A program made the translations under genes and the position numbers. A stretch of 64,000 bases of DNA, from contig NZ_CP009122.1 in NCBI RefSeq assembly GCF_000803645.1, positions 4,068,501 through 4,132,500 of the forward strand, read 5' to 3'. The DNA is from Sphingopyxis fribergensis (GTDB taxonomy: Bacteria > Pseudomonadota > Alphaproteobacteria > Sphingomonadales > Sphingomonadaceae). This document shows, piece after piece, positions 1 to 64,000 of this stretch; the stretch's first letter is position 1; the number at the start of each line of letters is the position of its first letter. The notes below the pieces were generated by a model. That model was not told where the DNA came from. It did no database searches and saw nothing but the letters and a program-made list of their open reading frames with translations.

Positions 1-1
1 G

Positions 2-424
2 CGCGACGTGATGCTCGCGCTCCACGCCGACCGCCCCGGCAAGCCACCGACGATGCCCGCCGGCGTCGAGGCGCGCCAGATCGTCCTCCCCGGCACCCGC
101 GAACCCCCGCGCCGCGAATATTTCCTTCGCGGTACCGCGCAAAGTGAAATGGCCGCAGCCCCGCAAGCTGCACGCCGCCCGCGCATCACCAGCCCGGTCA
201 GCGGCAGCGTCTATGCGCTCGACCCCGACATCCCGATCGACCGCCAGCGGCTCGCGGTGACGGTCAGCGGCTCGGTCGCCGGATACCGCCTGCTCCTCGA
301 CAAGAAGCCGCTTGGCGACGCCGACGCAGGTGCACAAATCCTGCCGCGCCCCGGCGTCCATATGCTCGCGCTAGTTGATCCAGGCGGCCGAATGATTGAC
401 CGCGTGCGCTTTACCGTACGGTAA
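2..424 (+). CDS. pbpC: Penicillin-binding protein 1C, C-terminal fragment (5' end outside window)
   Basis: The reading frame is open from the first bases of the window to TAA at 422-424, so only about the last 140 residues are seen. The C-terminal part (RPRITSPVSGSVYALDPD onward) matches what I know of the BiPBP_C domain that ends PBP1C, a bifunctional peptidoglycan glycosyltransferase/transpeptidase anchored in the inner membrane and acting in the periplasm. The catalytic domains would lie upstream and cannot be checked. Internal GTG and ATG codons at 8 and 11 are not true starts. The family call rests on this one small domain, so it is good but not certain. Confidence 0.7.
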   Translation, partial: RDVMLALHADRPGKPPTMPAGVEARQIVLPGTREPPRREYFLRGTAQSEMAAAPQAARRPRITSPVSGSVYALDPDIPIDRQRLAVTVSGSVAGYRLLLDKKPLGDADAGAQILPRPGVHMLALVDPGGRMIDRVRFTVR

Positions 425-549
425 AGCACCGCTGGTCCCCATTATATGCTGCATTGGCCCCATGAAATTAAGTTGCGCTGACGCGCGGAGCGGCTAGTCT
501 GCCCCGCCATGAGACGGGCGGCAGTTCAGCCGCTCCCAAGGGGAAGATT

Positions 550-2088
550 ATGCTATTTGACCGCGTAAAGTCGTTGGATGCCATTTTGGCGACAGCGGAA
601 AAAAAGTCGCTTACGCGCACATTGGGCGCCTTTCAGCTCACCATGCTGGGGATTGGCGCCGTCATTGGGACCGGAATTTTCGTCCTGACCGCCGAAGCCG
701 CGCAAAAGGCGGGCCCCGGCATGATGATCAGCTTCATCATTGCCGGTTTCGTCTGCGCCTTTGCCGCGCTCTGCTACGCCGAAATGGCCTCGATGGTCCC
801 CGTCTCGGGTTCGGCCTATACCTATAGCTATGCCGTGATGGGGGAATTGATCGCCTGGATGGTCGGCTGGGCGCTGATCCTCGAATATGCCGTTGCGGCG
901 GGCGCCGTTTCGGTGGGCTGGTCGGGCTATGTCGTCGGCCTGATCGAAAACGCCTTCAGCATAGATATACCGGCGACATGGGTTCTCGGGCCGTTCGACG
1001 GCGGCATGATCAACTTGCCGGCGATGTTTATTGCGGGCCTCGTCACCATGCTGCTCGTCATCGGCACGCGCGAATCGGCGACGGTCAATGCGTTCCTCGT
1101 GGTCATCAAGGTCGCGGCGTTGACGCTCTTCGTCGTCCTCGCGGTCCCCGTGATGAACATGGAGAATTTCGAGCCCTTCGCTCCGCTCGGCTTTGGCGGC
1201 ATTGGCGCCGCGGCCGCCTCGATCTTCTTTGCTTATGTCGGCTTCGACGCCGTTTCGACGGCGGCCGAGGAAACCAAGAACCCGCAGCGCAACATGCCGA
1301 TCGGCCTGATCGGCAGCCTTGCCATCTGCACCATCTTCTATCTGCTCGTTGCCGCCGGCGTGATCGGCTCGGTCGGCGCGCAACCGGTCGGGATCGATGC
1401 TGCGACCCAGCATGCGCTGGAACCCGGCAGCCGCGAACTCGCCGCGGCGTGCGCCGCGATGGGCGATCAGGCGGTCGTGTGTTCGAAGGAAGCGCTTGCC
1501 TGGACGATGCGTGAAATCGGATGGCCGCAGGTCGGCAACCTGATCGGCCTTGCGGCTGGCCTCGCGCTGCCATCGGTCATCCTGATGATGATGTTCGGCC
1601 AGACCCGCATCTTCTTCGTCATGAGCCGCGACGGCCTGCTTCCGAAAGCCTTCTCGAAGATCCACCCGAAGTTCAACACGCCGCACGTGATCACGATCAT
1701 CACGGGCATTGCGGTCGCGCTGTTCGCCGCCTTTTTCCCTGTCGGGCAGTTGGCGAACATCTCGAACTCGGGCACGCTCTTCGCCTTTGCCGCGGTGTCG
1801 ATCGCAGTGATGGTGATCCGCAAGACCGATCCCAGCCGCCATCGTCCGTTCAAGACGCCGCTGATCTATATCACGGCGCCGATTGCGATCCTTGGCTGCC
1901 TCTACCTCTTCTTCAACCTCGATCAGAAGAGCATCAACCTCTTCCTGATCTGGGCCGCCATCGGCCTCGTCGTCTACTTTGCCTACAGCCGCTCGCGCAG
2001 CCATGTGGGTCAGGGACATATCGAGGTGCATGAGGACGACGCGGACGCACCGCCGCCGCCGGTCCCCCCGGCTCCGTCGTTCCGCTGA
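550..2088 (+). CDS. APC-family amino acid permease
   Basis: A 512-residue inner-membrane protein with about 12 hydrophobic segments. The first membrane helix carries GAVIGTGIF (residues 36-44), the unwound substrate-binding segment typical of APC transporters; the second helix region has CYAEMASMVPVSGSAYTY, also family-typical. The overall form resembles the cationic amino acid transporter (CAT/YhdG) branch, so uptake or exchange of an amino acid is expected; the actual substrate is not visible. A charged, proline-rich tail (DDADAPPPPVPPAP) ends the protein. The ATG at 550 follows AAGGGGAAG at a good distance. It stands as a single transcription unit, followed by a strong hairpin terminator. 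Confidence 0.9.
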   Translation: MLFDRVKSLDAILATAEKKSLTRTLGAFQLTMLGIGAVIGTGIFVLTAEAAQKAGPGMMISFIIAGFVCAFAALCYAEMASMVPVSGSAYTYSYAVMGELIAWMVGWALILEYAVAAGAVSVGWSGYVVGLIENAFSIDIPATWVLGPFDGGMINLPAMFIAGLVTMLLVIGTRESATVNAFLVVIKVAALTLFVVLAVPVMNMENFEPFAPLGFGGIGAAAASIFFAYVGFDAVSTAAEETKNPQRNMPIGLIGSLAICTIFYLLVAAGVIGSVGAQPVGIDAATQHALEPGSRELAAACAAMGDQAVVCSKEALAWTMREIGWPQVGNLIGLAAGLALPSVILMMMFGQTRIFFVMSRDGLLPKAFSKIHPKFNTPHVITIITGIAVALFAAFFPVGQLANISNSGTLFAFAAVSIAVMVIRKTDPSRHRPFKTPLIYITAPIAILGCLYLFFNLDQKSINLFLIWAAIGLVVYFAYSRSRSHVGQGHIEVHEDDADAPPPPVPPAPSFR

Positions 2089-2107
2089 GGGTTCGAAACG
2101 CAAAGGG

Positions 2108-2134
2108 AAAGGGGGCTTCGGCCCCCTTTCTTTT
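2108..2134 (+). terminator. Rho-independent terminator after the APC permease
   Basis: A 9-bp perfect stem AAAGGGGGC / GCCCCCTTT with a TTCG tetraloop (2108-2129), followed by CTTTT. It begins 20 bases after the permease stop codon. Confidence 0.85.
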
Positions 2135-2258
2135 GACCAGCGTGTCGAGCAGGGCCGCGGCCGTTATCGACCGTTTGACGACTTTCCACTGAATATCTGG
2201 TAATAGCCATCACGGGCGGTCGGCATCAGTCGCGCGAAAATCGTGAGGGGCAGGCGAG

Positions 2259-2498
2259 ATGGTGGAGAGTTATGGGGCACTGGTTGGCTGGGCACATCAT
2301 GATGCAGGGGACCGCATCATGCTCCGGCTCGAAAGCGTACAATCTTCGGAAGCGGCCAAGAAGCACGACCCCGATTTGTTTCGTTTCCTTATGACCAAGC
2401 AGCAAGCGGCTATCCTGGGCAATTATCTGGTGCGGCTTTCCGGTCAGTCCCCGGCCGTTCCAAAAAAGCGGCGTTGGTTTCGCCGCTTCTTGGGCTGA
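2259..2498 (+). CDS. Small hypothetical protein, 79 aa
   Basis: A soluble 79-residue protein I do not recognise. The ATG at 2259 is preceded by GAGGGGCAGG, a plausible ribosome binding site. The middle part (HDPDLFRFLMTKQQAAILGNYLVRLSG) looks helical, and the tail is very basic (PKKRRWFRRFL). There is no signal peptide or membrane segment. It lies alone between the permease terminator and the convergent corC-like gene. The length, ribosome site and codon pattern suggest a real gene, but no function can be given. Confidence 0.6.
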   Translation: MVESYGALVGWAHHDAGDRIMLRLESVQSSEAAKKHDPDLFRFLMTKQQAAILGNYLVRLSGQSPAVPKKRRWFRRFLG

Positions 2499-2609
2499 CG
2501 GAGGTTTCTGGCGATTGCTGATCGCGTCGCAATATCCGCAATAGGCCAGCGGCCAATTGCAGGCCCTCGTTGCGCAGGCGCAGCCGTATCTTTTTCGCCT
2601 TAAGCCCGC

Positions 2610-3932
2610 CTACTCCGCATCCTCATCCTTTGGCGCCCGCACTTCGCTGACGAGCAATTTGTCGATCTTGCGTCCGTCCATGTCGACGATCTCGAACCGC
2701 CAGCCCCTGTCGGTGAAGCGCTCGCCTTCCTTGGGCAGATGCTTGAGGATCGCGAGCGCATGGCCTGCCGCGGTCGCGTAATCACGGTCGTCGCCAAGTT
2801 CGATGCCCAGCCGCTCGGCCATCTGGTCCGCGGGCATCGACCCCGCAATCAAGAGGCTGCCGTCCTCGCGCTCGACGACGAAGGGCTCGCTGCCGATATC
2901 CTGGTCCGACGCGAATTCGCCGGCGATCGCAGCGAGCAGATCGGCGGGGGTTACCAGCCCTTCGAAATGGCCATATTCGTCATGGACGAACAGCATCGGC
3001 ACGTCGGCGACGCGCAGGGCTTCAAGCGCATCCATCGCGTCGATCTGGTCGTGAATGACCTTCGCCGACCGGGTCAGACGGTCAACCTCGAGCGCTTCGC
3101 CGCGGAACAGCGCCGCGGCGATATCGCGCGCCTGGACGACGCCCACGATATCGTCGACCGACCCGCGCGCCACGGGCAGCCGCGTGTGGGGGCTTTCCAG
3201 CAATTTGGCGCGCACGGCTTCGGCGTCCGCCGCGATGTCGATCCAGTCGACATCGATGCGGGGGGTCATCACCTCGCGCACCGGCCGGTCGGCGAGGCGC
3301 ACGACGCCCGAAATGATCGCGCGCTCGCTTTCCTCGATCACCCCCGATTTTGAGGCTTCGGCGACGATCAGGTGAAGTTCCTCGGCGGTCACCCGGTCTT
3401 CGGATTCGCGATTGAGACCCAATATGCGAAACACGAGCGCCGAGCTGCGATCGAGCAACCAGACAAGCGGCGCGCCGATTTTCGACAGCCACAGCATCGG
3501 CAGCGCGATGAAAATAGCGATCGGTTCGGGCGCACGCAGTGCAAATTGCTTGGGCACCAGTTCGCCGACGATCAGGGAGAAATAAGTAGTGACCGCAATT
3601 ACGACGGCGAAGCCGACCGTCAGCGCGGTCTCGTCGTCAAATCCGAACAGCACCTGCAGCCGCTCACCGACCGGTCCGCCCAGGCTGGCACCGGAATAGG
3701 CGCCGGCAAGGATGCTGATCAGCGTGATACCGACCTGTACCGTCGACAGAAAGCGCCCCGGATCCGCTGTCAGTTGCCGCGCGATTTTCGCACCGCGGCT
3801 GCCGCGCTTCTCGGCCGCCTGCAGTCGCGGGTCGCGCGCCGAGACGATGGCCAGTTCGGACATGGCGAAAACGCCATTGAGAAGGACAAGGACCGCGATG
3901 ATCGCTACATCGGACCAGGGAAAGGGGGTCAT
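2610..3932 (-). CDS. CorC/HlyC-type transporter-associated CBS membrane protein
   Basis: 440 residues in the classic order of the family: an N-terminal DUF21 (CNNM) membrane domain of about four helices (residues 8-200, with LNGVFAMSELAIVSARDPRLQ), a pair of CBS domains (about 215-345, starting VMTPRIDVDWID), and a C-terminal CorC_HlyC domain (about 355-430, with GSMPADQMAERLG and GWRFEIVDMDGRKIDKLLV). Members are tied to divalent cation (Mg2+/Co2+) export or resistance; the CBS pair normally binds adenine nucleotides. The hemolysin name often attached to this family is historical. It is divergent from the OmpA lipoprotein gene across a 215-base gap in which I see no clear regulatory motif. 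Confidence 0.9.
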   Translation of the reverse strand: MTPFPWSDVAIIAVLVLLNGVFAMSELAIVSARDPRLQAAEKRGSRGAKIARQLTADPGRFLSTVQVGITLISILAGAYSGASLGGPVGERLQVLFGFDDETALTVGFAVVIAVTTYFSLIVGELVPKQFALRAPEPIAIFIALPMLWLSKIGAPLVWLLDRSSALVFRILGLNRESEDRVTAEELHLIVAEASKSGVIEESERAIISGVVRLADRPVREVMTPRIDVDWIDIAADAEAVRAKLLESPHTRLPVARGSVDDIVGVVQARDIAAALFRGEALEVDRLTRSAKVIHDQIDAMDALEALRVADVPMLFVHDEYGHFEGLVTPADLLAAIAGEFASDQDIGSEPFVVEREDGSLLIAGSMPADQMAERLGIELGDDRDYATAAGHALAILKHLPKEGERFTDRGWRFEIVDMDGRKIDKLLVSEVRAPKDEDAE

Positions 3933-4147
3933 TGGGCAGTCGTGCGGCGGGTCGGCGCCCAGCCCCTGTCTACGTCGGTCATGCCGGGCTTATAGGACAA
4001 AGCCGCGGCGATGCACAATGGCGGCTGAACACCCGGCTCAGTTATCGTTCAGTCGGATTCTGGAACTAGATCGTCGGCCATATGTTATCGGCATGAACGG
4101 TGGAATGCGAACGACCATAAGCAGCCACCGGATAAGGGAGCGACATA

Positions 4148-4837
4148 ATGAATATCAACACGATCAAGCTGACCACCATCGCCGCATTGGGTGCGATGAC
4201 CCTCACTGGCTGCGTCACCGATCCCGTGACCGGGGAACGCAAGATATCGAAGGCCGCGATCGGCGGTGTCGGCGGCGCGCTGGGTGGCTATCTGCTCGGC
4301 GACCTGATCGGCGGCCGCAACAGCCGCACCGAAGAAATCGTCGGCGCGGGTATCGGCGCGGTCGCCGGTGCGGGCGTCGGCTATTATATGGATCAGCAGG
4401 AAAAGAAGCTGCGCGAGCGTACCGCGGGCACCGGCATCGATGTCGAACGCCAGGGCGACCAGCTCGTGCTCAACATGCCCGGCGATGTGACCTTCGACCT
4501 CAACAGCGCGATGGTGAAATCGCAGTTCCGCAGCGCGCTCGACAGCGTCGCGTCGACGCTCGCGGAATATCCGAGCACCTATATCGACGTTTATGGTCAC
4601 ACCGATTCGACCGGCAGCGACACCTATAATCAGGGCTTGTCCGAACGCCGCGCGGCATCGGTCGCCGACTATCTGGCCGGCCGCGGCATCCAGCGCGCAC
4701 GCATGGCGACGCTTGGTTATGGCGAATCGCAGCTGAAATGCTCGCCCGAACGCAGCGAGGCCGACTATCAATGCAACCGGCGCGTCGAAATCCGCATCGC
4801 GCCGGTCACCCAGTCCGACGTCAACGCGGCGCGCTAA
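4148..4837 (+). CDS. OmpA-family peptidoglycan-binding lipoprotein
   Basis: 229 residues. A signal sequence ends in the lipobox LTGC (Cys22), so the protein should be lipidated and, lacking an Asp after the Cys, sorted to the outer membrane. Residues about 39-85 form a glycine zipper (GGVGGALGGYLLG and GAGIGAVAGAGVG). The C-terminal OmpA-like domain (about 115-225) contains VYGHTDSTGSDTYNQGLSERR, holding the Asp and Arg that bind diaminopimelate in this family. It probably tethers the outer membrane to the cell wall, as Pal and YiaD-type proteins do. ATG follows AGGGAGCG. A terminator hairpin follows 24 bases after the stop. Confidence 0.92.
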   Translation: MNINTIKLTTIAALGAMTLTGCVTDPVTGERKISKAAIGGVGGALGGYLLGDLIGGRNSRTEEIVGAGIGAVAGAGVGYYMDQQEKKLRERTAGTGIDVERQGDQLVLNMPGDVTFDLNSAMVKSQFRSALDSVASTLAEYPSTYIDVYGHTDSTGSDTYNQGLSERRAASVADYLAGRGIQRARMATLGYGESQLKCSPERSEADYQCNRRVEIRIAPVTQSDVNAAR

Positions 4838-4861
4838 CCCGTTTCCATTCCCGTGGAAAAG

Positions 4862-4893
4862 AAAGGGCGTCGCCGAAAAGCGGCGCCCTTTTC
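4862..4893. terminator. Bidirectional terminator between the OmpA lipoprotein gene and marC
   Basis: Stem AAAGGGCGTCGC / GCGGCGCCCTTT (4862-4873 with 4880-4891, one G-T pair), loop CGAAAA, with T-runs on the plus side and A-runs before it. It lies between two convergent genes, so it can serve both. Confidence 0.8.
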
Positions 4894-4896
4894 ATG

Positions 4897-5523
4897 TCAG
4901 CCGAGGTTGAAGCTCGCCTTGACCCCGTCGATGACGAACTGCGCGGCAAGCGCCGCGAGCAGGACGCCGAGCAGGCGGGTGATCACCGCTTCGCCCTTAT
5001 TGCCGATAATCCGCATCAACGGCCCCGCCGCGAGCAGCGCGCCGAGCGTCAACAACAGCACGAGCAGCAATGCTCCGAAAATGACAAAGGCGCGGTCGAT
5101 CCCGTTATTCTGCGACACGAGCAGCATCACCGACGCGATCGAGCCCGGCCCCGCCAGCATCGGCATCGCCATGGGAAACACCGAAACATCGTCGATCTCG
5201 GGGGTCGCGATCACCTTTTCGGCGCGCTGCTCGCGGCGTTCGGTGCGCTTTTCGAACACCATGTCGATCGCGATGATGAACAGCATGATGCCGCCCGCAA
5301 TGCGGAAACTGTCGAGGTCGATATGCAGGAAGCTTAGCAGCGCTTCGCCGAACATCGCGAAAAAGACGAGAATGCACCCCGCGATCAGCGTCGCGCGGAT
5401 CGCCATCGAACGCCGCTGCGCCGCGCTCGCGCCCGTCGTCAGGCTGGCATAGATCGGCGCGCAGCCCGGCGGGTCGATGACCACGAACAGCGTGACAAAG
5501 GCCGAGATGAACAGGTCGATCAT
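4897..5523 (-). CDS. MarC-family integral membrane protein
   Basis: 208 residues from the ATG at 5523, about six membrane segments, with the family-typical opening FVTLFVVIDPPGCAPIYASL. MarC proteins are conserved inner-membrane proteins of unsettled function; the old link to multiple antibiotic resistance is not supported. The start overlaps the stop of the upstream gene (ATGA), which argues for this start over an in-frame codon 60 bases upstream and for translational coupling. It is the last gene of the yhhQ-argB-yggT-folD operon. Confidence 0.88.
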   Translation of the reverse strand: MIDLFISAFVTLFVVIDPPGCAPIYASLTTGASAAQRRSMAIRATLIAGCILVFFAMFGEALLSFLHIDLDSFRIAGGIMLFIIAIDMVFEKRTERREQRAEKVIATPEIDDVSVFPMAMPMLAGPGSIASVMLLVSQNNGIDRAFVIFGALLLVLLLTLGALLAAGPLMRIIGNKGEAVITRLLGVLLAALAAQFVIDGVKASFNLG

Positions 5524-6188
5524 GGCTGCTTCGGCGCCGCGACCTGGTCGTCGATGAACGTCGCCATATCCTTGCCGTCCCACAGGCGGATCGTCACGCG
5601 GCGCGACTGGTCGGCGCGCACGGTCGACGTCCAGCTCAACGTCTGATCCGGCGACAAGCCGACGGCCATATCCTCGCCATCACCGCCCGCTTCGATCGCC
5701 ACCGCGGGACGCGATCCGCAGACCGCCTGCTTCGATGCGATGAATTCGGGGGCTTCGCGCGCGCTCGTCAGGCCATCGCCATGATCGAGGATCCAGCTAA
5801 GCTTGCCCTTCTTGGGATCGCGCAGCCAGACGGTCGTGAAATAACCGTTCGCCGGCCCCTTCTGCCACGCACCCGTGGTGACGCCGACATTGCCGTCGCA
5901 GCTGATATAGACCGCATGCGGCTGCCACTTCACCGCCTCTGCGGGGTCCTTCTGCGACTTCAGCCAATCGCGCGCCTTCACGCGCTGCGGCACGAACATC
6001 ACCGCTTCGGGCGATGCGGTTTCGCTAAACGCCGTCCACTGGCCCTTTTCCTGCGCGAGCCGTGAAAAACCGATCTCGGCGGCGATGAAAGCGCTGGGGT
6101 TCGCTGCGAGCGGATCGCGTTCGCGTGCCGCTGCAGCGCCACCCGCAATCACCGAAAGCGACATGACTGCGACAGCCAGGTAGCGCAT
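5520..6188 (-). CDS. Secreted NTF2-like (DUF4440-type) protein
   Basis: 222 residues from the ATG at 6188, which overlaps the folD stop by one base (TGATG). The first 22 residues ([21 protein letters not shown]) are a clear signal peptide. The mature part (AEIGFSRLAQEKGQWTAF, then EAVMFVPQRV) looks like the SnoaL/NTF2-like fold found in many exported proteins of unknown role in this group; I infer the fold from pattern, not from a search. Two cysteines (ISCDG and AVCGSR) could form a disulfide. A periplasmic location is expected. Its place between folD and marC gives no functional hint beyond co-expression. Confidence 0.7.
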   Translation of the reverse strand: MRYLAVAVMSLSVIAGGAAAARERDPLAANPSAFIAAEIGFSRLAQEKGQWTAFSETASPEAVMFVPQRVKARDWLKSQKDPAEAVKWQPHAVYISCDGNVGVTTGAWQKGPANGYFTTVWLRDPKKGKLSWILDHGDGLTSAREAPEFIASKQAVCGSRPAVAIEAGGDGEDMAVGLSPDQTLSWTSTVRADQSRRVTIRLWDGKDMATFIDDQVAAPKQP

Positions 6189-7084
6189 CAAAAACCCTCC
6201 GGATCGGCGAGCCCGGCGCGGCGGTGCGCGGCGACGAGCGTGTTGCGCAGCAGGCACGCGATGGTCATCGGGCCCACACCGCCCGGAACCGGCGTGATCG
6301 CATCGGCGACCGCGGCGACGCTGTCATAATCGACGTCGCCGACGAGCCGCCCCTTCGCCGCACCGTCGGCGGGCGGCAGGCGGTTGATACCGACGTCGAT
6401 CACGGTCGCACCGGGCTTGATCCAGTCGCCCTTCACCATCTCGGCGCGCCCGACCGCCGCGACGACAATGTCGGCGCGGCGAACAAGCGCGGGCAGATCC
6501 TTGGTCCGGCTATGCGCCATGGTGACGGTGCAGTTCGCGCCGAGCAGCAATTGCGCCATCGGCTTGCCGACGAGGATCGAGCGCCCGACGACGATCGCGT
6601 CCTTGCCCGACAAATCACCGAGCCGGTCCTGCAACAGCAACAGGCAGCCATAGGGGGTGCACGGCACCATGCCGACTATGCCGAGCGCGAGACGTCCGGC
6701 GCTGACCGGGGTCAGGCCATCGACATCCTTGTCGGGATCGATCGTCGCGACCGCCGCCTGTTCGTCGAGATGGCCAGGCAGCGGCAATTGGAGGAGGATG
6801 CCGTCGACCGCCTCGTCGGCGTTGAGCCGCGCCAGCAAGGCCTCGACCTCGTCCTGCGTCGCGGTGGCGGGCAAGCGATGCTCGAAGCTTTCCATGCCGG
6901 CGGCGACCGTCGCCTTTCCCTTCGACCCGACATAAACCGCGCTCGCCGGATCGTCGCCGACGAGCACGACCGCCAGGCCGGGCGCACGCGACGTCGCGGC
7001 CTTGAACGCCGGAACCGCATCGGCAATCCGCGCCCGCAGGCCGGCGGCGAAAGCCTTGCCGTCGATCACCTGCGCAGCGGTCAT
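6188..7084 (-). CDS. folD: Methylenetetrahydrofolate dehydrogenase / cyclohydrolase
   Basis: 298 residues from the ATG at 7084. FolD interconverts 5,10-methylene-THF, 5,10-methenyl-THF and 10-formyl-THF in the cytoplasm for purine, formyl-Met and one-carbon supply. Seen here: YVGSKGKA with Tyr51 and the catalytic Lys55, [16 protein letters not shown] and the dinucleotide-binding GRSILVGKP, ending in [11 protein letters not shown]. Length is normal. An in-frame GTG three bases upstream is possible, but the ATG forms a TGATG junction with the yggT stop, as at other joints of this operon. Confidence 0.97.
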
Positions 7085-7392
7085 CACGCCATCCCGTTGG
7101 CGTAGGCAAGCCGCGCAAGATAGCTAAGCACCGGACCGTCGAGAATGATGATGATGATCAGCACCAGCATGGGTGTCAGGTCGAGCCCGCCGAAATCGGG
7201 CATGATGCGGCGGAAAGGCCGATAAAGCGGCTCGGTAATCCGGTCGAGGACCGTCCAAAGCTGGCCGACGAACTGGCTGTGCGTGTTGATGACGTTGAAC
7301 GCGATCAGCCACGACATCACCGCCTGCGCGATGATGAACCACCACAGGACCGTCAGGATGATGTGGACGATCTGGAGGAGCATGAGAAGCAA
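7084..7392 (-). CDS. YggT-family membrane protein
   Basis: 102 residues with two hydrophobic blocks (residues 3-30 and about 73-95) and the linking family motif [26 protein letters not shown]. YggT proteins are small inner-membrane proteins of unclear role, linked in some species to osmotic stress, ion uptake or division-site functions. I chose the TTG at 7392 because GGAG lies 8 bases before it; the next ATG (7383) would be 17 bases from that site. It is 35 bases downstream of argB and overlaps folD. Confidence 0.85.
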
Positions 7393-7427
7393 GGCGATTT
7401 CTCCGTAAAAGGGTCTTGCCGCGTCTC

Positions 7428-8336
7428 TTAGCGGTGAATGAGCGTGCCTGCACCCCTCGCGGTGAAAATTTCGAGCAGCATCGCGTGCGGGATGCGCCCG
7501 TCGAGGATGACCGCCGCCTCGACCCCGGCGTCGACGGCGGCGACGCAGGTCTCGACCTTCGGAATCATGCCGCCGGTGATCGTCCCGTCCTGTTTCAGTT
7601 CGTCGATCGCCGGGCGGTCGAGGTCGGTGAGCAGCGCGCCCGACTTGTCGAGCACCCCGGCGACGTCGGTGAGCAGGAAGAATCGTTTGGCGCCGAGCGC
7701 GCCCGCGATCGCGCCCGCCATCGTGTCGGCGTTGATATTATAGGTCGCGCCGTCCGCACCAAGCGCTACCGGCGCGACGATCGGAATGAAATTGTCCTTG
7801 GTCAGGTTGACGAGGATCGTCGGGTCGACCGCGACGGGTTCGCCGACGAAGCCCAGGTCCACATGCCGCTCGATCCCCGAATTGGGATCGGGTTCGGTGC
7901 GGCTGACCTTTTCGGCGAGCACAAGGTTCGCGTCCTTGCCCGAAATGCCGACCGCGCGGCCGCCAAGCGCGGCGAGCCAGCTGACGATCTCCTTGTTGAT
8001 CTTACCCGCCAGCACCATCTCGGCGACCTCGGCGGTCGCGGCGTCGGTGACGCGCAGCCCGCCGACAAAGGTCGATTCGATCCCGAGCTGTTTCAGCATC
8101 GCGCCAATCTGCGGCCCGCCGCCATGGACGACGACCGGGTTGATACCGACGGCTTTCAGCAGGACGACATCCTCGGCGAAGTCGCGCTGCGCCTCGGGAT
8201 CGCCCATCGCATGGCCGCCATATTTGATCACGAAGGTCTCGCCCGCATAGCGCTGCAGATAGGGCAGCGCCTCGACGAGCGTTTCGGCCTTGGCGAGCAG
8301 GTCGGGCATTTTCGAAGGATCGGTCATCGTCATCAT
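7428..8336 (-). CDS. argB: Acetylglutamate kinase
   Basis: 302 residues. ArgB phosphorylates N-acetylglutamate, the second step of arginine synthesis, in the cytoplasm. Amino acid kinase family motifs are present: [11 protein letters not shown] near residue 37, [10 protein letters not shown] near residue 75, the GLRVTD segment, and [19 protein letters not shown]. The start overlaps the upstream gene by ATGA (8336); an ATG one codon on (8333) is equally possible. It shares the operon with a putative queuine-precursor transporter and with folD. Confidence 0.97.
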
Positions 8337-8989
8337 CCTGCCGGCAGTTCGGCTTTGGCGTCCATCTTGCGGCCGATCGCGACCACCGCCATCACCAGCA
8401 AGGGCACCATCACCGCCGACAGAGCGACCTTGGCAAGCATCTGGCCGATCATCAGGTCGGCGATCGGGCGCACGCCATAGAAGCTGACCGTGATGAAGAT
8501 CAACGTATCGATGATCTGGCTGAGCGCCGCCGCGACGAAGCCACGCAACGGCAACAGCCGGCCGTTGTTCGCGGTCATCCGCGCAAAAATCCAGACGTTG
8601 AGGCTGACCGACACGCCATAGGCCAAAATCCCCGCGGCCATCATCCGCCAGCCCTGCCCGACGATAATCGGAAAGGCTTCCTTGGCGGGTTCGTACATCC
8701 CCTCGTCGGTCGGCAGCTGCAGCACGAACACCGTCAGGATGATCGCGAGAATGAGCGGAATGAAACCGAACCGGACCAGCTTGTCGGCGACGGCGCGGCC
8801 GTGCAGTTCGGCGATGCCGCTCGATATCGCGATCAGCGTCAGAAAGGGGAAAATCCCGGCCTCGACCGCGAGCGGACCAAGCGCGACCTGCTTCGCGCCG
8901 AGGAAACCGCCGAGCGGGACCATGCCGCCGTAGAGGATTGCGAACAGCAGCAGCGAAGGCGCGATCAGGCGCGAGGAGCTATTTTCCAT
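8333..8989 (-). CDS. Queuosine-precursor transporter, VUT family (YhhQ-like)
   Basis: 218 residues with six or so membrane helices, resembling the VUT (vitamin uptake transporter)/YhhQ family ([21 protein letters not shown], then a [16 protein letters not shown] segment). YhhQ of E. coli takes up the queuosine precursors preQ0 and preQ1. The family call is from pattern and the substrate is inferred from the family. It is the first gene of the minus-strand operon and is divergent from a nucleoside transporter across 116 bases. gluQRS, another queuosine-tRNA gene, lies about 10 kb away. Confidence 0.75.
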
Positions 8990-9105
8990 CGAGGCCGCTT
9001 AATCGCTTTTGCGGCGGGTGGAAAGGTGCCGCATCGGCACAGACTTGCCCCACCCGGAAAGCCCGCTAGAGACGGGTATCAATTTGCGGGGGACGCACAG
9101 ACATT

Positions 9106-10458
9106 ATGGAACGCCTGATCGGTTTGCTTGGCATCGTCGCATTGCTTGCGATTGCCGTGCTGTTTTCGTCGAACCGTCGCTGGATTCGCCCGCGCATCGT
9201 CATCCCGGCGTTCCTGCTCCAGGCCGGATTCGCGGTGCTCGTCATCGGCACGCCGTGGGGCCGCGCGGTGATTCAGGCGATGTCGAACGGCGTTTCGAAC
9301 CTCTTGAGTTATGCCGACGAAGGCACGAAATTCCTGTTCGGCGAAGTGCTGACGCAGGCGCCCTATGGCAAGGCGGTGTTCGCGATCGGCGCACTGCCCG
9401 TGATCATCTTTTTCGCCTCGCTGATCTCGGTGCTCTATTATCTCGGGATCATGCAGCTGATCATCAAATGGGTCGGCGGCGCGATCCAGAAGGTCACCGG
9501 CATCACCAAGGTCGAAAGCCTCGGCGCCGCCGCGAACATCTTCGTCGGCCAATCCGAATCGCCGCTCGTCATCCGCCCTTATCTCGCCGGCCTCACCCCG
9601 CCGCAGCTGTTCACCGTGATGACGGTCGGCATGGCGGGCGTCGCGGGCACCATCCTCGGCGCTTATGCCGGGATGATCGGCCCGCACCTCCTCCCCTATC
9701 TGCTTGCAGCCAGCTTCATGTCGGCGCCCGGCGGCATCCTGATGGCCAAGATCATGATGCCCGACGATCCCAAGGACATCGGCATCGAACCCGTCGTAAT
9801 GCCCGAGGCGAGCCATGACGAGGAAAAGCCCGCGAACATCATCATGGCCGCCGCGCAGGGCGCGCAGACCGGCGTCAAGCTCGCGGTCGCGGTCGGCGCG
9901 ATGGTGATGGCGTTCGTCGCGCTCGTCGCGCTCGCCAACGGGCTGCTCGCGGGAATCGGCGGCTGGTTCGGCGTCGAAGGTCTGTCGTTCCAAGCGATCA
10001 TCGGCACGATTTTCCGCCCCGTGATGTGGCTGATGGGGGTGCCATGGGAAGAAAGCGCCGTGGTCGGCGGGCTGTTCGGCAGCAAGGTCGTGCTCAACGA
10101 ATTCGTCGCCTTCATCGACCTCGGCCGCGCGCAGGGCGATATGTCGGCCGCAGCGGTCGCGATCGCGACCTTTGCGCTCTGCGGTTTTGCCAATTTCAGT
10201 TCGATCGCGATCCAGATGGCGGTGACCGGCGGCCTCGCCCCGAACCAGCGTCCGATGATCGCCAAGCTCGGCCTCAAGGCATTGCTCGCGGGCAGCCTGT
10301 CGAACCTGATGTCGGCGGCGCTCGCGGGGCTGATGCTCGGCGTCGCCCCGCCGCTCGCTGCGCCTCCTCCGGCGACGCCCGCCGTTGCAGCGCCCGCGCC
10401 CGAAACCCATGCGGCTCCCCCGGCCGTACCGACAGCGGAACCAGCCAAGGCGCCCTAA
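9106..10458 (+). CDS. Concentrative nucleoside transporter, NupC family
   Basis: 450 residues, many membrane helices. The family core is clear: SLGAAANIFVGQSESPLVIRP with the conserved NIFVGQSESP substrate and cation site, then GGILMAKIMMPD, and the second half KVVLNEFVAF and CGFANFSSIAIQ. CNT proteins import nucleosides by cation symport across the inner membrane. The C-terminal 40 residues are an Ala/Pro-rich tail (APPLAAPPPATPAVAAPAPE) that is not part of the transporter fold and is likely cytosolic linker-like sequence. The ribosome site (GCGGGGGAC) is somewhat far from the ATG. Confidence 0.92.
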   Translation: MERLIGLLGIVALLAIAVLFSSNRRWIRPRIVIPAFLLQAGFAVLVIGTPWGRAVIQAMSNGVSNLLSYADEGTKFLFGEVLTQAPYGKAVFAIGALPVIIFFASLISVLYYLGIMQLIIKWVGGAIQKVTGITKVESLGAAANIFVGQSESPLVIRPYLAGLTPPQLFTVMTVGMAGVAGTILGAYAGMIGPHLLPYLLAASFMSAPGGILMAKIMMPDDPKDIGIEPVVMPEASHDEEKPANIIMAAAQGAQTGVKLAVAVGAMVMAFVALVALANGLLAGIGGWFGVEGLSFQAIIGTIFRPVMWLMGVPWEESAVVGGLFGSKVVLNEFVAFIDLGRAQGDMSAAAVAIATFALCGFANFSSIAIQMAVTGGLAPNQRPMIAKLGLKALLAGSLSNLMSAALAGLMLGVAPPLAAPPPATPAVAAPAPETHAAPPAVPTAEPAKAP

Positions 10459-10558
10459 CCTCCCCGGCCGATTGGGACAATTTGCAAGCCGCCTGCGAAT
10501 GACGTAAACTTTGGGATATAACGAATCCCGGGTCGCGTTCGCAATATGGGAGGCTGTC

Positions 10559-11182
10559 ATGAAAACCGCTTATCGTTTGTCGATACTTGCCGCAGCAGCG
10601 GCGTCGATAGGGGCGGGTTTCCTCGCCACATCCTATGCCCAGACTGCCGAAACCGAACGCTATCGCCCCGAGCGACCGCCCAAAGCGACCATCTATCGCG
10701 ATGCCGGCTATCGCGGCCCCGCGGTGTTCATCGGCGAGGAAAAGCCCAACCTCGGCCTCGCCTGGCCGGTCAATTCGATCCGCGTCCCGAACGGCCGCTG
10801 GGAGCTTTGCGAAAAGACGCGCTATCGCGGCAACTGCCGGACGGTCGATCGCGACACGCCGATGCTGAACAATGTCCTGCGCGGAATTACCATCCAGTCA
10901 ATTCGCCCCGTCGGCGGGGGCGGCGGTGGATGGAACCCGAACCCGCCCGCCAACGACCAGGTCGCGCGCGGCAATTTCGCCGAATTCCACACCCAGCCGG
11001 CGGAGCGCAACTACCGCGTGCTCGCCTGTGCTCGCGGCTCTGCAACTGCCAATTGCGCCGCGCAGACCGCCGATACCTGGTGCCGCTCGATCGGCTGGAA
11101 CGGGTCGGCACGCGAGCATATGGAAACGATCAGCGGGCGGGTCTACCTCGCCGACGTGCTGTGCGTCCGTTCGGGCTATTGA
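10559..11182 (+). CDS. Secreted beta/gamma-crystallin-like protein
   Basis: 207 residues from the ATG at 10559, behind GGGAGG. A signal peptide ends near residue 28 (ATSYAQ). Residues about 45-120 (ATIYRDAGYRGPAVFIGEE, then SIRVPNGRWELCEKTRYRG) show the paired Greek-key pattern of beta/gamma-crystallin domains, in which Y/F-x-G repeats recur. A poly-glycine linker (GGGGGGW) leads to a second, cysteine-containing region of about 75 residues that I do not recognise. Microbial members often bind Ca2+, but I do not see a certain site. It is likely co-transcribed with the lipoprotein gene 14 bases downstream. Confidence 0.7.
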   Translation: MKTAYRLSILAAAAASIGAGFLATSYAQTAETERYRPERPPKATIYRDAGYRGPAVFIGEEKPNLGLAWPVNSIRVPNGRWELCEKTRYRGNCRTVDRDTPMLNNVLRGITIQSIRPVGGGGGGWNPNPPANDQVARGNFAEFHTQPAERNYRVLACARGSATANCAAQTADTWCRSIGWNGSAREHMETISGRVYLADVLCVRSGY

Positions 11183-11196
11183 GGGGGAGACAGGAT

Positions 11197-11514
11197 ATGA
11201 AGACGACGATTTTCGTCGCGGCAGGCGCCGCGATCCTCTCGCTTGCGGCCTGTTCGTCGGTCCCGCGCAACACCGGCACCAGCTATGACTGCAGCGGCGG
11301 CACCAAGCTGAAGGTTGACTATGTCGGCAATACCGCCGTCGTTCGCGTCAACGGCATGCGTTCGATGTTACTCAAACAGACGCCGGCGAACAGCGGCCAG
11401 ATTTACGAGAACAAGAACGGAGCACGGCTGCAGCGCAATGGCAACGACGTGACCTGGAACACGGCTTTGCGCTCGGCGCCCGAAAGCTGCCGCGTCGTCT
11501 ATACCCCGATGTGA
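11197..11514 (+). CDS. MliC-like lipoprotein (C-type lysozyme inhibitor family)
   Basis: 105 residues. A signal peptide with lipobox LAAC (Cys19) marks a lipoprotein. The mature part (TSYDCSGGTKLKVDYVGNTAVVRVNG, ending in SCRVVYTPM) follows the MliC/PliC pattern, including the Y-x-C-x-x-G start and a second cysteine near the end. Family members bind and inhibit C-type lysozyme from the outer membrane. The start is an ATG after GGGGGAGACAGG. It pairs with the crystallin-like gene upstream, which suggests a joint envelope role. Confidence 0.72.
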   Translation: MKTTIFVAAGAAILSLAACSSVPRNTGTSYDCSGGTKLKVDYVGNTAVVRVNGMRSMLLKQTPANSGQIYENKNGARLQRNGNDVTWNTALRSAPESCRVVYTPM

Positions 11515-11535
11515 TTCGGAAATCCGACGGCGCGG

Positions 11536-12678
11536 TTACAAAGTCATTTGCGCCAGCGCCGCGCGGACTTCGCCGACGAACAATTCGGGCTGTTCCCACG
11601 CCGCGAAATGCCCGCCGCTTGTCAGTTCGTTCCAGTAGACGATATTCTTGTAGCGCCGCTCGGCCCAGCGCCGCGATAGGCGCATGATCTCGTTCGGGAA
11701 CAGGCTGCACCCCGTGGGTACCAGAATTTCCCCGGCAGCGAAGCTGCGGAAGCTGTGCCAATAGAGCCGCGCCGAGGATGCTGCGCTGGCGGTCAGCCAG
11801 TACAGGCTGACCGTATCAAGCATAGCATCGCGCAAAAGCGCATTTTCGGGATGGCCGCCGATTGACAGGCCGCCGGGCTGGTGCCCGCAGTCAGTCCATC
11901 CGTGAAATTTTTCGACGATCCACGCCATCTGCCCCACGGGTGAATCGGTCAGCGCATAGCCGATTGTTTGCGGCCGCGTCGCTTGCTGCGTCGAATAACC
12001 GCTGTCCTTCGACCGATACCAGCCGAAGCGCGCAAGATAGAGTTTCTCGCTATCGGAAAGGTCGGTCATCAGGTCGGGCGGCGGCGCGCCGACCACCATA
12101 TTGACATGGATGCCAGCGCAACGATCGGCATGGTTCATCGCGATCGCGCACGTCACCGCGCTCCCCCAATCGCCGCCCTGCGCAAAATAGCGATCATAGC
12201 CGAGCGCCCGCATAAGCGCGTCCCACGCCGCGCCAATATGCTCGATGCTCCATCCGGCCTCGCCGGGCTTGCCCGAAAAGCCATAGCCAGGAAGTGACGG
12301 GATCACGAGATGATAATCGGCGACAAGCGGTTCGATCACGTCGAGGAATTCGAGCACCGACCCCGGCCAGCCGTGCGTCAGGACCAGCGGCCGTGCGGTT
12401 GGGTTGGCCGACTGGATATGCAGGAAATGGATGTCGACCCCGCCCACCGTCGCGAGATAATTGGGCAGCGAATTGACCCGCGCCTCGACCCGGCGCCAGT
12501 CATACGCATCGCGCCAATAGACCGCGAGTTCCTGCGCATAGGCGAGCGGAATGCCCTGATCCCAGTCGTCGACGGTTTCTTTTTCCGGCCAGCGGGTGCG
12601 CGCCAAACGCGCCTTCAGATCGTCGAGCGCCGCTTGCGGCATGTCGATGGTAAAGGCACGAATATTGTCGACCTGCAT
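11536..12678 (-). CDS. Epoxide hydrolase, alpha/beta-hydrolase fold
   Basis: 380 residues from the ATG at 12678, which lies 6 bases after GGGAGG. The first 100 or so residues are the EHN (epoxide hydrolase N-terminal) region that wraps the core. Core motifs: HGWPGS oxyanion segment (102-107), nucleophile Asp170 in GGDWGS, and the general-base His357 in SGGHFAAWEQPE. Such enzymes open epoxides to diols by a covalent alkyl-enzyme; the physiological substrate is not known. Some relatives in this family are juvenile-hormone or microsomal-type hydrolases. No operon partner is evident: the next upstream gene ends 28 bases away on the same strand. Confidence 0.9.
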   Translation of the reverse strand: MQVDNIRAFTIDMPQAALDDLKARLARTRWPEKETVDDWDQGIPLAYAQELAVYWRDAYDWRRVEARVNSLPNYLATVGGVDIHFLHIQSANPTARPLVLTHGWPGSVLEFLDVIEPLVADYHLVIPSLPGYGFSGKPGEAGWSIEHIGAAWDALMRALGYDRYFAQGGDWGSAVTCAIAMNHADRCAGIHVNMVVGAPPPDLMTDLSDSEKLYLARFGWYRSKDSGYSTQQATRPQTIGYALTDSPVGQMAWIVEKFHGWTDCGHQPGGLSIGGHPENALLRDAMLDTVSLYWLTASAASSARLYWHSFRSFAAGEILVPTGCSLFPNEIMRLSRRWAERRYKNIVYWNELTSGGHFAAWEQPELFVGEVRAALAQMTL

Positions 12679-12706
12679 CCGCATCCTCCCGCTCAGGCCA
12701 ATATGC

Positions 12707-13201
12707 TCAGGGGCGTGCGGGCGCCTTGCAACCGCGTTCGAGCCCGACACCCTTCAGGAAACCGCGGCGCACCGTACCGGCATAGACCGCCAGCGCATAG
12801 CGGCGACGCTCGGCGTTGGCGCCGGTGACTTCGCCAATCAGCCCGCGGAAAGGAATAATGCCGCCCGCGATCGTTCCGGCGACGCGGCCCGCGGTTTCCT
12901 CGCGCTTCTTGGCACGGTCCTTGTCGACCTGTTCGTTGACGTCGGGACCCAGCACTTCGTTGAGTTCGTTCACTTCGTTGATGATCGCCGCACATTTTCC
13001 AAGCCCCGCGAGCGAATAGGGATTGTCCTGAATCGCCAGCAACTTTGGCGGAACTTCCTTGCCGTCGAACGGCGCGGCCACCGAGTTGGCGGTGTCTTTG
13101 ATAGTCGATTCTTCGGGCGCGCCCTGCTGTGCCTGGGCGGTCACAGCTCCGGCCAGAAGAACGGCGGCAAGTAAGAATAAGGTCTTGTTACGCATGATCA
13201 T
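12707..13201 (-). CDS. Hypothetical exported protein
   Basis: 164 residues from the ATG at 13201 behind AGGGG. The first 26 residues (RNKTLFLLAAVLLAGAVTAQAQ) are a signal peptide. The mature part holds a charged helical stretch (VNELNEVLGPDVNEQVDKDRAKKREE) followed by a glycine-rich segment (GRVAGTIAGGIIPFRGLIGEVTGA) and a basic tail with two cysteines in total (GKCAAI and ERGCKA). The combination recalls small envelope proteins of sphingomonads, but I do not recognise a named family. Extending the frame upstream to 13297 would add a non-conserved-looking leader, so I kept the shorter start. Confidence 0.65.
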   Translation of the reverse strand: MIMRNKTLFLLAAVLLAGAVTAQAQQGAPEESTIKDTANSVAAPFDGKEVPPKLLAIQDNPYSLAGLGKCAAIINEVNELNEVLGPDVNEQVDKDRAKKREETAGRVAGTIAGGIIPFRGLIGEVTGANAERRRYALAVYAGTVRRGFLKGVGLERGCKAPARP

Positions 13202-13263
13202 ATCATCCCCTGCATTCCATATACCCAACGCATTGGATGCCTTTCGGCTCCCTCTGGTCAGAC

Positions 13264-13866
13264 CTATAGCGGACGACGCAGGGTGATTTGAACCCACGGC
13301 CCCTGTGCGCCGTCATAGCCGCCGCCAACACCCTCGGAGATATCGAGTAAATCCCAAACGGCGGCGTCGCGATAGATGGATTCGAGCTCTGCGCGCGCAA
13401 AATAGTTGAAATAGCGCCCGAAGCGGTCGCGTCCTTCCGCCCCGCCGCCTTTGTAGCTTGCGAAATGCAACCCGCCCGGCCTCAGCGCGCGGTGAATGCG
13501 CGCAATTACCTCCCGAAGATCGCGGCGCGGTACGTGGAGCAAGCTCGCCGACGCCCAGACGGCATCATAGCGCGCGGTCGCATCGAGCTCTCCGAAGCGC
13601 ATCACGCGCACCGGGCGACCGATCTGCGCTTCCGCCTTCGCAGCGATCTCGGCGACCCCGTCGGTCGGATCGACCGCAAAGCCCCGCGCCATCATGTGCG
13701 CGGCGTCGCGGCCGCCGCCGCATCCCAGTTCGAGTATCTCCGCTCCGGCGGGCAGCCGGTCGAGGAAGCGATCGAGATGGCGCGACACGCCAAGCTTGCC
13801 CGACGCCGTATAGACCGGCGCTTCCGCCGCATAGAATGCGAGGGTCCGGGCGTCGTATCCGCTCAC
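13264..13866 (-). CDS. Class I SAM-dependent methyltransferase
   Basis: 200 residues. The SAM-binding motif I is ILELGCGGGRDAAHM (about residues 44-58), followed by the acidic loop AVDPTDGVAE and motif IV region YDAVWASASLLHVP, all in order for a Rossmann-type methyltransferase. Substrate unknown; the size and the motif LHVPRRDLREVI resemble TehB/UbiE-type small-molecule methyltransferases. It starts with GTG, overlapping the stop of the upstream hydroxyacyl-CoA dehydrogenase gene (GTGA), so the two are coupled. Confidence 0.82.
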   Translation of the reverse strand: MSGYDARTLAFYAAEAPVYTASGKLGVSRHLDRFLDRLPAGAEILELGCGGGRDAAHMMARGFAVDPTDGVAEIAAKAEAQIGRPVRVMRFGELDATARYDAVWASASLLHVPRRDLREVIARIHRALRPGGLHFASYKGGGAEGRDRFGRYFNYFARAELESIYRDAAVWDLLDISEGVGGGYDGAQGPWVQITLRRPL

Positions 13867-14729
13867 CGCGTCGGGACGGGTTCCGACCCGGTCCAGTCGT
13901 AGAAGCCGCGCCCTGCCTTTTTGCCGACCCAGCCCGCATCGACATATTGGACGAGCAAGGGCGCGGGACGGAATTTCGGATCGCCGGTGCCGCTGTAGAG
14001 GACGCGGATGATCTCAAGGCAGGTGTCGAGCCCGATGAAGTCGGCGAGCGTGATCGGACCCATCGGATGATTGAGGCCGAGGCGGCAGCCGACGTCGATG
14101 TCCTGCATCGTTGCGACGCCTTCGCCCAAAGCGAACACCGCCTCGTTGATCATCGGCATCAGCACGCGGTTGACGATGAAGCCCGGCGCGTCGTTGGCGT
14201 GGACGATTTCCTTGCCGAGACCGCGGCCAAAACCTTCAACCTTTGCGAGCGTGTCATCGCTGGTGGCGAGGCCGCGGATCAATTCGATCAGGCCCATGAC
14301 GGGCACCGGGTTGAAGAAATGAACGCCGATGAAGCGCGCCGGATCGGGCGCGGCCTGGGCCAGCCGCGTGATCGGGATCGAGCTGGTGTTGCTCGCGAGG
14401 ATCGCTGTTGCCGATAGATGCTGGCCAACGCTGGCGAAGATCGCACGCTTGATCTCTTCGCGCTCGGTCGCCGCCTCGATGACGAGATCGGCGGGGGCGA
14501 AGGCGCTGTGATCAGCGACCGGGGTGATGCGGCCGAGCAGCGCGTCGGCATCGCCCTGCGTCATCTTTTCCTCGGCGACGAGGCGGCCGAGCGCCTTGGC
14601 GATGCCGGCCTTGCCCGCTTCGGCGCGCGCGAGGTCGATGTCGGATAGCAGCACATCATGCCCGGCGCCCGCCGACACCTGCGCAATTCCCGCGCCCATT
14701 TGTCCCGCACCGATAACGCCGACGATCAT
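13863..14729 (-). CDS. 3-hydroxyacyl-CoA (3-hydroxybutyryl-CoA) dehydrogenase
   Basis: 288 residues from the ATG at 14729. N-terminal NAD-binding motif IGAGQMGAGIAQV; catalytic His in IGVHFFNPVPVMGLIEL and the Asn of ASNTSSIPIT, then the C-terminal dimerisation domain (GFIVNRVLMPMINEAV). This single-function form oxidises L-3-hydroxyacyl-CoA, commonly 3-hydroxybutyryl-CoA, in fatty acid breakdown or butanoate/PHB metabolism. It sits 55 bases after egtD and overlaps the methyltransferase gene; the link to ergothioneine genes seems positional only. Confidence 0.93.
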   Translation of the reverse strand: MIVGVIGAGQMGAGIAQVSAGAGHDVLLSDIDLARAEAGKAGIAKALGRLVAEEKMTQGDADALLGRITPVADHSAFAPADLVIEAATEREEIKRAIFASVGQHLSATAILASNTSSIPITRLAQAAPDPARFIGVHFFNPVPVMGLIELIRGLATSDDTLAKVEGFGRGLGKEIVHANDAPGFIVNRVLMPMINEAVFALGEGVATMQDIDVGCRLGLNHPMGPITLADFIGLDTCLEIIRVLYSGTGDPKFRPAPLLVQYVDAGWVGKKAGRGFYDWTGSEPVPTR

Positions 14730-14784
14730 ATGCTGCCCTTTCGCTGAAAACCGTGCCCGCTGCCTAGGCGCTGGCACGCCAGCG

Positions 14785-15771
14785 TCAAGGGGCGGAACGG
14801 AAAGCGGTCGCTTCGGCGAGAATCAGCGCAAAGGCAGGGTCGGCGTCGTCCCATGTTGCGACCGGCGTCCATCCGCTCGCGCGCAGGAGCAGGTTCGCGT
14901 CGCGCGCGCCATATTTATGGCTGTTTTCGCTGTGGATCGTCTCGCCCTTCGCCATCGCATAAAGGCGGCCGTCGATCGTGAATTCCATGTCGCACGCCGC
15001 GACGAGATGCATCTCGATGCGCGCATGGACATCGTCCCAGATCGCGCGATGCGAAAAATTGGCGACCGGGATATCGCCGCCAAGTTCGCGGTTGATCCGC
15101 TCGAGCAGGTTGAGGTTGAACGCCGCGGTCACGCCGGCCGGGTCGTCATAGGCCAGTTCGAGCGTCGCCACATCCTTGATCCGGTCGATCCCGATCAACA
15201 GAAGCGACGCTTCGCCGAGCGCGCAGCGCCAGTTGCGCAGCAGGTCGATCGCGGTGCGCGCGACCATATTGCCGATCGTGCTACCGGGGAAAAATCCGAG
15301 CTTGGGCAGGTCCGCAATTTCATCGGGCATGGTCACGCGCTGGGTGAAATCGGCCTCGACCGGATAGATTGGGAGGCCCGGAAAACGCGCCGCGAGCGCC
15401 TCGGCACTGCCGCGCAGGAAATCGCCCGAAATATCGACGGGGACATAGGCCGAGGGATCGATCGCATTGAGGAGCAACGGCGTCTTGGTCGAGCTGCCCG
15501 AGCCGAGTTCGACGACCGCGCGCGCCGGACCGGTCGCAGCCGCGATATCGGCGGCATGGCGCGTCAGCAGATCGGTTTCGCTGCGCGTGGGGTAATATTC
15601 GGGGAGCGCAGTGATATCCTCGAACAGCGCCGAGCCGATCGTATCGTAGAACCAGCGCGCCGGGATCGCCTTTTGCCTTTGCGCGAGGCCGGCGTGGACG
15701 TCGGCGCGAAAGGCTATGTCGACCCCCGCGGCATCGGCATCGACCTGACGAAGATTACGGACGACACCCAT
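14785..15771 (-). CDS. egtD: L-histidine N-alpha-methyltransferase (ergothioneine synthesis)
   Basis: 328 residues from the ATG at 15771. EgtD trimethylates histidine to hercynine using three SAM. Seen: RWFYDTIGSALFEDITALPEYYPTR near the N-terminus (family-typical Tyr-rich substrate loop), the SAM motif VVELGSGSSTKTPLLL near residue 87, GFFPGSTIGNM, and the late motif TIHSENSHKY. The start lies two bases after the egtB stop, so the two genes are one unit. Ergothioneine is a cytoplasmic thiol antioxidant; EgtA/EgtC homologues are not here, in line with routes in which EgtB uses cysteine directly. Confidence 0.95.
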   Translation of the reverse strand: MGVVRNLRQVDADAAGVDIAFRADVHAGLAQRQKAIPARWFYDTIGSALFEDITALPEYYPTRSETDLLTRHAADIAAATGPARAVVELGSGSSTKTPLLLNAIDPSAYVPVDISGDFLRGSAEALAARFPGLPIYPVEADFTQRVTMPDEIADLPKLGFFPGSTIGNMVARTAIDLLRNWRCALGEASLLLIGIDRIKDVATLELAYDDPAGVTAAFNLNLLERINRELGGDIPVANFSHRAIWDDVHARIEMHLVAACDMEFTIDGRLYAMAKGETIHSENSHKYGARDANLLLRASGWTPVATWDDADPAFALILAEATAFRSAP

Positions 15772-15773
15772 GG

Positions 15774-17045
15774 TCAAAGGTCCTTTGCGAGCCGCACGCC
15801 GGTGAATTGCCAACGCTGGTGGGGGTAGAAGAAATTGCGGTAGGAGGGGCGGAGGTGGCCGCGCGGGGTCGCGCAGCTGCCGCCGCGCAGCACGAACTGG
15901 CCGTTCATGAACTTGCCATTATATTCGCCGACCGCGCCGGGCGCAGCGCGGAAGCCGGGATAGGGACGATAGGCGCTGCCGGTCCATTCCCACACGCTGC
16001 CGAACATCTGTTGCAGACCCGTGTCATCGACCGGAGCCCGCGGCTGGACGGGCCCGGCGGTATCGAGCTGCTGCCCGCCGGTCGGGTCGAATGCCGCCGC
16101 CGCGGCTTCCCATTCCTGTTCGGTCGGGAGACGCGCGCCGGCCCAGCTCGCGAAGGCGTCGGCCTCGAAGAAGCTGATGTGCGTCACCGGCGCCGCGGGA
16201 TCGATTTCGCGCCACCCCGAAAGCGTGAACTGGCGGTCGCCGTCCCAATAGGCGGGGGCGTCGATATTGTCGGCCTGCACCCACGCCCAACCGTCGCTGA
16301 GCCAAAGCGACGGCGTGTGGTAGCCGCCGTCGGCGATGAATTCGTGCCACTCGCCATTGCTCACCGGGCGGCTGGCAAGCGCGTGCGGGGCAAGCAGCGC
16401 GTCATGGCGCGGCCCTTCGCAGTCGAAGGCGAAGCCGTTACCGTCATGCCCGACCGCGGTCACACCGACGGCACCCTTGATCCATTTCATCGCAGAAAAC
16501 TGCGTAACTTCACTCGCGATTCGCTTTTCGGCACCCCACACGGCGGGGCCGAGCGGGTTCTGCGCGAAGAGATGCTTGAGGTCGGTAAGCAGCAATTCCT
16601 GATGCTGCTGCTCGTGATGGATACCAAGCTCGACGAGCATCAGCGCGGCGGGTGGCAGGCCGGGCAAGGCACTTTGCACCGCGGTGTCGACATGCGCACG
16701 CCAGATGCAGATTTCGTCGAGCGACGGGCGCGTCAGCAGGCCGCGCTGCGGCCGCGCGTGGCGCGGCCCTTCGGCTTCATAATAGCTGTTGAACAGAAAG
16801 GGATAGCGTTCGTCGTGGAGCCGATAACCCGTCACATGGTCACGCAGCACAAAGGTTTCGAAGAACCATGTCGTGTGCGCGAGATGCCATTTGGCGGGCG
16901 AGGCATCGGGCATCGACTGCGCGCTCGCATCGGCGTCGGAGAGCGTCGCGACAAGATCGAGCGACAGGCGGCGTGTCGCGGCGAAGCGCCTGGTGACCTC
17001 TTCCAGCGGATCGGTACGATTTTGGGCATCTGTGCGGCTGGCCAT
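15774..17045 (-). CDS. egtB: Ergothioneine biosynthesis sulfoxide synthase
   Basis: 423 residues in two domains: an N-terminal DinB-like bundle and a C-terminal FGE-sulfatase (formylglycine-generating enzyme-like) domain from about residue 190, with GARLPTEQEWEAAA, GSVWEWTGSAY and a terminal RGGSCATPRGHLRPSYRNF. The non-haem iron ligands are visible: His54 in KWHLAHTTW, and His144 and His148 in HHEQQHQE. The enzyme joins hercynine to a thiol (cysteine or gamma-glutamylcysteine) with O2 to give the sulfoxide intermediate. It starts at ATG 17045 behind a GGGG site and leads the egtB-egtD unit. Confidence 0.96.
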   Translation of the reverse strand: MASRTDAQNRTDPLEEVTRRFAATRRLSLDLVATLSDADASAQSMPDASPAKWHLAHTTWFFETFVLRDHVTGYRLHDERYPFLFNSYYEAEGPRHARPQRGLLTRPSLDEICIWRAHVDTAVQSALPGLPPAALMLVELGIHHEQQHQELLLTDLKHLFAQNPLGPAVWGAEKRIASEVTQFSAMKWIKGAVGVTAVGHDGNGFAFDCEGPRHDALLAPHALASRPVSNGEWHEFIADGGYHTPSLWLSDGWAWVQADNIDAPAYWDGDRQFTLSGWREIDPAAPVTHISFFEADAFASWAGARLPTEQEWEAAAAAFDPTGGQQLDTAGPVQPRAPVDDTGLQQMFGSVWEWTGSAYRPYPGFRAAPGAVGEYNGKFMNGQFVLRGGSCATPRGHLRPSYRNFFYPHQRWQFTGVRLAKDL

Positions 17046-17147
17046 GGTGAGACAATTCCCCGAGGTGCGATTCGGTTTCGCTGAGTCGCGGATTATGGTT
17101 ACGCCGCAGAGAAAAGTCTAGAACGTTTGGGGAACATTGCTACCGTT

Positions 17148-17220
17148 CGTCATGCCAGCCCGATCCGGCATCCACCTTTCCGGCGTTGAGCTGGACCCCG
17201 GATCAAGTCCGGGGTGACGA
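17148..17220. repeat. Intergenic palindromic repeat, family A, copy 1
   Basis: CGTCATGCCAGCCCGATCCG opens the element and GATCAAGTCCGGGGTGACGA closes it. Two sub-palindromes built on CCGGATCAAGTCCGG frame a variable middle. It lies between egtB and the adenosyltransferase gene. Other copies are near 23647, 38508, 40524 and 53440. Confidence 0.8.
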
Positions 17221-17229
17221 GAGATTTGA

Positions 17230-17811
17230 TCAGCGCGTCGCGCCCGGTTTCCAGAGGATGTCGCCGCCCGCCGCGGCATTGAGGTGCCGCGTGAGGACGA
17301 ACAGATGATCGGACAGTCGGTTGAGATAATTGAGCGCGATCGGGTTGAGATCGCGCGTCGCCCCCGCTGCAACCGCCGCGCGTTCGGCGCGGCGCGTCAC
17401 GGCACGGGCAAGGTGGAGCCGCGCGGCGGCTTCGGTCCCGCCCGGCAGGATGAAGCTTTTGAGCGTATCCAGGGCGTCGTTCATCGCGTCGATCTCGTCC
17501 TCGAGCCGCGCGATCTGGCTCGGCACGATACGCAGCGCCATTTCGTGCGGGCCGAAACCGAACTGGATGTCGGGCGGGGTAGCAAGGTCGGCGCCGAGGT
17601 CGAACATCTCGTTCTGGATCCGCGCGAGCATCGCGGCTTCGTCGCTCGCCGCGTCGAGCGCCGCGGCGGCGAGGCCGACCCAGCTGTTCGCTTCGTCGAC
17701 ATCGCCGATCGCCGCCATCAGCGCGTCGGACTTGGCGACGCGCGAGCCATCGACGAGTCCGGTCGTGCCATCGTCGCCGGTGCGCGTGTAGATCTTGTTG
17801 AGCTTGACCAT
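17230..17811 (-). CDS. Cob(I)alamin adenosyltransferase, PduO type
   Basis: 193 residues. The N-terminal phosphate-binding motif KIYTRTGDDGTTGLVDGSRV is diagnostic of PduO-type ATP:cob(I)alamin adenosyltransferases, and SDALMAAIGDVDEANSWVG plus the late RRAERAAV and YLNRLSDHLFVLTRHLN complete the family pattern. The enzyme makes adenosylcobalamin from cob(I)alamin and ATP in the cytoplasm, feeding enzymes such as methylmalonyl-CoA mutase or class II ribonucleotide reductase. It is downstream of, and probably co-transcribed with, the HIG1-like gene 12 bases away. Confidence 0.95.
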   Translation of the reverse strand: MVKLNKIYTRTGDDGTTGLVDGSRVAKSDALMAAIGDVDEANSWVGLAAAALDAASDEAAMLARIQNEMFDLGADLATPPDIQFGFGPHEMALRIVPSQIARLEDEIDAMNDALDTLKSFILPGGTEAAARLHLARAVTRRAERAAVAAGATRDLNPIALNYLNRLSDHLFVLTRHLNAAAGGDILWKPGATR

Positions 17812-17823
17812 CGGTGCGGGCGC

Positions 17824-18048
17824 TTACTTGCCGGCGGCGAACAGGCCGATCAGCACGAGCAGCATGATGGTGATCGCCTGCCACTTCACGCGCGACATCA
17901 TCATCTTGTTCTGCATCACCTGATTTTCGTGCGCGGTGCCGTCCATCTGGGCTTTGTGCCCTTGCGAGAAATAGAAGAGCCCCCGCGCGAGCGAGAAGAG
18001 GACGAAGCCGGCGGCAATCACGACGCCAAGGATGAGCAGGATTTCCAT
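17824..18048 (-). CDS. HIG1-domain twin transmembrane protein
   Basis: 74 residues with two membrane helices (about 3-22 and 57-72) joined by a polar loop containing QNKMMMSRVKWQAITI, which matches the HIG1/hypoxia-induced protein pattern. Bacterial relatives are small inner-membrane proteins; mitochondrial HIG1 proteins attach to respiratory supercomplexes, so a role with cytochrome oxidase is possible but unproven here. It sits between gluQRS and the adenosyltransferase gene with gaps of about ten bases on each side. Confidence 0.75.
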   Translation of the reverse strand: MEILLILGVVIAAGFVLFSLARGLFYFSQGHKAQMDGTAHENQVMQNKMMMSRVKWQAITIMLLVLIGLFAAGK

Positions 18049-18057
18049 AATGTCTAT

Positions 18058-18921
18058 CTAGGGATTTTGCAGCGAATAGCCAGCGGGAAGCCGGTCGGCC
18101 GCCAAATCGGCCGCGAGTGTCGGCCCGTCGATCCCGGCCGCGCGGAGCGAGGCGAGCGAGGCCGCGGCTTCGCGTTTCGCGAGCCTCTTACCATCGGGGC
18201 CACAGACGAGCGCGTGGTGACGATAGAGCGGGGTCGGCAAGCCCAGCAGCGCCTGGAGCAGGCGGTGGACGTCGGTCGAGGCGATGAGGTCGGCGCCGCG
18301 GATCACGTGCGTCACCCCCATCGCCGCATCGTCGAGCGTGCTCGCGAGGTGATAGCTCGCGGGGGCGTCCTTGCGCGAGAGGACGATATCGCCGTGCGCG
18401 AGCGGATCGGCGGTGCGCAGCCCATGCCCCATTTCTTCCCACGCCTGCTTGCCCGTTTGCGCCACGGCGCGCGCCATGTCGAGCCGCCAGCAATGTGGCT
18501 CGCCCGCTAGGCGGCGCTCGCGCTCCGCATCTGGCAGGTTGCGGCAAGTGCCCGGATATACCGCCCCGGATGGCCCATGCGGAGCCGAAAGGCTCGCGGC
18601 GATGTCGGCGCGCGTGCAGAAGCAGGGATAGACGAGGTCGCGTTTTCGCAGCACTTCTAGCGCGGCGGCATAATCGCCAAGTCGCGCCGACTGGCGCACC
18701 GGATCGCCATCCCAATCGATCCCGAGCCAGGCGAGGTCGGCGAGCGATGCGCCGACAAATTCCTCGCGCGAACGGCTGCCGTCAATATCGTCGATGCGGA
18801 TCAGGAAGCGCCCACCCGTGGCGCATCCCGCACCGTGCGCGAGCACCGCGCTATAGGCGTGGCCGAGGTGAAGCTCGCCGGTCGGGCTGGGGGCGAAACG
18901 TGTCAGCATCTTCCGCGCCAT
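18058..18921 (-). CDS. gluQRS: Glutamyl-queuosine tRNA(Asp) synthetase
   Basis: 287 residues, about the length of the catalytic core of glutamyl-tRNA synthetase without the anticodon-binding domain, as expected for GluQRS. Seen: RFAPSPTGELHLGHAYSAV with the HIGH-type HLGH, IDDIDGSRS, the cysteines of the zinc site (YPCFCTRAD and YPGTCRNLP), and KRLAKRE in the KMSKS position. It attaches glutamate to the queuosine base at position 34 of tRNA(Asp). It is the first gene of a three-gene minus-strand unit. Confidence 0.93.
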   Translation of the reverse strand: MARKMLTRFAPSPTGELHLGHAYSAVLAHGAGCATGGRFLIRIDDIDGSRSREEFVGASLADLAWLGIDWDGDPVRQSARLGDYAAALEVLRKRDLVYPCFCTRADIAASLSAPHGPSGAVYPGTCRNLPDAERERRLAGEPHCWRLDMARAVAQTGKQAWEEMGHGLRTADPLAHGDIVLSRKDAPASYHLASTLDDAAMGVTHVIRGADLIASTDVHRLLQALLGLPTPLYRHHALVCGPDGKRLAKREAAASLASLRAAGIDGPTLAADLAADRLPAGYSLQNP

Positions 18922-18982
18922 GAATCCATATGCTGTGCCGAGTCAAAGCGAATCATTCCATATCTTGCTAGCATATCCCCCC

Positions 18983-19012
18983 TTGACGTCAGAATCTGAT
19001 AGGGCATGTAAT
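18983..19012 (+). promoter_or_regulatory. Likely sigma-70-type promoter for the HNH protein gene
   Basis: TTGACG (18983-18988) and TGTAAT (19007-19012) each match five of six consensus bases and are 18 bases apart. Transcription would begin near 19019 and leave a leader of about 60 bases before the ATG at 19082. Confidence 0.5.
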
Positions 19013-19081
19013 GATGGTGTCACGCGCGGGAGGCAGTGGCGCGCCATCCCGTGAAACAAAGGGGGGCAGCGTTACCTAGCC

Positions 19082-19648
19082 ATGTTCCATCCCGATCTTG
19101 CCCGGCATCCCGATAGCTGTCCGGCGCTCGTACTCAACGCAGATTATACGCCGCTGAGCTATTATCCCTTGAGCCTGTGGCCGTGGCAGACCGCGGTCAA
19201 GGCGGTGTTCCTCGACCGTGTCACCATCGTCGAAAATTACGAACGCGAGATCCACTCGCCGACGCGGACGATGGCGATCCCGAGCGTCATTGCGCTGCGC
19301 CAATATGTGAAGCCGTCGGAGCATCCGGCGTTCACGCGCTTCAACCTCTTCTTGCGCGACCGCTTCGCCTGCCAATATTGCGGGTCGGGCAAGGATCTGA
19401 CCTTCGATCATGTCGTGCCCCGCCGCCTCGGCGGGCGCACGACATGGGAAAATGTCGCGACCGCCTGCGCGCCGTGCAACCTCAAGAAGGGCGGCCGTAC
19501 GCCGAGCCAAGCGCATATGCCGATCTATCGCCAGCCGTGGCGCCCGACGAGTTGGCAGTTGCAGGACAATGGCCGCGCCTTTCCGCCGAACTATCTCCAT
19601 ACGAGCTGGATCGACTGGCTTTACTGGGATGTTGAGCTGGAGGGGTAG
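19082..19648 (+). CDS. HNH-family nuclease-like protein
   Basis: 188 residues. The HNH core is RFACQYCGSGKDLTFDHV, then a PRRLGGRTTWENVATACAPC segment: a CxxC pair, Asp-His, a conserved Asn and a second CxxC, consistent with a zinc-bound HNH nuclease fold. The N-terminal part (VLNADYTPLSYYPLSLWPWQ) is typical of a widespread single-copy chromosomal HNH protein of alphaproteobacteria and cyanobacteria whose role is not known. It is not next to a methyltransferase or toxin-like gene, so I do not call it a restriction enzyme. Confidence 0.88.
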   Translation: MFHPDLARHPDSCPALVLNADYTPLSYYPLSLWPWQTAVKAVFLDRVTIVENYEREIHSPTRTMAIPSVIALRQYVKPSEHPAFTRFNLFLRDRFACQYCGSGKDLTFDHVVPRRLGGRTTWENVATACAPCNLKKGGRTPSQAHMPIYRQPWRPTSWQLQDNGRAFPPNYLHTSWIDWLYWDVELEG

Positions 19649-19683
19649 GCCTTTCGTCACTGCTCGCCTATATGGTTTTTGTG

Positions 19684-19762
19684 TCCCCGCGAATGCGGGG
19701 ACCCATCTCCCGCAGCCTCCATATTGCGCCAACGGGAGATGGGCCCCTGCTTTCGCAGGGGT
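19684..19762. repeat. Intergenic inverted repeat, family C, copy 1
   Basis: The left end holds TCCCCGCGAATGCGGGGA and ACCCATCTCC; the right end holds GGAGATGGG and CCCTGCTTTCGCAGGG. The arms ACCCATCTCC / GGAGATGGG pair across a short middle, with a small hairpin at each end. A second copy is at 46621-46703. Confidence 0.8.
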
Positions 19763-19785
19763 GCATGATTTGACGGGAGAAGATC

Positions 19786-20196
19786 ATGCTTCGTATCGCC
19801 GCCCCTATCGGTCTGACGCTTTCGCTCGCCGCCTGCGCAACCACGCCCGCCGAGCAGCCGGTGTCGGTCATCGGCAGCATCACCTATCGCGAGCGCATCG
19901 CGCTGCCGCCGACGGCGCAGGTCGAAATCACGCTCGCCGACGTCAGTTTGGCCGACGCGCCGTCGAAAACGATTGCTCAACAGGCCTTCACCGCCGACGG
20001 TCGGCAGGTGCCCTTCGCCTTTACAATGACGGTCGACCAGCGGCAGCTCGACGCGCGCCACAGCTATGCGGTGTCGGCGCGCATTACTGACGCGTCGGGG
20101 AAATTGATGTTCATCACCGACACGCGTAACTCTGTTGCGTTCGATGGCCGCCGCGCGATCGATCTGGGAATGTTGACCCTCATCAAAACGCCTTGA
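19786..20196 (+). CDS. YbaY-like lipoprotein
   Basis: 136 residues. The signal peptide ends in lipobox LAAC (Cys17). The mature domain runs VSVIGSITYRERIALPPTAQVEITLADVS and ends DTRNSVAF, a beta-sandwich pattern typical of the YbaY/META-associated lipoprotein family (type III secretion lipoprotein-like chaperone annotation in some databases). Role unknown; likely outer-membrane or periplasmic. It is followed at 78 bases by ppc. Confidence 0.85.
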   Translation: MLRIAAPIGLTLSLAACATTPAEQPVSVIGSITYRERIALPPTAQVEITLADVSLADAPSKTIAQQAFTADGRQVPFAFTMTVDQRQLDARHSYAVSARITDASGKLMFITDTRNSVAFDGRRAIDLGMLTLIKTP

Positions 20197-20273
20197 TCGA
20201 ACGCTGCGGGCTTTTTGGCGCATAGCTATGCGCGGGTTGACGATGCGCCTTCGCAGGTGCAGCAATCCCGCGC

Positions 20274-22952
<2,679 letters not shown>

Positions 22953-22977
22953 GGTCTGGTTCTACCCCATCCCGCTT

Positions 22978-23038
22978 GTGTCGAGCGAAGTCGAGACACG
23001 CCAACACCGCGCCTGCGTGTCTCGACTTCGCTCGACAC
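22978..23038. repeat. Intergenic inverted repeat, family D, copy 1 (possible terminator)
   Basis: Two 23-base arms, 22978-23000 and 23016-23038, are exact reverse complements (core GTCGAGCGAAGTCGAGAC) with a 15-base loop. It lies between two convergent genes, so a bidirectional terminator role is likely, though T-runs are lacking. A less perfect copy is at 35953-36020. Confidence 0.85.
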
Positions 23039-23064
23039 GAACGGAAGTTGGTGTCGGGCTGTCC

Positions 23065-23580
23065 TCAAACCTTCGTGATCACCACCTCGCCCTTGGCGGT
23101 CGCGCCATCGGGGGCGAAGTTGATGCGGAAATCGGCGCCGTCCTTGTCCTTGCCCGCAAGCGTGTCGCCGCTGCGCGTGACCTTGACGCCCTTCTTGGCG
23201 AACTCGCTGGCCATCCAGTCGGCAGCCTTCTTCGGCGCGGCGGGCGAGGTGAAGCCGAGCTTGACCGTCGCCGTGTCGGCACCATTTTTGTCGTTCGCGT
23301 CGACGTCGACCTTGGTGACCTTGCTGCCCGGATAGAGCTTCACGCCATCGATATCGAAATCATCTTCGATGTTCAGATCGACGAAATCGGGGATGTCGAT
23401 GTTGATCGCGGCGCCGTCGCCGCCGATCTTGATATTGCCGCCGTCCTTGCCGGACTTGATCTGCACCCCGCCATGCTCGTCGCCGGCGTTGATCGAGACT
23501 TCGGTGCCCTCGGTATTTTCCTTCTCCTGCCCGCAGGCGGCGAGGAGCATCATCGGGGAAATGAGGAAAGCGAGACGCAT
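23065..23580 (-). CDS. Hypothetical acidic lipoprotein
   Basis: 171 residues from the ATG at 23580, which sits behind a strong AAGGAG site. Signal peptide with lipobox LAAC at Cys16 (SPMMLLAACGQEKEN). The mature protein is rich in Asp and Lys, with a repeat-like stretch (INAGDEHGGVQIKSGKDGGNIKIGGDGAAINI) that suggests beta-strands, and a C-terminal domain with AADWMASEFAKKGVKVTRSG. I do not recognise the family. The surrounding genes give no hint. Confidence 0.75.
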   Translation of the reverse strand: MRLAFLISPMMLLAACGQEKENTEGTEVSINAGDEHGGVQIKSGKDGGNIKIGGDGAAINIDIPDFVDLNIEDDFDIDGVKLYPGSKVTKVDVDANDKNGADTATVKLGFTSPAAPKKAADWMASEFAKKGVKVTRSGDTLAGKDKDGADFRINFAPDGATAKGEVVITKV

Positions 23581-23646
23581 GGGAAATCTCCTTGGTGAGT
23601 TATATAAATAATACACCAAGGAGATCGAGAGTCAATTTCTCTGCAT

Positions 23647-23720
23647 CGTCATGCCGGACTTGATCCGGCATCCATGCCTCCCGTGCGGTCGTGGACCCCG
23701 CATCAAGTCCGGGGTGACGA
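23647..23720. repeat. Intergenic palindromic repeat, family A, copy 2
   Basis: CGTCATGCCGGACTTGATCC at the left and CATCAAGTCCGGGGTGACGA at the right, the same frame as the copy at 17148, with a different middle. It lies between the lipoprotein gene and the SDR gene. Confidence 0.8.
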
Positions 23721-23726
23721 GAAAAA

Positions 23727-24530
23727 TCAGGCGTCGATGCTGGTCCGCACGTCGCCGTGCACCAGTCCGCCGTCGACGGTGATCGTGTCGCCGACGACAT
23801 AATCGCCCGCTTTCGACGCGAGGAAGATCGCGGCGCCCGCCATATCTTCGGGCACGCCGATGCGCTTGACCGGAATGCTCTTTGCCACCGCGTCGCCATG
23901 GTCGCGCGCGGCCTTGTTCATGTCCGACTGGAACGCGCCCGGCGCGATGGCGGTGACGAGGATATGGTCGGTGACGAGCCGCGCGGCGAGGCGCTTGGTG
24001 AGATAGAGGATCGCGGCCTTCGACGCATGGTAGCTGTAGGTTTCCCACGGATTGAGGCGCATCCCGTCGATCGAGCCGATGTTGATGACCTTGGCCGGGC
24101 GTTCGTGCGTCCCGCCCGCCTTGAGCAACCCGTGCAAAGCCTGCGTCAGGAAGAAGGGCGATTTGACGTTGATGTCCATCACCTTGTCCCAGCCCGCCTC
24201 GGGGAAGCCTTCGAAGGGTTCGCCCCACGCGGCGCCGGCATTGTTGACGAGGATGTCGAGGCGTTCCTCGCGCGCTTCGAGTTCCTTGGCGAGCGCGCGG
24301 CAGCCCTCGACGGTCGACAGGTCGACCGGAAGCCCGATTACCTTGCCCGGATAGCGCGTTTCGAAATCGGCGATGGCTTCCTCGATCTGCGCAGTCTTGC
24401 GCGCCGAGATATAGACGCGCGCGGCGCCGGCGGCGAGATAGCCCTCGACGATCATCTTGCCGATCCCGCGCGAGCCGCCGGTGACGAGCGCGATGCGGCC
24501 GTCGAGGCCGAACATGTCCTGAAGGTTCAT
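23727..24530 (-). CDS. SDR-family oxidoreductase
   Basis: 267 residues. Cofactor motif TGGSRGIG (residues 17-24), NNAG, the active-site Ser in INIGSIDG, and YHASK. The shape fits a classical NAD(P)-dependent short-chain dehydrogenase. The motif NPWETYSYHASKAAIL is like that of rhamnolipid-synthesis-type (RhlG) or 3-oxoacyl-reducing SDRs. It is the last gene after two acyl-CoA dehydrogenase genes on the same strand, so a step in a CoA-thioester route is likely. A repeat cluster of about 110 bases separates it from them. Confidence 0.88.
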   Translation of the reverse strand: MNLQDMFGLDGRIALVTGGSRGIGKMIVEGYLAAGAARVYISARKTAQIEEAIADFETRYPGKVIGLPVDLSTVEGCRALAKELEAREERLDILVNNAGAAWGEPFEGFPEAGWDKVMDINVKSPFFLTQALHGLLKAGGTHERPAKVINIGSIDGMRLNPWETYSYHASKAAILYLTKRLAARLVTDHILVTAIAPGAFQSDMNKAARDHGDAVAKSIPVKRIGVPEDMAGAAIFLASKAGDYVVGDTITVDGGLVHGDVRTSIDA

Positions 24531-24545
24531 TGTCTCATCCTTTTG

Positions 24546-24657
24546 CTCCCTCCCCTTCAGGGGAGGGTTGGGGTGGGGCGTGTGGGCTCACGATGCCCTC
24601 CCCGCTGCGCCCCGGACTTGATCCGGGGCTCGCTGCCCCTCCCGCTTGCGGGAGGGC
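24546..24657. repeat. Cluster of intergenic inverted repeats, family B (copy 1) with an A-type core
   Basis: CTCCCCTTCAGGGGAG-type and CCCTCCCGCTTGCGGGAGGG hairpins flank a central CCCCGGACTTGATCCGGGG palindrome related to family A. The block fills the gap between the SDR and the acyl-CoA dehydrogenase gene. A related block is at 30865. Confidence 0.75.
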
Positions 24658-24667
24658 GTAATCCAGA

Positions 24668-25786
24668 TCAATATCCGTTCATCCGCGCGACCTGGTCGAT
24701 ATGATAATGCACGTCGCCCATATATTCGGCGAGCGCGCGGTCGCGTTTCATATAGAGCCCGATGTCATATTCGTCGGTCATGCCGATGCCGCCGTGCATC
24801 TGCACACCCTCGCGCACTGCGAGGTTGGCGGCGCGGCCGGCCTTCGCCTTGGCGACCGAGACCATCAGCTTTGCGCCTTCGCTGCCCTCATCGAGCAGTT
24901 GCTGCGCTTTCATTACGGTCGCGCGTGCGACTTCCATCTCGCCGTAGAGATGCGCGGCGCGGTGCTGGAGGCCCTGGAACTCGCCGATCAGCTTGCCGAA
25001 CTGCTTGCGTTCCTTGAGGTATGTGACGGTCATGTCCATCGCGCCCTGCCCGACGCCGACCATTTCGGCGGCGGCACCGGTGCGCGTCGCGGCGAGCAAA
25101 GCGTCGAGGATGTCGCCGCCCGCATCGACTTCGCCAATCACCGCGTCGGAATCGACCTCGACGCCGTCGAGCGTGACATGGCTCGCGAGCGAAGAGTCGA
25201 CGAGGCGGCGCGCGTCGGCCGTCAGGCCCTTGGCGTCCTTGGGCACTGCGAACAGGGTGACCCCGCCATCAGTCTTCGCCGCGACGATGCTCATGTCGGC
25301 GACATGGCCATGGAGGACGAAGCTCTTCTTGCCGTCGAGGCGGAAGCCGTTGCCGGCGCGCGTCGCGGTGGTCGCGATGCGGTCGGGGCGGTGCTTGGCG
25401 CCCTCGTCGATCGCGAGCGCGACGATCGCCTCACCCGACGCAATCGCGGGGAGCCAGCGGCCCGCCTGCGTACCGCCCGCCTTCGCCAGCGCGGCGACCG
25501 CACCGACGCTGGTCGACAAGAAGGGCGACGGGGTCAAATTGCGGCCGATTTCCTCGAGCACGATGCCAGCCTCCATATGCCCCATGCCGAGCCCGCCATG
25601 CGCCTCGGGAACAAGCATGCCGGGCAAGCCCATTTCGGTGAACTGCGCCCAGAGGTCGCGCGAAAAGCCGGTGGCGTCGGCACTGTCGCGAAGCTTGCGC
25701 AGATGCGACACCGGCGCCTGTTCGGCCACGAAGGGCGCGACGCTGTCCTTGAGCATCGCCTGGTCGTCATTGTGGTACAAAGGCAT
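24668..25786 (-). CDS. Acyl-CoA dehydrogenase (probable second subunit)
   Basis: 372 residues with the three-part fold of acyl-CoA dehydrogenases: helical N-terminus, middle beta domain (HVTLDGVEVDSDAVIGEV) and C-terminal helices (ERKQFGKLIGEFQGLQHR, then MHGGIGMTDEYDIGLYMKR). The enzyme removes two hydrogens from an acyl-CoA using FAD. It starts 3 bases after the stop of a second acyl-CoA dehydrogenase gene, an arrangement seen for heteromeric (alpha2beta2) enzymes of steroid and branched-chain catabolism. I could not identify a catalytic Glu in the usual place with certainty. Confidence 0.88.
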   Translation of the reverse strand: MPLYHNDDQAMLKDSVAPFVAEQAPVSHLRKLRDSADATGFSRDLWAQFTEMGLPGMLVPEAHGGLGMGHMEAGIVLEEIGRNLTPSPFLSTSVGAVAALAKAGGTQAGRWLPAIASGEAIVALAIDEGAKHRPDRIATTATRAGNGFRLDGKKSFVLHGHVADMSIVAAKTDGGVTLFAVPKDAKGLTADARRLVDSSLASHVTLDGVEVDSDAVIGEVDAGGDILDALLAATRTGAAAEMVGVGQGAMDMTVTYLKERKQFGKLIGEFQGLQHRAAHLYGEMEVARATVMKAQQLLDEGSEGAKLMVSVAKAKAGRAANLAVREGVQMHGGIGMTDEYDIGLYMKRDRALAEYMGDVHYHIDQVARMNGY

Positions 25787-25789
25787 GGG

Positions 25790-26971
25790 TCAGGCTCCGG
25801 GCAGGTCGAGGATACGCTTGGCGATGACGTTGAGCATGACTTCGCTCGTCCCGCCTTCGATCGAATTGGCCTTGGTGCGCAGCCAGCCGCGCGCACGCGC
25901 GCCGCCCTTGGTCTCTTCACTGTCCCATTCGAGCGCTTCGCTGCCGCCTCCCGACATGACGAGTTCGTGGCGGCGCTTGTTGAGTTCGGTGCCGACATAT
26001 TTCATCATGTTCGAGCTGGCCGGATGCGCGCGGCCGGTCTTCCACATGTCCATGAAGCGTTCGCCCATCGCGCGATACGCAAAGACATCGACGTCGAACG
26101 CCGCCATTTCGGCGCGCAGGATCGGATCGTCGAGTTCGCCCGCCGCATTCTTGCCGAACGCCTTGGCAAAGGCGCCGCCGATGCTGATCATGTCGCCGCC
26201 CGCGCCGCCGCCCGAGATCATCTCGCGTTCGTGGCCGAGCAGATATTTGGCGACGTCCCATCCGCGGTTGATCTCACCGATAAACTGCGTCTTCGGCACT
26301 TCGACATCATCGAAGAAGGTTTCGCAGAAGGGCGAGTTGCCGCTGATCAGCAGGATCGGCTTGGTGGTGACACCCTTACTCGCCATGTCGAAGAGCATGA
26401 AGGTGATGCCCTGATATTTGTTCGCCTTGTCGGTGCGGACGAGGCAGAAAATCCAGTCGGCCTGGTCGGCGTAGCTGGTCCAGATTTTCGACCCGTTGAC
26501 CACCCAGTGATCGCCCTTGTCCTCGCCGAAAGTTTGAAGCGAAACGAGGTCGCTGCCCGAGCCGGGTTCCGAATAGCCCTGGCACCAGCGGATTTCGCCG
26601 CGCGCGATCGGGTTGAGATATTGGACCTTCTGCTCCTCGGTGCCGAATTGCAACAGCGCGGGGCCGAGCATCCAGATGCCGAAGCTGTCGAGCGGCGAGC
26701 GCGCATGGATGCGCTTCATTTCCTGTTTGAAGATCTTGGTCTGCTCGGGCGTCAGCCCGGCGCCGCCATAAGCCTTGGGCCAGTCGGGGACGGTATAACC
26801 CTTGGCAGCACAGGCTTCGAGCCATTGTTTCTGGGCGTCGTTCTTGAACACCCAATTGCGTCCGCCCCAGCAGACGTCGCCTTCTTCGCGGATGGGTTCG
26901 CGCATTTCGGCGGGGCAGTTCGCTTCCAGCCAAGCGCGCACTTCAGCGCGAAAAGCGTCCAGATCGCTCAT
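25790..26971 (-). CDS. Acyl-CoA dehydrogenase (probable first subunit)
   Basis: 393 residues from the ATG at 26971, behind AGAGGAG. Family motifs: WCQGYSEPGSGSDLVSLQT for FAD and substrate binding, WVVNGSKIWTSYADQADW, and a C-terminal EWDSEETKGGARARGWLRT ... GGTSEVMLNVIAKR. It heads the minus-strand unit ACAD-ACAD-SDR and is divergent from a plus-strand SDR gene across 172 bases. Substrate unknown; the length and motifs are closer to FadE-type steroid/terpenoid enzymes than to short-chain butyryl-CoA dehydrogenases. Confidence 0.92.
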   Translation of the reverse strand: MSDLDAFRAEVRAWLEANCPAEMREPIREEGDVCWGGRNWVFKNDAQKQWLEACAAKGYTVPDWPKAYGGAGLTPEQTKIFKQEMKRIHARSPLDSFGIWMLGPALLQFGTEEQKVQYLNPIARGEIRWCQGYSEPGSGSDLVSLQTFGEDKGDHWVVNGSKIWTSYADQADWIFCLVRTDKANKYQGITFMLFDMASKGVTTKPILLISGNSPFCETFFDDVEVPKTQFIGEINRGWDVAKYLLGHEREMISGGGAGGDMISIGGAFAKAFGKNAAGELDDPILRAEMAAFDVDVFAYRAMGERFMDMWKTGRAHPASSNMMKYVGTELNKRRHELVMSGGGSEALEWDSEETKGGARARGWLRTKANSIEGGTSEVMLNVIAKRILDLPGA

Positions 26972-27143
26972 ATTTCAGGCTCCTCTTCCTGCGCCAAATC
27001 TAGGAGCAGTCGCCAGCTTTACGCAAGCGTCAACTTGGGCGGACGCACCTGCCGTTACGGCGCCGTAGCGTCGGTTCGACCGCCGTTGACGCGTCACCTT
27101 TGGCGCCTAAGCTAAGTGGCAAAAGAAAACGGGAGAATGGGTC

Positions 27144-28001
27144 ATGCGATTCGCGGGCAAGATTGCCGTCGTCACCGGAGCAGCGTCGGGAATCGGCAAA
27201 GCCACAGTTTTGAAACTCGCGAGCGAGGGCGCGCATGTCTTCGCTGCCGATATCGACGAAGCGGGCGGACAGGCGCTGGCCGGACAGTCGAACGGCAAGA
27301 TCGACTTCGTGCGATGCGACGTGACCGTTCCCGCCGACATCGAAGCACTGATGAACGCCGCCGCCGCGAAAGCCGGCGGCATCGACATCGTCTTCAACAA
27401 TGCCGCGGCGGGAGGCGACCGCGCGCCGATCGACGAGATCAGCCCCGAGGGTTGGGACCGCACGATGGACCTAGTCCTGAAATCGGTCGCGATGGGCATC
27501 CGCTATGCCGCGCCGCATATGAAGGGCCGCAAAGGCGCCAGCATCGTGAACACCGCTAGCGTCGCGGCGCTCGGCGCCGGCTATTCGCCGATCGCCTATG
27601 CGGTGGCCAAGGCGGGTGTCCTGCACCTCTCAAAGGTCGCGGCGACCGATCTCGCGCAGTACGGCATCCGCGTCAACGCGATCTGCCCCGGCTTCATCAA
27701 CACCAATATCTTCACCGCCTCGCTCGAAGTGCCGGGCGAACTCAAGACGCAGGCGAATGAAGTGATCGCCCAGATGAGCGCGAACGCCCAGCCCGTCGCG
27801 CGCGGCGGCCAGCCCGACGATATCGCCAACGCCGTCGCTTATCTGGCGAGCGAGGAATCGAGCTTCATGACCGGCACGCATATGCTGGTCGACGGCGGGC
27901 TGACGATCGGCCAGCGCCACGCGTGGGACAAGGAAACGCCAGGCATGTTCGATGCCCTGCTTGCGATGGAGGAAGCGGCGAAAGCCGGAGCCACCGCGTG
28001 A
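27144..28001 (+). CDS. SDR-family oxidoreductase
   Basis: 285 residues. TGAASGIG cofactor motif (residues 11-18), NNAA, Ser in VNTASVAALG, and active-site YAVAK; C-terminal VDGGLTIGQRHAW. A classical SDR of the type that oxidises a hydroxy group on an acyl or ring substrate. ATG behind GGGAG. Its stop overlaps the GTG start of the downstream transporter (GTGA), so the two are translated together. Confidence 0.88.
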   Translation: MRFAGKIAVVTGAASGIGKATVLKLASEGAHVFAADIDEAGGQALAGQSNGKIDFVRCDVTVPADIEALMNAAAAKAGGIDIVFNNAAAGGDRAPIDEISPEGWDRTMDLVLKSVAMGIRYAAPHMKGRKGASIVNTASVAALGAGYSPIAYAVAKAGVLHLSKVAATDLAQYGIRVNAICPGFINTNIFTASLEVPGELKTQANEVIAQMSANAQPVARGGQPDDIANAVAYLASEESSFMTGTHMLVDGGLTIGQRHAWDKETPGMFDALLAMEEAAKAGATA

Positions 28002-29458
28002 GCGCGGCGACAGTCGCGGTTCCGCGCCCCCAGCGGCTGCCGCTCTGGTTAAAAGCTACACACGGGCTTGGCAGCATCGCTTATGGCGTCAAGGACAATG
28101 GCTTTTCGACCTTCCTGCTGCTCTTCTACAATCAGGTGATCGGGATCGACGCGGGGATCGTCGGCGCCGCGATCATGGTCGCACTGATCGCCGACGCGTT
28201 CGTCGATCCGGTGATCGGCGAGCTTACCGACCGCACGCGCAGCCGCTGGGGCCGCCGCCTGCCCTGGCTCTATGTCGCTCCTATCCCGCTCGCAATTGCA
28301 TGGATGTTGCTGTGGAGCCCGCCCGCGATGAGCGACACGATGACGGTCGCGTGGCTGATCGGCTTTGCGATCATCGTCCGCTCACTGGTGTCCTGCTGCG
28401 AAGTGCCGTCGGTTGCGATCGTCCCCGAACTGACCGGCGATTACGACGAACGCACCGCGGTGATGCGTTTTCGCTTTCTGTTCGGCTGGGGCGGCGGGCT
28501 GCTCATCCTGCTGCTCGCTTATGGGGTTTTCTTCGGCGGCGCCAAGGGCCTCGTCGATCCCGACGGCTATTTCCCCTATGCGCTTGCCGGGGCGTTGATG
28601 ATGGCGGGCGCGGTGCTGGTTTCGGCGGCCGGGCAGCATAAAAGGATCGCGGTATCGAACGTCGCCGATGTGAAGCCGAAAACGACCTTGCGACGGGTGC
28701 TCGGCGAGATGCGCGACACGCTGTCGAACCGCGCCTTCCTGTGGCTGATCTTCGCGGCGCTGTTCGGTTTCATCAATCAGGGCATCACTTTTTCGATGAA
28801 CAATTATCTGCTCGGGTTTTTCTGGCAGTTCACGCAGGGCGAAATGGTCGCTTATGTCTTCCTGCTCTTCGCCTCGATGATCGCCGCCTTCGTGCTCGTC
28901 GCGCCGCTCTCGGCAAAGCTTGGCAAGCGCGACGGTGCGATTTTTGCGGGGGCGATCGCGCTGCTCGTCAACAGCGGCATCTATTTCGCGTGGATCCAGG
29001 GCGTCTTTCCCGGCCTACCCGGCAAGCCGAGCGTGGCGACAATGTTCGCGCTGGTGTTCGTGTCGAACAGCTTTTCGATCATCCTGATGATCCTGTCGTC
29101 GTCGATGATGGCCGATGTCGTCGAGGCGTCGCAGAGCGAAACGGGGCGGCGGTCGGAGGGATTATTCTTCGCGGGCTATTTCTTCATGCAGAAATGCGCG
29201 ACGGGTATCGGCATTTTTGTCGCCGGGCTGATCCTGTCCTTCGCGGCCTTTCCGCCGAATGCGAAGCCGGGCGAGGTCGGTGGCGACGTGCTCGGCAATC
29301 TCGCGCTCGGCTATGCGCTCGCGGTGCTGATCATCGGCACGCTAGGGCTGATCGTGATGCGCAAATTCCCGATCTCGCGCGCCGACCATGAGGCGCGGCT
29401 CGCGCTGCTGGACGATGCGGCGCGCGCCGAACCCGATGCGAGCGGCGCGCATCCGTGA
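27998..29458 (+). CDS. GPH-family (MFS_2) cation symporter
   Basis: 486 residues from the GTG at 27998. About 12 membrane helices. The motif VDPVIGELTDRTRSRWGRRLPWLY after the second helix is the conserved signature of glycoside-pentoside-hexuronide:cation symporters. Despite the name, many bacterial members in lipid and steroid clusters carry other substrates. Its coupling to an SDR gene and location in an acyl-CoA degradation cluster suggest it imports the substrate of that pathway, which is inference only. Confidence 0.88.
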   Translation: MSAATVAVPRPQRLPLWLKATHGLGSIAYGVKDNGFSTFLLLFYNQVIGIDAGIVGAAIMVALIADAFVDPVIGELTDRTRSRWGRRLPWLYVAPIPLAIAWMLLWSPPAMSDTMTVAWLIGFAIIVRSLVSCCEVPSVAIVPELTGDYDERTAVMRFRFLFGWGGGLLILLLAYGVFFGGAKGLVDPDGYFPYALAGALMMAGAVLVSAAGQHKRIAVSNVADVKPKTTLRRVLGEMRDTLSNRAFLWLIFAALFGFINQGITFSMNNYLLGFFWQFTQGEMVAYVFLLFASMIAAFVLVAPLSAKLGKRDGAIFAGAIALLVNSGIYFAWIQGVFPGLPGKPSVATMFALVFVSNSFSIILMILSSSMMADVVEASQSETGRRSEGLFFAGYFFMQKCATGIGIFVAGLILSFAAFPPNAKPGEVGGDVLGNLALGYALAVLIIGTLGLIVMRKFPISRADHEARLALLDDAARAEPDASGAHP

Positions 29459-29569
29459 GCGAAAAATGCGCCGCATGACCAAATGAGGTAATTTTAGGAC
29501 CGCAGGACTTGGCAAGGCCGACGAATCGGTCCAAGGGTTTACGTGAACGTAAAGGGAAAGGAAGCGCAG

Positions 29570-30859
29570 ATGGATTTCGACCTTACCGACCGGCAGGTCT
29601 ATTGGCGCGACCGGGTGCGCGATTTCATCGAGCGCAAGGTTCGCCCCGCCGTCCCCGTTTATAACGAGCAGGACAAGGCCGGCGACCGCTGGAAAGTCAT
29701 CCAGATCGTCGAGGATCTGAAGGCCGAGGCGAAGGACGCCGGCATCTGGAACCTGTTTATGCCCCCGCGCAGCGGCGCGCACCACCATGTCGACGAGACC
29801 TTCGAATTCGAGGGCCCCGGGCTCACCAACCTCGAATATGCGCTGTGCGCCGAGGAAATGGGCCGCGTCGGTTTCGCGAGCGAAGTGTTCAACTGCTCGG
29901 CGCCCGACACCGGCAATATGGAAGTGTTCCACCGTTACGGGACGCGCGCGCAGAAGGAAAAATATCTCGGCCGCCTGATGAATGGTCAGATCCGTTCGGC
30001 CTTCCTGATGACCGAGCCTGCGGTCGCCTCGTCCGACGCGACGAACATCGAAACGCGGATCGAGCGCGATGGCGACGATTATATCATCAACGGCACCAAA
30101 TGGTGGTCGTCGGGCGCGGGCGATCCGCGCTGCGAGGTCGCGATCGTGATGGGCAAGACCGACTTTGCCGCCAAGCGCCACGCGCAGCAGTCGATGGTGC
30201 TGATGCCGCTCGACGCGCCCGGCGTGAATATCCTGCGCCACCTGCCGGTCTTCGGTTACGACGATGCGCCGCACGGCCATATGGAAATCGAGTTGAAGGA
30301 CGTCCGCGTCAATGCCGAGGAGGCGATGCTGCTCGGCGAAGGACGCGGCTTCGAGATCGCGCAGGGACGCCTCGGCCCGGGCCGCATCCATCACTGCATG
30401 CGCACGATCGGCGTCGCCGAGGAAGCGATTGCGAAGATGGCGAAGCGGCTGCAGTCGCGCGTCGCGTTCGGCAAGAAGATCGCCGAATATAGCATCTGGG
30501 AACATCGCATCGCGCGCGCGCGCATCGATATCGAGATGACGCGCCTCTTGTGCCTCAAGGCCGCCGACATGATGGACAAGGTCGGCAACAAGTCGGCCGC
30601 GGCCGAGATCGCGATGATCAAGGTGCAGGCGCCTAACATGGCGCTGAAGATCATCGACGACGCGATCCAGGCGCATGGTGCCGGCGGCGTGTCTGAGGAT
30701 TTCGGGCTGGCCAAAGCCTTCGCGCACCAGCGCACGCTGCGTCTGGCCGACGGTCCCGACGAGGTGCACGAACGCGCGATCGCCCGCATCGAATTCGCCA
30801 AGCATAGCGAAGCGAGCGAGCCGGGCTTCTCGTCGGGCGATGTCGGGGTTTCGCGATAA
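29570..30859 (+). CDS. Acyl-CoA dehydrogenase (ACAD11-like)
   Basis: 429 residues from the ATG at 29570 after AAAGGAAG. Motifs: [78 protein letters not shown], and [18 protein letters not shown]. The [11 protein letters not shown] segment is typical of the ACAD10/ACAD11 branch, whose mammalian members act on long-chain and 4-hydroxyacyl-CoA. It is in the same cluster as a phosphotransferase of the ACAD10/11 N-terminal type, which in animals is fused to this dehydrogenase. Confidence 0.92.
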
Positions 30860-30864
30860 ACTTT

Positions 30865-30964
30865 CTCCCCTCCCGCTTGCGGGAGGGGTCGGGGGAGGGC
30901 CTGTTCCTTCCCCGTCAGGAATTGACATGCCCTCCCCTAGCCCCTCCCGCACGCGGGAGGGGGA
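30865..30964. repeat. Cluster of intergenic inverted repeats, family B, copy 2
   Basis: Opens with CCCCTCCCGCTTGCGGGAGG and closes with CCCCTCCCGCACGCGGGAGG, with a C/T-rich and G-rich middle of about 50 bases. Related to the block at 24546. It fills the gap between two catabolic genes on the same strand. Confidence 0.78.
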
Positions 30965-30981
30965 CTGAACGGAGATTTTGA

Positions 30982-32073
30982 ATGACCAAAGCCGCGATCC
31001 TGATCGAACCGGGCAAGCCGCTGTCGATCGAAGACGTCGTGATTGCCGATTGCGGCCCGCACGAGGTGCGCATCCGCACCGCCGCGTGCGGGCTCTGCCA
31101 TTCGGACCTGCATTTCATCGACGGCGCCTATCCCCACCCCCTCCCCGCTATTCCCGGCCATGAGGCGGCAGGCATCGTCGAGGCGGTCGGCAGCGAAGTG
31201 CGCACGGTCAAGGTCGGCGACGCGGTCGTCACCTGCCTGTCGGCCTTTTGCGGCCATTGCGAGTTTTGCGTCACCGGCCGCATGTCGCTGTGCATGGGCG
31301 GCGACACGCGCCGTGCGGTGGGCTCCGCACCGCGCATCACGCGTCCGGACGGGTCGCTGGTGAACCAAATGCTCAACCTCTCGGCGTTTGCCGAAACGAT
31401 GATCGTCCACGAACATGCCTGCGTCGCGATCGATCCCGCGATGCCGCTCGACCGCGCGGCGGTGATCGGCTGCGCGGTGACGACGGGCGCGGGGACGATC
31501 TTCAATGCGTGCAAGGTGACCCCGGGCGAGACGGTGGCGGTCGTCGGCTGCGGCGGCGTCGGCCTGGCGACGATCAACGCCGCGAAGATCGCGGGCGCGG
31601 GGCGGATCATCGCCGCCGACCCGGTGCCCGAAAAGCGCGCGCTGGCGATGAAGCTGGGCGCGACCGATGTCGTCGATGCGCTCGCCGACGATGCCGCGAA
31701 GCAGATCGTCGAGCTGTCGAAGGGCGGCGTCGACCATGCGATCGAGGCCGTCGGGCGCCCCGCCTCGGCCAGCCTTGCGGTCGCATCGCTGCGCCGCGGC
31801 GGCACCGCGACGATCCTCGGCATGATGCCGCTGTCCGAAAAAGTTGGGCTCAGCGCGATGGACCTGCTCTCGGGCAAGAAATTGCAGGGCGCGATAATGG
31901 GCGGCAACCGTTTCCCGGTCGACATTCCGCGCCTCGTCGATTTCTACCTGCGCGGCCTGCTCGACCTCGACAGCATCGTCGCCGAGACGATCCCGCTCGC
32001 CAAGGTCAACGACGGGTTCGACAAGATGCGGAAAGGCGACGCCGCGCGGTCGGTGATCGTTTTCGATCAATGA
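30982..32073 (+). CDS. Zinc-dependent alcohol dehydrogenase
   Basis: 363 residues. Catalytic zinc ligands: Cys in GLCHSDLHF and His in PGHEAAG. Structural zinc ligands: the four cysteines in CLSAFCGHCEFCVTGRMSLC. NAD(P)-binding motif VGCGGVGLATINAAKIAGA. The whole resembles the class III/mycothiol-dependent-like branch of MDR enzymes, but substrate is unknown. The stop codon overlaps the start of the phosphotransferase gene (ATGA), so they are coupled. Confidence 0.92.
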   Translation: MTKAAILIEPGKPLSIEDVVIADCGPHEVRIRTAACGLCHSDLHFIDGAYPHPLPAIPGHEAAGIVEAVGSEVRTVKVGDAVVTCLSAFCGHCEFCVTGRMSLCMGGDTRRAVGSAPRITRPDGSLVNQMLNLSAFAETMIVHEHACVAIDPAMPLDRAAVIGCAVTTGAGTIFNACKVTPGETVAVVGCGGVGLATINAAKIAGAGRIIAADPVPEKRALAMKLGATDVVDALADDAAKQIVELSKGGVDHAIEAVGRPASASLAVASLRRGGTATILGMMPLSEKVGLSAMDLLSGKKLQGAIMGGNRFPVDIPRLVDFYLRGLLDLDSIVAETIPLAKVNDGFDKMRKGDAARSVIVFDQ

Positions 32074-33137
32074 CGCTCGACGCGCAAAAGGCCTTTAGCG
32101 GCACCGTCGCGCCCGAGGGCGCCGATGTGCTCGACGAGGCGAAGCTGACCGCATGGATGGAAGCCAATGTCGAAGGGTTCGAAGGCCCGCTGACGCAGAG
32201 CAAATTCGCCGGCGGCCAGTCGAACCCGACCTACAAGATTTCGGCGCCGTCGGGCAATTATGTGCTGCGCCGCAAGCCGTTCGGCCCGCTGCTGCCGTCG
32301 GCGCATGCGGTCGATCGCGAGTATAAGGTGCAGGCGGGCTTGCACAAAATGTGTTTCCCCGTCGCGCGCCAATATGGGCTTTGCACCGATGACTCGGTGG
32401 TCGGCAGCTGGTTCTATGTGATGGGCATGGTCGACGGCCACACGATCTGGGACGGCGCGATGCCGGGATCGACCCCCGAGAACCGCCGCGCGACCTATGA
32501 AGCGATGATCGACACGCTCGCGGCGTTGCACGCAGTCGATGTCGAGGCCGCAGGCCTGTCCGATTTCGGCAAGCCCGGCAATTATTTCGGCCGCCAGGTC
32601 GACCGCTGGACCAAGCAATATCGGCTCGCCGAGACCGAGACGATGGACGAGATGGAAAAGCTGATCGCCTTCCTGCCGGCGAGCCTCCCCGAACAGACGC
32701 GCACCAGCGTCGTCCATGGCGACTATCGTATCGACAATATGATCTTTGCCAAGGACCGGCCCGAGGTGTTGGCGGTGCTCGATTGGGAACTGTCGACCTT
32801 GGGCGACCCGCTCGCCGATTTTACCTATGTCGCGATGGCGTGGGTCACCGAAAATGGCGGCCGTTCGGGCGTCATGGACCTCGATCGCAAGGCGCTCGGC
32901 ATTCCCGAACTCGACGCGATGGTCGAACGTTATTGCGCCGCGACCGGGCGCGACGGGGTGCCCGACATGAACTGGTACTTCGCCTATAATTTCTTCCGCC
33001 TCGCCGGCATCATCCAGGGCATCAAGAAGCGCGTGATCGAGGGCACCGCCTCGTCGCAGCATGCGAAGGATATGTCCGAACGCGTCCGTCCGCTCGCCGA
33101 AAAGGCGTGGGAATTTGCACGAAAGGCCGGCGCATGA
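32070..33137 (+). CDS. Phosphotransferase, ACAD10/11 N-terminal-like (APH fold)
   Basis: 355 residues from the ATG at 32070. Kinase-like core: GGQSNPTYKISAPSGNYVLRRKP at the nucleotide loop, catalytic VVHGDYRIDNMIF, and metal-binding VLDWELSTLGDPLADF. This branch of the aminoglycoside-phosphotransferase fold is the N-terminal partner of mammalian ACAD10/11, where it phosphorylates 4-hydroxyacyl-CoA so that the dehydrogenase partner can remove the phosphate. Here the two are separate genes in one cluster. Its stop overlaps the next SDR start (ATGA). Confidence 0.9.
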   Translation: MTLDAQKAFSGTVAPEGADVLDEAKLTAWMEANVEGFEGPLTQSKFAGGQSNPTYKISAPSGNYVLRRKPFGPLLPSAHAVDREYKVQAGLHKMCFPVARQYGLCTDDSVVGSWFYVMGMVDGHTIWDGAMPGSTPENRRATYEAMIDTLAALHAVDVEAAGLSDFGKPGNYFGRQVDRWTKQYRLAETETMDEMEKLIAFLPASLPEQTRTSVVHGDYRIDNMIFAKDRPEVLAVLDWELSTLGDPLADFTYVAMAWVTENGGRSGVMDLDRKALGIPELDAMVERYCAATGRDGVPDMNWYFAYNFFRLAGIIQGIKKRVIEGTASSQHAKDMSERVRPLAEKAWEFARKAGA

Positions 33138-33910
33138 GCCTGTTCGACATGACCGGCCAGGTCGCGCTGATCACCGGCTCGTCGCGCGGCATTGGCAAAG
33201 CCACAGCGGAAGCGATGGCCGAGCAGGGCGCGAAAGTCGTGATTTCGAGCCGCAAGCAGGATGCGTGCGACGCGACCGCGGCGGCGATCAACGCGAAGTT
33301 CGGCGAGGGCACCGCGATCGCGGTCGCCGCCAATATCTCGTCGAAGGACGACCTCCAGAACCTCGTCAACGAAACGCGCGCCGTGTTCGGGAAGATCACT
33401 GCGCTCGTCTGCAACGCGGCATCGAACCCATATTATGGCCCCGGCCTTGGCATCAGCGACGATCAGTTCCGCAAGATCATGGACAATAACATCTTGTCGA
33501 ATCACTGGCTGATTTCGATGGTCGCGCCCGAAATGCTCGAACGCGGCGACGGGTCGATCACCATCATCAGCTCGATCGGCGGGCTCAAGGGATCGCCGAT
33601 CATCGGCGCTTACGGGATTTCCAAAGCCGCCGACATGCAGGTCGCGCGCAACTTCTCGGTCGAGTTCGGGCCCAAGGGCGTGCGCGTCAACTGCATCGCG
33701 CCGGGGCTGATCCGCACCGACATGGCGCGCGCCTTGTGGGAAAATGAAGAGAATTTGCGGCGCTCGACCGCGGCTTCGACCTTGAAGCGCATCGGCGAGC
33801 CGCACGAGATCGCCGGCGCCGCGGTCTTCCTTGCCAGCAAGGCGGGGGCATTCACCACCGGCCAGACCATCGTGTGCGATGGCGGGGCCACGATTTCGGG
33901 AGGCGCATGA
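33134..33910 (+). CDS. SDR-family oxidoreductase
   Basis: 258 residues. TGSSRGIGK near residue 13, CNAASNP in place of the usual NNAG, Ser in TIISSIGGLKG, and YGISK. The C-terminus (AGAFTTGQTIVCDGGATI) is family-typical. Overlaps both neighbours by ATGA, so it is firmly in the ADH-phosphotransferase-SDR-SDR operon. Substrate unknown. Confidence 0.9.
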   Translation: MSLFDMTGQVALITGSSRGIGKATAEAMAEQGAKVVISSRKQDACDATAAAINAKFGEGTAIAVAANISSKDDLQNLVNETRAVFGKITALVCNAASNPYYGPGLGISDDQFRKIMDNNILSNHWLISMVAPEMLERGDGSITIISSIGGLKGSPIIGAYGISKAADMQVARNFSVEFGPKGVRVNCIAPGLIRTDMARALWENEENLRRSTAASTLKRIGEPHEIAGAAVFLASKAGAFTTGQTIVCDGGATISGGA

Positions 33911-34713
33911 TGGGCGCATTGGACGGCAAGGTTGCGATCATCACGGGTGCGGGCAGCGGCATCGGCCGCGCGAGCGCGCTGCGCTTCGCTGCCGAAGGGG
34001 CGAAGCTCGTCATTGGCGACAAGAGCGCGGCGGTGCATGAGACGGCGCAAATGGTGAAGGATGCCGGCGGCGAAGCCGTCGCGCTGGAGATCGACGCGGG
34101 GGTCGAGGCCGATGTCGCGAAGCTCGTCGCCACCGCGAAGGATAGCTTTGGCGGCCTCGACGTCGCTTTTGCCAACGCCGGGATCATCGGCGACATGGGC
34201 GGCATTTTCGATTTCGACCCCGCCCAATGGGCCGAGACGTTGCGCGTCAACCTGATCGGTCCCGCGCTGATGGTCAAACATGCGGGCAAGGCGATGGTCG
34301 ATCAGGGCCGCTGCGGCGCGATCGTGCTGACCGCGAGCGTCGCCGGGATCAATTCGGGCGCGGGGCCGGGTGCTTACTCCGCATCGAAGGCGGGGGTCAT
34401 CAACCTCGCCAAGGTCGCGGCGCAGCAGCTGTCGACCAGCGGCGTGCGCGTCAACGCCATCTGCCCCGGCCTCACCGAAACGGGGATGACCAAGCCAACC
34501 TTCGACTATGCCAGGGCGAAGGAGGTCACGCACAAGCTGGGCCAGCTCAATCCGCTGCGCCGCGCGGCGCAGCCCGAGGAGCTGGCGAATGTCGCGCTGT
34601 TCCTTGCGAGCGATCAGGCGAGCTATGTCAATGGACAGGCGATCGCGGTCGATGGCGGGCTGACGAGTTCGCATCCGGTAACGCGCCAGTTGCTTGGCCA
34701 GACCTCGCACTGA
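33907..34713 (+). CDS. SDR-family oxidoreductase
   Basis: 268 residues from the ATG at 33907 (a second ATG follows at once). TGAGSGIGR near residue 15, [20 protein letters not shown], and YSASK. A classical NAD-type SDR (Asp in VIGDKSA after the second strand is consistent with NAD over NADP). The fourth SDR in this 11-kb stretch; two adjacent SDRs in one operon imply two separate oxidoreduction steps or substrates. Confidence 0.9.
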
Positions 34714-34726
34714 TAGGCAGCCACGC

Positions 34727-35929
34727 ATGACACATGGATTCGACACGACGCGGCTCGACCGCATCCCCGCCTTTCTTGCCGCCAAATATATCGACACCGG
34801 CCGATTGCCGCATGCCGCGACTTTGGTGTCGCGGCGCGGCGAGATTGCGCACCAGTCCGTCATCGGCGAAGCGCGGCCGGGCCAAGCGCTGAAAGACGAT
34901 GCGATCTTTCGCATCGCGAGCATGACCAAGCCGATCACCAGCATCGCCTTCATGATGTTGGTCGAGGAGGGCAAGGTCGCGCTGTCCGACCCGCTGGTGA
35001 AGTTCTGCCCCGAGTTCAAGGACACCGGCGTGTTCGTCGCGGGCGGCGGCAATGTGCCGTTCCTGATGCGCCCACCCGCGTCGCCGATCCGCATGGTCGA
35101 TCTGCTGCGCCACACGTCGGGACTTACATACGGATTTCAGGAGCGCACGCCGGTCGACGCCGCGTACCGCAAAGCAAAGATCGACGATTTCGATGCCGAT
35201 TATACGATGGACAGCTTCATCGCCGACCTGGCGAAAATCCCGCTGCAGTTCGACCCCGGCGCGCACTGGAATTATTCGATGGCGACCGATGTGCTCGGCG
35301 CGGTGATCGAGCGGATCGAGGGCAAGCCGTTCGGCGAGGTCTTGCAGGAGCGCATCTTCGACCCGCTCGGCATGGTCGATACCGGGTTCAAGGTGCCCGC
35401 CGAGCAGCAGCATAGGTTGGCCGACGCCTATTCTTTCCACCCCAGGGACAAGATGCAGGGCTTTGACGAAGGCGCGCGCAGCCGCTGGGCGAAGGACCGC
35501 AGCTTTCATTCGGGCGGCGGCGGGCTTGCCTCGACGCTTCACGATTATCATCGTTTCTGCCTGATGCTGCTCGGCGGCGGCAAATATGGCGACACACGGA
35601 TCATTAGCCGCAAGACGCTCGATCTGATGACGTCGAACCACCTCGTCGGCGGCGGCGATTTGACGCAGCACAGCGTCGGCATTTTCAGCGAAGACGAGAA
35701 TGCGGGGGTCGGCTTCGGGCTCGGCTTTGCGGTCACGCTCGATCCGGCGCGCGCGGGCATTCCCGGCTCGGCGGGCGATTTTTACTGGGGCGGCATGTTC
35801 TCGACCGGCTTCTTCGTCGATCCGCTCGAGGAAATCTGCATGGTCTTCATGACCCAGTTGATGCCCTCCTCCACCTATCCCGTGCGGCGCGAGGTCAAGA
35901 CGATGGTCCACGCTGCGCTTGATGATTGA
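34727..35929 (+). CDS. Serine hydrolase, class C beta-lactamase/EstB-like family
   Basis: 400 residues from the ATG at 34727. The SxxK motif is SMTK (Ser65, Lys68); the YxN-like motif is YSM in [12 protein letters not shown], and the third position has HSGGGGL rather than KTG. No signal peptide is seen, so it is cytoplasmic and more likely an esterase or ester hydrolase than an antibiotic-degrading enzyme. Members of this family often sit in lipid and steroid catabolic clusters. It is in line with the upstream SDR gene, 13 bases away. Confidence 0.88.
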
Positions 35930-35952
35930 AATGCAACACCACCTCTCCGTTC

Positions 35953-36020
35953 GTGTCGAGCGAAGTCGAGACACCCAGATGGCATGCGCCAACGATGGGC
36001 ATCTCGACTTCGCTCGATGC
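35953..36020. repeat. Intergenic inverted repeat, family D, copy 2
   Basis: GTGTCGAGCGAAGTCGAGAC on the left and ATCTCGACTTCGCTCGATGC on the right form an imperfect long hairpin, matching the perfect one at 22978-23038. It lies before the FadB-like gene. Confidence 0.78.
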
Positions 36021-36050
36021 AAACGGGTTTTTGATTGAAGGAGTTCCCCC

Positions 36051-38084
36051 ATGTCCGAAGACACCCCCGTTAGCGTCACGATGGAAAAGGATGGCGAGAT
36101 CGCCGTCATCATCGTGAGCAACCCGCCGGTCAACGCGCTGAGCTGGCACGTCCGGCAGGGGCTGGAGGATCATTTCACCGCCGCGCTCGCCGACGACAGC
36201 GTCAAGGCGATCGTGCTGCGCTGCGCCGGGGCGACCTTCATCGCGGGCGCCGACATCAGCGAATTCGGCAAGCCGCCGCGTGGTCCCGATTTCAACGCGG
36301 TGCTCAACAGCATCGAAGCGGCGTCGAAGCCCGTCGTCGCGGCGATCCACGGCACCGCGCTCGGCGGTGGTCTCGAAACTGCGCTCGTCTGTCATTACCG
36401 GATCGCGGTGCCGTCGGCGAAGCTCGGCGTGCCCGAGGTCAAGCTCGGCCTGCTGCCCGGCGCGGGCGGCACGCAGCGGTTGCCGCGCGTCGTCGGCGTC
36501 GAAGCCGCGGCGACGATGACCTCGACCGGCGATCCCGTTCCGGCACCGAAGGCGAAGGAAATGGGCCTCGTCGACGAACTCGCGGGCGAAGACAGCCTGG
36601 CCGCCGATGCCATCGCCTTTGCGCGCGCGAAGATCGCCGACGGCCCGCGCCCGACGCGCGAACGCCCGGTGTTCGGCGATATTGCCGTCATCGAGGAGCT
36701 GAAGGCGAAGAACGCCAAGCGCTGGCGCGGTTTCGAGGCACCCTATGCTAACCTCGCCTGCGTCGAAGCGGCGACGAGGCTGCCGTTCGAGGAAGGGCTG
36801 GCGTTCGAGCGCGAGCAGTTCATGAAGCTGATGTTCGGCAGCCAGTCGGCGGCGCAGCGCCACATCTTTTTCGCCGAGCGCCAGGCGGCGAAGATCGACG
36901 GCCTGCCCAAGGACACGCAGCTGCGCGATATCAAGAAAGTCGGCATCATCGGCGCCGGCACGATGGGCGGCGGGATCATGATGAACTTCCTGCAAAAGGG
37001 CATCCCCTGCACGATCGTCGAAATGCAGCAGGACGCGCTGGACCGCGGGCTCCGCGTCGTGCGCAAGAATTACGATGCCTCGGCCGCCAAGGGCCGGTTC
37101 AAGCTCGAACAGGTCGATCAGATGATGGGGCTCGTCACTCCGTCGCTCGAGCTGGACGCGCTGGCCGACTGCGACCTCATCATCGAGGCGGTCTATGAGA
37201 ATATGGACGTCAAGAAGGACATCTTCGGCAAGCTCGACAAAATTGCCAAGCCCGGCGCGATCCTCGCGTCGAACACCTCCTACCTCGACATCGACGAAAT
37301 CGCGACCGCGACGAGCCGCCCCGGCGACGTGCTGGGCATGCATTTCTTCTCGCCCGCCAATGTGATGAAGCTGCTCGAGGTCGTGCGCGGTAAGAAGACC
37401 GCGCCCGACGCGCTGGCGACGGCGATGGCGATCGGCAAGAAGATCGGCAAGGTCGCCGTGGTCGCGGGCGTTTGCGATGGCTTCATCGGCAACCGGATGC
37501 TGAAGCCGCGCCAGGTCGAGGCGATGAAGCTGCTGCTCGAAGGCGCTACCCCGGCGCAGGTCGACAAGGTGCATGTCGAATTCGGCATGCCGATGGGGCC
37601 GTTCCAGATGAGCGACCTTGCGGGTGTCGATATCGGCTGGCACCGCGACCCGAACCGTATCGAAAGCATCCGCGACGCGCTCGCCGCCGAAGGCCGCTGG
37701 GGCCAGAAGAAGCAGGCGGGCTTTTACGATTATGACGAGAAGCGCCAGCCGTCGGAAAGCCCGCGCGTTGCCGAACTCATCGAGGAGTTCCGGGCGAAGG
37801 AAGGCGTCGAAAAGCGCGAGATCACCGATCAGGAGATTATCGAGCGCACGCTGTATCCGATGGTCAATGAAGGCGCGCTGATCCTGTCCGAAGGCAAGGC
37901 GCAGCGGGCCAGCGACATCGATGTCGTGTGGATCTATGGCTATGGCTGGCCGGTCTATCGCGGCGGCCCGATGTTCTGGGCGGGGCTGGAAGGCACCGAC
38001 AAGATCGTCGCGGCGCTGGAAAAGCACGGGTTCAAGATCGCGCCGCTGCTGAGAGAAAAGGCGGAAGCGAAGACGGGCTTCTAG
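36051..38084 (+). CDS. FadB/FadJ-like enoyl-CoA hydratase / 3-hydroxyacyl-CoA dehydrogenase
   Basis: 677 residues from the ATG at 36051, after GAAGGAG. N-terminal crotonase domain (about 1-190) with [26 protein letters not shown] and [15 protein letters not shown], where both catalytic Glu are in place. NAD-binding 3-hydroxyacyl-CoA dehydrogenase domain (about 295-480) with [25 protein letters not shown] and catalytic [15 protein letters not shown], then C-terminal domains. It catalyses two beta-oxidation steps. Compared with E. coli FadB (about 730) it is shorter, near to the peroxisomal bifunctional form. A terminator follows. Confidence 0.95.
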
Positions 38085-38107
38085 GCCCTTCGCCGCTTAC
38101 AAAGATC

Positions 38108-38147
38108 AGGTCGTCTGTCCCGCTGCGGGGCAGGCGGCCTTTCTTTT
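38108..38147 (+). terminator. Rho-independent terminator after the FadB-like gene
   Basis: Stem of about 14 bp: AGGTCGTCTGTCCC (38108-38121) with GGGGCAGGCGGCCT (38127-38140), allowing G-T pairs, loop GCTGC, followed by TTCTTTT. Confidence 0.72.
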
Positions 38148-38228
38148 GCCCCGCGGGCGCGGGGGGCATGAGCAACAACTTGCGATTCAGGGTTAAAGCG
38201 CTGGCAAGACATGCCGTTAGGACAGAGC

Positions 38229-38459
38229 ATGAACGCCATGTCCGCCCTTGCCGTCCTGTTGCTCGCCGGCAGCGCGCCGGCCGCCGCCCCCGTGGCGACG
38301 CCGCAAGCGACCGCGGTCGCCGTCGCGCGCGCGCGGATATTGGCGCCCGCCGAGGTGCGGCGCGTCGATGGACGGATCGAGGTGCGGACGGGCGATCGCA
38401 AGACGCAGGTGCATCGGGGCGAGCGCCGCGACGGCGGCGAGACGGCGGATTTTTACTGA
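38229..38459 (+). CDS. Small hypothetical exported protein
   Basis: 76 residues from the ATG at 38229, after AGGACAGAGC. A short signal-like start (MNAMSALAVLLLAGSAPAAA) precedes a basic, Arg-rich mature region (VRRVDGRIEVRTGDRKTQVHRGERR) of 50 residues. I do not recognise it. It is isolated between a terminator and a repeat, and small ORFs arise easily in this GC-rich DNA, so the call is weak. Confidence 0.4.
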   Translation: MNAMSALAVLLLAGSAPAAAPVATPQATAVAVARARILAPAEVRRVDGRIEVRTGDRKTQVHRGERRDGGETADFY

Positions 38460-38507
38460 ACCCGTCGGCTCGATCCGAACCCGACCACAGGATAATCTCC
38501 ATATCAT

Positions 38508-38579
38508 CGTCATCCCGGACTTGATCCGGGGTCCATGACTTCGCCGCTAGTGGATCCCGGATCAAGTCCGGGATGACGA
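38508..38579. repeat. Intergenic palindromic repeat, family A, copy 3
   Basis: CGTCATCCCGGACTTGATCC at the left, GATCAAGTCCGGGATGACGA at the right; the two arms are near-perfect reverse complements over 20 bases, so this copy can fold as one long hairpin. It lies downstream of mmsB and may end that operon. Confidence 0.82.
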
Positions 38580-38591
38580 AGATGGGAGTGG

Positions 38592-39467
38592 TTAGCCCTG
38601 CAACGTCTTGATGATCGCCGAAAAGTCGCGGCCGTCCGTGTCGGCTTCGACAAAGGCTTCGTAGAGTTCGCGCGCTTTCGACCCCATCGGGACGTCGGCA
38701 TCGACGCTCGCCGCCGCTTCCATCGCGAGCCGCAGGTCCTTGAGCATCAAAGCCGCAGCGAACCCGCCCTTGTAATCATTGTCGGCGGGCGTCGTCGGGC
38801 CGACGCCGGGCAGCGGCGCATAGCTCGTCAGCGACCAGCACTGCCCCGACGACACGCTGGCGATGTCAAAGAATTTCTGCGGATCAAGCCCCAATTTCTG
38901 CGCCAGCGCGAGCGTCTCGCACGTCGCGACCATCGAGGCGCCGAGGAGCATGTTGTTGCAGATCTTCGCTGCCTGCCCCGCGCCGGCGTCGCCGGCGTGG
39001 ATCACCGCCTTACCCATAAGGCCAAGGATCGGTTCGGCGCGTGCGAAGCCTTCGTCGGTGCCGCCGACCATGAAGGTCAGCGTGCCGGCGTTGGCGGCGG
39101 CGATGCCGCCCGAGACGGGCGCGTCGACCGCGACGAGGCCCTTGGCGGTCGCGGCCTCGATATTCGCGCGCGCGGTCGCGACGTCGATCGTCGAGCAATC
39201 GAGGAGCAAGGTGCCCGGCGCGGCGTTCGGGAACACATCGCTTTCATAGACCGACGCGACATGCTTGCCCGCGGGAAGCATCGTCACGACGGCTTCGGCG
39301 CCGGTGACCGCTTCAGCCGCCGACGCAGCGCGCGAACAACCGGCTTCGGCCGCGCGCGCAAGTGCCTCTTCGCTGAGGTCGAAGGCGCGGACTTCATGGC
39401 CTGCTTTCGCGAGGTTGGCGGCCATGCCGCCGCCCATATTGCCGAGCCCGATAAAGGCGATTTTCAT
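38592..39467 (-). CDS. mmsB: 3-hydroxyisobutyrate dehydrogenase
   Basis: 291 residues from the ATG at 39467. N-terminal dinucleotide motif IAFIGLGNMGGGMAANL; substrate-binding DAPVSGG (Ser119, Gly120); catalytic Lys168 in AGQAAKICNN with Asn171. The enzyme oxidises 3-hydroxyisobutyrate to methylmalonate semialdehyde with NAD in valine catabolism, and its partner MmsA is encoded in the same operon. It is the last gene of that unit. Confidence 0.95.
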   Translation of the reverse strand: MKIAFIGLGNMGGGMAANLAKAGHEVRAFDLSEEALARAAEAGCSRAASAAEAVTGAEAVVTMLPAGKHVASVYESDVFPNAAPGTLLLDCSTIDVATARANIEAATAKGLVAVDAPVSGGIAAANAGTLTFMVGGTDEGFARAEPILGLMGKAVIHAGDAGAGQAAKICNNMLLGASMVATCETLALAQKLGLDPQKFFDIASVSSGQCWSLTSYAPLPGVGPTTPADNDYKGGFAAALMLKDLRLAMEAAASVDADVPMGSKARELYEAFVEADTDGRDFSAIIKTLQG

Positions 39468-39478
39468 GTTCACTCCAA

Positions 39479-39736
39479 TCAGACGAATAAGATCACAAGA
39501 CCAAGAAAGATCATGACAGGTCCGAATATCAGCATCAGGACCGGTTGTGCGTAGGCCATGCCACGATCCCAGCGGTTGCGCGGCAGTGGATCGGCGTCGC
39601 CCAGCTTCAGAATCGCTGCTTCGACAATGTTTATGCGTTCTTCCCGGCGATGCTTCCAACCGGAAATGCCGAGCCACATGAATAGCAGCCCGACGAATAG
39701 CAACCCAACGCCTTTGAGGATTATCGCCCCTTCCAC
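39479..39736 (-). CDS. Small membrane protein in the valine operon
   Basis: 85 residues with two membrane segments (about 5-25 and 67-84) around a charged loop ([20 protein letters not shown]). It would begin at GTG 39736, overlapping the 3' end of the enoyl-CoA hydratase gene by 16 bases, with GAGGG just upstream. A downstream TTG is another possible start. I do not recognise the family. Same strand and tight spacing suggest co-transcription with mmsB. Confidence 0.55.
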
Positions 39737-40503
39737 ACGCCCTCGCGCTTTTCGATGAAGGCGGCCATGCCTTCGGCCTTGTCCTCGGTCGCGGCGAGGA
39801 TCTGGAACAGGCGGCGTTCGTAGATCAGCCCCTGGTCGAGCGTCGTCTCATACGCGGCGTTGACCATATCCTTGTTCACCATCGCGGCCATCGGCGGCAT
39901 CGCTGCGATCACCGTCGCGGTCTTCACCGCTTCGTCGACCAGATTTTCATGTTGGACGACGCGCGCGACGAGTCCCGAACGCTCGGCCTCTTCGGCGTCC
40001 ATCATCCGGCCGGTGAGGCACATTTCCATCGCCTTGGCCTTGCCGACCGCGCGCGTCAGCCGCTGCGACCCACCCATGCCGGGGGCGACGCCGAGCTTGA
40101 TTTCGGGCTGGCCGAATTTCGCCTTGTCCGACGCGATGATGAAATCGGCCATCATCGCCAGCTCGCAGCCACCGCCGAGCGCGAAGCCGTTCACCGCGGC
40201 GATCCACGGCTTGCGGACCTTCTTCACAAAATCGCTCGTCCATTTCGAAAAGAAATCCTCGAGGTAGAAATCGGCCGCCGGCTTGTCGGCCATTTCCTTG
40301 ATGTCGGCGCCGGCGGCGAACGCCTTGTCGCCCGATCCGGTGAGGATGGCGCAGCGCTGGCTGGCGTCGACCTCGAACGCCGCAAAGGCCGCGATCAGGT
40401 CGTCGAGGACGCACGAGTTCAGCGCGTTCAGCGCCTGCGGGCGATTGAGCGTCACCAAGGTGACGGCGCCGCGCGTTTCGACGAGGAGGGTTTCGTAGGT
40501 CAT
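39721..40503 (-). CDS. Enoyl-CoA hydratase, short-chain type
   Basis: 260 residues from the ATG at 40503, behind GGAG. Crotonase-fold motifs: [33 protein letters not shown] and [16 protein letters not shown], with both catalytic Glu in CELAMM and QPEIKLG. It hydrates methacrylyl-CoA or similar enoyl-CoA to 3-hydroxyacyl-CoA; in this operon methacrylyl-CoA is the likely substrate (third step of valine breakdown from isobutyryl-CoA). Confidence 0.93.
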
Positions 40504-40523
40504 TCTCAGATTCTCCAATCATT

Positions 40524-40620
40524 CGTCATGCCGGCCCCTTCGACCTGCTCAGGACAGGCTTGATCCGGCATCCATTCCAGCGAAGCCCGAATGGCCCGCG
40601 GATCAAGTCCGGGGTGACGA
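40524..40620. repeat. Intergenic palindromic repeat, family A, copy 4 (with insertion)
   Basis: CGTCATGCCGG at the left, GATCAAGTCCGGGGTGACGA at the right, but the left half contains an extra CTTCGACCTGCTCAGGACAG, another repeat unit. Lies inside the valine operon, between the enoyl-CoA hydratase and the hydrolase genes. Confidence 0.75.
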
Positions 40621-40622
40621 AG

Positions 40623-41669
40623 TTAAGTGAGCGGGGTCCATTTCTCATTATCGGGCAAAGGCACGAAGATCGCGTCGATCCAGTCGTCGGTGACCGCTTC
40701 GGGTGTCGGCGGGTCCCATTTCGGGCTGTTGTCCTTGTCGATGATCAGCGCGCGGACGCCTTCGAGGAAATCATGCATCTGGACGACGCGGCTGCCGATC
40801 GCATATTCCTGGCGCATCTGCTCCGCGAAGTCGTGCATCTCGCGGCCTTCCTTCAGCTGGCGCAGCGCGACCTTGCACGTCTGCGGAGATTTGGTGCGCA
40901 GCGTCGCGAGTTCCTTTGCGGCCCATTCGCCGCCGTCGGCTTCGAGCGCGGCGAGAATCTCCTCAAAAGTATCGCTCGCGAACAGGCGGTTGATCCGTTC
41001 GAGATGCTGGGTGATTCCGGCCGGCGGCGCGGTGACCGACAATTCGCCCAATATGCCGCCGATGCGTCCCGGGTCGACCGCGATGCGCTCTTTGGCTTCG
41101 GCGAGCTTTTCCGATGGAAGATAGTGCGTCGCTAGGCCGAGCGCCAAACATTCCGCGCCGTCGAGCCGCGCGCCGGTCAGCGCGAGATAGGCGCCGACGC
41201 GGCCTTCGAGGCGCGGGAGATACCAGCCGCCGCCGACGTCGGGGAACAGGCCGATCCCCGTTTCGGGCATCGCGAAGCGCGTATGTTCGGTCGCGACGCG
41301 ATATTTCGACGGCTGCGAAATGCCGACCCCGCCGCCCATCGTGATGCCGTCCATGAAGGCGACGACGGGCTTGGGGTAAGTGAAGAGCAGATGGTTGAGG
41401 CGATATTCGGTGTGGAAGAATAAGCGCGCTTCGGTGCCGTCCTTCGCGCCGCTATCCGCGAGCATGCGGATGTCGCCGCCAGCGCAGAAGCCGCGGCCTT
41501 CGCTATGGTCGATGATCACCGCCTCGACGCGATCGTCGCCCTGCCACTTCAGCAGCGCGTCGATCATCGCTTCGCACATCGGCAGGTTGAGCGCGTGGAT
41601 CGCCTTGGGGCGGTTGAGCGAGATACGGCCGACGCGGACGTCGGCCGAGATCAGGACATCGTCGGTCAT
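40623..41669 (-). CDS. 3-hydroxyisobutyryl-CoA hydrolase
   Basis: 348 residues from the ATG at 41669. Crotonase superfamily with the HIBYL-CoA hydrolase pattern: GRGFCAGGDIRML, MDGITMGGGVG, and FAMPETGIGLFPDVGGGWYLPRL carrying the catalytic Glu and Asp. It frees 3-hydroxyisobutyrate from its CoA ester, so that the product does not react as methacrylyl-CoA. Start overlaps the stop of the acyl-CoA dehydrogenase gene (ATGA). Confidence 0.94.
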   Translation of the reverse strand: MTDDVLISADVRVGRISLNRPKAIHALNLPMCEAMIDALLKWQGDDRVEAVIIDHSEGRGFCAGGDIRMLADSGAKDGTEARLFFHTEYRLNHLLFTYPKPVVAFMDGITMGGGVGISQPSKYRVATEHTRFAMPETGIGLFPDVGGGWYLPRLEGRVGAYLALTGARLDGAECLALGLATHYLPSEKLAEAKERIAVDPGRIGGILGELSVTAPPAGITQHLERINRLFASDTFEEILAALEADGGEWAAKELATLRTKSPQTCKVALRQLKEGREMHDFAEQMRQEYAIGSRVVQMHDFLEGVRALIIDKDNSPKWDPPTPEAVTDDWIDAIFVPLPDNEKWTPLT

Positions 41670-42817
41670 TGGCGCAGCAAATCCCTTCCAACGATCATCC
41701 GCATCACCTGGTTGGTGCCTTCGAGGATCGAATGGACCCGCAGGTCGCGCCAGAAACGCTCGATCGGATAGTCTTTCAGATAGCCATAGCCGCCGAACAG
41801 CTGGAGCGCATCGTTGACGACCTTGCTCCCGCTGTCGGTCGCGAGCCGCTTTGCCATCGCGGAGAAGCGCGACTTGTCGGGCGCGTTCGCGGTGACCTTT
41901 GCCGCCGCCATATAGAGCAAGGCGCGCGCGGCTTCGAGGTCGGTCGCCATGTCGGCGAGCATGAACTGGGTGTTCTGGAAATCGGCGATCGGCTGGCCAA
42001 ACTGCTGGCGGTCCTTGGTGTAGGCGACCGCTTCGTCGAGGCAGCGCTGCGCGCCACCCAAGGAGCACGCGCCAATATTGAGACGGCCGCCGTCAAGTCC
42101 CGCCATCGCGAAGCGGAAGCCGTCACCCTCGGCCCCGACGCAGTTCTCGACCGGCACGCGGCAGTCCTCGAAGATCACCTGCGCGGTCGGCGAGGCATTC
42201 CAGCCCAGCTTTTTCTCGGGTGCGCCGAAGCTGAGGCCCGGCGTGTCCTTTTCAACGACGAGACAGCTGATGCCTTTCGATTTTTCCTCGCTGGTGCGGA
42301 CCATGCAGACATAGATGTCGTTGACGCCCGCGCCCGAGATGAACTGTTTGGTGCCGTTCAGCACATAATGGTCGCCGTCCTTCTTCGCCGTCGTCTTAAG
42401 CGCGGCGGCGTCGGACCCCGAACCCGGCTCGGTCAGGCAATAGCTGGCGATCTTCCCCATGCTGACGAGGTCGGGCAGGAAGCGCGCCTTGATCTCGGGG
42501 CCGCCAAAGCGGTCGATCATCCACGTCGCCATATTGTGGATCGAGACATAGGCGCTGGTCGCGGGGCAGCCATAGGCCATCGCCTCCATGATCAGCGCCG
42601 CCTCCAAGCGGCCAAGCCCGATGCCACCCGATTCCTCGGCGACGTAAATCGCGCCGAAGCCAAGCTCGCCCGCGGCCTTCCACACATCGACGGGATAATA
42701 ATGTTTCTCGTCCCATTCGGCTGCAAAGGGCGTGATGCGATCGGCGGTGAATTTGCGCGCCATATCCTGGATGGCGAGCTGGTCGTCGGTAAGCTGGAAC
42801 TGGTCGGTCATGGTCAT
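41666..42817 (-). CDS. Isobutyryl-CoA-type acyl-CoA dehydrogenase
   Basis: 383 residues from the ATG at 42817. Motifs: YCLTEPGSGSDAAALKTTA, YVLNGTKQFISGAGVND, and RQQFGQPIADFQNTQFMLADM, with the C-terminal LQLFGGYGYLKDYPIERFWRDLRVHSILEGTNQVMRMI that is typical of short/branched-chain acyl-CoA dehydrogenases. Position in the operon with HIBCH, mmsA and mmsB points to isobutyryl-CoA as the substrate; this is inference. It overlaps the RidA-family gene by ATGA. Confidence 0.94.
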   Translation of the reverse strand: MTMTDQFQLTDDQLAIQDMARKFTADRITPFAAEWDEKHYYPVDVWKAAGELGFGAIYVAEESGGIGLGRLEAALIMEAMAYGCPATSAYVSIHNMATWMIDRFGGPEIKARFLPDLVSMGKIASYCLTEPGSGSDAAALKTTAKKDGDHYVLNGTKQFISGAGVNDIYVCMVRTSEEKSKGISCLVVEKDTPGLSFGAPEKKLGWNASPTAQVIFEDCRVPVENCVGAEGDGFRFAMAGLDGGRLNIGACSLGGAQRCLDEAVAYTKDRQQFGQPIADFQNTQFMLADMATDLEAARALLYMAAAKVTANAPDKSRFSAMAKRLATDSGSKVVNDALQLFGGYGYLKDYPIERFWRDLRVHSILEGTNQVMRMIVGRDLLRQ

Positions 42818-43209
42818 TTCTCGATGATGGCTTCGGCTTCGATTTCGACTTTCCATTCGGGCCGGATCAGCGCGGGCACAACCAGCATCGTCGATGCCGG
42901 ACGGACATTTTTGAATGCCGATCCGTGCGCCCGGCCAACGAGGTCGGCGTCGGCGGCATCGGTGATATACATGCGCGTGCGGACGACATCAGCAAAGCTG
43001 CCGCCGAGCGCTTCGAGCGCCTCGCCGATAATCGCGATGCAACGCGCCGCCTGTGCCCCGGCGTCGCCCGGGGTCGAGGAGCCATCGGGTTCGATCGGCG
43101 CGCAGCCCGCGACGTCGATGCGGCTGCCCACCCGAACCGCGCGGCTGTAGCCGTAGACCGGTTCAAAGGGGGAAGCCGAGCTATGATTGCGACGGGCCGG
43201 ATCAGCCAC
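42814..43209 (-). CDS. RidA-family protein
   Basis: 131 residues from the GTG at 43209 (an ATG at 43236 would add nine residues). Family pattern: RVGSRIDVAGCAPIEPDG, ALEALGGSFADVVRTRMYITD, and the end RPASTMLVVPALIRPEWKVEIEAEAI. RidA proteins deaminate reactive enamine/imine intermediates, mainly from PLP enzymes; the wider family also includes enzymes of other functions. I see no Arg at the canonical RidA active-site place with certainty, so it may not be a true deaminase. It is sandwiched between an I78-type lipoprotein and a dehydrogenase gene. Confidence 0.8.
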   Translation of the reverse strand: MADPARRNHSSASPFEPVYGYSRAVRVGSRIDVAGCAPIEPDGSSTPGDAGAQAARCIAIIGEALEALGGSFADVVRTRMYITDAADADLVGRAHGSAFKNVRPASTMLVVPALIRPEWKVEIEAEAIIEK

Positions 43210-43510
43210 AAGTGACCTGCGTGATCTTGTAGGCATCGTCGTACATGACGTTCACGCGGTCGACGCGATAATCCATCGTCATCGCCGAGCGTGGCGGCCC
43301 CCAGCGCAAGGTGCGCGCGCCCGCAACTTTCAGGAGGGCACCGCCGAGGTCGGGCGTCGCGGTCTGGCCGACAAAGGACTGCGCGGCGTCCGCCTTGCAC
43401 GTCATTTCGGCTTCGGGTGGCGGCGGGGTCGAATCGACGGGCGGCCGTTCCTGTGTGCAAGCGGCGAGCGGCAAGGCGGCGGCAATTGCGAGCAGGCGAA
43501 TGTCCATCAT
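43202..43510 (-). CDS. I78-family peptidase inhibitor lipoprotein
   Basis: 102 residues, ATG at 43510 behind GGGAG. Lipobox LAAC (Cys19) after a short signal peptide. The mature domain is CKADAAQSFVGQTATPDLGG, then ARTLRWGPPRSAMTMDYRVDRVNVMYDD, an exact fit to the I78 inhibitor family pattern (potato inhibitor I-like fold, in which a loop blocks serine proteases). It should sit in the envelope and protect against host or own proteases. It is an odd partner for valine catabolism genes. Confidence 0.85.
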   Translation of the reverse strand: MMDIRLLAIAAALPLAACTQERPPVDSTPPPPEAEMTCKADAAQSFVGQTATPDLGGALLKVAGARTLRWGPPRSAMTMDYRVDRVNVMYDDAYKITQVTCG

Positions 43511-43530
43511 GAGTCTCCCTTTCAAAACCA

Positions 43531-44040
43531 TCAAACGCAGCGCGTATAGCGCATCGGACCGGCGGCGGCACCCTCGCCCTCGTCGCGGCGGATCAGCGTT
43601 TTGCCGCCATCGGCGAGGTCGAGCCGCATTCGGCGATCCCATTCCTCGCCCTCGCCGCTGAATCGGTAATCGGCGACGATTCGGCCGGCACCGCTTTCGC
43701 GCACCCGCGCCAATTCGCCGTGCGATTCGTGGAAGCGCAGGTTCGCCCCGTCGATCGTCAGCACGGTCAGATCGGTGCCAGGACGCTTTGGGCAATCGGT
43801 CGCGTCGAGCGCCCATCGGCCACGGATCGCAGCCGGAATCGTCCTTACGTCGATGGTGTCGTCGGCCTTTGTGGGCGCTTCGGTTTCCGTGTCCGCCGGA
43901 GACATTTCGGCGGGCGCCGGACGCTCGGCCTTTTGGAGCGGGCCGACATTCGAGCTGGCTTCGGGGCTCGATTCGTCGTCCTGACCGCCGCTGCATGCGG
44001 CCAGCAGCAACAACGCCGCAGGTATCGTCCATCGCATCAT
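43531..44040 (-). CDS. Hypothetical lipoprotein
   Basis: 169 residues from the ATG at 44040. Lipobox LAAC (Cys16) follows a short signal peptide. A disordered Glu/Ser/Pro-rich linker (ESSPEASSNVGPLQKAERPAPAEM) leads to a compact domain (IPAAIRGRWALDATDCPKRPG to the end, MRYTRCV) with two Cys that could be disulfide-bonded. The domain pattern resembles small beta-barrel (lipocalin-like) envelope domains, but I cannot name it. It is 20 bases upstream of the I78 gene. Confidence 0.75.
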   Translation of the reverse strand: MMRWTIPAALLLLAACSGGQDDESSPEASSNVGPLQKAERPAPAEMSPADTETEAPTKADDTIDVRTIPAAIRGRWALDATDCPKRPGTDLTVLTIDGANLRFHESHGELARVRESGAGRIVADYRFSGEGEEWDRRMRLDLADGGKTLIRRDEGEGAAAGPMRYTRCV

Positions 44041-44110
44041 CGTCATTCTCCTTCGCGGGAGAAATGTTCGACCGGGCGCAGAGGTTTCACCGATGCGCCC
44101 GGCGAGCCCA

Positions 44111-45604
44111 TTAACCCATCGTCGGGATGACGAAGGCGTTGCCTCCGTCGGGCGAACCGTCGGGCCAGCGCTGGGTGATCGTCTTGACCTTGGTCCAGAA
44201 TTTCACGCCTTCCATGCCGTGCTGGTTGGTGTCGCCGAATGCCGAGCGTTTCCAGCCGCCGAAGCTGTGATAGGCGACGGGCACCGGGATCGGCACGTTG
44301 ATTCCGACCATGCCGACCTGCACACGCGCGGCGAATTCGCGCGCGGCGTGGCCGTTGCGCGTGAAGATCGCGACGCCATTGCCATATTGATGCTTGCTGG
44401 GCAGTTCGAGCGCGGCCTCGAAATCCGCTGCGCGAACGATCTGGAGCACGGGGCCGAAAATCTCTTCCTTGTAGCTTTCCATGTCGGGGGTGACATGGTC
44501 GAACAGCGTCGGGCCGACGAAAAAGCCCTTTTCATGGCCCTGCAGCGTAAAGCCGCGGCCGTCGACCACCAGTTCGGCTCCTTCGTCGGCGCATTTCTGG
44601 ATCCAGCCTTCGACCTTTTCCTTGTGCGCCTGTGTCACGACGGGGCCGTAATGCGCCTCGGCATCGGTCGACACGCCGACGCGCAGCGCCTCGATCGCCG
44701 GGATCAGTTTTTCGCGCAGGCGGTTGGCGGTGTCCTCGCCGACGGGAACGACGACGGGCAGCGCCATGCAACGTTCACCTGCCGACCCGAAGGCGGCGCC
44801 GGTGAGGTCGTTCACCACCTGGTCGAGATCGGCGTCGGGCATGACGATGCCGTGATTCTTCGCGCCGCCCATCGCCTGCACGCGCTTTCCGTTCGCGACG
44901 CCGCGGTTGTAGACATAATGCGCGATGTCCGACGAGCCGACGAAGCTGACCGCGCCGATGTCGGGATGGTCGAGGATCGCGTCGACCATTTCCTTGTCGC
45001 CGTGGACGGTCTGGAAGATGCCTTCGGGCATTCCGGCTTCGAGGAAGAGTTCGGACAGGCGCACCGGCACCGAGGGGTCGCGCTCGCTGGGCTTCAGGAT
45101 GAAGGCGTTGCCCGTCGCGGTCGCGACGCCGCCCATCCACAGCGGGATCATCGCGGGGAAGTTGAACGGCGTGATCCCCGCGCCGATGCCTATCGGCTGG
45201 CGCATCGAATAGACGTCGATGCCGGGGCCGGCGCCTTGTGTATATTCGCCCTTCAGCACGTGCGGGATGCCGCAGCAGAATTCGATCACCTCCAGCCCGC
45301 GCTGGATGTCGCCCTTTGAATCAGCGATCACTTTACCATGCTCGGCCGAGAGCATTTCCGCGAGCTGGTTCATATTGGCTTCGACGAGGCGCTTGAACTC
45401 GAACATCACGCGCGCGCGGCGCTGCGGGTTGGTCGCGGCCCAGGCGGGCTGCGCGGCCTTGGCGGCGGCCACCGCGCGGTCGAGGATGGCGCGGTCGCCA
45501 AGCGCGACTTGTGCCTGCACGCCGCCATTATTGGGGTCGAGAACGTCGCCGAACCGGGCGGAACCGCCGGCGCCGCCCGCAATGTGATGGTCGATCTGTC
45601 GCAT
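44111..45604 (-). CDS. mmsA: CoA-acylating methylmalonate-semialdehyde dehydrogenase
   Basis: 497 residues from the ATG at 45604. Aldehyde dehydrogenase fold: GITPFNFPAMIPLWMGG (family-specific), FILKPSERDPSVP, FVGSSDIAHYVY, and catalytic Cys279 in AFGSAGERCMALP. MmsA turns methylmalonate semialdehyde into propionyl-CoA with NAD and CoA, the last step of valine breakdown (and of inositol or thymine breakdown). It is the first gene of the minus-strand operon and divergent from a LysR gene across 99 bases. Confidence 0.96.
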   Translation of the reverse strand: MRQIDHHIAGGAGGSARFGDVLDPNNGGVQAQVALGDRAILDRAVAAAKAAQPAWAATNPQRRARVMFEFKRLVEANMNQLAEMLSAEHGKVIADSKGDIQRGLEVIEFCCGIPHVLKGEYTQGAGPGIDVYSMRQPIGIGAGITPFNFPAMIPLWMGGVATATGNAFILKPSERDPSVPVRLSELFLEAGMPEGIFQTVHGDKEMVDAILDHPDIGAVSFVGSSDIAHYVYNRGVANGKRVQAMGGAKNHGIVMPDADLDQVVNDLTGAAFGSAGERCMALPVVVPVGEDTANRLREKLIPAIEALRVGVSTDAEAHYGPVVTQAHKEKVEGWIQKCADEGAELVVDGRGFTLQGHEKGFFVGPTLFDHVTPDMESYKEEIFGPVLQIVRAADFEAALELPSKHQYGNGVAIFTRNGHAAREFAARVQVGMVGINVPIPVPVAYHSFGGWKRSAFGDTNQHGMEGVKFWTKVKTITQRWPDGSPDGGNAFVIPTMG

Positions 45605-45703
45605 GGCTGTGAGTCTCCCAAAAGATGTTGCCGCTGCAACAGACCAATCGGGACGCGATTGCAAGGGATAGACTTGCAGCGTGATCCTGCATATTTGCAG
45701 CCT
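45605..45703. promoter_or_regulatory. mmsA-lysR divergent control region with TTGCA/TGCAA half-sites
   Basis: Half-sites recur across 75 bases: TTGCCGCTGCAA (45628-45639), ATTGCAA (45658-45664), TTGCAG (45674-45679) and the perfect inverted repeat CTGCATATTTGCAG (45687-45700). Spaced inverted half-sites between a LysR gene and its divergent target are the usual arrangement for LysR control. Confidence 0.5.
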
Positions 45704-46591
45704 GTGGATTGGGACAAGCTGCAATATTTCCTGATGGTCGCACGTCATGGCACGCTCGCGCGCGCCGCCGCGGCGCTGCATGTCGATGCGACGACGGTCA
45801 GCCGCCGCGTGAGCGCACTCGAAGCCGCGCTCCAGCAGACCTTGTTCGAACGCGCGCCGACGGGATTCATTCTCACCGCCGCGGGCCGGGCGCTCGTCCC
45901 GCACGCCGAAGCGATGGCGGCGGCGGCGGCGCGTATTCATTCGGCGCGTGAGGGCGGATCCGCGCTGTCGGGGCAATTGCGGGTGAGCGTGTCCGAAGGA
46001 TTTGGCAACAGCTTCATCGCGCCGCGGCTGGGCGGCTTCGTCGCGGCGCATCCCGAACTCGAAATCGACCTTGTCGCGTCGTCAGGCTTTCTCAACCCGT
46101 CGCGGCGTGAAGCCGATATGGCGGTGCTGCTCGCGCGCCCGCGCAAGGGCCCGCTGATCACGCGCAAGCTGTCGGACTACAGCCTCGGCCTATATGCGCC
46201 CACGGGCCGCCCCGACTGGCAGGAGGCGGTGAGCGCCGCGCCGCTGTCGCGCGCGGGCATTCCGGTGATCGGATATATGCCCGACATTCTTTACGCCCCC
46301 GAACTCGATTATCTGGGCGAGATCGAGCCAGGATTGCGCGCGACGGTCCGTTCCTCCTCGATCCTCGCGCAGCGCCGGATGATCGCGGGGGGCGCGGGGG
46401 TCGGCGTGCTGCCGTGCTTCCTCGCGAACGGCGATCCGGCGCTGGTGCGCGTGCGGGGTGAACAGACGGTGGCGCGCGCCTTTTGGTTGGCGCTTCACCG
46501 CGACGTCGCACCGCAACCGCGCATAAGGGCGTTTATCGACTGGCTCGATGCTGAGGTAAGGGAAAGCCGGGGGCTGCTGGTTCCGGACTAG
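45704..46591 (+). CDS. LysR-family transcriptional regulator
   Basis: 295 residues, from the GTG at 45704 (no strong ribosome site; a TTG 9 bases upstream is possible). The N-terminal winged helix-turn-helix is LQYFLMVARHGTLARAAAAL, HVDATTVSRRVSALE; the rest is the LysR effector-binding domain (LSGQLRVSVSEGFGNSFIAP). Divergence from mmsA points to regulation of the valine operon, perhaps with a pathway intermediate as inducer; this is inference. Confidence 0.92.
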   Translation: MDWDKLQYFLMVARHGTLARAAAALHVDATTVSRRVSALEAALQQTLFERAPTGFILTAAGRALVPHAEAMAAAAARIHSAREGGSALSGQLRVSVSEGFGNSFIAPRLGGFVAAHPELEIDLVASSGFLNPSRREADMAVLLARPRKGPLITRKLSDYSLGLYAPTGRPDWQEAVSAAPLSRAGIPVIGYMPDILYAPELDYLGEIEPGLRATVRSSSILAQRRMIAGGAGVGVLPCFLANGDPALVRVRGEQTVARAFWLALHRDVAPQPRIRAFIDWLDAEVRESRGLLVPD

Positions 46592-46620
46592 CGCCCAAAT
46601 CGCTTTTCATATGTGCCGTG

Positions 46621-46703
46621 TTCCCCGCGAAGGCGGGGACCCATCTCCTGCACGCGCAACCTTGAACCGGCGGGAGATGGGCCCCTGCCTTCGCCGGGGC
46701 CCT
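46621..46703. repeat. Intergenic inverted repeat, family C, copy 2
   Basis: TTCCCCGCGAAGGCGGGGAC and ACCCATCTCC on the left, GGAGATGGGCCCCTG and a CCTTCGCCGGGG hairpin on the right, matching the copy at 19684-19762 with changed inner bases. Sits between convergent lysR and uxuB, so it may terminate both. Confidence 0.82.
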
Positions 46704-46709
46704 GTATAT

Positions 46710-48032
46710 CTATGTTCCCGGCCGCCATTCCGAGGCGATCAACCCGCCTTCGCCAAACAGCCGCTCCATCGCATCCGGACCCGCCGCCGCGTCGCGCAAC
46801 CTGTCCGCCAGCGGATCGTCGATCGGGTGATCGCTTCGCAGGAAAGCGATCCACGCCGCGATTGCCGCCTCCAGCGAGGGGCACCGCTGCCCGCGTGCCT
46901 GGTGCCACGCGAGCGTTTCGAGCCAGCGCTGCGGGATCTTCTGGCTGCCGTCCATCGCGATCTGGATCAGCCGGTGATGCAGCGCCGGATTGGCGAAGCG
47001 GTCGAGCAGGGCGCCCGCATAGGCGGTCAAATCCTGGCCGGGCAGGGCGGCGATTGTCGGCGCGGCCTCGCCCAGCATCAATCGTTCGATGAGCAGGCGG
47101 ATTTCGGGGTCGGCAATCGCCTGATGGACGAATTCATGTCCCTGGCCGAGCCCGATATAGGCGAGCGCCGAATGCGCGCCGTTGAGCATGCGCAGCTTGG
47201 CGGTTTCATAGGGCGCGACGTCAGCGACCAGCTCGGCGCCGACATCTTCCCAGCGCGGGCGGGGACCGGCGAAATCATCCTCGATCACCCATTGGCTGAA
47301 GCTTTCGGTGGCGACAGTCCCTTCGTCGCGCGCGCCGAACACCGCTTCGACGGCGGCGCGGGCGGCGTCGGTCGTCCCGGGGACGATGCGATCGATCATC
47401 GTTGCGGGGCAGCGGCATTCGCTGTCGAACCATGCCGGTAAATCGGGATGACAGGCCGCAAGATATTCGCGCATCAGCCGGCGCAACACGCCGCCATTGC
47501 CCGCCAGATTGTCGCAGCTGAGTAGCGTGACGCCGCCGCGCCCCCCCGCCTTGCGCGCGGCGAGGCCGGCAGCGACGAAACGATAGAGGCTCGCCGGCCC
47601 GCGCGCCGCGTCAAGATCGAGCGATCCGTCGGCGCGGCGCAGATAGCCCTTCTCGGTCACAGTAAAGCTGACGATATGCGTCGTCGGTGCGGCGATGGCG
47701 TCGATGACGGCCTGCGGATTTTCCGACGCGACCAGCACCCGTTGCACGACGCCGATCATCCGCAATTCGCTGCCCGTCGCGCTGCGCGTCGCGACGGTGT
47801 AGAGCCCGTCCTGCGGGTTCAGCTGCGCCGCGACGTCGCCCGAGCGCAGCGACACGCCGATGATGCCCCAACCCGCGTCGCCCGCGGCCATCGCATCGTC
47901 GGTGTAGACCGCCTGATGCGCGCGGTGGAACGCGCCGATGCCGATATGGACGATGCCGGCGGTTTGGGCGGAACGGTCATAACCCGGCGCCCGCACCGAT
48001 GGCGGCAGCGGCGTTTGCGCGGTCAGCCTCAC
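46710..48032 (-). CDS. uxuB: Fructuronate reductase (D-mannonate oxidoreductase)
   Basis: 440 residues starting with GTG at 48032. A long-chain mannitol dehydrogenase family member: NAD motif HIGIGAFHRAH (29-39), and the catalytic set Lys279, Asn284 and His287 in KLRMLNGAHSALAYIG. In uronate catabolism it reduces D-fructuronate to D-mannonate with NADH. The family also includes tagaturonate reductase and mannitol dehydrogenase; the coupling to uxaC (GTGA overlap) favours UxuB. It is the last gene of the hydratase-exuT-uxaC-uxuB unit. Confidence 0.9.
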   Translation of the reverse strand: MRLTAQTPLPPSVRAPGYDRSAQTAGIVHIGIGAFHRAHQAVYTDDAMAAGDAGWGIIGVSLRSGDVAAQLNPQDGLYTVATRSATGSELRMIGVVQRVLVASENPQAVIDAIAAPTTHIVSFTVTEKGYLRRADGSLDLDAARGPASLYRFVAAGLAARKAGGRGGVTLLSCDNLAGNGGVLRRLMREYLAACHPDLPAWFDSECRCPATMIDRIVPGTTDAARAAVEAVFGARDEGTVATESFSQWVIEDDFAGPRPRWEDVGAELVADVAPYETAKLRMLNGAHSALAYIGLGQGHEFVHQAIADPEIRLLIERLMLGEAAPTIAALPGQDLTAYAGALLDRFANPALHHRLIQIAMDGSQKIPQRWLETLAWHQARGQRCPSLEAAIAAWIAFLRSDHPIDDPLADRLRDAAAGPDAMERLFGEGGLIASEWRPGT

Positions 48033-49441
48033 AGCTTGTACGCGGCCTTGGCGAGATTATAGCTGAGGTCAGCTGCGAGTTCGGCGGCTTCCCATTCTTC
48101 CATCCGGTGTTCGGCCACGAGCTGCGCCAGAAAGCCGCAGTCGATGCGCCGCGCGACGTCGTGGCGCGCGGGGATCGACAGGAAGGCGCGCGTGTCGTCG
48201 TTGAACCCGACGCCGTTGTAGAAGCCCGCTGTCTCGGTCATCTGGTTCCTGAAGCGCCGCATCCCTTCGGGGCTGTCGTGGAACCACCAGGCGGGTCCGA
48301 GCTTCAGCGCCGGATAATGGCCCGCGAGCGGCGCCAGTTCCCTCGCATAGCTCGTCTCGTCGAGGGTGAAGAGGATGATCGTCAGCCCGGCTTCGTTGCC
48401 ATAGCGTCCGAGCAGCGGGCGCAGCGCGTGGACATAGTCGGTCGCCATCGGGATGTCGGCGCCCTTGTCGCGGCCATAGTTGGCGAACAGCCATGGATTA
48501 TGATTGCGGAACGCGCCGGGGTGGATCTGCATGACGAGGCCGTCGTCGAGGCTCATCCCCGCCATCACCGTCAGCATATGCGCGCGGAACAGCTCGGCAT
48601 CGGCGGCGCTGACATTTGCGCCGGTGACGCGCGCGAACAAGGCTTCGGCCTCGACATCGGACAGATCGGCGGTCGCCGCGGTCGGATGGCCATGGTCGGT
48701 CGAGGTCGCGCCCATGTCGGCGAAGAAGGCGCGGCGGCCCCGGTGCGCGGCGAGGTAGCCCGCGTAGCTGAAGGCATCCTCGCCCGACAACTCGGAGAAA
48801 CGCGCGAGATTGTCGCGGAAGCCCTCAAATTCGGGATCGACGACCGGGTCGGGGCGATAGGCGGTGATGACGCGCCCGCCCCATTCGCCGCTGGCGTTGG
48901 CGGCGCGGATCGCGGCGTGATGGGCGAGCGTGTCGAGCGGGCTTTCGGTCGTCGCGATCACCTCGATCCCGAAACGGTCGAACAGCGCGCGCGGGCGGAA
49001 GGCGTCGGTCGCGAGCGCTTCGGTGATGCGGTCGTAATAGAGATCCGACGTCTCGGCCGAAAATTGCACGTCGAAGCCGAAGGCCTCGGCGAACACCCAG
49101 TCCATCCACATGCGGCTCGGCGTGCCGCGGAAGAGATGATAATTTTCCGCGAACAGCCGCCAGCTTTCACGCGGGTCGGCATCGGGGTTGCGGATGCCTA
49201 GCGCGTCGAGGGCTATTCCCTGCGAATAGAGCATCCGGAACACATAATGATCGGGATGGAGCAGCAGCTCCGCCGCATTGCCGAACGGCGCATTGCCCGC
49301 GAACCATGCCGGATCGGTGTGCCCGTGCGGGCTGACGATCGGCAGGCCGGCGACCTCCTTATAGAGCCGACGCGCGATGTCCCGCTGCGCCGGATCGGAC
49401 GGAAAGAGGCGGTCGGGGGAGAGATGCAACGGACGCGGCAT
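48029..49441 (-). CDS. uxaC: Glucuronate (uronate) isomerase
   Basis: 470 residues. The metal-dependent-hydrolase-type barrel begins with the metal ligands of LPIVSPHGHTDPAWFAG (His39, His41). Later family motifs: FRGTPSRMWMDWV, ATTESPLDTLAHH, MQIHPGAFRNHN, and KLGPAWWFHDSPEGMRRFR. It interconverts glucuronate with fructuronate and galacturonate with tagaturonate. Start at ATG 49441, five bases after the transporter stop. Confidence 0.96.
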   Translation of the reverse strand: MPRPLHLSPDRLFPSDPAQRDIARRLYKEVAGLPIVSPHGHTDPAWFAGNAPFGNAAELLLHPDHYVFRMLYSQGIALDALGIRNPDADPRESWRLFAENYHLFRGTPSRMWMDWVFAEAFGFDVQFSAETSDLYYDRITEALATDAFRPRALFDRFGIEVIATTESPLDTLAHHAAIRAANASGEWGGRVITAYRPDPVVDPEFEGFRDNLARFSELSGEDAFSYAGYLAAHRGRRAFFADMGATSTDHGHPTAATADLSDVEAEALFARVTGANVSAADAELFRAHMLTVMAGMSLDDGLVMQIHPGAFRNHNPWLFANYGRDKGADIPMATDYVHALRPLLGRYGNEAGLTIILFTLDETSYARELAPLAGHYPALKLGPAWWFHDSPEGMRRFRNQMTETAGFYNGVGFNDDTRAFLSIPARHDVARRIDCGFLAQLVAEHRMEEWEAAELAADLSYNLAKAAYKL

Positions 49442-49445
49442 GGGA

Positions 49446-50753
49446 TCAGGCTTTGCTTTCGACGGTCACCGGCGCGAGGCGCGGGCTCAAGATATGGACC
49501 GCGAGCACGGCGAGGAAATAGACGGTCGTGCAGGCGGCGAAGATGATCGTGTAATTGCCCCCCGTCGCATCGAGCACCAGCCCGGTCGATTTCGCCATGA
49601 TCATGCCGCCGATACCGCCCATGAAGCCGCCAAGCCCGATCACCGAGCCGACCGCGCGTTTGGGGAACATGTCCGGCGGGATCGACAGGATCGTCGACGA
49701 AAAGGCTTGGTGCCCGGCGAGCGCGATGCCGATCAGCACGACCGCGAGCCACATATTCGCGAGCCCGGTGACGAACAGCAGCGGCAGCACGCAGAGGCCC
49801 GCGCCGATCATCGTGACCTTGCGCGCGAAATTGACGCTGTGGCCCGACTGGATCAGCTTCGACGACACCCAGCCGCCGAGAATGCTGCCGACGTCGGAGA
49901 GCAGATACATGATGATCATCGGCAGCAGGACGATCTTCAGATCGACATTATAGGTGGTGCTGAAATATTTGGGCAGCCAGAAGAGCATCAGGAACCACAC
50001 CGGGTCGGTCAGGAATTTCGCCATCGCAAAGGCCCAGGCCTCGCGCTTGGTGACGATCTTGCCCCAGCCAAGGCGTTCGATTTTTTCGGGCGGGTCATGT
50101 TCGATCCACGCAAGTTCGGCCTCGCTGACCTTCCCGCTTTCGCGCGGGTTGCTGTAGAGCCAGAGCCATAGGATCAGCAGCAGGACGCCGAAAGCGCCGG
50201 TGTAGATGAAGGTTTCGCGCCAGTCGAAACCGAGCACGCGCATGCACAAGGCGACCGTCGGCGCGGTCAGGATGACGCCTATCGTCGTCGCGCTGTTGAC
50301 CCAGCCGATCGCGTAGGAGCGTTCCTTTTGCGGGAACCACTCGCTCGACGCGCGGACGACCGAGGGGAAATGCCCCGCCTCGCCGACGCCGAGGATGACG
50401 CGCGCGAGCATGAAGGAGATGACCGACGAGGCGAAACCGTGCGCGACATGGCCGACGGTCCAGATCGCGATGGCGATCCCATAGCCGATTTTGGGCCCGA
50501 AACGGTCGATCAGCCAGCCCATGAGAAGGAAACCCATCGCATAGGCGGCCTGGAAGGCGGTGACGATGTTGCCATAGTCATTCTCGCTCCACCCAAGCTC
50601 GCTGCCGAGCGTCGGGGCGAGCAGGCCGAGCATGGTGCGGTCGATATAATTGACCGTGGTCGCGGCGAACAGCACCGCAACGATCAGCCAGCGGTAGCGG
50701 CCCGACTTCGGCACCGGCGACGCCGCACCTCCGTCCGCGAATGACTGTGCCAT
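49446..50753 (-). CDS. Hexuronate transporter, MFS (ExuT-like, ACS family)
   Basis: 435 residues, 12 membrane helices. The N-terminus is typical of the anion:cation symporter branch: RWLIVAVLFAATTVNYIDRT, and the GEAGHFPSVVRASSEWFPQKER segment between helices 4 and 5 is a hallmark of ExuT/GudP-type proteins. It should bring in glucuronate, galacturonate or unsaturated/deoxy uronates from the periplasm. Gene context with uxaC and uxuB supports hexuronate. Confidence 0.92.
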   Translation of the reverse strand: MAQSFADGGAASPVPKSGRYRWLIVAVLFAATTVNYIDRTMLGLLAPTLGSELGWSENDYGNIVTAFQAAYAMGFLLMGWLIDRFGPKIGYGIAIAIWTVGHVAHGFASSVISFMLARVILGVGEAGHFPSVVRASSEWFPQKERSYAIGWVNSATTIGVILTAPTVALCMRVLGFDWRETFIYTGAFGVLLLILWLWLYSNPRESGKVSEAELAWIEHDPPEKIERLGWGKIVTKREAWAFAMAKFLTDPVWFLMLFWLPKYFSTTYNVDLKIVLLPMIIMYLLSDVGSILGGWVSSKLIQSGHSVNFARKVTMIGAGLCVLPLLFVTGLANMWLAVVLIGIALAGHQAFSSTILSIPPDMFPKRAVGSVIGLGGFMGGIGGMIMAKSTGLVLDATGGNYTIIFAACTTVYFLAVLAVHILSPRLAPVTVESKA

Positions 50754-50775
50754 TTTTCTCTCCCGTTTTGGCCTA

Positions 50776-51561
50776 TTAGCCTGTGATGGAGCAGCTGACG
50801 CGGATTTTTCCGTCGAAGACTGCGTCGGCGCGCTGGCCCGGTCTGATTTCGTGAATTCCGGTGATCGCCCCTGCCGACACCCAGGTGCCGGGCGCGATCG
50901 CGATGCCGCGCGCGCGCAGCGTGCGGATCAGGAACAGCGCCGATCCGAAGGGACCGTCGAGCATGGTGCCCATCGTCGCAGCGCCGACGGCCTGGCCGTC
51001 GATCGCCATTTCTACCGGCATCGCGATCAGGTCGGCGTCGCGCCAGTCGGGGATCGACGGACCGAGGATCAGCCCCTTGTTGTTGCCATAATCGGATGCG
51101 GTGACCGCGGGGCCGTGGCGGTTGATCTGGGCGAAGGGCGAACTCGCAATCTCGATCCCGGTGCGCACGTCGGCGATACAATCGCGGACCGAAGCCAAAT
51201 TATAGTCGCGCGCGCCGACCTCGCCGAAGCAGAGCAGCACCTCGGCCTCGGCCGCGGCAAAGCCCGCAGCATAGACGGGCATCGCGGGCACCTGCCCATC
51301 GCTGCCGTCGAATATTTCGTCACTGAAGATCGGCCCGGTCAGGCGATTGTCACGATAGCGCTCGACGAATTCCGCGGCGATACGACCGACCTTCCAGCCG
51401 CCGACCCGCCGCCCGTCGCGCGCGATGGCCGTATCCTGAATTGCATATGCGTCCGCCATCGTCTGCGGCATTGCGCCAGGATAGGCAGGAAGCGGTGTCT
51501 TTTCCGCGCGCGCTGCCAGAAAGGCACGGGCGATATTTTCCTGTTCGGGGCTTGCCGACAT
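50776..51561 (-). CDS. MhpD-like (2-keto-4-pentenoate hydratase/decarboxylase family) protein
   Basis: 261 residues from the ATG at 51561. FAH-fold family member in the MhpD branch: GGWKVGRI, GPIFSDEIFD, AAGFAAAEAEVLLCFGEVGARDY with the metal-binding Glu residues, and TGIEIASSPFA. Enzymes of this branch hydrate 2-oxopent-4-enoate or decarboxylate related 2-oxo acids, usually in aromatic meta-cleavage routes. Here it heads a uronate operon, so its job is unclear: perhaps a 2-keto-3-deoxy-type sugar acid intermediate. An ACACCGGTGT operator lies 38 bases upstream. Confidence 0.8.
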   Translation of the reverse strand: MSASPEQENIARAFLAARAEKTPLPAYPGAMPQTMADAYAIQDTAIARDGRRVGGWKVGRIAAEFVERYRDNRLTGPIFSDEIFDGSDGQVPAMPVYAAGFAAAEAEVLLCFGEVGARDYNLASVRDCIADVRTGIEIASSPFAQINRHGPAVTASDYGNNKGLILGPSIPDWRDADLIAMPVEMAIDGQAVGAATMGTMLDGPFGSALFLIRTLRARGIAIAPGTWVSAGAITGIHEIRPGQRADAVFDGKIRVSCSITG

Positions 51562-51598
51562 CTTTGTAATTTTCCCTCTTCCGTCAAAACACCTAAGA

Positions 51599-51612
51599 GA
51601 CACCGGTGTCAA
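51599..51612 (-). promoter_or_regulatory. Putative LacI-type operator fused to a -35 box (hydratase operon)
   Basis: Perfect 12-base palindrome GACACCGGTGTC at 51599-51610; on the minus strand it reads TTGACACCGGTGTC, so it starts with a consensus -35 hexamer. It lies 38 bases before the hydratase ATG. The matching -10 is weak, so the transcription start is uncertain. Confidence 0.72.
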
Positions 51613-51659
51613 AGGCAAGCAAATAGCGAATAGGATCTGCGGACTTATGTACGACAGTC

Positions 51660-52664
51660 TTATCGCCTGACGTCGAGCCCGCCGCTGTGGAATGCGTCAA
51701 TATCGGCTTGGCAGAACCGGCTCGCGTCGCCCGGCAGCGAATGTTTAAGCGCGGTCAGCGCCAGGCCCGATTCGGCCATCGCCTTCGCGTCGCCGCCCGA
51801 AAGATGCGCATGGAGCACCCCAGCGGCAAAGGCGTCGCCAGCGCCGATGCGGTCGACGATGCCCGTCACATCGACGTCGGGGGTCTGATAGCCGTCGCCG
51901 CGCAAATCGACGCGCGCGGCGATGCGGTGATGATCGGCGGTGAGCGTGTGGCGTGCGGTCGAGGCGATCAGCTTGAGATCGGGGAAAGCGGCGAAACCCG
52001 CCTCGGCCGCCTCGCGCCGCCGGTCCTCGCCTTCGCCGCTGAACTCCCTGCCGAGCACGAGCGACAGGTCGCGATGGTTGCCGAACAATATGTCGGCGGT
52101 GCCGATGAGTTCGGAAAGGACCCCGCGCGGATCGCTGTCCCACGCCTCCCACAGCATCGCGCGATAATTGCCGTCGAAACTGACGGGAACGCCGCGCCGC
52201 TTCGCCGCGCGCGCCGCGGCGAGCGCCGCCTCGGCCGAGCGCGGCCCGAGCGCGGGGGTGATGCCTGAAAGGTGGAGCAGGCCCGCGCCTTGCAGCAGCG
52301 CGTCCCAGTCATAATCCTCCGCGCCCGTCGCCGCAAAGGTCGATCCGGCCCGGTCGTAGACGATTTCGGATGACCGCAGCCCCGCCCCGACGCTGAGGAA
52401 ATAGAGCCCCATGCGTCCCGGGCCGCTGGCGATCGCGGAGCAATCGACGCCCGCGCCGCGCACCGCCGCTACAGCTCCACGACCCAGCGCGTTGTCGGGG
52501 ACCCTGCTGACCATCGCGCAATCGTGGCCGAGATGCGCGAGTCCGATCGCGACATTCGCCTCAGCGCCTCCTACGTGCAGCGACAGCGACGGCGACTGCA
52601 TCAGCAGCTCATTGCCCGGCGCGGTGAGGCGGATCAGCAGTTCGCCGAAAAAGACTAAGGTCAT
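51660..52664 (-). CDS. kdgK: 2-keto-3-deoxygluconate kinase
   Basis: 334 residues from the ATG at 52664. PfkB-family sugar kinase: VFFGELLIRLTAPG at the start, SLHVGGAEANVAIGLAHLGH, VSFDGNYRAMLWE, and the C-terminal catalytic IVDRIGAGDAFAAGVLHAHL with the catalytic Asp and anion hole. Substrate: 2-keto-3-deoxygluconate to KDPG, where both the UxaC/UxuB route and the KduI/KduD route meet. Start is ten bases after the kduD stop and has only a weak ribosome site. Confidence 0.9.
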   Translation of the reverse strand: MTLVFFGELLIRLTAPGNELLMQSPSLSLHVGGAEANVAIGLAHLGHDCAMVSRVPDNALGRGAVAAVRGAGVDCSAIASGPGRMGLYFLSVGAGLRSSEIVYDRAGSTFAATGAEDYDWDALLQGAGLLHLSGITPALGPRSAEAALAAARAAKRRGVPVSFDGNYRAMLWEAWDSDPRGVLSELIGTADILFGNHRDLSLVLGREFSGEGEDRRREAAEAGFAAFPDLKLIASTARHTLTADHHRIAARVDLRGDGYQTPDVDVTGIVDRIGAGDAFAAGVLHAHLSGGDAKAMAESGLALTALKHSLPGDASRFCQADIDAFHSGGLDVRR

Positions 52665-52674
52665 GGGCGCAATG

Positions 52675-53421
52675 CTAGCGCGCGAGCCAGCCGCCGTCGA
52701 CGGCGAGGATATGGCCCTGGACATAGTCGGACGCCGACGAGGCGAGGAACACGGCCGCACCGCCGATGTCGCTGGGGTCGCCCCATCGACCGGCCGGGAT
52801 GCGCTCGATGATCTGGCGGTTGCGCGTCTCGTCGCCCTGCAGCGCGGCGGTGTTGTTCGTCGCGATATAGCCGGGTGCGATCGCGTTGACCTGCACGCCC
52901 TTCGCCGCCCACTCGTTCGCGAGCAGCTTGGTGAGGCCCCCGACCCCCGATTTCGACGCAGTATAGCTCGGTACGCGGATGCCGCCCTGAAAAGTCAGCA
53001 TCGAGGCGATGTTAATGATCTTGCCCGAACCGCGCGCGATCATGTGGCGGCCGACACTCTGGCAGAGGAAGAAGAGCGTCTTGAGATTGGTGTCCATCAC
53101 CGCGTCCCAATCAGCCTCGGTGAAATCGACCGCGTCGGCGCGGCGGATGATCCCGGCGTTGTTGATGAGGATGTCGATGTGGCCAAATTCAGCGAGCACC
53201 GCATCGACGAGCGGCTGCACCGCGCCGACGCTCGACAGGTCGGCGGCGAAATTCTCGGCCCTTCGGCCAAGCCCGCGCACCTTGCCCACGGTCTCGTCGG
53301 CGGGCGAACGGCCCGCAGCGGCGATATCCGCCCCGGCTTCGGCGAGCGCGAGTGCGATCCCCTGCCCGATGCCGGTGTTGGCACCCGTGACGAGCGCGAC
53401 TTTCCCTGTGAGGTCGAACAT
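52675..53421 (-). CDS. kduD: 2-deoxy-D-gluconate 3-dehydrogenase / 2-keto-3-deoxygluconate dehydrogenase-type SDR
   Basis: 248 residues from the ATG at 53421, 6 bases after GGGAAG. SDR motifs: TGANTGIG, NNAGIIRRADAVDF, IASMLTFQGG, YTASKSG. The NNAGI-RR-A-F and SMLTFQGG pattern is typical of KduD, which reduces 5-keto-4-deoxyuronate-derived 2,5-diketo-3-deoxygluconate (DKII) to 2-keto-3-deoxygluconate. Placed between kduI and kdgK, so identity is well supported. Extending the frame into the upstream repeat is not justified. Confidence 0.93.
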   Translation of the reverse strand: MFDLTGKVALVTGANTGIGQGIALALAEAGADIAAAGRSPADETVGKVRGLGRRAENFAADLSSVGAVQPLVDAVLAEFGHIDILINNAGIIRRADAVDFTEADWDAVMDTNLKTLFFLCQSVGRHMIARGSGKIINIASMLTFQGGIRVPSYTASKSGVGGLTKLLANEWAAKGVQVNAIAPGYIATNNTAALQGDETRNRQIIERIPAGRWGDPSDIGGAAVFLASSASDYVQGHILAVDGGWLAR

Positions 53422-53439
53422 CTTCATCTTCCCATACTT

Positions 53440-53507
53440 CGTCATACCGGACTTGATCCGATATTCGGCGGCGTTGTCTGGACCCCGGATCAAGTCCGGG
53501 GCGACGA
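53440..53507. repeat. Intergenic palindromic repeat, family A, copy 5 (within the kdu operon)
   Basis: CGTCATACCGGACTTGATCC on the left, GATCAAGTCCGGGGCGACGA on the right. It lies between kduI and kduD inside one operon, where it could act on transcript stability or partial termination. Confidence 0.8.
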
Positions 53508-53515
53508 TGAATGAA

Positions 53516-54358
53516 TTATGACAGCTGGCAGATGTCGAGGACATTCATGTCGGTATAGTCCTGATTCTCGCCCGCCATCGCCCAGATGAAAGCGTAGGAT
53601 TTCGTGCCCGCACCCATATGAATCGACCAGGGCGGCGAGATCACCGCTTCCTCATTCTGCATAACGATGTGGCGCGTCGCCTCACCCTCGCCCATGAAAT
53701 GCATGACGCGGTCGTTGTCGACATTGTCGAGTTCGAAATAGAAATAAATCTCGCTGCGCCGCTCGTGGATGTGCGGCGGCATGGTGTTCCACACGCTGCC
53801 TTCCTTGAGCACGGTCAGCCCCATGACGAGCTGCGCGCTGTCGCAGACCCCCGGAATGACGAGCTGGTAGATAGTGCGTTCGTTCGATTCGGCGAGGCTG
53901 CCGCGATCGAGCGCATTCGCGTCGGCGATGCCGAGCTTGCGCGTCGTGAACGCCTTGTGCGCCGGGCACGACGCCAGATAGTAACGCGCGCCCTCGCCTG
54001 CGAACTCGACGTCCTTGGCGCCCATCGTCACATAGAGGCAATCCTTGTTGCCGAGCGTGAAGCTCTCGCCGTCCACAGTGACCGCGCCTTCGACGGAGGA
54101 CACGTTGACGATCGCGAGCTCGCGGCGCTCGAGGAACGGATGGCCCGCGGCCGAAGGCGGCTCGCTCTGCGCCGGCAGCTTGACCGGCGTCGAACCGACG
54201 GCAACCCCGCCGATCACGAAACGGTCGGCGTGGGTGTAGTTGAGGACGCACTCGCCGGTGCGGAACAGGTTCTGGATCAAGTAGCGATCGCGCAGCTCCG
54301 CGTTCGACACCTCTTCCATCATCACGGGATGGGTGGCGTAATAGGTCTTGGAAAACAT
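53516..54358 (-). CDS. kduI: 5-dehydro-4-deoxy-D-glucuronate isomerase
   Basis: 280 residues, same length as E. coli KduI. Zinc ligands match the known set: His196 and His198 in [13 protein letters not shown], Glu203, and His247 in [10 protein letters not shown]. It isomerises 5-keto-4-deoxyuronate (DKI), the ring-opened form of the unsaturated uronate made by polysaccharide lyases, to DKII. It opens the kduI-kduD-kdgK operon. The operator at 54411 lies 52 bases before its ATG. Confidence 0.97.
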
Positions 54359-54410
54359 TGGATCGCATCCTCGCTCAAGATTTATGACTTGTCGCCTTGC
54401 TAGATTTGAT

Positions 54411-54425
54411 GGTAACCGGTGTCAA
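54411..54425 (-). promoter_or_regulatory. Putative LacI-type operator with -35 box (kduI operon, lacI)
   Basis: GGTAACCGGTGTCA at 54411-54424 is identical to the one at 60074-60087 and shares ACCGGTGTCA with all copies. Minus-strand reading is TTGACACCGGTTACC, so it includes a -35 hexamer for kduI. The LacI gene begins 102 bases away in the other direction, so autoregulation is possible. Confidence 0.68.
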
Positions 54426-54526
54426 GAGATGTTCGCGCCACCTCGGGGCGTTGATTTTACGCTTTCAAGCGCCCATCAGCATGGAAAGCGCGAGCCGGGC
54501 CAGAGGCTTGCAGGGGAAAGATAGAT

Positions 54527-55576
54527 ATGGCGGCACAGAATAAGGCGCCGGGGGGCAAGCAGCCGACGATCAACGATGTCGCGGCGCTTGCGGGGGTTTC
54601 GAAAAAGACCGTGAGCCGGGTGATTAACCGGTCCGAATTCCTGACCGACAAGACGCGCGCCGCAGTCGAAAAGGCGATCGAACAGCTCGGTTTCGTCCCC
54701 AATCCGCAGGCGCGCGCGCTCGCCTTTCGCCGCAATTTCCTGATCGCTTTGCTCCACGACAATCCGAACGCGCAGACGGTGCTCAATTTCCAGCGCGGCG
54801 TGCTCGACGCGATCAAGGACAGCGACCTCGCGTTGCTCGTGCGTCCGGTCGACCGCACTTCGGACGCGATGCTCGAAGACGTGCGCACCTTCCTCGAAAA
54901 ACAACGGCCGATCGGCGCGATGCTGTTGCCGCCGATCTCCGAAAATGACGACCTCGCTGCGCTTTGCGAGAATCTGGGCGTGCGCTATGTCCGCATCGGG
55001 TCGGCGCCGCTCGACGACGCCAAACATTGCATTTCCTCAAACGATCGCGAGGTCGTGGCCGAAGCGGTGCGCCGGTTGATCGCGCTCGGTCATCGCCGCA
55101 TCGGCTTCGTACGCGGCCCGGTCGGATTCCGTTCGGCCGCCGAGCGCGAAACAGGCTTTCTCGAAGCGCTCGCCGACGCCGGGCTCGAACTTCCGGCCGA
55201 ATTCAACGCGCCGGGTAATTACCGCTATACCGCGGGCATCGAGGCCGGCGAAGCCCTGCTGTCGCTCGCCGCGCCGCCGACGGCGATCTTCTGCTCGAAC
55301 GACGAGATGGCGGCGGGCGTGATGAGCGTCGCGCACGGCAAGGGCGTGAAGGTGCCCGAGCAGCTTTCGATCATCGGCTTCGACGACAGCCCGACCGCGA
55401 CGCATATCTGGCCCGCGCTCAGCACAGTGCGTTGGCCAATTCACGAGATGGGCATCCGTGCCGCGCAAACGCTGGTGCCCGACTTCCTTGCCCCGGGAAC
55501 CAAGGTCGCCGAGGATGCGGTTCTCGCCTCGACCTTCGTCGAACGCCAGTCGGTCGCCCCGCCGCCGGGAAGCTAG
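54527..55576 (+). CDS. LacI-family transcriptional regulator of the uronate locus
   Basis: 349 residues. The N-terminal LacI helix-turn-helix is TINDVAALAGVSKKTVSRVINRSEFLTDKTRAAVEKAI, followed by the hinge helix (FVPNPQARALAF) and a periplasmic-binding-protein-like effector domain (GRRIGFVRGPVG-like RIGFVRGPVGFRSAAERETGF, then FCSNDEMAAGVMSVA). ATG behind AGGGGAAAG. It is divergent from the kdu operon and convergent, 3 bases apart, with the lyase-like gene. By analogy with other uronate loci its effector is likely a deoxyketo-uronate. Confidence 0.93.
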   Translation: MAAQNKAPGGKQPTINDVAALAGVSKKTVSRVINRSEFLTDKTRAAVEKAIEQLGFVPNPQARALAFRRNFLIALLHDNPNAQTVLNFQRGVLDAIKDSDLALLVRPVDRTSDAMLEDVRTFLEKQRPIGAMLLPPISENDDLAALCENLGVRYVRIGSAPLDDAKHCISSNDREVVAEAVRRLIALGHRRIGFVRGPVGFRSAAERETGFLEALADAGLELPAEFNAPGNYRYTAGIEAGEALLSLAAPPTAIFCSNDEMAAGVMSVAHGKGVKVPEQLSIIGFDDSPTATHIWPALSTVRWPIHEMGIRAAQTLVPDFLAPGTKVAEDAVLASTFVERQSVAPPPGS

Positions 55577-55579
55577 TCC

Positions 55580-57259
55580 TCAGCGCCGTCGGCGCGCGAG
55601 CTGATACTCATAGAGCGACGGCGCGGCGTCGACCGCCTGCCCCGTTCCCTCGATATAGGGTGCAGGCTTGTAGCTGACGCTGATCTTGCGGTTCGCGTGC
55701 AGCCCGACGATCCGCTCGCCCGGGCCTTCGAGCCCGCTCGTGATCGCCACCGTCGCGTCGGCGGGAACGCTGTCGGGTATCACCAGCTTCGCGTTCCAGA
55801 GCGTGTTGTAAAGCCCGTGCCCAGGCTTCCAATAGGGCGCGCCACCGCCGACCCACAGCTGATATTGCCACGCCCCCTTCACCTGTTTCGGATCGATATG
55901 CATCTCGATCTGATCGAACAGATTCTGATGGTTCGACCCGCTATGCTGGTCGATGATCGCTTGCCGGTCGACGACCGAGCGCAGGAACACCGATCGCGTC
56001 GAGCGCGTGTTGATGCTGACCGGGTGGACAACCGGATTCTCGACCTTCAGATCCTTGACGAGCACATTGTGCACCGCGCCGACATGCACCGAATAATGCG
56101 CGCTGCGGTCGCCCGTCGTGGCGACGTCGGCGATCGTCAGGCTCGCCGCATTGTCGGTCAATATGCCGCTGTCCGCCCGGTCGATCGTCAGCTTTTTGAC
56201 CCAGCCATCGAACACGCCCGTCATATAGATGCCGTTATAACCCTGTTCGAGATGGTGGCCGAAGGCGGGGGCTTGTGGAAATTGCAGCCGCAGATTTTGG
56301 ATGCCGACATTGGTCAGATGCTGCCAGTCGGCGACCACCGCGGGCTGGTCGGCACGGATATCGTGGAGCAACGGATCGCCAAGCGTCACCGTCTTGCCCC
56401 GGATCGCCACAATGCGCGTCGCCTGCGCGACCACCGGCCGGTTCGGGAAGGTCCAGTGGTGCGATCCGATCGGCAGGTCGGTGTCGCCGTAGAGCGACTT
56501 CAGTATCTGGCTCTTTGGCCCGTCGACCGAAAACCATTGCAGCTGTACGACGTCGCCGACCTTCAGCTTTGCGGCATTATCGACGGTCAGCGTGCGGCTG
56601 AACTGCTTGCCCGACACGCCGTTGGCGAGCACGGGGTCGCGAACATCCTTCGTCCCGTCGTAGGAGACCGGGCGACTGCCCTCGGGCGCGACATAGATCA
56701 TCCCGCCGGACCAGGTATATTCGGTGAACAGATAGTCGATATTATTTTCGGGCTCGACCTGCTGCTTCTTCTCGCGGACGAGATATTCGCGCAATTCGTC
56801 ATAATCATGGCTTTTGTCGATGAGCTTCAGCGGGCGCGGGAACCAGAGTTCGCTGCCCCCTGGCCCATTACCCGCGCCGTCGAGTATGATGTCGCTGCGC
56901 GTGATACGCAGCACTTCGGTGATCTGTATGCGCCCCTTGGGGAAACGCAGCGTCACCTTGCCCTTGACCGCGTTCGCCACGGCGAGTGCGCGCAGCACCG
57001 CCTTCGTATCGTCGAGCCCGTCGTCGGGGATCGCGCCATGATCGGTCACGTCAACGATCGTTCCCGCATCGGCAGGGATCGGCGCGAGGCCGAAGCCATA
57101 GCCGGCGTAGCTGAAGTCGGGGAGCGGGTTCGCGGCGGCCGTTGCCGGATCCGAAAGGATCCTGGGCAATGTCGTCGGCTGCGCCTCTAGCGGGAAAGTC
57201 AGTGCCGCGCCGAGCGCCAGAACCGAAACGAAGCGCGCACGCTGATTACCCGAAATCAT
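55580..57259 (-). CDS. Secreted beta-helix polysaccharide-active protein (putative uronan lyase or hydrolase)
   Basis: 559 residues from the ATG at 57259. Signal peptide (RARFVSVLALGAALTFPLEAQ). Residues about 80-160 (IVDVTDHGAIPDDGLDDTKAVLRALAVA then VTLRFPKGRIQI) match the pectate-lyase-3 / GH28-related start of right-handed beta-helix enzymes. The rest is helix-like repeats (SDIILDGAGNGPGG, LTIADVATTGDRSAHYS), with a C-terminal part (QLWVGGGAPYWKPGHGLYNT) that recalls DUF4955-type proteins. I cannot assign it to a known lyase or hydrolase family. The TonB receptor just upstream and the kdu genes imply it acts on a uronic acid polymer outside or in the periplasm. Confidence 0.72.
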   Translation of the reverse strand: MISGNQRARFVSVLALGAALTFPLEAQPTTLPRILSDPATAAANPLPDFSYAGYGFGLAPIPADAGTIVDVTDHGAIPDDGLDDTKAVLRALAVANAVKGKVTLRFPKGRIQITEVLRITRSDIILDGAGNGPGGSELWFPRPLKLIDKSHDYDELREYLVREKKQQVEPENNIDYLFTEYTWSGGMIYVAPEGSRPVSYDGTKDVRDPVLANGVSGKQFSRTLTVDNAAKLKVGDVVQLQWFSVDGPKSQILKSLYGDTDLPIGSHHWTFPNRPVVAQATRIVAIRGKTVTLGDPLLHDIRADQPAVVADWQHLTNVGIQNLRLQFPQAPAFGHHLEQGYNGIYMTGVFDGWVKKLTIDRADSGILTDNAASLTIADVATTGDRSAHYSVHVGAVHNVLVKDLKVENPVVHPVSINTRSTRSVFLRSVVDRQAIIDQHSGSNHQNLFDQIEMHIDPKQVKGAWQYQLWVGGGAPYWKPGHGLYNTLWNAKLVIPDSVPADATVAITSGLEGPGERIVGLHANRKISVSYKPAPYIEGTGQAVDAAPSLYEYQLARRRR

Positions 57260-57326
57260 AACCCGTAATACTCCCTGCGGTCTCAACCATGGCGGCGCGC
57301 GACCCACCCCGCCATGGCGAGACCCT

Positions 57327-59939
57327 TTAGAACTTCGCGCGCACGCCGACCGAGAAGCGCCGTTCGGACAGGGCGTAGCTGTTGAGCGCGGTCGTGTTGA
57401 AATTGCTATACTCGCTCGTCGCCGATTTCTTGGGCATCAGATTCTGCGCTTGCAACGACAGCGCGATATTCTTCGTGAGGTCGAGCCCGACCTGCGCGTC
57501 GAGCTGCGAGCGCGAGCCGACGAAGCTGGGGCGTCCCTGCGAAAATTCGAACACCGCCTCGTCGCGGTAATTATAGGCGAGACGCGCCGAGAAAGGGCCT
57601 TTCTCGTAGAGGCCGACGAGGTTGTAGCTGTTCTTCGACACCGCGACGAGCGGGAAGCCCGCATTATCCTCGGCGTCCGAATAGGTATAGTTGGCGATGA
57701 CGCCAAAGCCGTCGAGCGGCGAGGGCAGGAAGTCCAGGAATTGCTGGATGCCGATTTCGAACCCCTTGATCTTCGCGCTCGCAAGATTCTCCGGGCGCGA
57801 GAAGGTCAGTTCGCGGCCCTGGTCGTCAAGATTGAGGTCGACGCCGGTGGTTACGAAATTGGCGATGAAATTCTTGACGTCCTTGTAGAAAAGCGCGCCC
57901 GAGATCAGCGAACTTTTGCCCGTATAATATTCGAAGCTGATATCGGCCTGCGTCGCGATCGGCGGTTCGAGATTCACATTGCCACCGGTGACCGACAGGT
58001 TCGTCGCGTTGAAGAAGGTCGATGGTGCAAGATCGGCGATCGAGGCGCGCTGCATCGTCTGCGATCCCGACACGCGGATCAGGAAATCGTCGCTGATGTT
58101 GAACGCGATATTCGCGCTGGGCAGGACGTTGGTATAGCGGTTCTTGTCGGTGACCAGCGTGCTGACCGCGCCGACATTGACATAGCTGTCGACCGACAGG
58201 CGCGTCGAGGCGATACGCACCCCGGCGTTGGCCTTGTACGGGATGCCAGCGATCTCGCCTTCGCCCGACACCATCAGGTAACCCGCGAGCGTCTTTTCGC
58301 TGAAGTCATAATCGCGCTGGAGATTGGGCAACAGGGTCGAGCGGCCGTTCGGATCGGGGTTGGGTTCAGCCCCCTGCGCGCGGTTGAAGACATAGTCGAA
58401 GGTCGGCGCGGTGCTCAAAAAACTGCGCGGGAAGGTGCCGGGCATGTCGGTCAGGAAATCGCCCGCGTCGACCAGCTTCAGATAGGGCTCGATCTCGTCG
58501 CGGGTCGGCGTGACCTGGCTGCGGAAGGCGTTCGAGCGCGCGTGGAGGTCGGTATAGCGCACCCCCGCCGCGATCGTGACCCCGCCCCCCGTCTCATAAC
58601 TGACGTCGAGCTTGCCCGTCCATTCTTCGAGCAGGCCGAGCAGGCGGTTGCTGCGCACGCCGTTGGTCGCGGGATTGTAGGACGCGTAATCCGTTGGATC
58701 GAACGTGCCCCCAAGCGTCAGCGACGGGACCGTCTGGTCCCGAAAATCGAACGCGCCGGGCACCGCGGCGGTCCCTTGCAAGGTGATGATCTGGATCGTC
58801 TGGTCGATCGTGCCCTTGCTGTAATAGCCGTCGGCCTCGATCGTCAGCCCGTTGTCGCCCTGATATTTACCGTTGAGCCCGTAGAGGAAGCTTTCGGTCG
58901 GCTCGTTGCGGATCTGTCCGGCGGTGGTGACCGTGCCATTGGTATTGCCCGCGACGACCATGCCGTCGTCCACCACCGCGCCCGTCACCGGATTGGTGCC
59001 GGTGGGCAGGCGAAAGGCGAAGAAGTCCTGGCGGCGCCCGGTCTTGAGCTTCGAATAGAGCGCGTCGGCGGTGATGGTGAATTCGGGCGTCACCTCGAAC
59101 TGGATAGCGCCGTTGAGGCCGAGCCGCGAGCGGTCGACCGTGAACTGTTCATATTGCAGCAGCACCGGCGTCTGTTGAACCGTCGTCGTCCCACCGGCGG
59201 TGTAATTACGGTTGAGGAAATTGTTGCGCTCGAACGTCTGCGTCGTCGAGGTGCGCTTCTGATATTCGCCGGCGAGCATGACGCCGATACGGCCGTCGGC
59301 GAACTTGGTCGTCGCAAAGCCGGTGATCGCGGGTTCGAACTTGTCCGAATTTTCCGAATAAACACCCTGCGCGCGGAGCGAGATCGTCGGCTCCTTGAAT
59401 GACAGCGGCTTCGGCGTGACCAGGTTCACCGTGCCGCCAAGCCCGCCCTCGGCATTGCTCGCGAGCGGCGATTTGCGCACTTCAAGGCGGCCAAACAGGC
59501 TGGAGGGCACCGAATCGAGCCCCGACGAACGGCCGAGCTGGTCGTTTTCGGGCGGCGAAAGACGCGCCGACCAGCCGAGCAGCGTGCGCCCGTCGACCTC
59601 GACGCGCACCTGCTGCAGGCCGCGCACCGACACCGACTGGCCTTCGCCGAAGACGCGGGTGATCTGAACGCCGGTGACGCGCTGAAGCGCCTCGGCGACG
59701 TTGGCGTCTGGCAGCTTGCCGACGTCCTCGGCGGTGATGACGTCCATCACCTGCGACGCTTCGCGCTTGATGTCGGCCGCCTGTTCGAGCGAGGCGCGAA
59801 TGCCGGTGACGATGATCGCGTCATCCTCGGGCGCCGCCGCGGCATCCTGCGCATAAGCCGAAGCAGTCGCCAATATGGCAAGCGATGCCCCGCCCGCCAG
59901 TCGTGCCAACGCGTGCACGCCCCTCATCCGAATAGCCAT
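57327..59939 (-). CDS. TonB-dependent receptor for a uronate oligomer
   Basis: 870 residues from the ATG at 59939, 6 bases after GGGAGG. Signal peptide (ARLAGGASLAILATASAYAQ), then a DAIIVTGIRASL TonB-box-like start and plug domain (VMDVITAEDVGKLPDANVAEALQRVTGVQI, SVSVRGLQQVRVEVDGRT). The remaining part is a 22-stranded barrel ending in FSVGVRAKF with the terminal aromatic residue. This is the Xanthomonas/Caulobacter-type receptor group, used for carbohydrates. It is the first gene of the receptor-lyase unit and has two operators upstream. No SusD partner, as expected outside Bacteroidetes. Confidence 0.93.
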   Translation of the reverse strand: MAIRMRGVHALARLAGGASLAILATASAYAQDAAAAPEDDAIIVTGIRASLEQAADIKREASQVMDVITAEDVGKLPDANVAEALQRVTGVQITRVFGEGQSVSVRGLQQVRVEVDGRTLLGWSARLSPPENDQLGRSSGLDSVPSSLFGRLEVRKSPLASNAEGGLGGTVNLVTPKPLSFKEPTISLRAQGVYSENSDKFEPAITGFATTKFADGRIGVMLAGEYQKRTSTTQTFERNNFLNRNYTAGGTTTVQQTPVLLQYEQFTVDRSRLGLNGAIQFEVTPEFTITADALYSKLKTGRRQDFFAFRLPTGTNPVTGAVVDDGMVVAGNTNGTVTTAGQIRNEPTESFLYGLNGKYQGDNGLTIEADGYYSKGTIDQTIQIITLQGTAAVPGAFDFRDQTVPSLTLGGTFDPTDYASYNPATNGVRSNRLLGLLEEWTGKLDVSYETGGGVTIAAGVRYTDLHARSNAFRSQVTPTRDEIEPYLKLVDAGDFLTDMPGTFPRSFLSTAPTFDYVFNRAQGAEPNPDPNGRSTLLPNLQRDYDFSEKTLAGYLMVSGEGEIAGIPYKANAGVRIASTRLSVDSYVNVGAVSTLVTDKNRYTNVLPSANIAFNISDDFLIRVSGSQTMQRASIADLAPSTFFNATNLSVTGGNVNLEPPIATQADISFEYYTGKSSLISGALFYKDVKNFIANFVTTGVDLNLDDQGRELTFSRPENLASAKIKGFEIGIQQFLDFLPSPLDGFGVIANYTYSDAEDNAGFPLVAVSKNSYNLVGLYEKGPFSARLAYNYRDEAVFEFSQGRPSFVGSRSQLDAQVGLDLTKNIALSLQAQNLMPKKSATSEYSNFNTTALNSYALSERRFSVGVRAKF

Positions 59940-60073
59940 TGTCATCCTCCCACCTCGAAAACCAGTTCGTGTGAACCGCTTTTTCAGAAATTCCCGGAGA
60001 GATATGCGGGGCCGTGACCTTGTGGCCGACCAAAACATCCCCTCACGCATATTGTTTTGTTATCACCGATCTA

Positions 60074-60087
60074 GGTAACCGGTGTCA
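60074..60087 (-). promoter_or_regulatory. Putative LacI-type operator 1 of the TonB receptor
   Basis: GGTAACCGGTGTCA, identical over 14 bases to the site at 54411. Lies about 135 bases before the receptor ATG and just downstream of the likely -10, a typical repressor position. Confidence 0.68.
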
Positions 60088-60106
60088 TGGACTATCCAAA
60101 ATTGAT

Positions 60107-60119
60107 ACACCGGTGTCAA
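60107..60119 (-). promoter_or_regulatory. Putative LacI-type operator 2 of the TonB receptor, with -35 box
   Basis: Perfect 10-base palindrome ACACCGGTGT (60107-60116); minus-strand reading TTGACACCGGTGT fuses a -35 hexamer to the operator. 33 bases from operator 1 centre to centre is about 31, close to three helical turns, so both would face the same side of the DNA. Confidence 0.7.
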
Positions 60120-60302
60120 GCCCCTAATTGTAGGACAACCCAGCCTCCCAAAGCCGGAGTTTTCTTCGGCACAATCGCCGGGGCAGGAAATTGTCGTAAT
60201 TTGTCGCAACCCCCGCATTGCGCTTGCATGGGGCAACCCAATGGGTTGAATAGGGCTAAATTCCTCCCCGCCCTCGGCGAACCGATACGAGAACAACCAA
60301 CT

Positions 60303-61496
60303 ATGCTGGACAAAAGGTCGCTGTTGCTGGCCGGAGCCCTGTGTGCCGTTAGCCTGTCGCTTGGCGCCTGCTCAGCCGAAGAGGAAAAGGGCGGCCGCGG
60401 TGCGCCCGAGGTCGGCTATGTCGTCGCCAGGGTCGAGGCGGTGCCCGTGACCACCTCGCTCGGCGGGCGCACCGTCGCGTTCGAAACCAGCGAAGTGCGG
60501 CCGCAGGTCAACGGCCTGATCCGCCGCCGCCTGTTCACCGAAGGCGGCTTCGTCCGCGCCGGCCAGCCGCTCTACCAGATCGACCCGAGCCTCTATCAAG
60601 CGGGGGTCGAACAGGCCGCGGCAAATCTCGCCAGCGCCCGCGCGAGCGCGCAGGCTGCGGAGGAGCGCGCGCGCCGCCTCGAACCGCTGGCCAAGATGCA
60701 GGCCGTCGCCGAGCAGGATTATACCGACGCACTGGCAGAGGCGCGGATGGCGCGCGCGGCGATCGCCCAGAATAACGCCGCGCTCGAAACCGCGCGGATC
60801 AACCTCCGCTATGCGACGATCACCGCGCCGATCAGCGGACGCATCGGGCGCAGCCTCGCGACCCCCGGCGCGCTCGTCAGCGCGAGCCAGGCGACCCCGC
60901 TCGCGACGATCCAGCAGACCGACCCGATGTATGTCGACATGCAGCAGTCGAGCGCCGAACTCACGCGGCTGCGCCAGGCGATCGAGAGCGGCGGGGTGAC
61001 AGCGGGCAGCGCGTCGGTGCGACTGCGGCTCGAGGATGGCAGCGCCTATGGCCCGGTCGGCACCGTCCAATTCTCCGAAGTCACGGTCAGCGAGGCAACC
61101 GGCACGGTGACGCTGCGCGCACGCTTTCCCAACCCGCGCGGCGTGTTGCTGCCCGGCATGTTCGTGACCGCATTGTTCGACCAAGCGGTGAACCCGTCGG
61201 CAATCCTGTTGCCGCAGGCCGCGGTCCAGCGCGATTTCGACGGCTCGGCCTTCGTCTATCTCGTCGGCAAGGACAATAAGGCGGCGCGGCGCAAGATCGT
61301 CGCCGACCGCACCGTCGGCGCCAACTGGGTCGTCACCGACGGGCTGAAACCGGGCGAGCGCGTGATCACGCAAGGGATCGGCAATTTGCGCCAAGGGGCG
61401 CCGATCCGGCCGGTGCCCGCGAGCAGCGTACAGCGGGTGGGAGCACAACCCAAGGGTGCCGCGACGGGCGGCACCGCCGAAGCCAAGGGCAAGTAG
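60303..61496 (+). CDS. RND efflux periplasmic adaptor lipoprotein (AcrA/MexA-like)
   Basis: 397 residues from the ATG at 60303. Signal peptide with lipobox LGAC (Cys23). Lipoyl/hairpin region (VNGLIRRRLFTEGGFVRAGQ, YQIDPSLYQAGVEQAAANL), and the beta-barrel domain with NLRYATITAPISGRIGRSLA and VTLRARFPNPRGVLLPGMFV. It bridges the inner-membrane pump to an outer-membrane channel such as TolC; no channel gene is seen before the window ends. The pump gene starts 5 bases after its stop. Confidence 0.94.
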   Translation: MLDKRSLLLAGALCAVSLSLGACSAEEEKGGRGAPEVGYVVARVEAVPVTTSLGGRTVAFETSEVRPQVNGLIRRRLFTEGGFVRAGQPLYQIDPSLYQAGVEQAAANLASARASAQAAEERARRLEPLAKMQAVAEQDYTDALAEARMARAAIAQNNAALETARINLRYATITAPISGRIGRSLATPGALVSASQATPLATIQQTDPMYVDMQQSSAELTRLRQAIESGGVTAGSASVRLRLEDGSAYGPVGTVQFSEVTVSEATGTVTLRARFPNPRGVLLPGMFVTALFDQAVNPSAILLPQAAVQRDFDGSAFVYLVGKDNKAARRKIVADRTVGANWVVTDGLKPGERVITQGIGNLRQGAPIRPVPASSVQRVGAQPKGAATGGTAEAKGK

Positions 61497-61501
61497 CGCC
61501 C

Positions 61502-64000
61502 ATGTCACGCCTCTTCATCGACCGGCCGATCTTCGCCTGGGTGCTGGCGATCATCGTCATGCTCGGCGGGGTGGGCGCGCTTTTTTCGCTGCCGATCGAG
61601 CAATATCCCGACATCGCGCCGACGCAGGTCAATATCCGCGCCACCTATCCGGGCGCGTCGGCCGAGACGATCGAGAACAGCGTTACGCAGGTGCTCGAAC
61701 AGCAACTGACCGGGATCGACGGCCTGCTCTATTTCAGCTCGCAGTCAAGCTCGCGCGGACAGGCGAGCATCACCGCGATTTTCGAAAAGGGCACCGACCC
61801 CGACATCGCGCAGGTGCAGGTCCAGAACAAGATCCAGTCGGCGGTCTCGCGCCTGCCGCAACAGGTCCAGCAACAGGGCGTGCGCGTCACCAAGTCCAAT
61901 TCGGATTCGCTGCTGCTCGTCGGCGTCTATGACACGACCGACACACGGTCGAACCAGGACGTCTCCGACTATCTCTCCTCCAATATCCAGGACCCCCTCT
62001 CGCGCGTCGAGGGCGTCGGCGACGTCAACGTCTTCGGATCGCCGCACGCAATGCGGATCTGGCTCAACCCGCAGCGGCTCGCCGCGGTGTCGTTGATGCC
62101 AAGCGACGTGGTCGCGGCGATCACCGCGCAAAACAGCGAGGTCGCGGCGGGCGAAGTCGGCGGCCTTCCCGCGCCCGAGGGCCAGATGCTCAACGCGACG
62201 GTCACCGCCCAGTCACGGATGCAGACGGTCGACCAGTTCGAGAATATCGTGCTGAAGACGCTGCCCGATGGCGCGACGGTGCGGATCAAGGATATCGCAC
62301 GGGTCGAGGTCGGCGCCGAAAATTACAGCACGATCGTCCGCATCAACGGGCACCCCGGATCGGGCATGTCGATCTCGCTGTCGCCGGGCGCCGACGCGCT
62401 CGAAACCGCCGACCGCGTCAAGGCGCGGATGACCGAACTCGGCGCCGATTTTCCCGACGGCCTGACCTACAGCTATGCCAATGATTCGACCGCCTTCATC
62501 AAGCTGTCGGTGAGCGAGGTGCAGAAATCGCTGTTCGAAGCGATCCTGCTCGTCATCCTTGTCATGTTCGTCTTCCTGCAAAGCTGGCGCGCGGTGTTGA
62601 TCCCCGCGATCGCGGTGCCCGTCGTGCTGCTCGGCACCTTCGGCATTTTCTATATGCTGGGCTTCAGTATCAACACACTGACCCTGTTCGGGTTGACGCT
62701 GGCGATCGGGCTGCTCGTCGATGACGCGATCGTCGTCGTCGAGAATGTCGAGCGGTTGATGGAAGAAAATCCCGGCATGTCGGCGCGCGAGGCGACGATC
62801 CAGTCGATGAAGGAATTGCAGGTCGCGCTGATTGCGATCGCGCTCGTGCTGTCGGCGGTGTTCCTGCCGATGGCCTTCTTCGGCGGGTCGACCGGCGTCA
62901 TCTATCGCCAATTCTCGGTCACCATCGTTTCGGCGATGGCGTTGTCGGTGCTCGTCGCTCTGATCCTGAGCCCCGCGCTGACCTCGACCTTGCTGAAACC
63001 CAAGGAGCATGGCGACGCGGGTAACGGCGGGCGCTTCCCGCGCGTCCATGCCTTTCTCGAACGCGCCAAGACCGGCTTCAACACGCGCTTCGACCGCTCG
63101 GTCGACCGCTATGTCGGCAGCGTCACCAAAGTCGTCGACCGCAAATGGCTGTTCCTCGGCATCTATGTCGTGCTGCTCGCCGCGCTTGCCTTCCTCTTCC
63201 TTCGGCTGCCGAGCGGCTTCCTGCCCAATGAGGACCAGGGTCGCGTTTCGGTCCAGTTCCGCCTGCCCGCGGGCGCGACGCAGGCGCGCACGCTCGAAGT
63301 GCGCGACAGGGTCGAAAAATATCTGCTGAGCGAGGAAAAGGCGAATGTCGGGGCGCTATTCCTCGTCGCCGGCGGCGGCGGCGGTGGCGGCGCGGTCGGC
63401 CAGAACACCGGCCAGGGCTTTGTGAACCTCGTCCATTGGGACGAACGCCCGGGCAAGGAACGCAGCGCCGAGGCGATCGCGACGCGCGCACGCGCCGCGC
63501 TCGCCGGAATACGCGACGCACAGGTTTTCGCGCTGGTCCCCGGCGCGGTGCGCGGGCTCGGCGATTCGGCAGGCTTCACGATGCAGTTCCAGAACCGCAG
63601 CGGGATGAGCCGCGACGAGTTTGTCGCCGCGCGCGAAAAGCTGCTCGCGATGGCGAACGAAAATCCGAAACTCACCTCGGTGCGCCTGTCCGATCTGCCC
63701 GACGTGTCGACGCTGAAGATCGATGTCGATACGCAGCGGCTAACCGCTTATGGCATCGACAATGGCGATGTGAACAACACGCTCGCGACCGCGTGGGGCG
63801 GACGCTACGTCAACGATTTCATCGACAAGGGGCGCGTCAAGCGCGTCTATGTCCAAGGCGATGCCCCCTATCGCGCCAAGCCCGAAGACCTCAGCCAATG
63901 GTATGTCCGCGCAACCGACGGCGAAATGTCGCCCTTCTCGGCCTTTGCGACCGTCGGCTGGTCGACGACGCCGAGCAGCAGCTCGCGTTTCCAGGGCGTC
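61502..64000 (+). CDS. RND multidrug efflux pump, inner-membrane subunit (AcrB/MexB-like), 3' end outside window
   Basis: Open from the ATG at 61502 to the last base: 833 codons seen, roughly 80 percent of the usual 1,040 or so. N-terminus SRLFIDRPIFAWVLAIIVML, the HAE-1 family signature. Proton-relay aspartates in LAIGLLVDDAIVVVENVERL (Asp-Asp pair around residue 405). Periplasmic porter domains with GFLPNEDQGR and AGGGGGGGGAVGQNTGQ; the latter has eight glycines in a row, longer than usual. Substrates unknown. It forms one unit with the adaptor. Confidence 0.95.
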   Translation, partial: MSRLFIDRPIFAWVLAIIVMLGGVGALFSLPIEQYPDIAPTQVNIRATYPGASAETIENSVTQVLEQQLTGIDGLLYFSSQSSSRGQASITAIFEKGTDPDIAQVQVQNKIQSAVSRLPQQVQQQGVRVTKSNSDSLLLVGVYDTTDTRSNQDVSDYLSSNIQDPLSRVEGVGDVNVFGSPHAMRIWLNPQRLAAVSLMPSDVVAAITAQNSEVAAGEVGGLPAPEGQMLNATVTAQSRMQTVDQFENIVLKTLPDGATVRIKDIARVEVGAENYSTIVRINGHPGSGMSISLSPGADALETADRVKARMTELGADFPDGLTYSYANDSTAFIKLSVSEVQKSLFEAILLVILVMFVFLQSWRAVLIPAIAVPVVLLGTFGIFYMLGFSINTLTLFGLTLAIGLLVDDAIVVVENVERLMEENPGMSAREATIQSMKELQVALIAIALVLSAVFLPMAFFGGSTGVIYRQFSVTIVSAMALSVLVALILSPALTSTLLKPKEHGDAGNGGRFPRVHAFLERAKTGFNTRFDRSVDRYVGSVTKVVDRKWLFLGIYVVLLAALAFLFLRLPSGFLPNEDQGRVSVQFRLPAGATQARTLEVRDRVEKYLLSEEKANVGALFLVAGGGGGGGAVGQNTGQGFVNLVHWDERPGKERSAEAIATRARAALAGIRDAQVFALVPGAVRGLGDSAGFTMQFQNRSGMSRDEFVAAREKLLAMANENPKLTSVRLSDLPDVSTLKIDVDTQRLTAYGIDNGDVNNTLATAWGGRYVNDFIDKGRVKRVYVQGDAPYRAKPEDLSQWYVRATDGEMSPFSAFATVGWSTTPSSSSRFQGV

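Follow-up and report, generated by a model that had tools for sequence, protein, structure and literature searches.

The window, by which we mean the whole 64 kb stretch of Sphingopyxis fribergensis DNA that was analysed, holds three minus-strand operons for the handling of polyuronides (hydratase-exuT-uxaC-uxuB, kduI-kduD-kdgK and TonB receptor-lyase), with the gene of a LacI-family regulator lying on the opposite strand between the second and the third (Table 1). The names ExuT, UxuB and KdgK are those of best matches that fell below cut-off. The hydratase-like protein at the head of the first operon has no Pfam match, its closest solved relative is a 2-oxopent-4-enoate hydratase (34.7 bits), and we know of no step in the known uronate pathway that needs it. 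The product encoded downstream of the receptor matches a hyaluronate-lyase model weakly (70 bits against a cut-off of 1100) and forms a beta-helix in its predicted structure (mean pLDDT 74); as a Foldseek search of that structure returned generic beta-helix matches only (phage tailspikes, GH110 and lyases, with TM-scores of at most 0.43 normalised to the query and up to 0.50 normalised to the target), its enzyme class is given as lyase or hydrolase.

Table 1. Genes, candidate operators and related features of the window, and the second polysaccharide locus outside it
Feature	Position	Strand	Basis and remarks
UxuB-like fructuronate/tagaturonate reductase	46710..48032	-	top NCBIfam model fructuronate reductase, under its cut-off (322 bits against 603); Pfam Mannitol_dh
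UxaC, glucuronate isomerase	48029..49441	-	NCBIfam equivalog above cut-off; PF02614
ExuT-like MFS transporter	49446..50753	-	top NCBIfam model D-galactonate transporter, under its cut-off; MFS_1
2-keto-4-pentenoate-hydratase-like protein	50776..51561	-	operon head behind operator A; weak NCBIfam and PDB matches
Candidate operator A	51598..51611	-	AGACACCGGTGTCA on +; 43 bp before hydratase start; matrix score 22.0
KdgK-like sugar kinase	51660..52664	-	PF00294; NCBIfam KDG-kinase models below cut-off
KduD	52675..53430	-	NCBIfam TIGR01832 above cut-off
KduI	53516..54358	-	NCBIfam NF002091 above cut-off
Candidate operator B	54411..54424	-	GGTAACCGGTGTCA on +; in the kduI (-)/lacI (+) intergenic region; 59 bp upstream of kduI; matrix score 22.4
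LacI-family regulator, proposed repressor	54527..55576	+	PF00356 and PF13377 above cut-off
Beta-helix protein, probably a lyase or hydrolase of polysaccharides	55580..57262	-	downstream of receptor
TonB-dependent receptor	57327..59942	-	operon head behind C and D; TIGR01782 above cut-off; PF00593, PF07715
Candidate operator C	60074..60087	-	GGTAACCGGTGTCA on +; 138 bp before TonB receptor; matrix score 21.9
Candidate operator D	60105..60118	-	ATACACCGGTGTCA on +; 169 bp upstream of receptor start; spaced 31 bp from C; matrix score 14.2
Promoter-like TTGACA-N17-GATAGT	60119-60091	-	consensus match only; 1 found against 0.3 expected in shuffles
Second polysaccharide locus	L123 995-13096		GntR/FCD regulator, DUF4861, ManD-type mannonate dehydratase, GH3, GH88-family, TonB receptor, two alginate-lyase-family genes

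The ten-base core ACCGGTGTCA occurs four times in the window, each time on the plus strand (51602-51611, 54415-54424, 60078-60087 and 60109-60118). All four sites listed in a preliminary sequence-only reading were thereby recovered from the window sequence, where the exact core has no further copy, and they stand upstream of the three minus-strand units as that reading had proposed, their centres falling 43 bp (hydratase), 59 bp (kduI) and 138 and 169 bp (receptor) before the start codons of the operon heads. Its account of the motif held in part: the core is common to all four sites, whereas the perfect ten-base palindrome ACACCGGTGT is found at two of them (from 51600 and 60107), and operators B and C both read GGTAACCGGTGTCA. 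Markov models (orders 1-3) fitted to the window sequence predict between 0.06 and 0.14 exact copies of the core over both strands, so that four within 8.5 kb, all of them intergenic, lie well above chance. Scored with a symmetric matrix built from the sites of related loci, operator D does not exceed a match that lies within the receptor gene (14.4, at 57977), and its case rests on conservation in two related loci, L046 and L054. Taken over the relatives' loci and the window, the operator has a central CG and an even length, with perfect 14-bp palindromes at only 2 of 264 sites; it is an imperfect, polar palindrome.

Genome-wide (5.2 Mb) there are 11 exact copies of the core, four in the window and seven outside, compared with roughly 4.5-11 expected when the window models are scaled to the genome and one for a reversed-pattern control, and the bare ten-mer is thus not enriched at this scale. 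Six of the 11 are concentrated in two places, the window cluster and a pair at 4180155 and 4180186 that has the same 31-bp spacing as C and D and precedes a second TonB receptor about 48 kb to the right of the window end. Two PF05426 alginate-lyase-family genes follow this receptor and GH3 and GH88-family genes come before it, and from its sequence the locus is probably a further target of the candidate repressor, outside the window. Its ManD-type mannonate dehydratase (best chain 3thu, 804 bits) may provide the mannonate step that is missing from the window cluster, and could do so without this operator; the matrix scan found no site scoring at least 12 upstream of the ManD gene. The sequence-only reading had envisaged a single regulon and not a scatter over many unrelated genes, and apart from the second polysaccharide locus the exact ten-mer turns up at five scattered places, a chance-level number. 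Three of these lie inside reading frames (in L001, L011 and L002, the last close to the beginning of a frame resembling GDP-mannose dehydratase), and a fourth (L003/L124) is intergenic and of weak context, scoring 14.4 before a methyltransferase-like frame. The fifth (L004/L125, at L125 9479-9498) scores 18.9 and is also intergenic, reversed, about 120 bp before another TonB-receptor-like frame of unrelated appearance, and is the least certain of the stray copies; the cluster beside it has a LacI of its own. When one mismatch was permitted, the degenerate pattern TRRYAMCCGGTKNYA gave no signal (30 genomic places against 46 for its reversed control), and GRNWMCCGGTGTCA matched 27 places against 12.

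Conservation was followed in the best 80 of 163 related loci, fetched by their match to the LacI protein and not by their sites. With the window included, 79 of these 81 loci carry the exact core ACCGGTGTCA, with a total of 264 sites, the exceptions being L078 and L089, and a scan with the symmetric matrix free of the ten-mer requirement added only 24 places at a score of at least 13.5, one of them the match inside the window's receptor gene. Counting sites within 320 bp upstream of genes whose start is covered and which lie away from the locus ends, an operator precedes 55 of 56 hydratase genes, all 63 TonB receptors, 16 of 17 uxaA genes and 25 of 27 genes for an rpiB-type isomerase, and is also found at kduI (25/38), where the position of operator B is kept, at uxaC (10/25) and at lacI (73/80). 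By comparison, operon-internal genes are almost free of upstream sites: none was seen at exuT (31 genes), uxuB (20), kdgK (56) or kduD (65), and two at the 19 lyase genes. Sites thus stand before operon heads and mostly not before internal genes. Gene content varies among the loci, KduI alternating with an isomerase of the RpiB/LacAB type, and UxaA, pectate lyases and a TRAP solute-binding protein joining in some relatives. Among the 16 loci with a receptor of the window's type, the window's own included, 12 have one forward site, one has a forward and a reversed site, and three (the window, L046 and L054) have the 31-bp tandem pair. Were the four sites chance matches, the genome-wide number of ten-mers would be accounted for, being close to what some base-composition models predict, but their crowding into intergenic DNA of the window and the same placement in relatives from other genera make this explanation extremely improbable.

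The protein encoded beside operator B has an N-terminal LacI helix-turn-helix (PF00356, 66.5 bits against a cut-off of 27) followed by a periplasmic-binding-protein-like effector domain (PF13377, 120.5 bits against 26.5), to which a PHROGs search added nothing. Enterobacterial KdgR is a regulator of the IclR family, whereas it is LacI-family models that the window protein matches. As read from its sequence, little of the protein follows the effector domain and no obvious tetramerisation helix is present, so that a dimer is expected. Across the best 80 of 163 relatives its identity ranges from up to 96% within Sphingopyxis down to 58%, and each residue of the recognition helix VSKKTVSRVIN is common to 73-77 of the 80. 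In a sample of 199 genomes of the family, where a match of at least 365 bits was taken as an orthologue, the motif GRWAACCGGTGTCA was present in 52 of 53 genomes with the orthologue and 14 of 146 others (Fisher p 1.3e-33, a value that ignores relatedness). Among the matches listed, it stands no more than 250 bp from lacI in 37 of 41 genomes, and 111 of 129 motif places in orthologue genomes are within 20 kb of the gene. The one orthologue genome lacking an exact copy, G091, has a variant site (score 21.3) about 140 bp before a uxuB-like gene. Of the 14 genomes with the motif and no strong LacI, 12 were looked at (leaving G071 and G184 aside): G052 has the regulator in two pieces at 48-50% identity, together with the gene cluster, G141 has uronate genes beside the motif sites on short contigs, and the other ten carry isolated copies away from uronate genes, the sole exception near such a gene being one 37% match to the short-chain dehydrogenase KduD.

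Conservation at operon heads, absence before most internal genes, co-occurrence, closeness to lacI and a near-invariant helix together point to the local LacI as the regulator, the role for which the sequence-only reading had put it forward, and the four sites are very probably its binding sites. It might be argued that a different regulator binds them and that the local LacI merely happens to be nearby, since the genome encodes further LacI-family proteins (eight matches, the next best at 38% identity), a GntR/FCD regulator adjoins the second locus, and some genomes have the motif with no strong LacI orthologue. Against this stand the steep difference in co-occurrence, the closeness of motif and gene, the near-invariance of the helix and the different helix, SQPTVSR, of the paralogue beside the stray site of L125, and we consider a different regulator very unlikely.

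Taken as a whole, the reading that we propose, and hold to be highly probable from sequence comparison, is that LacI binds operators A-D and represses the three operons of the window, its own gene and the second TonB-receptor locus, until a keto acid releases it. Its own repression would be exerted through the shared operator B, which also lies in the lacI promoter region, and control would in this way extend over three operons, lacI and one more locus in the S. fribergensis genome. The releasing molecule would be a compound formed as uronates are degraded, for which 2-keto-3-deoxygluconate or a closely related keto acid is the likeliest choice, and polyuronide uptake, depolymerisation and degradation might thereby be switched on together. 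The identity of the effector is a guess by analogy with PtxS of Pseudomonas, a LacI-family protein whose operator and effector are given in the available part of PMC5902321 as TGAAACCGGTTTCA and 2-ketogluconate. The likeness lies in the family, in an ACCGGT core shared by the operators and in the keto sugar acid bound by PtxS; it is drawn from the operator strings alone, and, unlike the operator here, that of PtxS is a perfect palindrome, with gluconate and 2-ketogluconate genes as its targets (PMC5902321).

Such a local LacI regulon, reaching beyond the window, is of a kind already known, a sugar-gene control circuit of an ordinary sort for which the support is good. Six LacI groups, KdgR, UxaR and UxuR among them, are counted for glucuronate and galacturonate in the accessible text of Ravcheev et al. 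2014 (PMC4052901), and local LacI-family sugar regulons described there share with ours an even operator with central CG, few pathway-specific targets and likely autoregulation, but the operator here is conspicuously asymmetric, with one direction kept. The term Sphingomonadales does not occur in the main text of that paper. Pectin and uronate genes are likewise controlled by KdgR in enterobacteria and Thermotoga and by UxaR in Thermotoga, yet in the portion of PMC3750489 available Thermotoga UxaR is a GntR-family protein and Thermotoga KdgR a homologue of the enterobacterial repressor. The bringing together of TonB receptor, inner-membrane transporter, enzymes and regulator agrees with the carbohydrate loci of Blanvillain et al. 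2007 (PMC1790865), which in its available sections sets out such an inventory for each carbohydrate and names Sphingopyxis alaskensis with related receptors, and which in those sections contains no sphingomonad uronate operator. Neither the motif nor a LacI regulon for uronates in sphingomonads was found described in the open-licence literature searched, and an earlier in-silico description may exist. Uronate uptake and breakdown in sphingomonads thus gain a candidate regulator, a motif and a target set. As these bacteria have many TonB receptors with no assigned substrate, the motif could help to link receptors and lyases to polyuronide use, and it flags a conserved hydratase-like gene that may have a role in the uronate pathway.

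The one unusual trait of the regulon is the direction of its operator. At uxaA (16/16), the rpiB-type isomerase (25/25), kduI (25/25) and uxaC (10/10), every gene that has a site upstream has the TGACACC half at the end farther from it, and so do all 55 hydratase cases, two of which are perfect palindromes. Of the 63 TonB receptors, 61 have a forward site and 38 a reversed one, and lacI, which mostly sees reversed sites because it shares the site of its neighbour, has 73 reversed and 2 forward among 80. Neighbouring sites of opposite orientation point outward in 42 cases and the other way in none. These counts are not independent, the loci being related, and the asymmetry itself was partly built in by a search that fixed one half-site, which does not apply to orientation relative to the gene. 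Polarity fails as a universal rule: a recognised gene lies in the forward direction from 226 of the 265 sites, in the reverse direction only from 26 (15 beside lacI, 6 before receptors and 5 upstream of a TRAP-type solute-binding gene) and in neither from the remaining 13, and dctP-like genes have a reversed site in 7 of 11 cases and a forward one in none.

At the receptor operon operator D overlaps the first hexamer (-35) of the promoter-like sequence and, judging from the spacing, operator C would fall in the expected region of transcription start, so that control at this operon probably works by obstructing RNA polymerase. A scan for the promoter consensus at operators A and B found no promoter-like match. 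That LacI, once bound, might instead act chiefly by activation, or by forming a roadblock downstream of promoters that it leaves uncovered, would suit the distance of C and D from the start codon, the reversed second site near the start of many relatives' receptors and the want of a general promoter register, but is rendered rather unlikely by the overlap at D and by the position of A and B, which is the usual one for a repressor. A shared -35/-10 layout was considered as the cause of polarity: in the kduI promoters of Sphingopyxis the operator's TTGACA stands, by eye, 17 bp before a conserved TA (+16/+17 from the centre), and these and the receptor promoter at D are the only ones that fit, a forward scan for the -10 element over six promoter groups having given no common register. 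The reversed second sites before receptors likewise argue against this layout as a general cause. That the operator is truly directional, either as a polar unit in which half-site and -35 are fused or through a dimer bound in a fixed direction that matters for control, is a tentative proposal that we think more doubtful than probable. DNA looping was rejected on helical phase, oppositely oriented pairs showing no 10.5-bp coherence (0.19).

Outward-facing sites occur in pairs in L041 (2641-2789) and in similar loci of many relatives, in the DNA that separates a TonB receptor from a divergent pectate-lyase-like gene; the commonest spacing is 143-146 bp (24 of 42 pairs), and each site serves the one gene that lies forward of it. 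On the far side of operators C and D, the gene divergent from the window's receptor opens an operon (60303-64000) that is efflux-type by reading; a reversed site is also present at this gene in 15 of 23 relatives, and is probably incidental.
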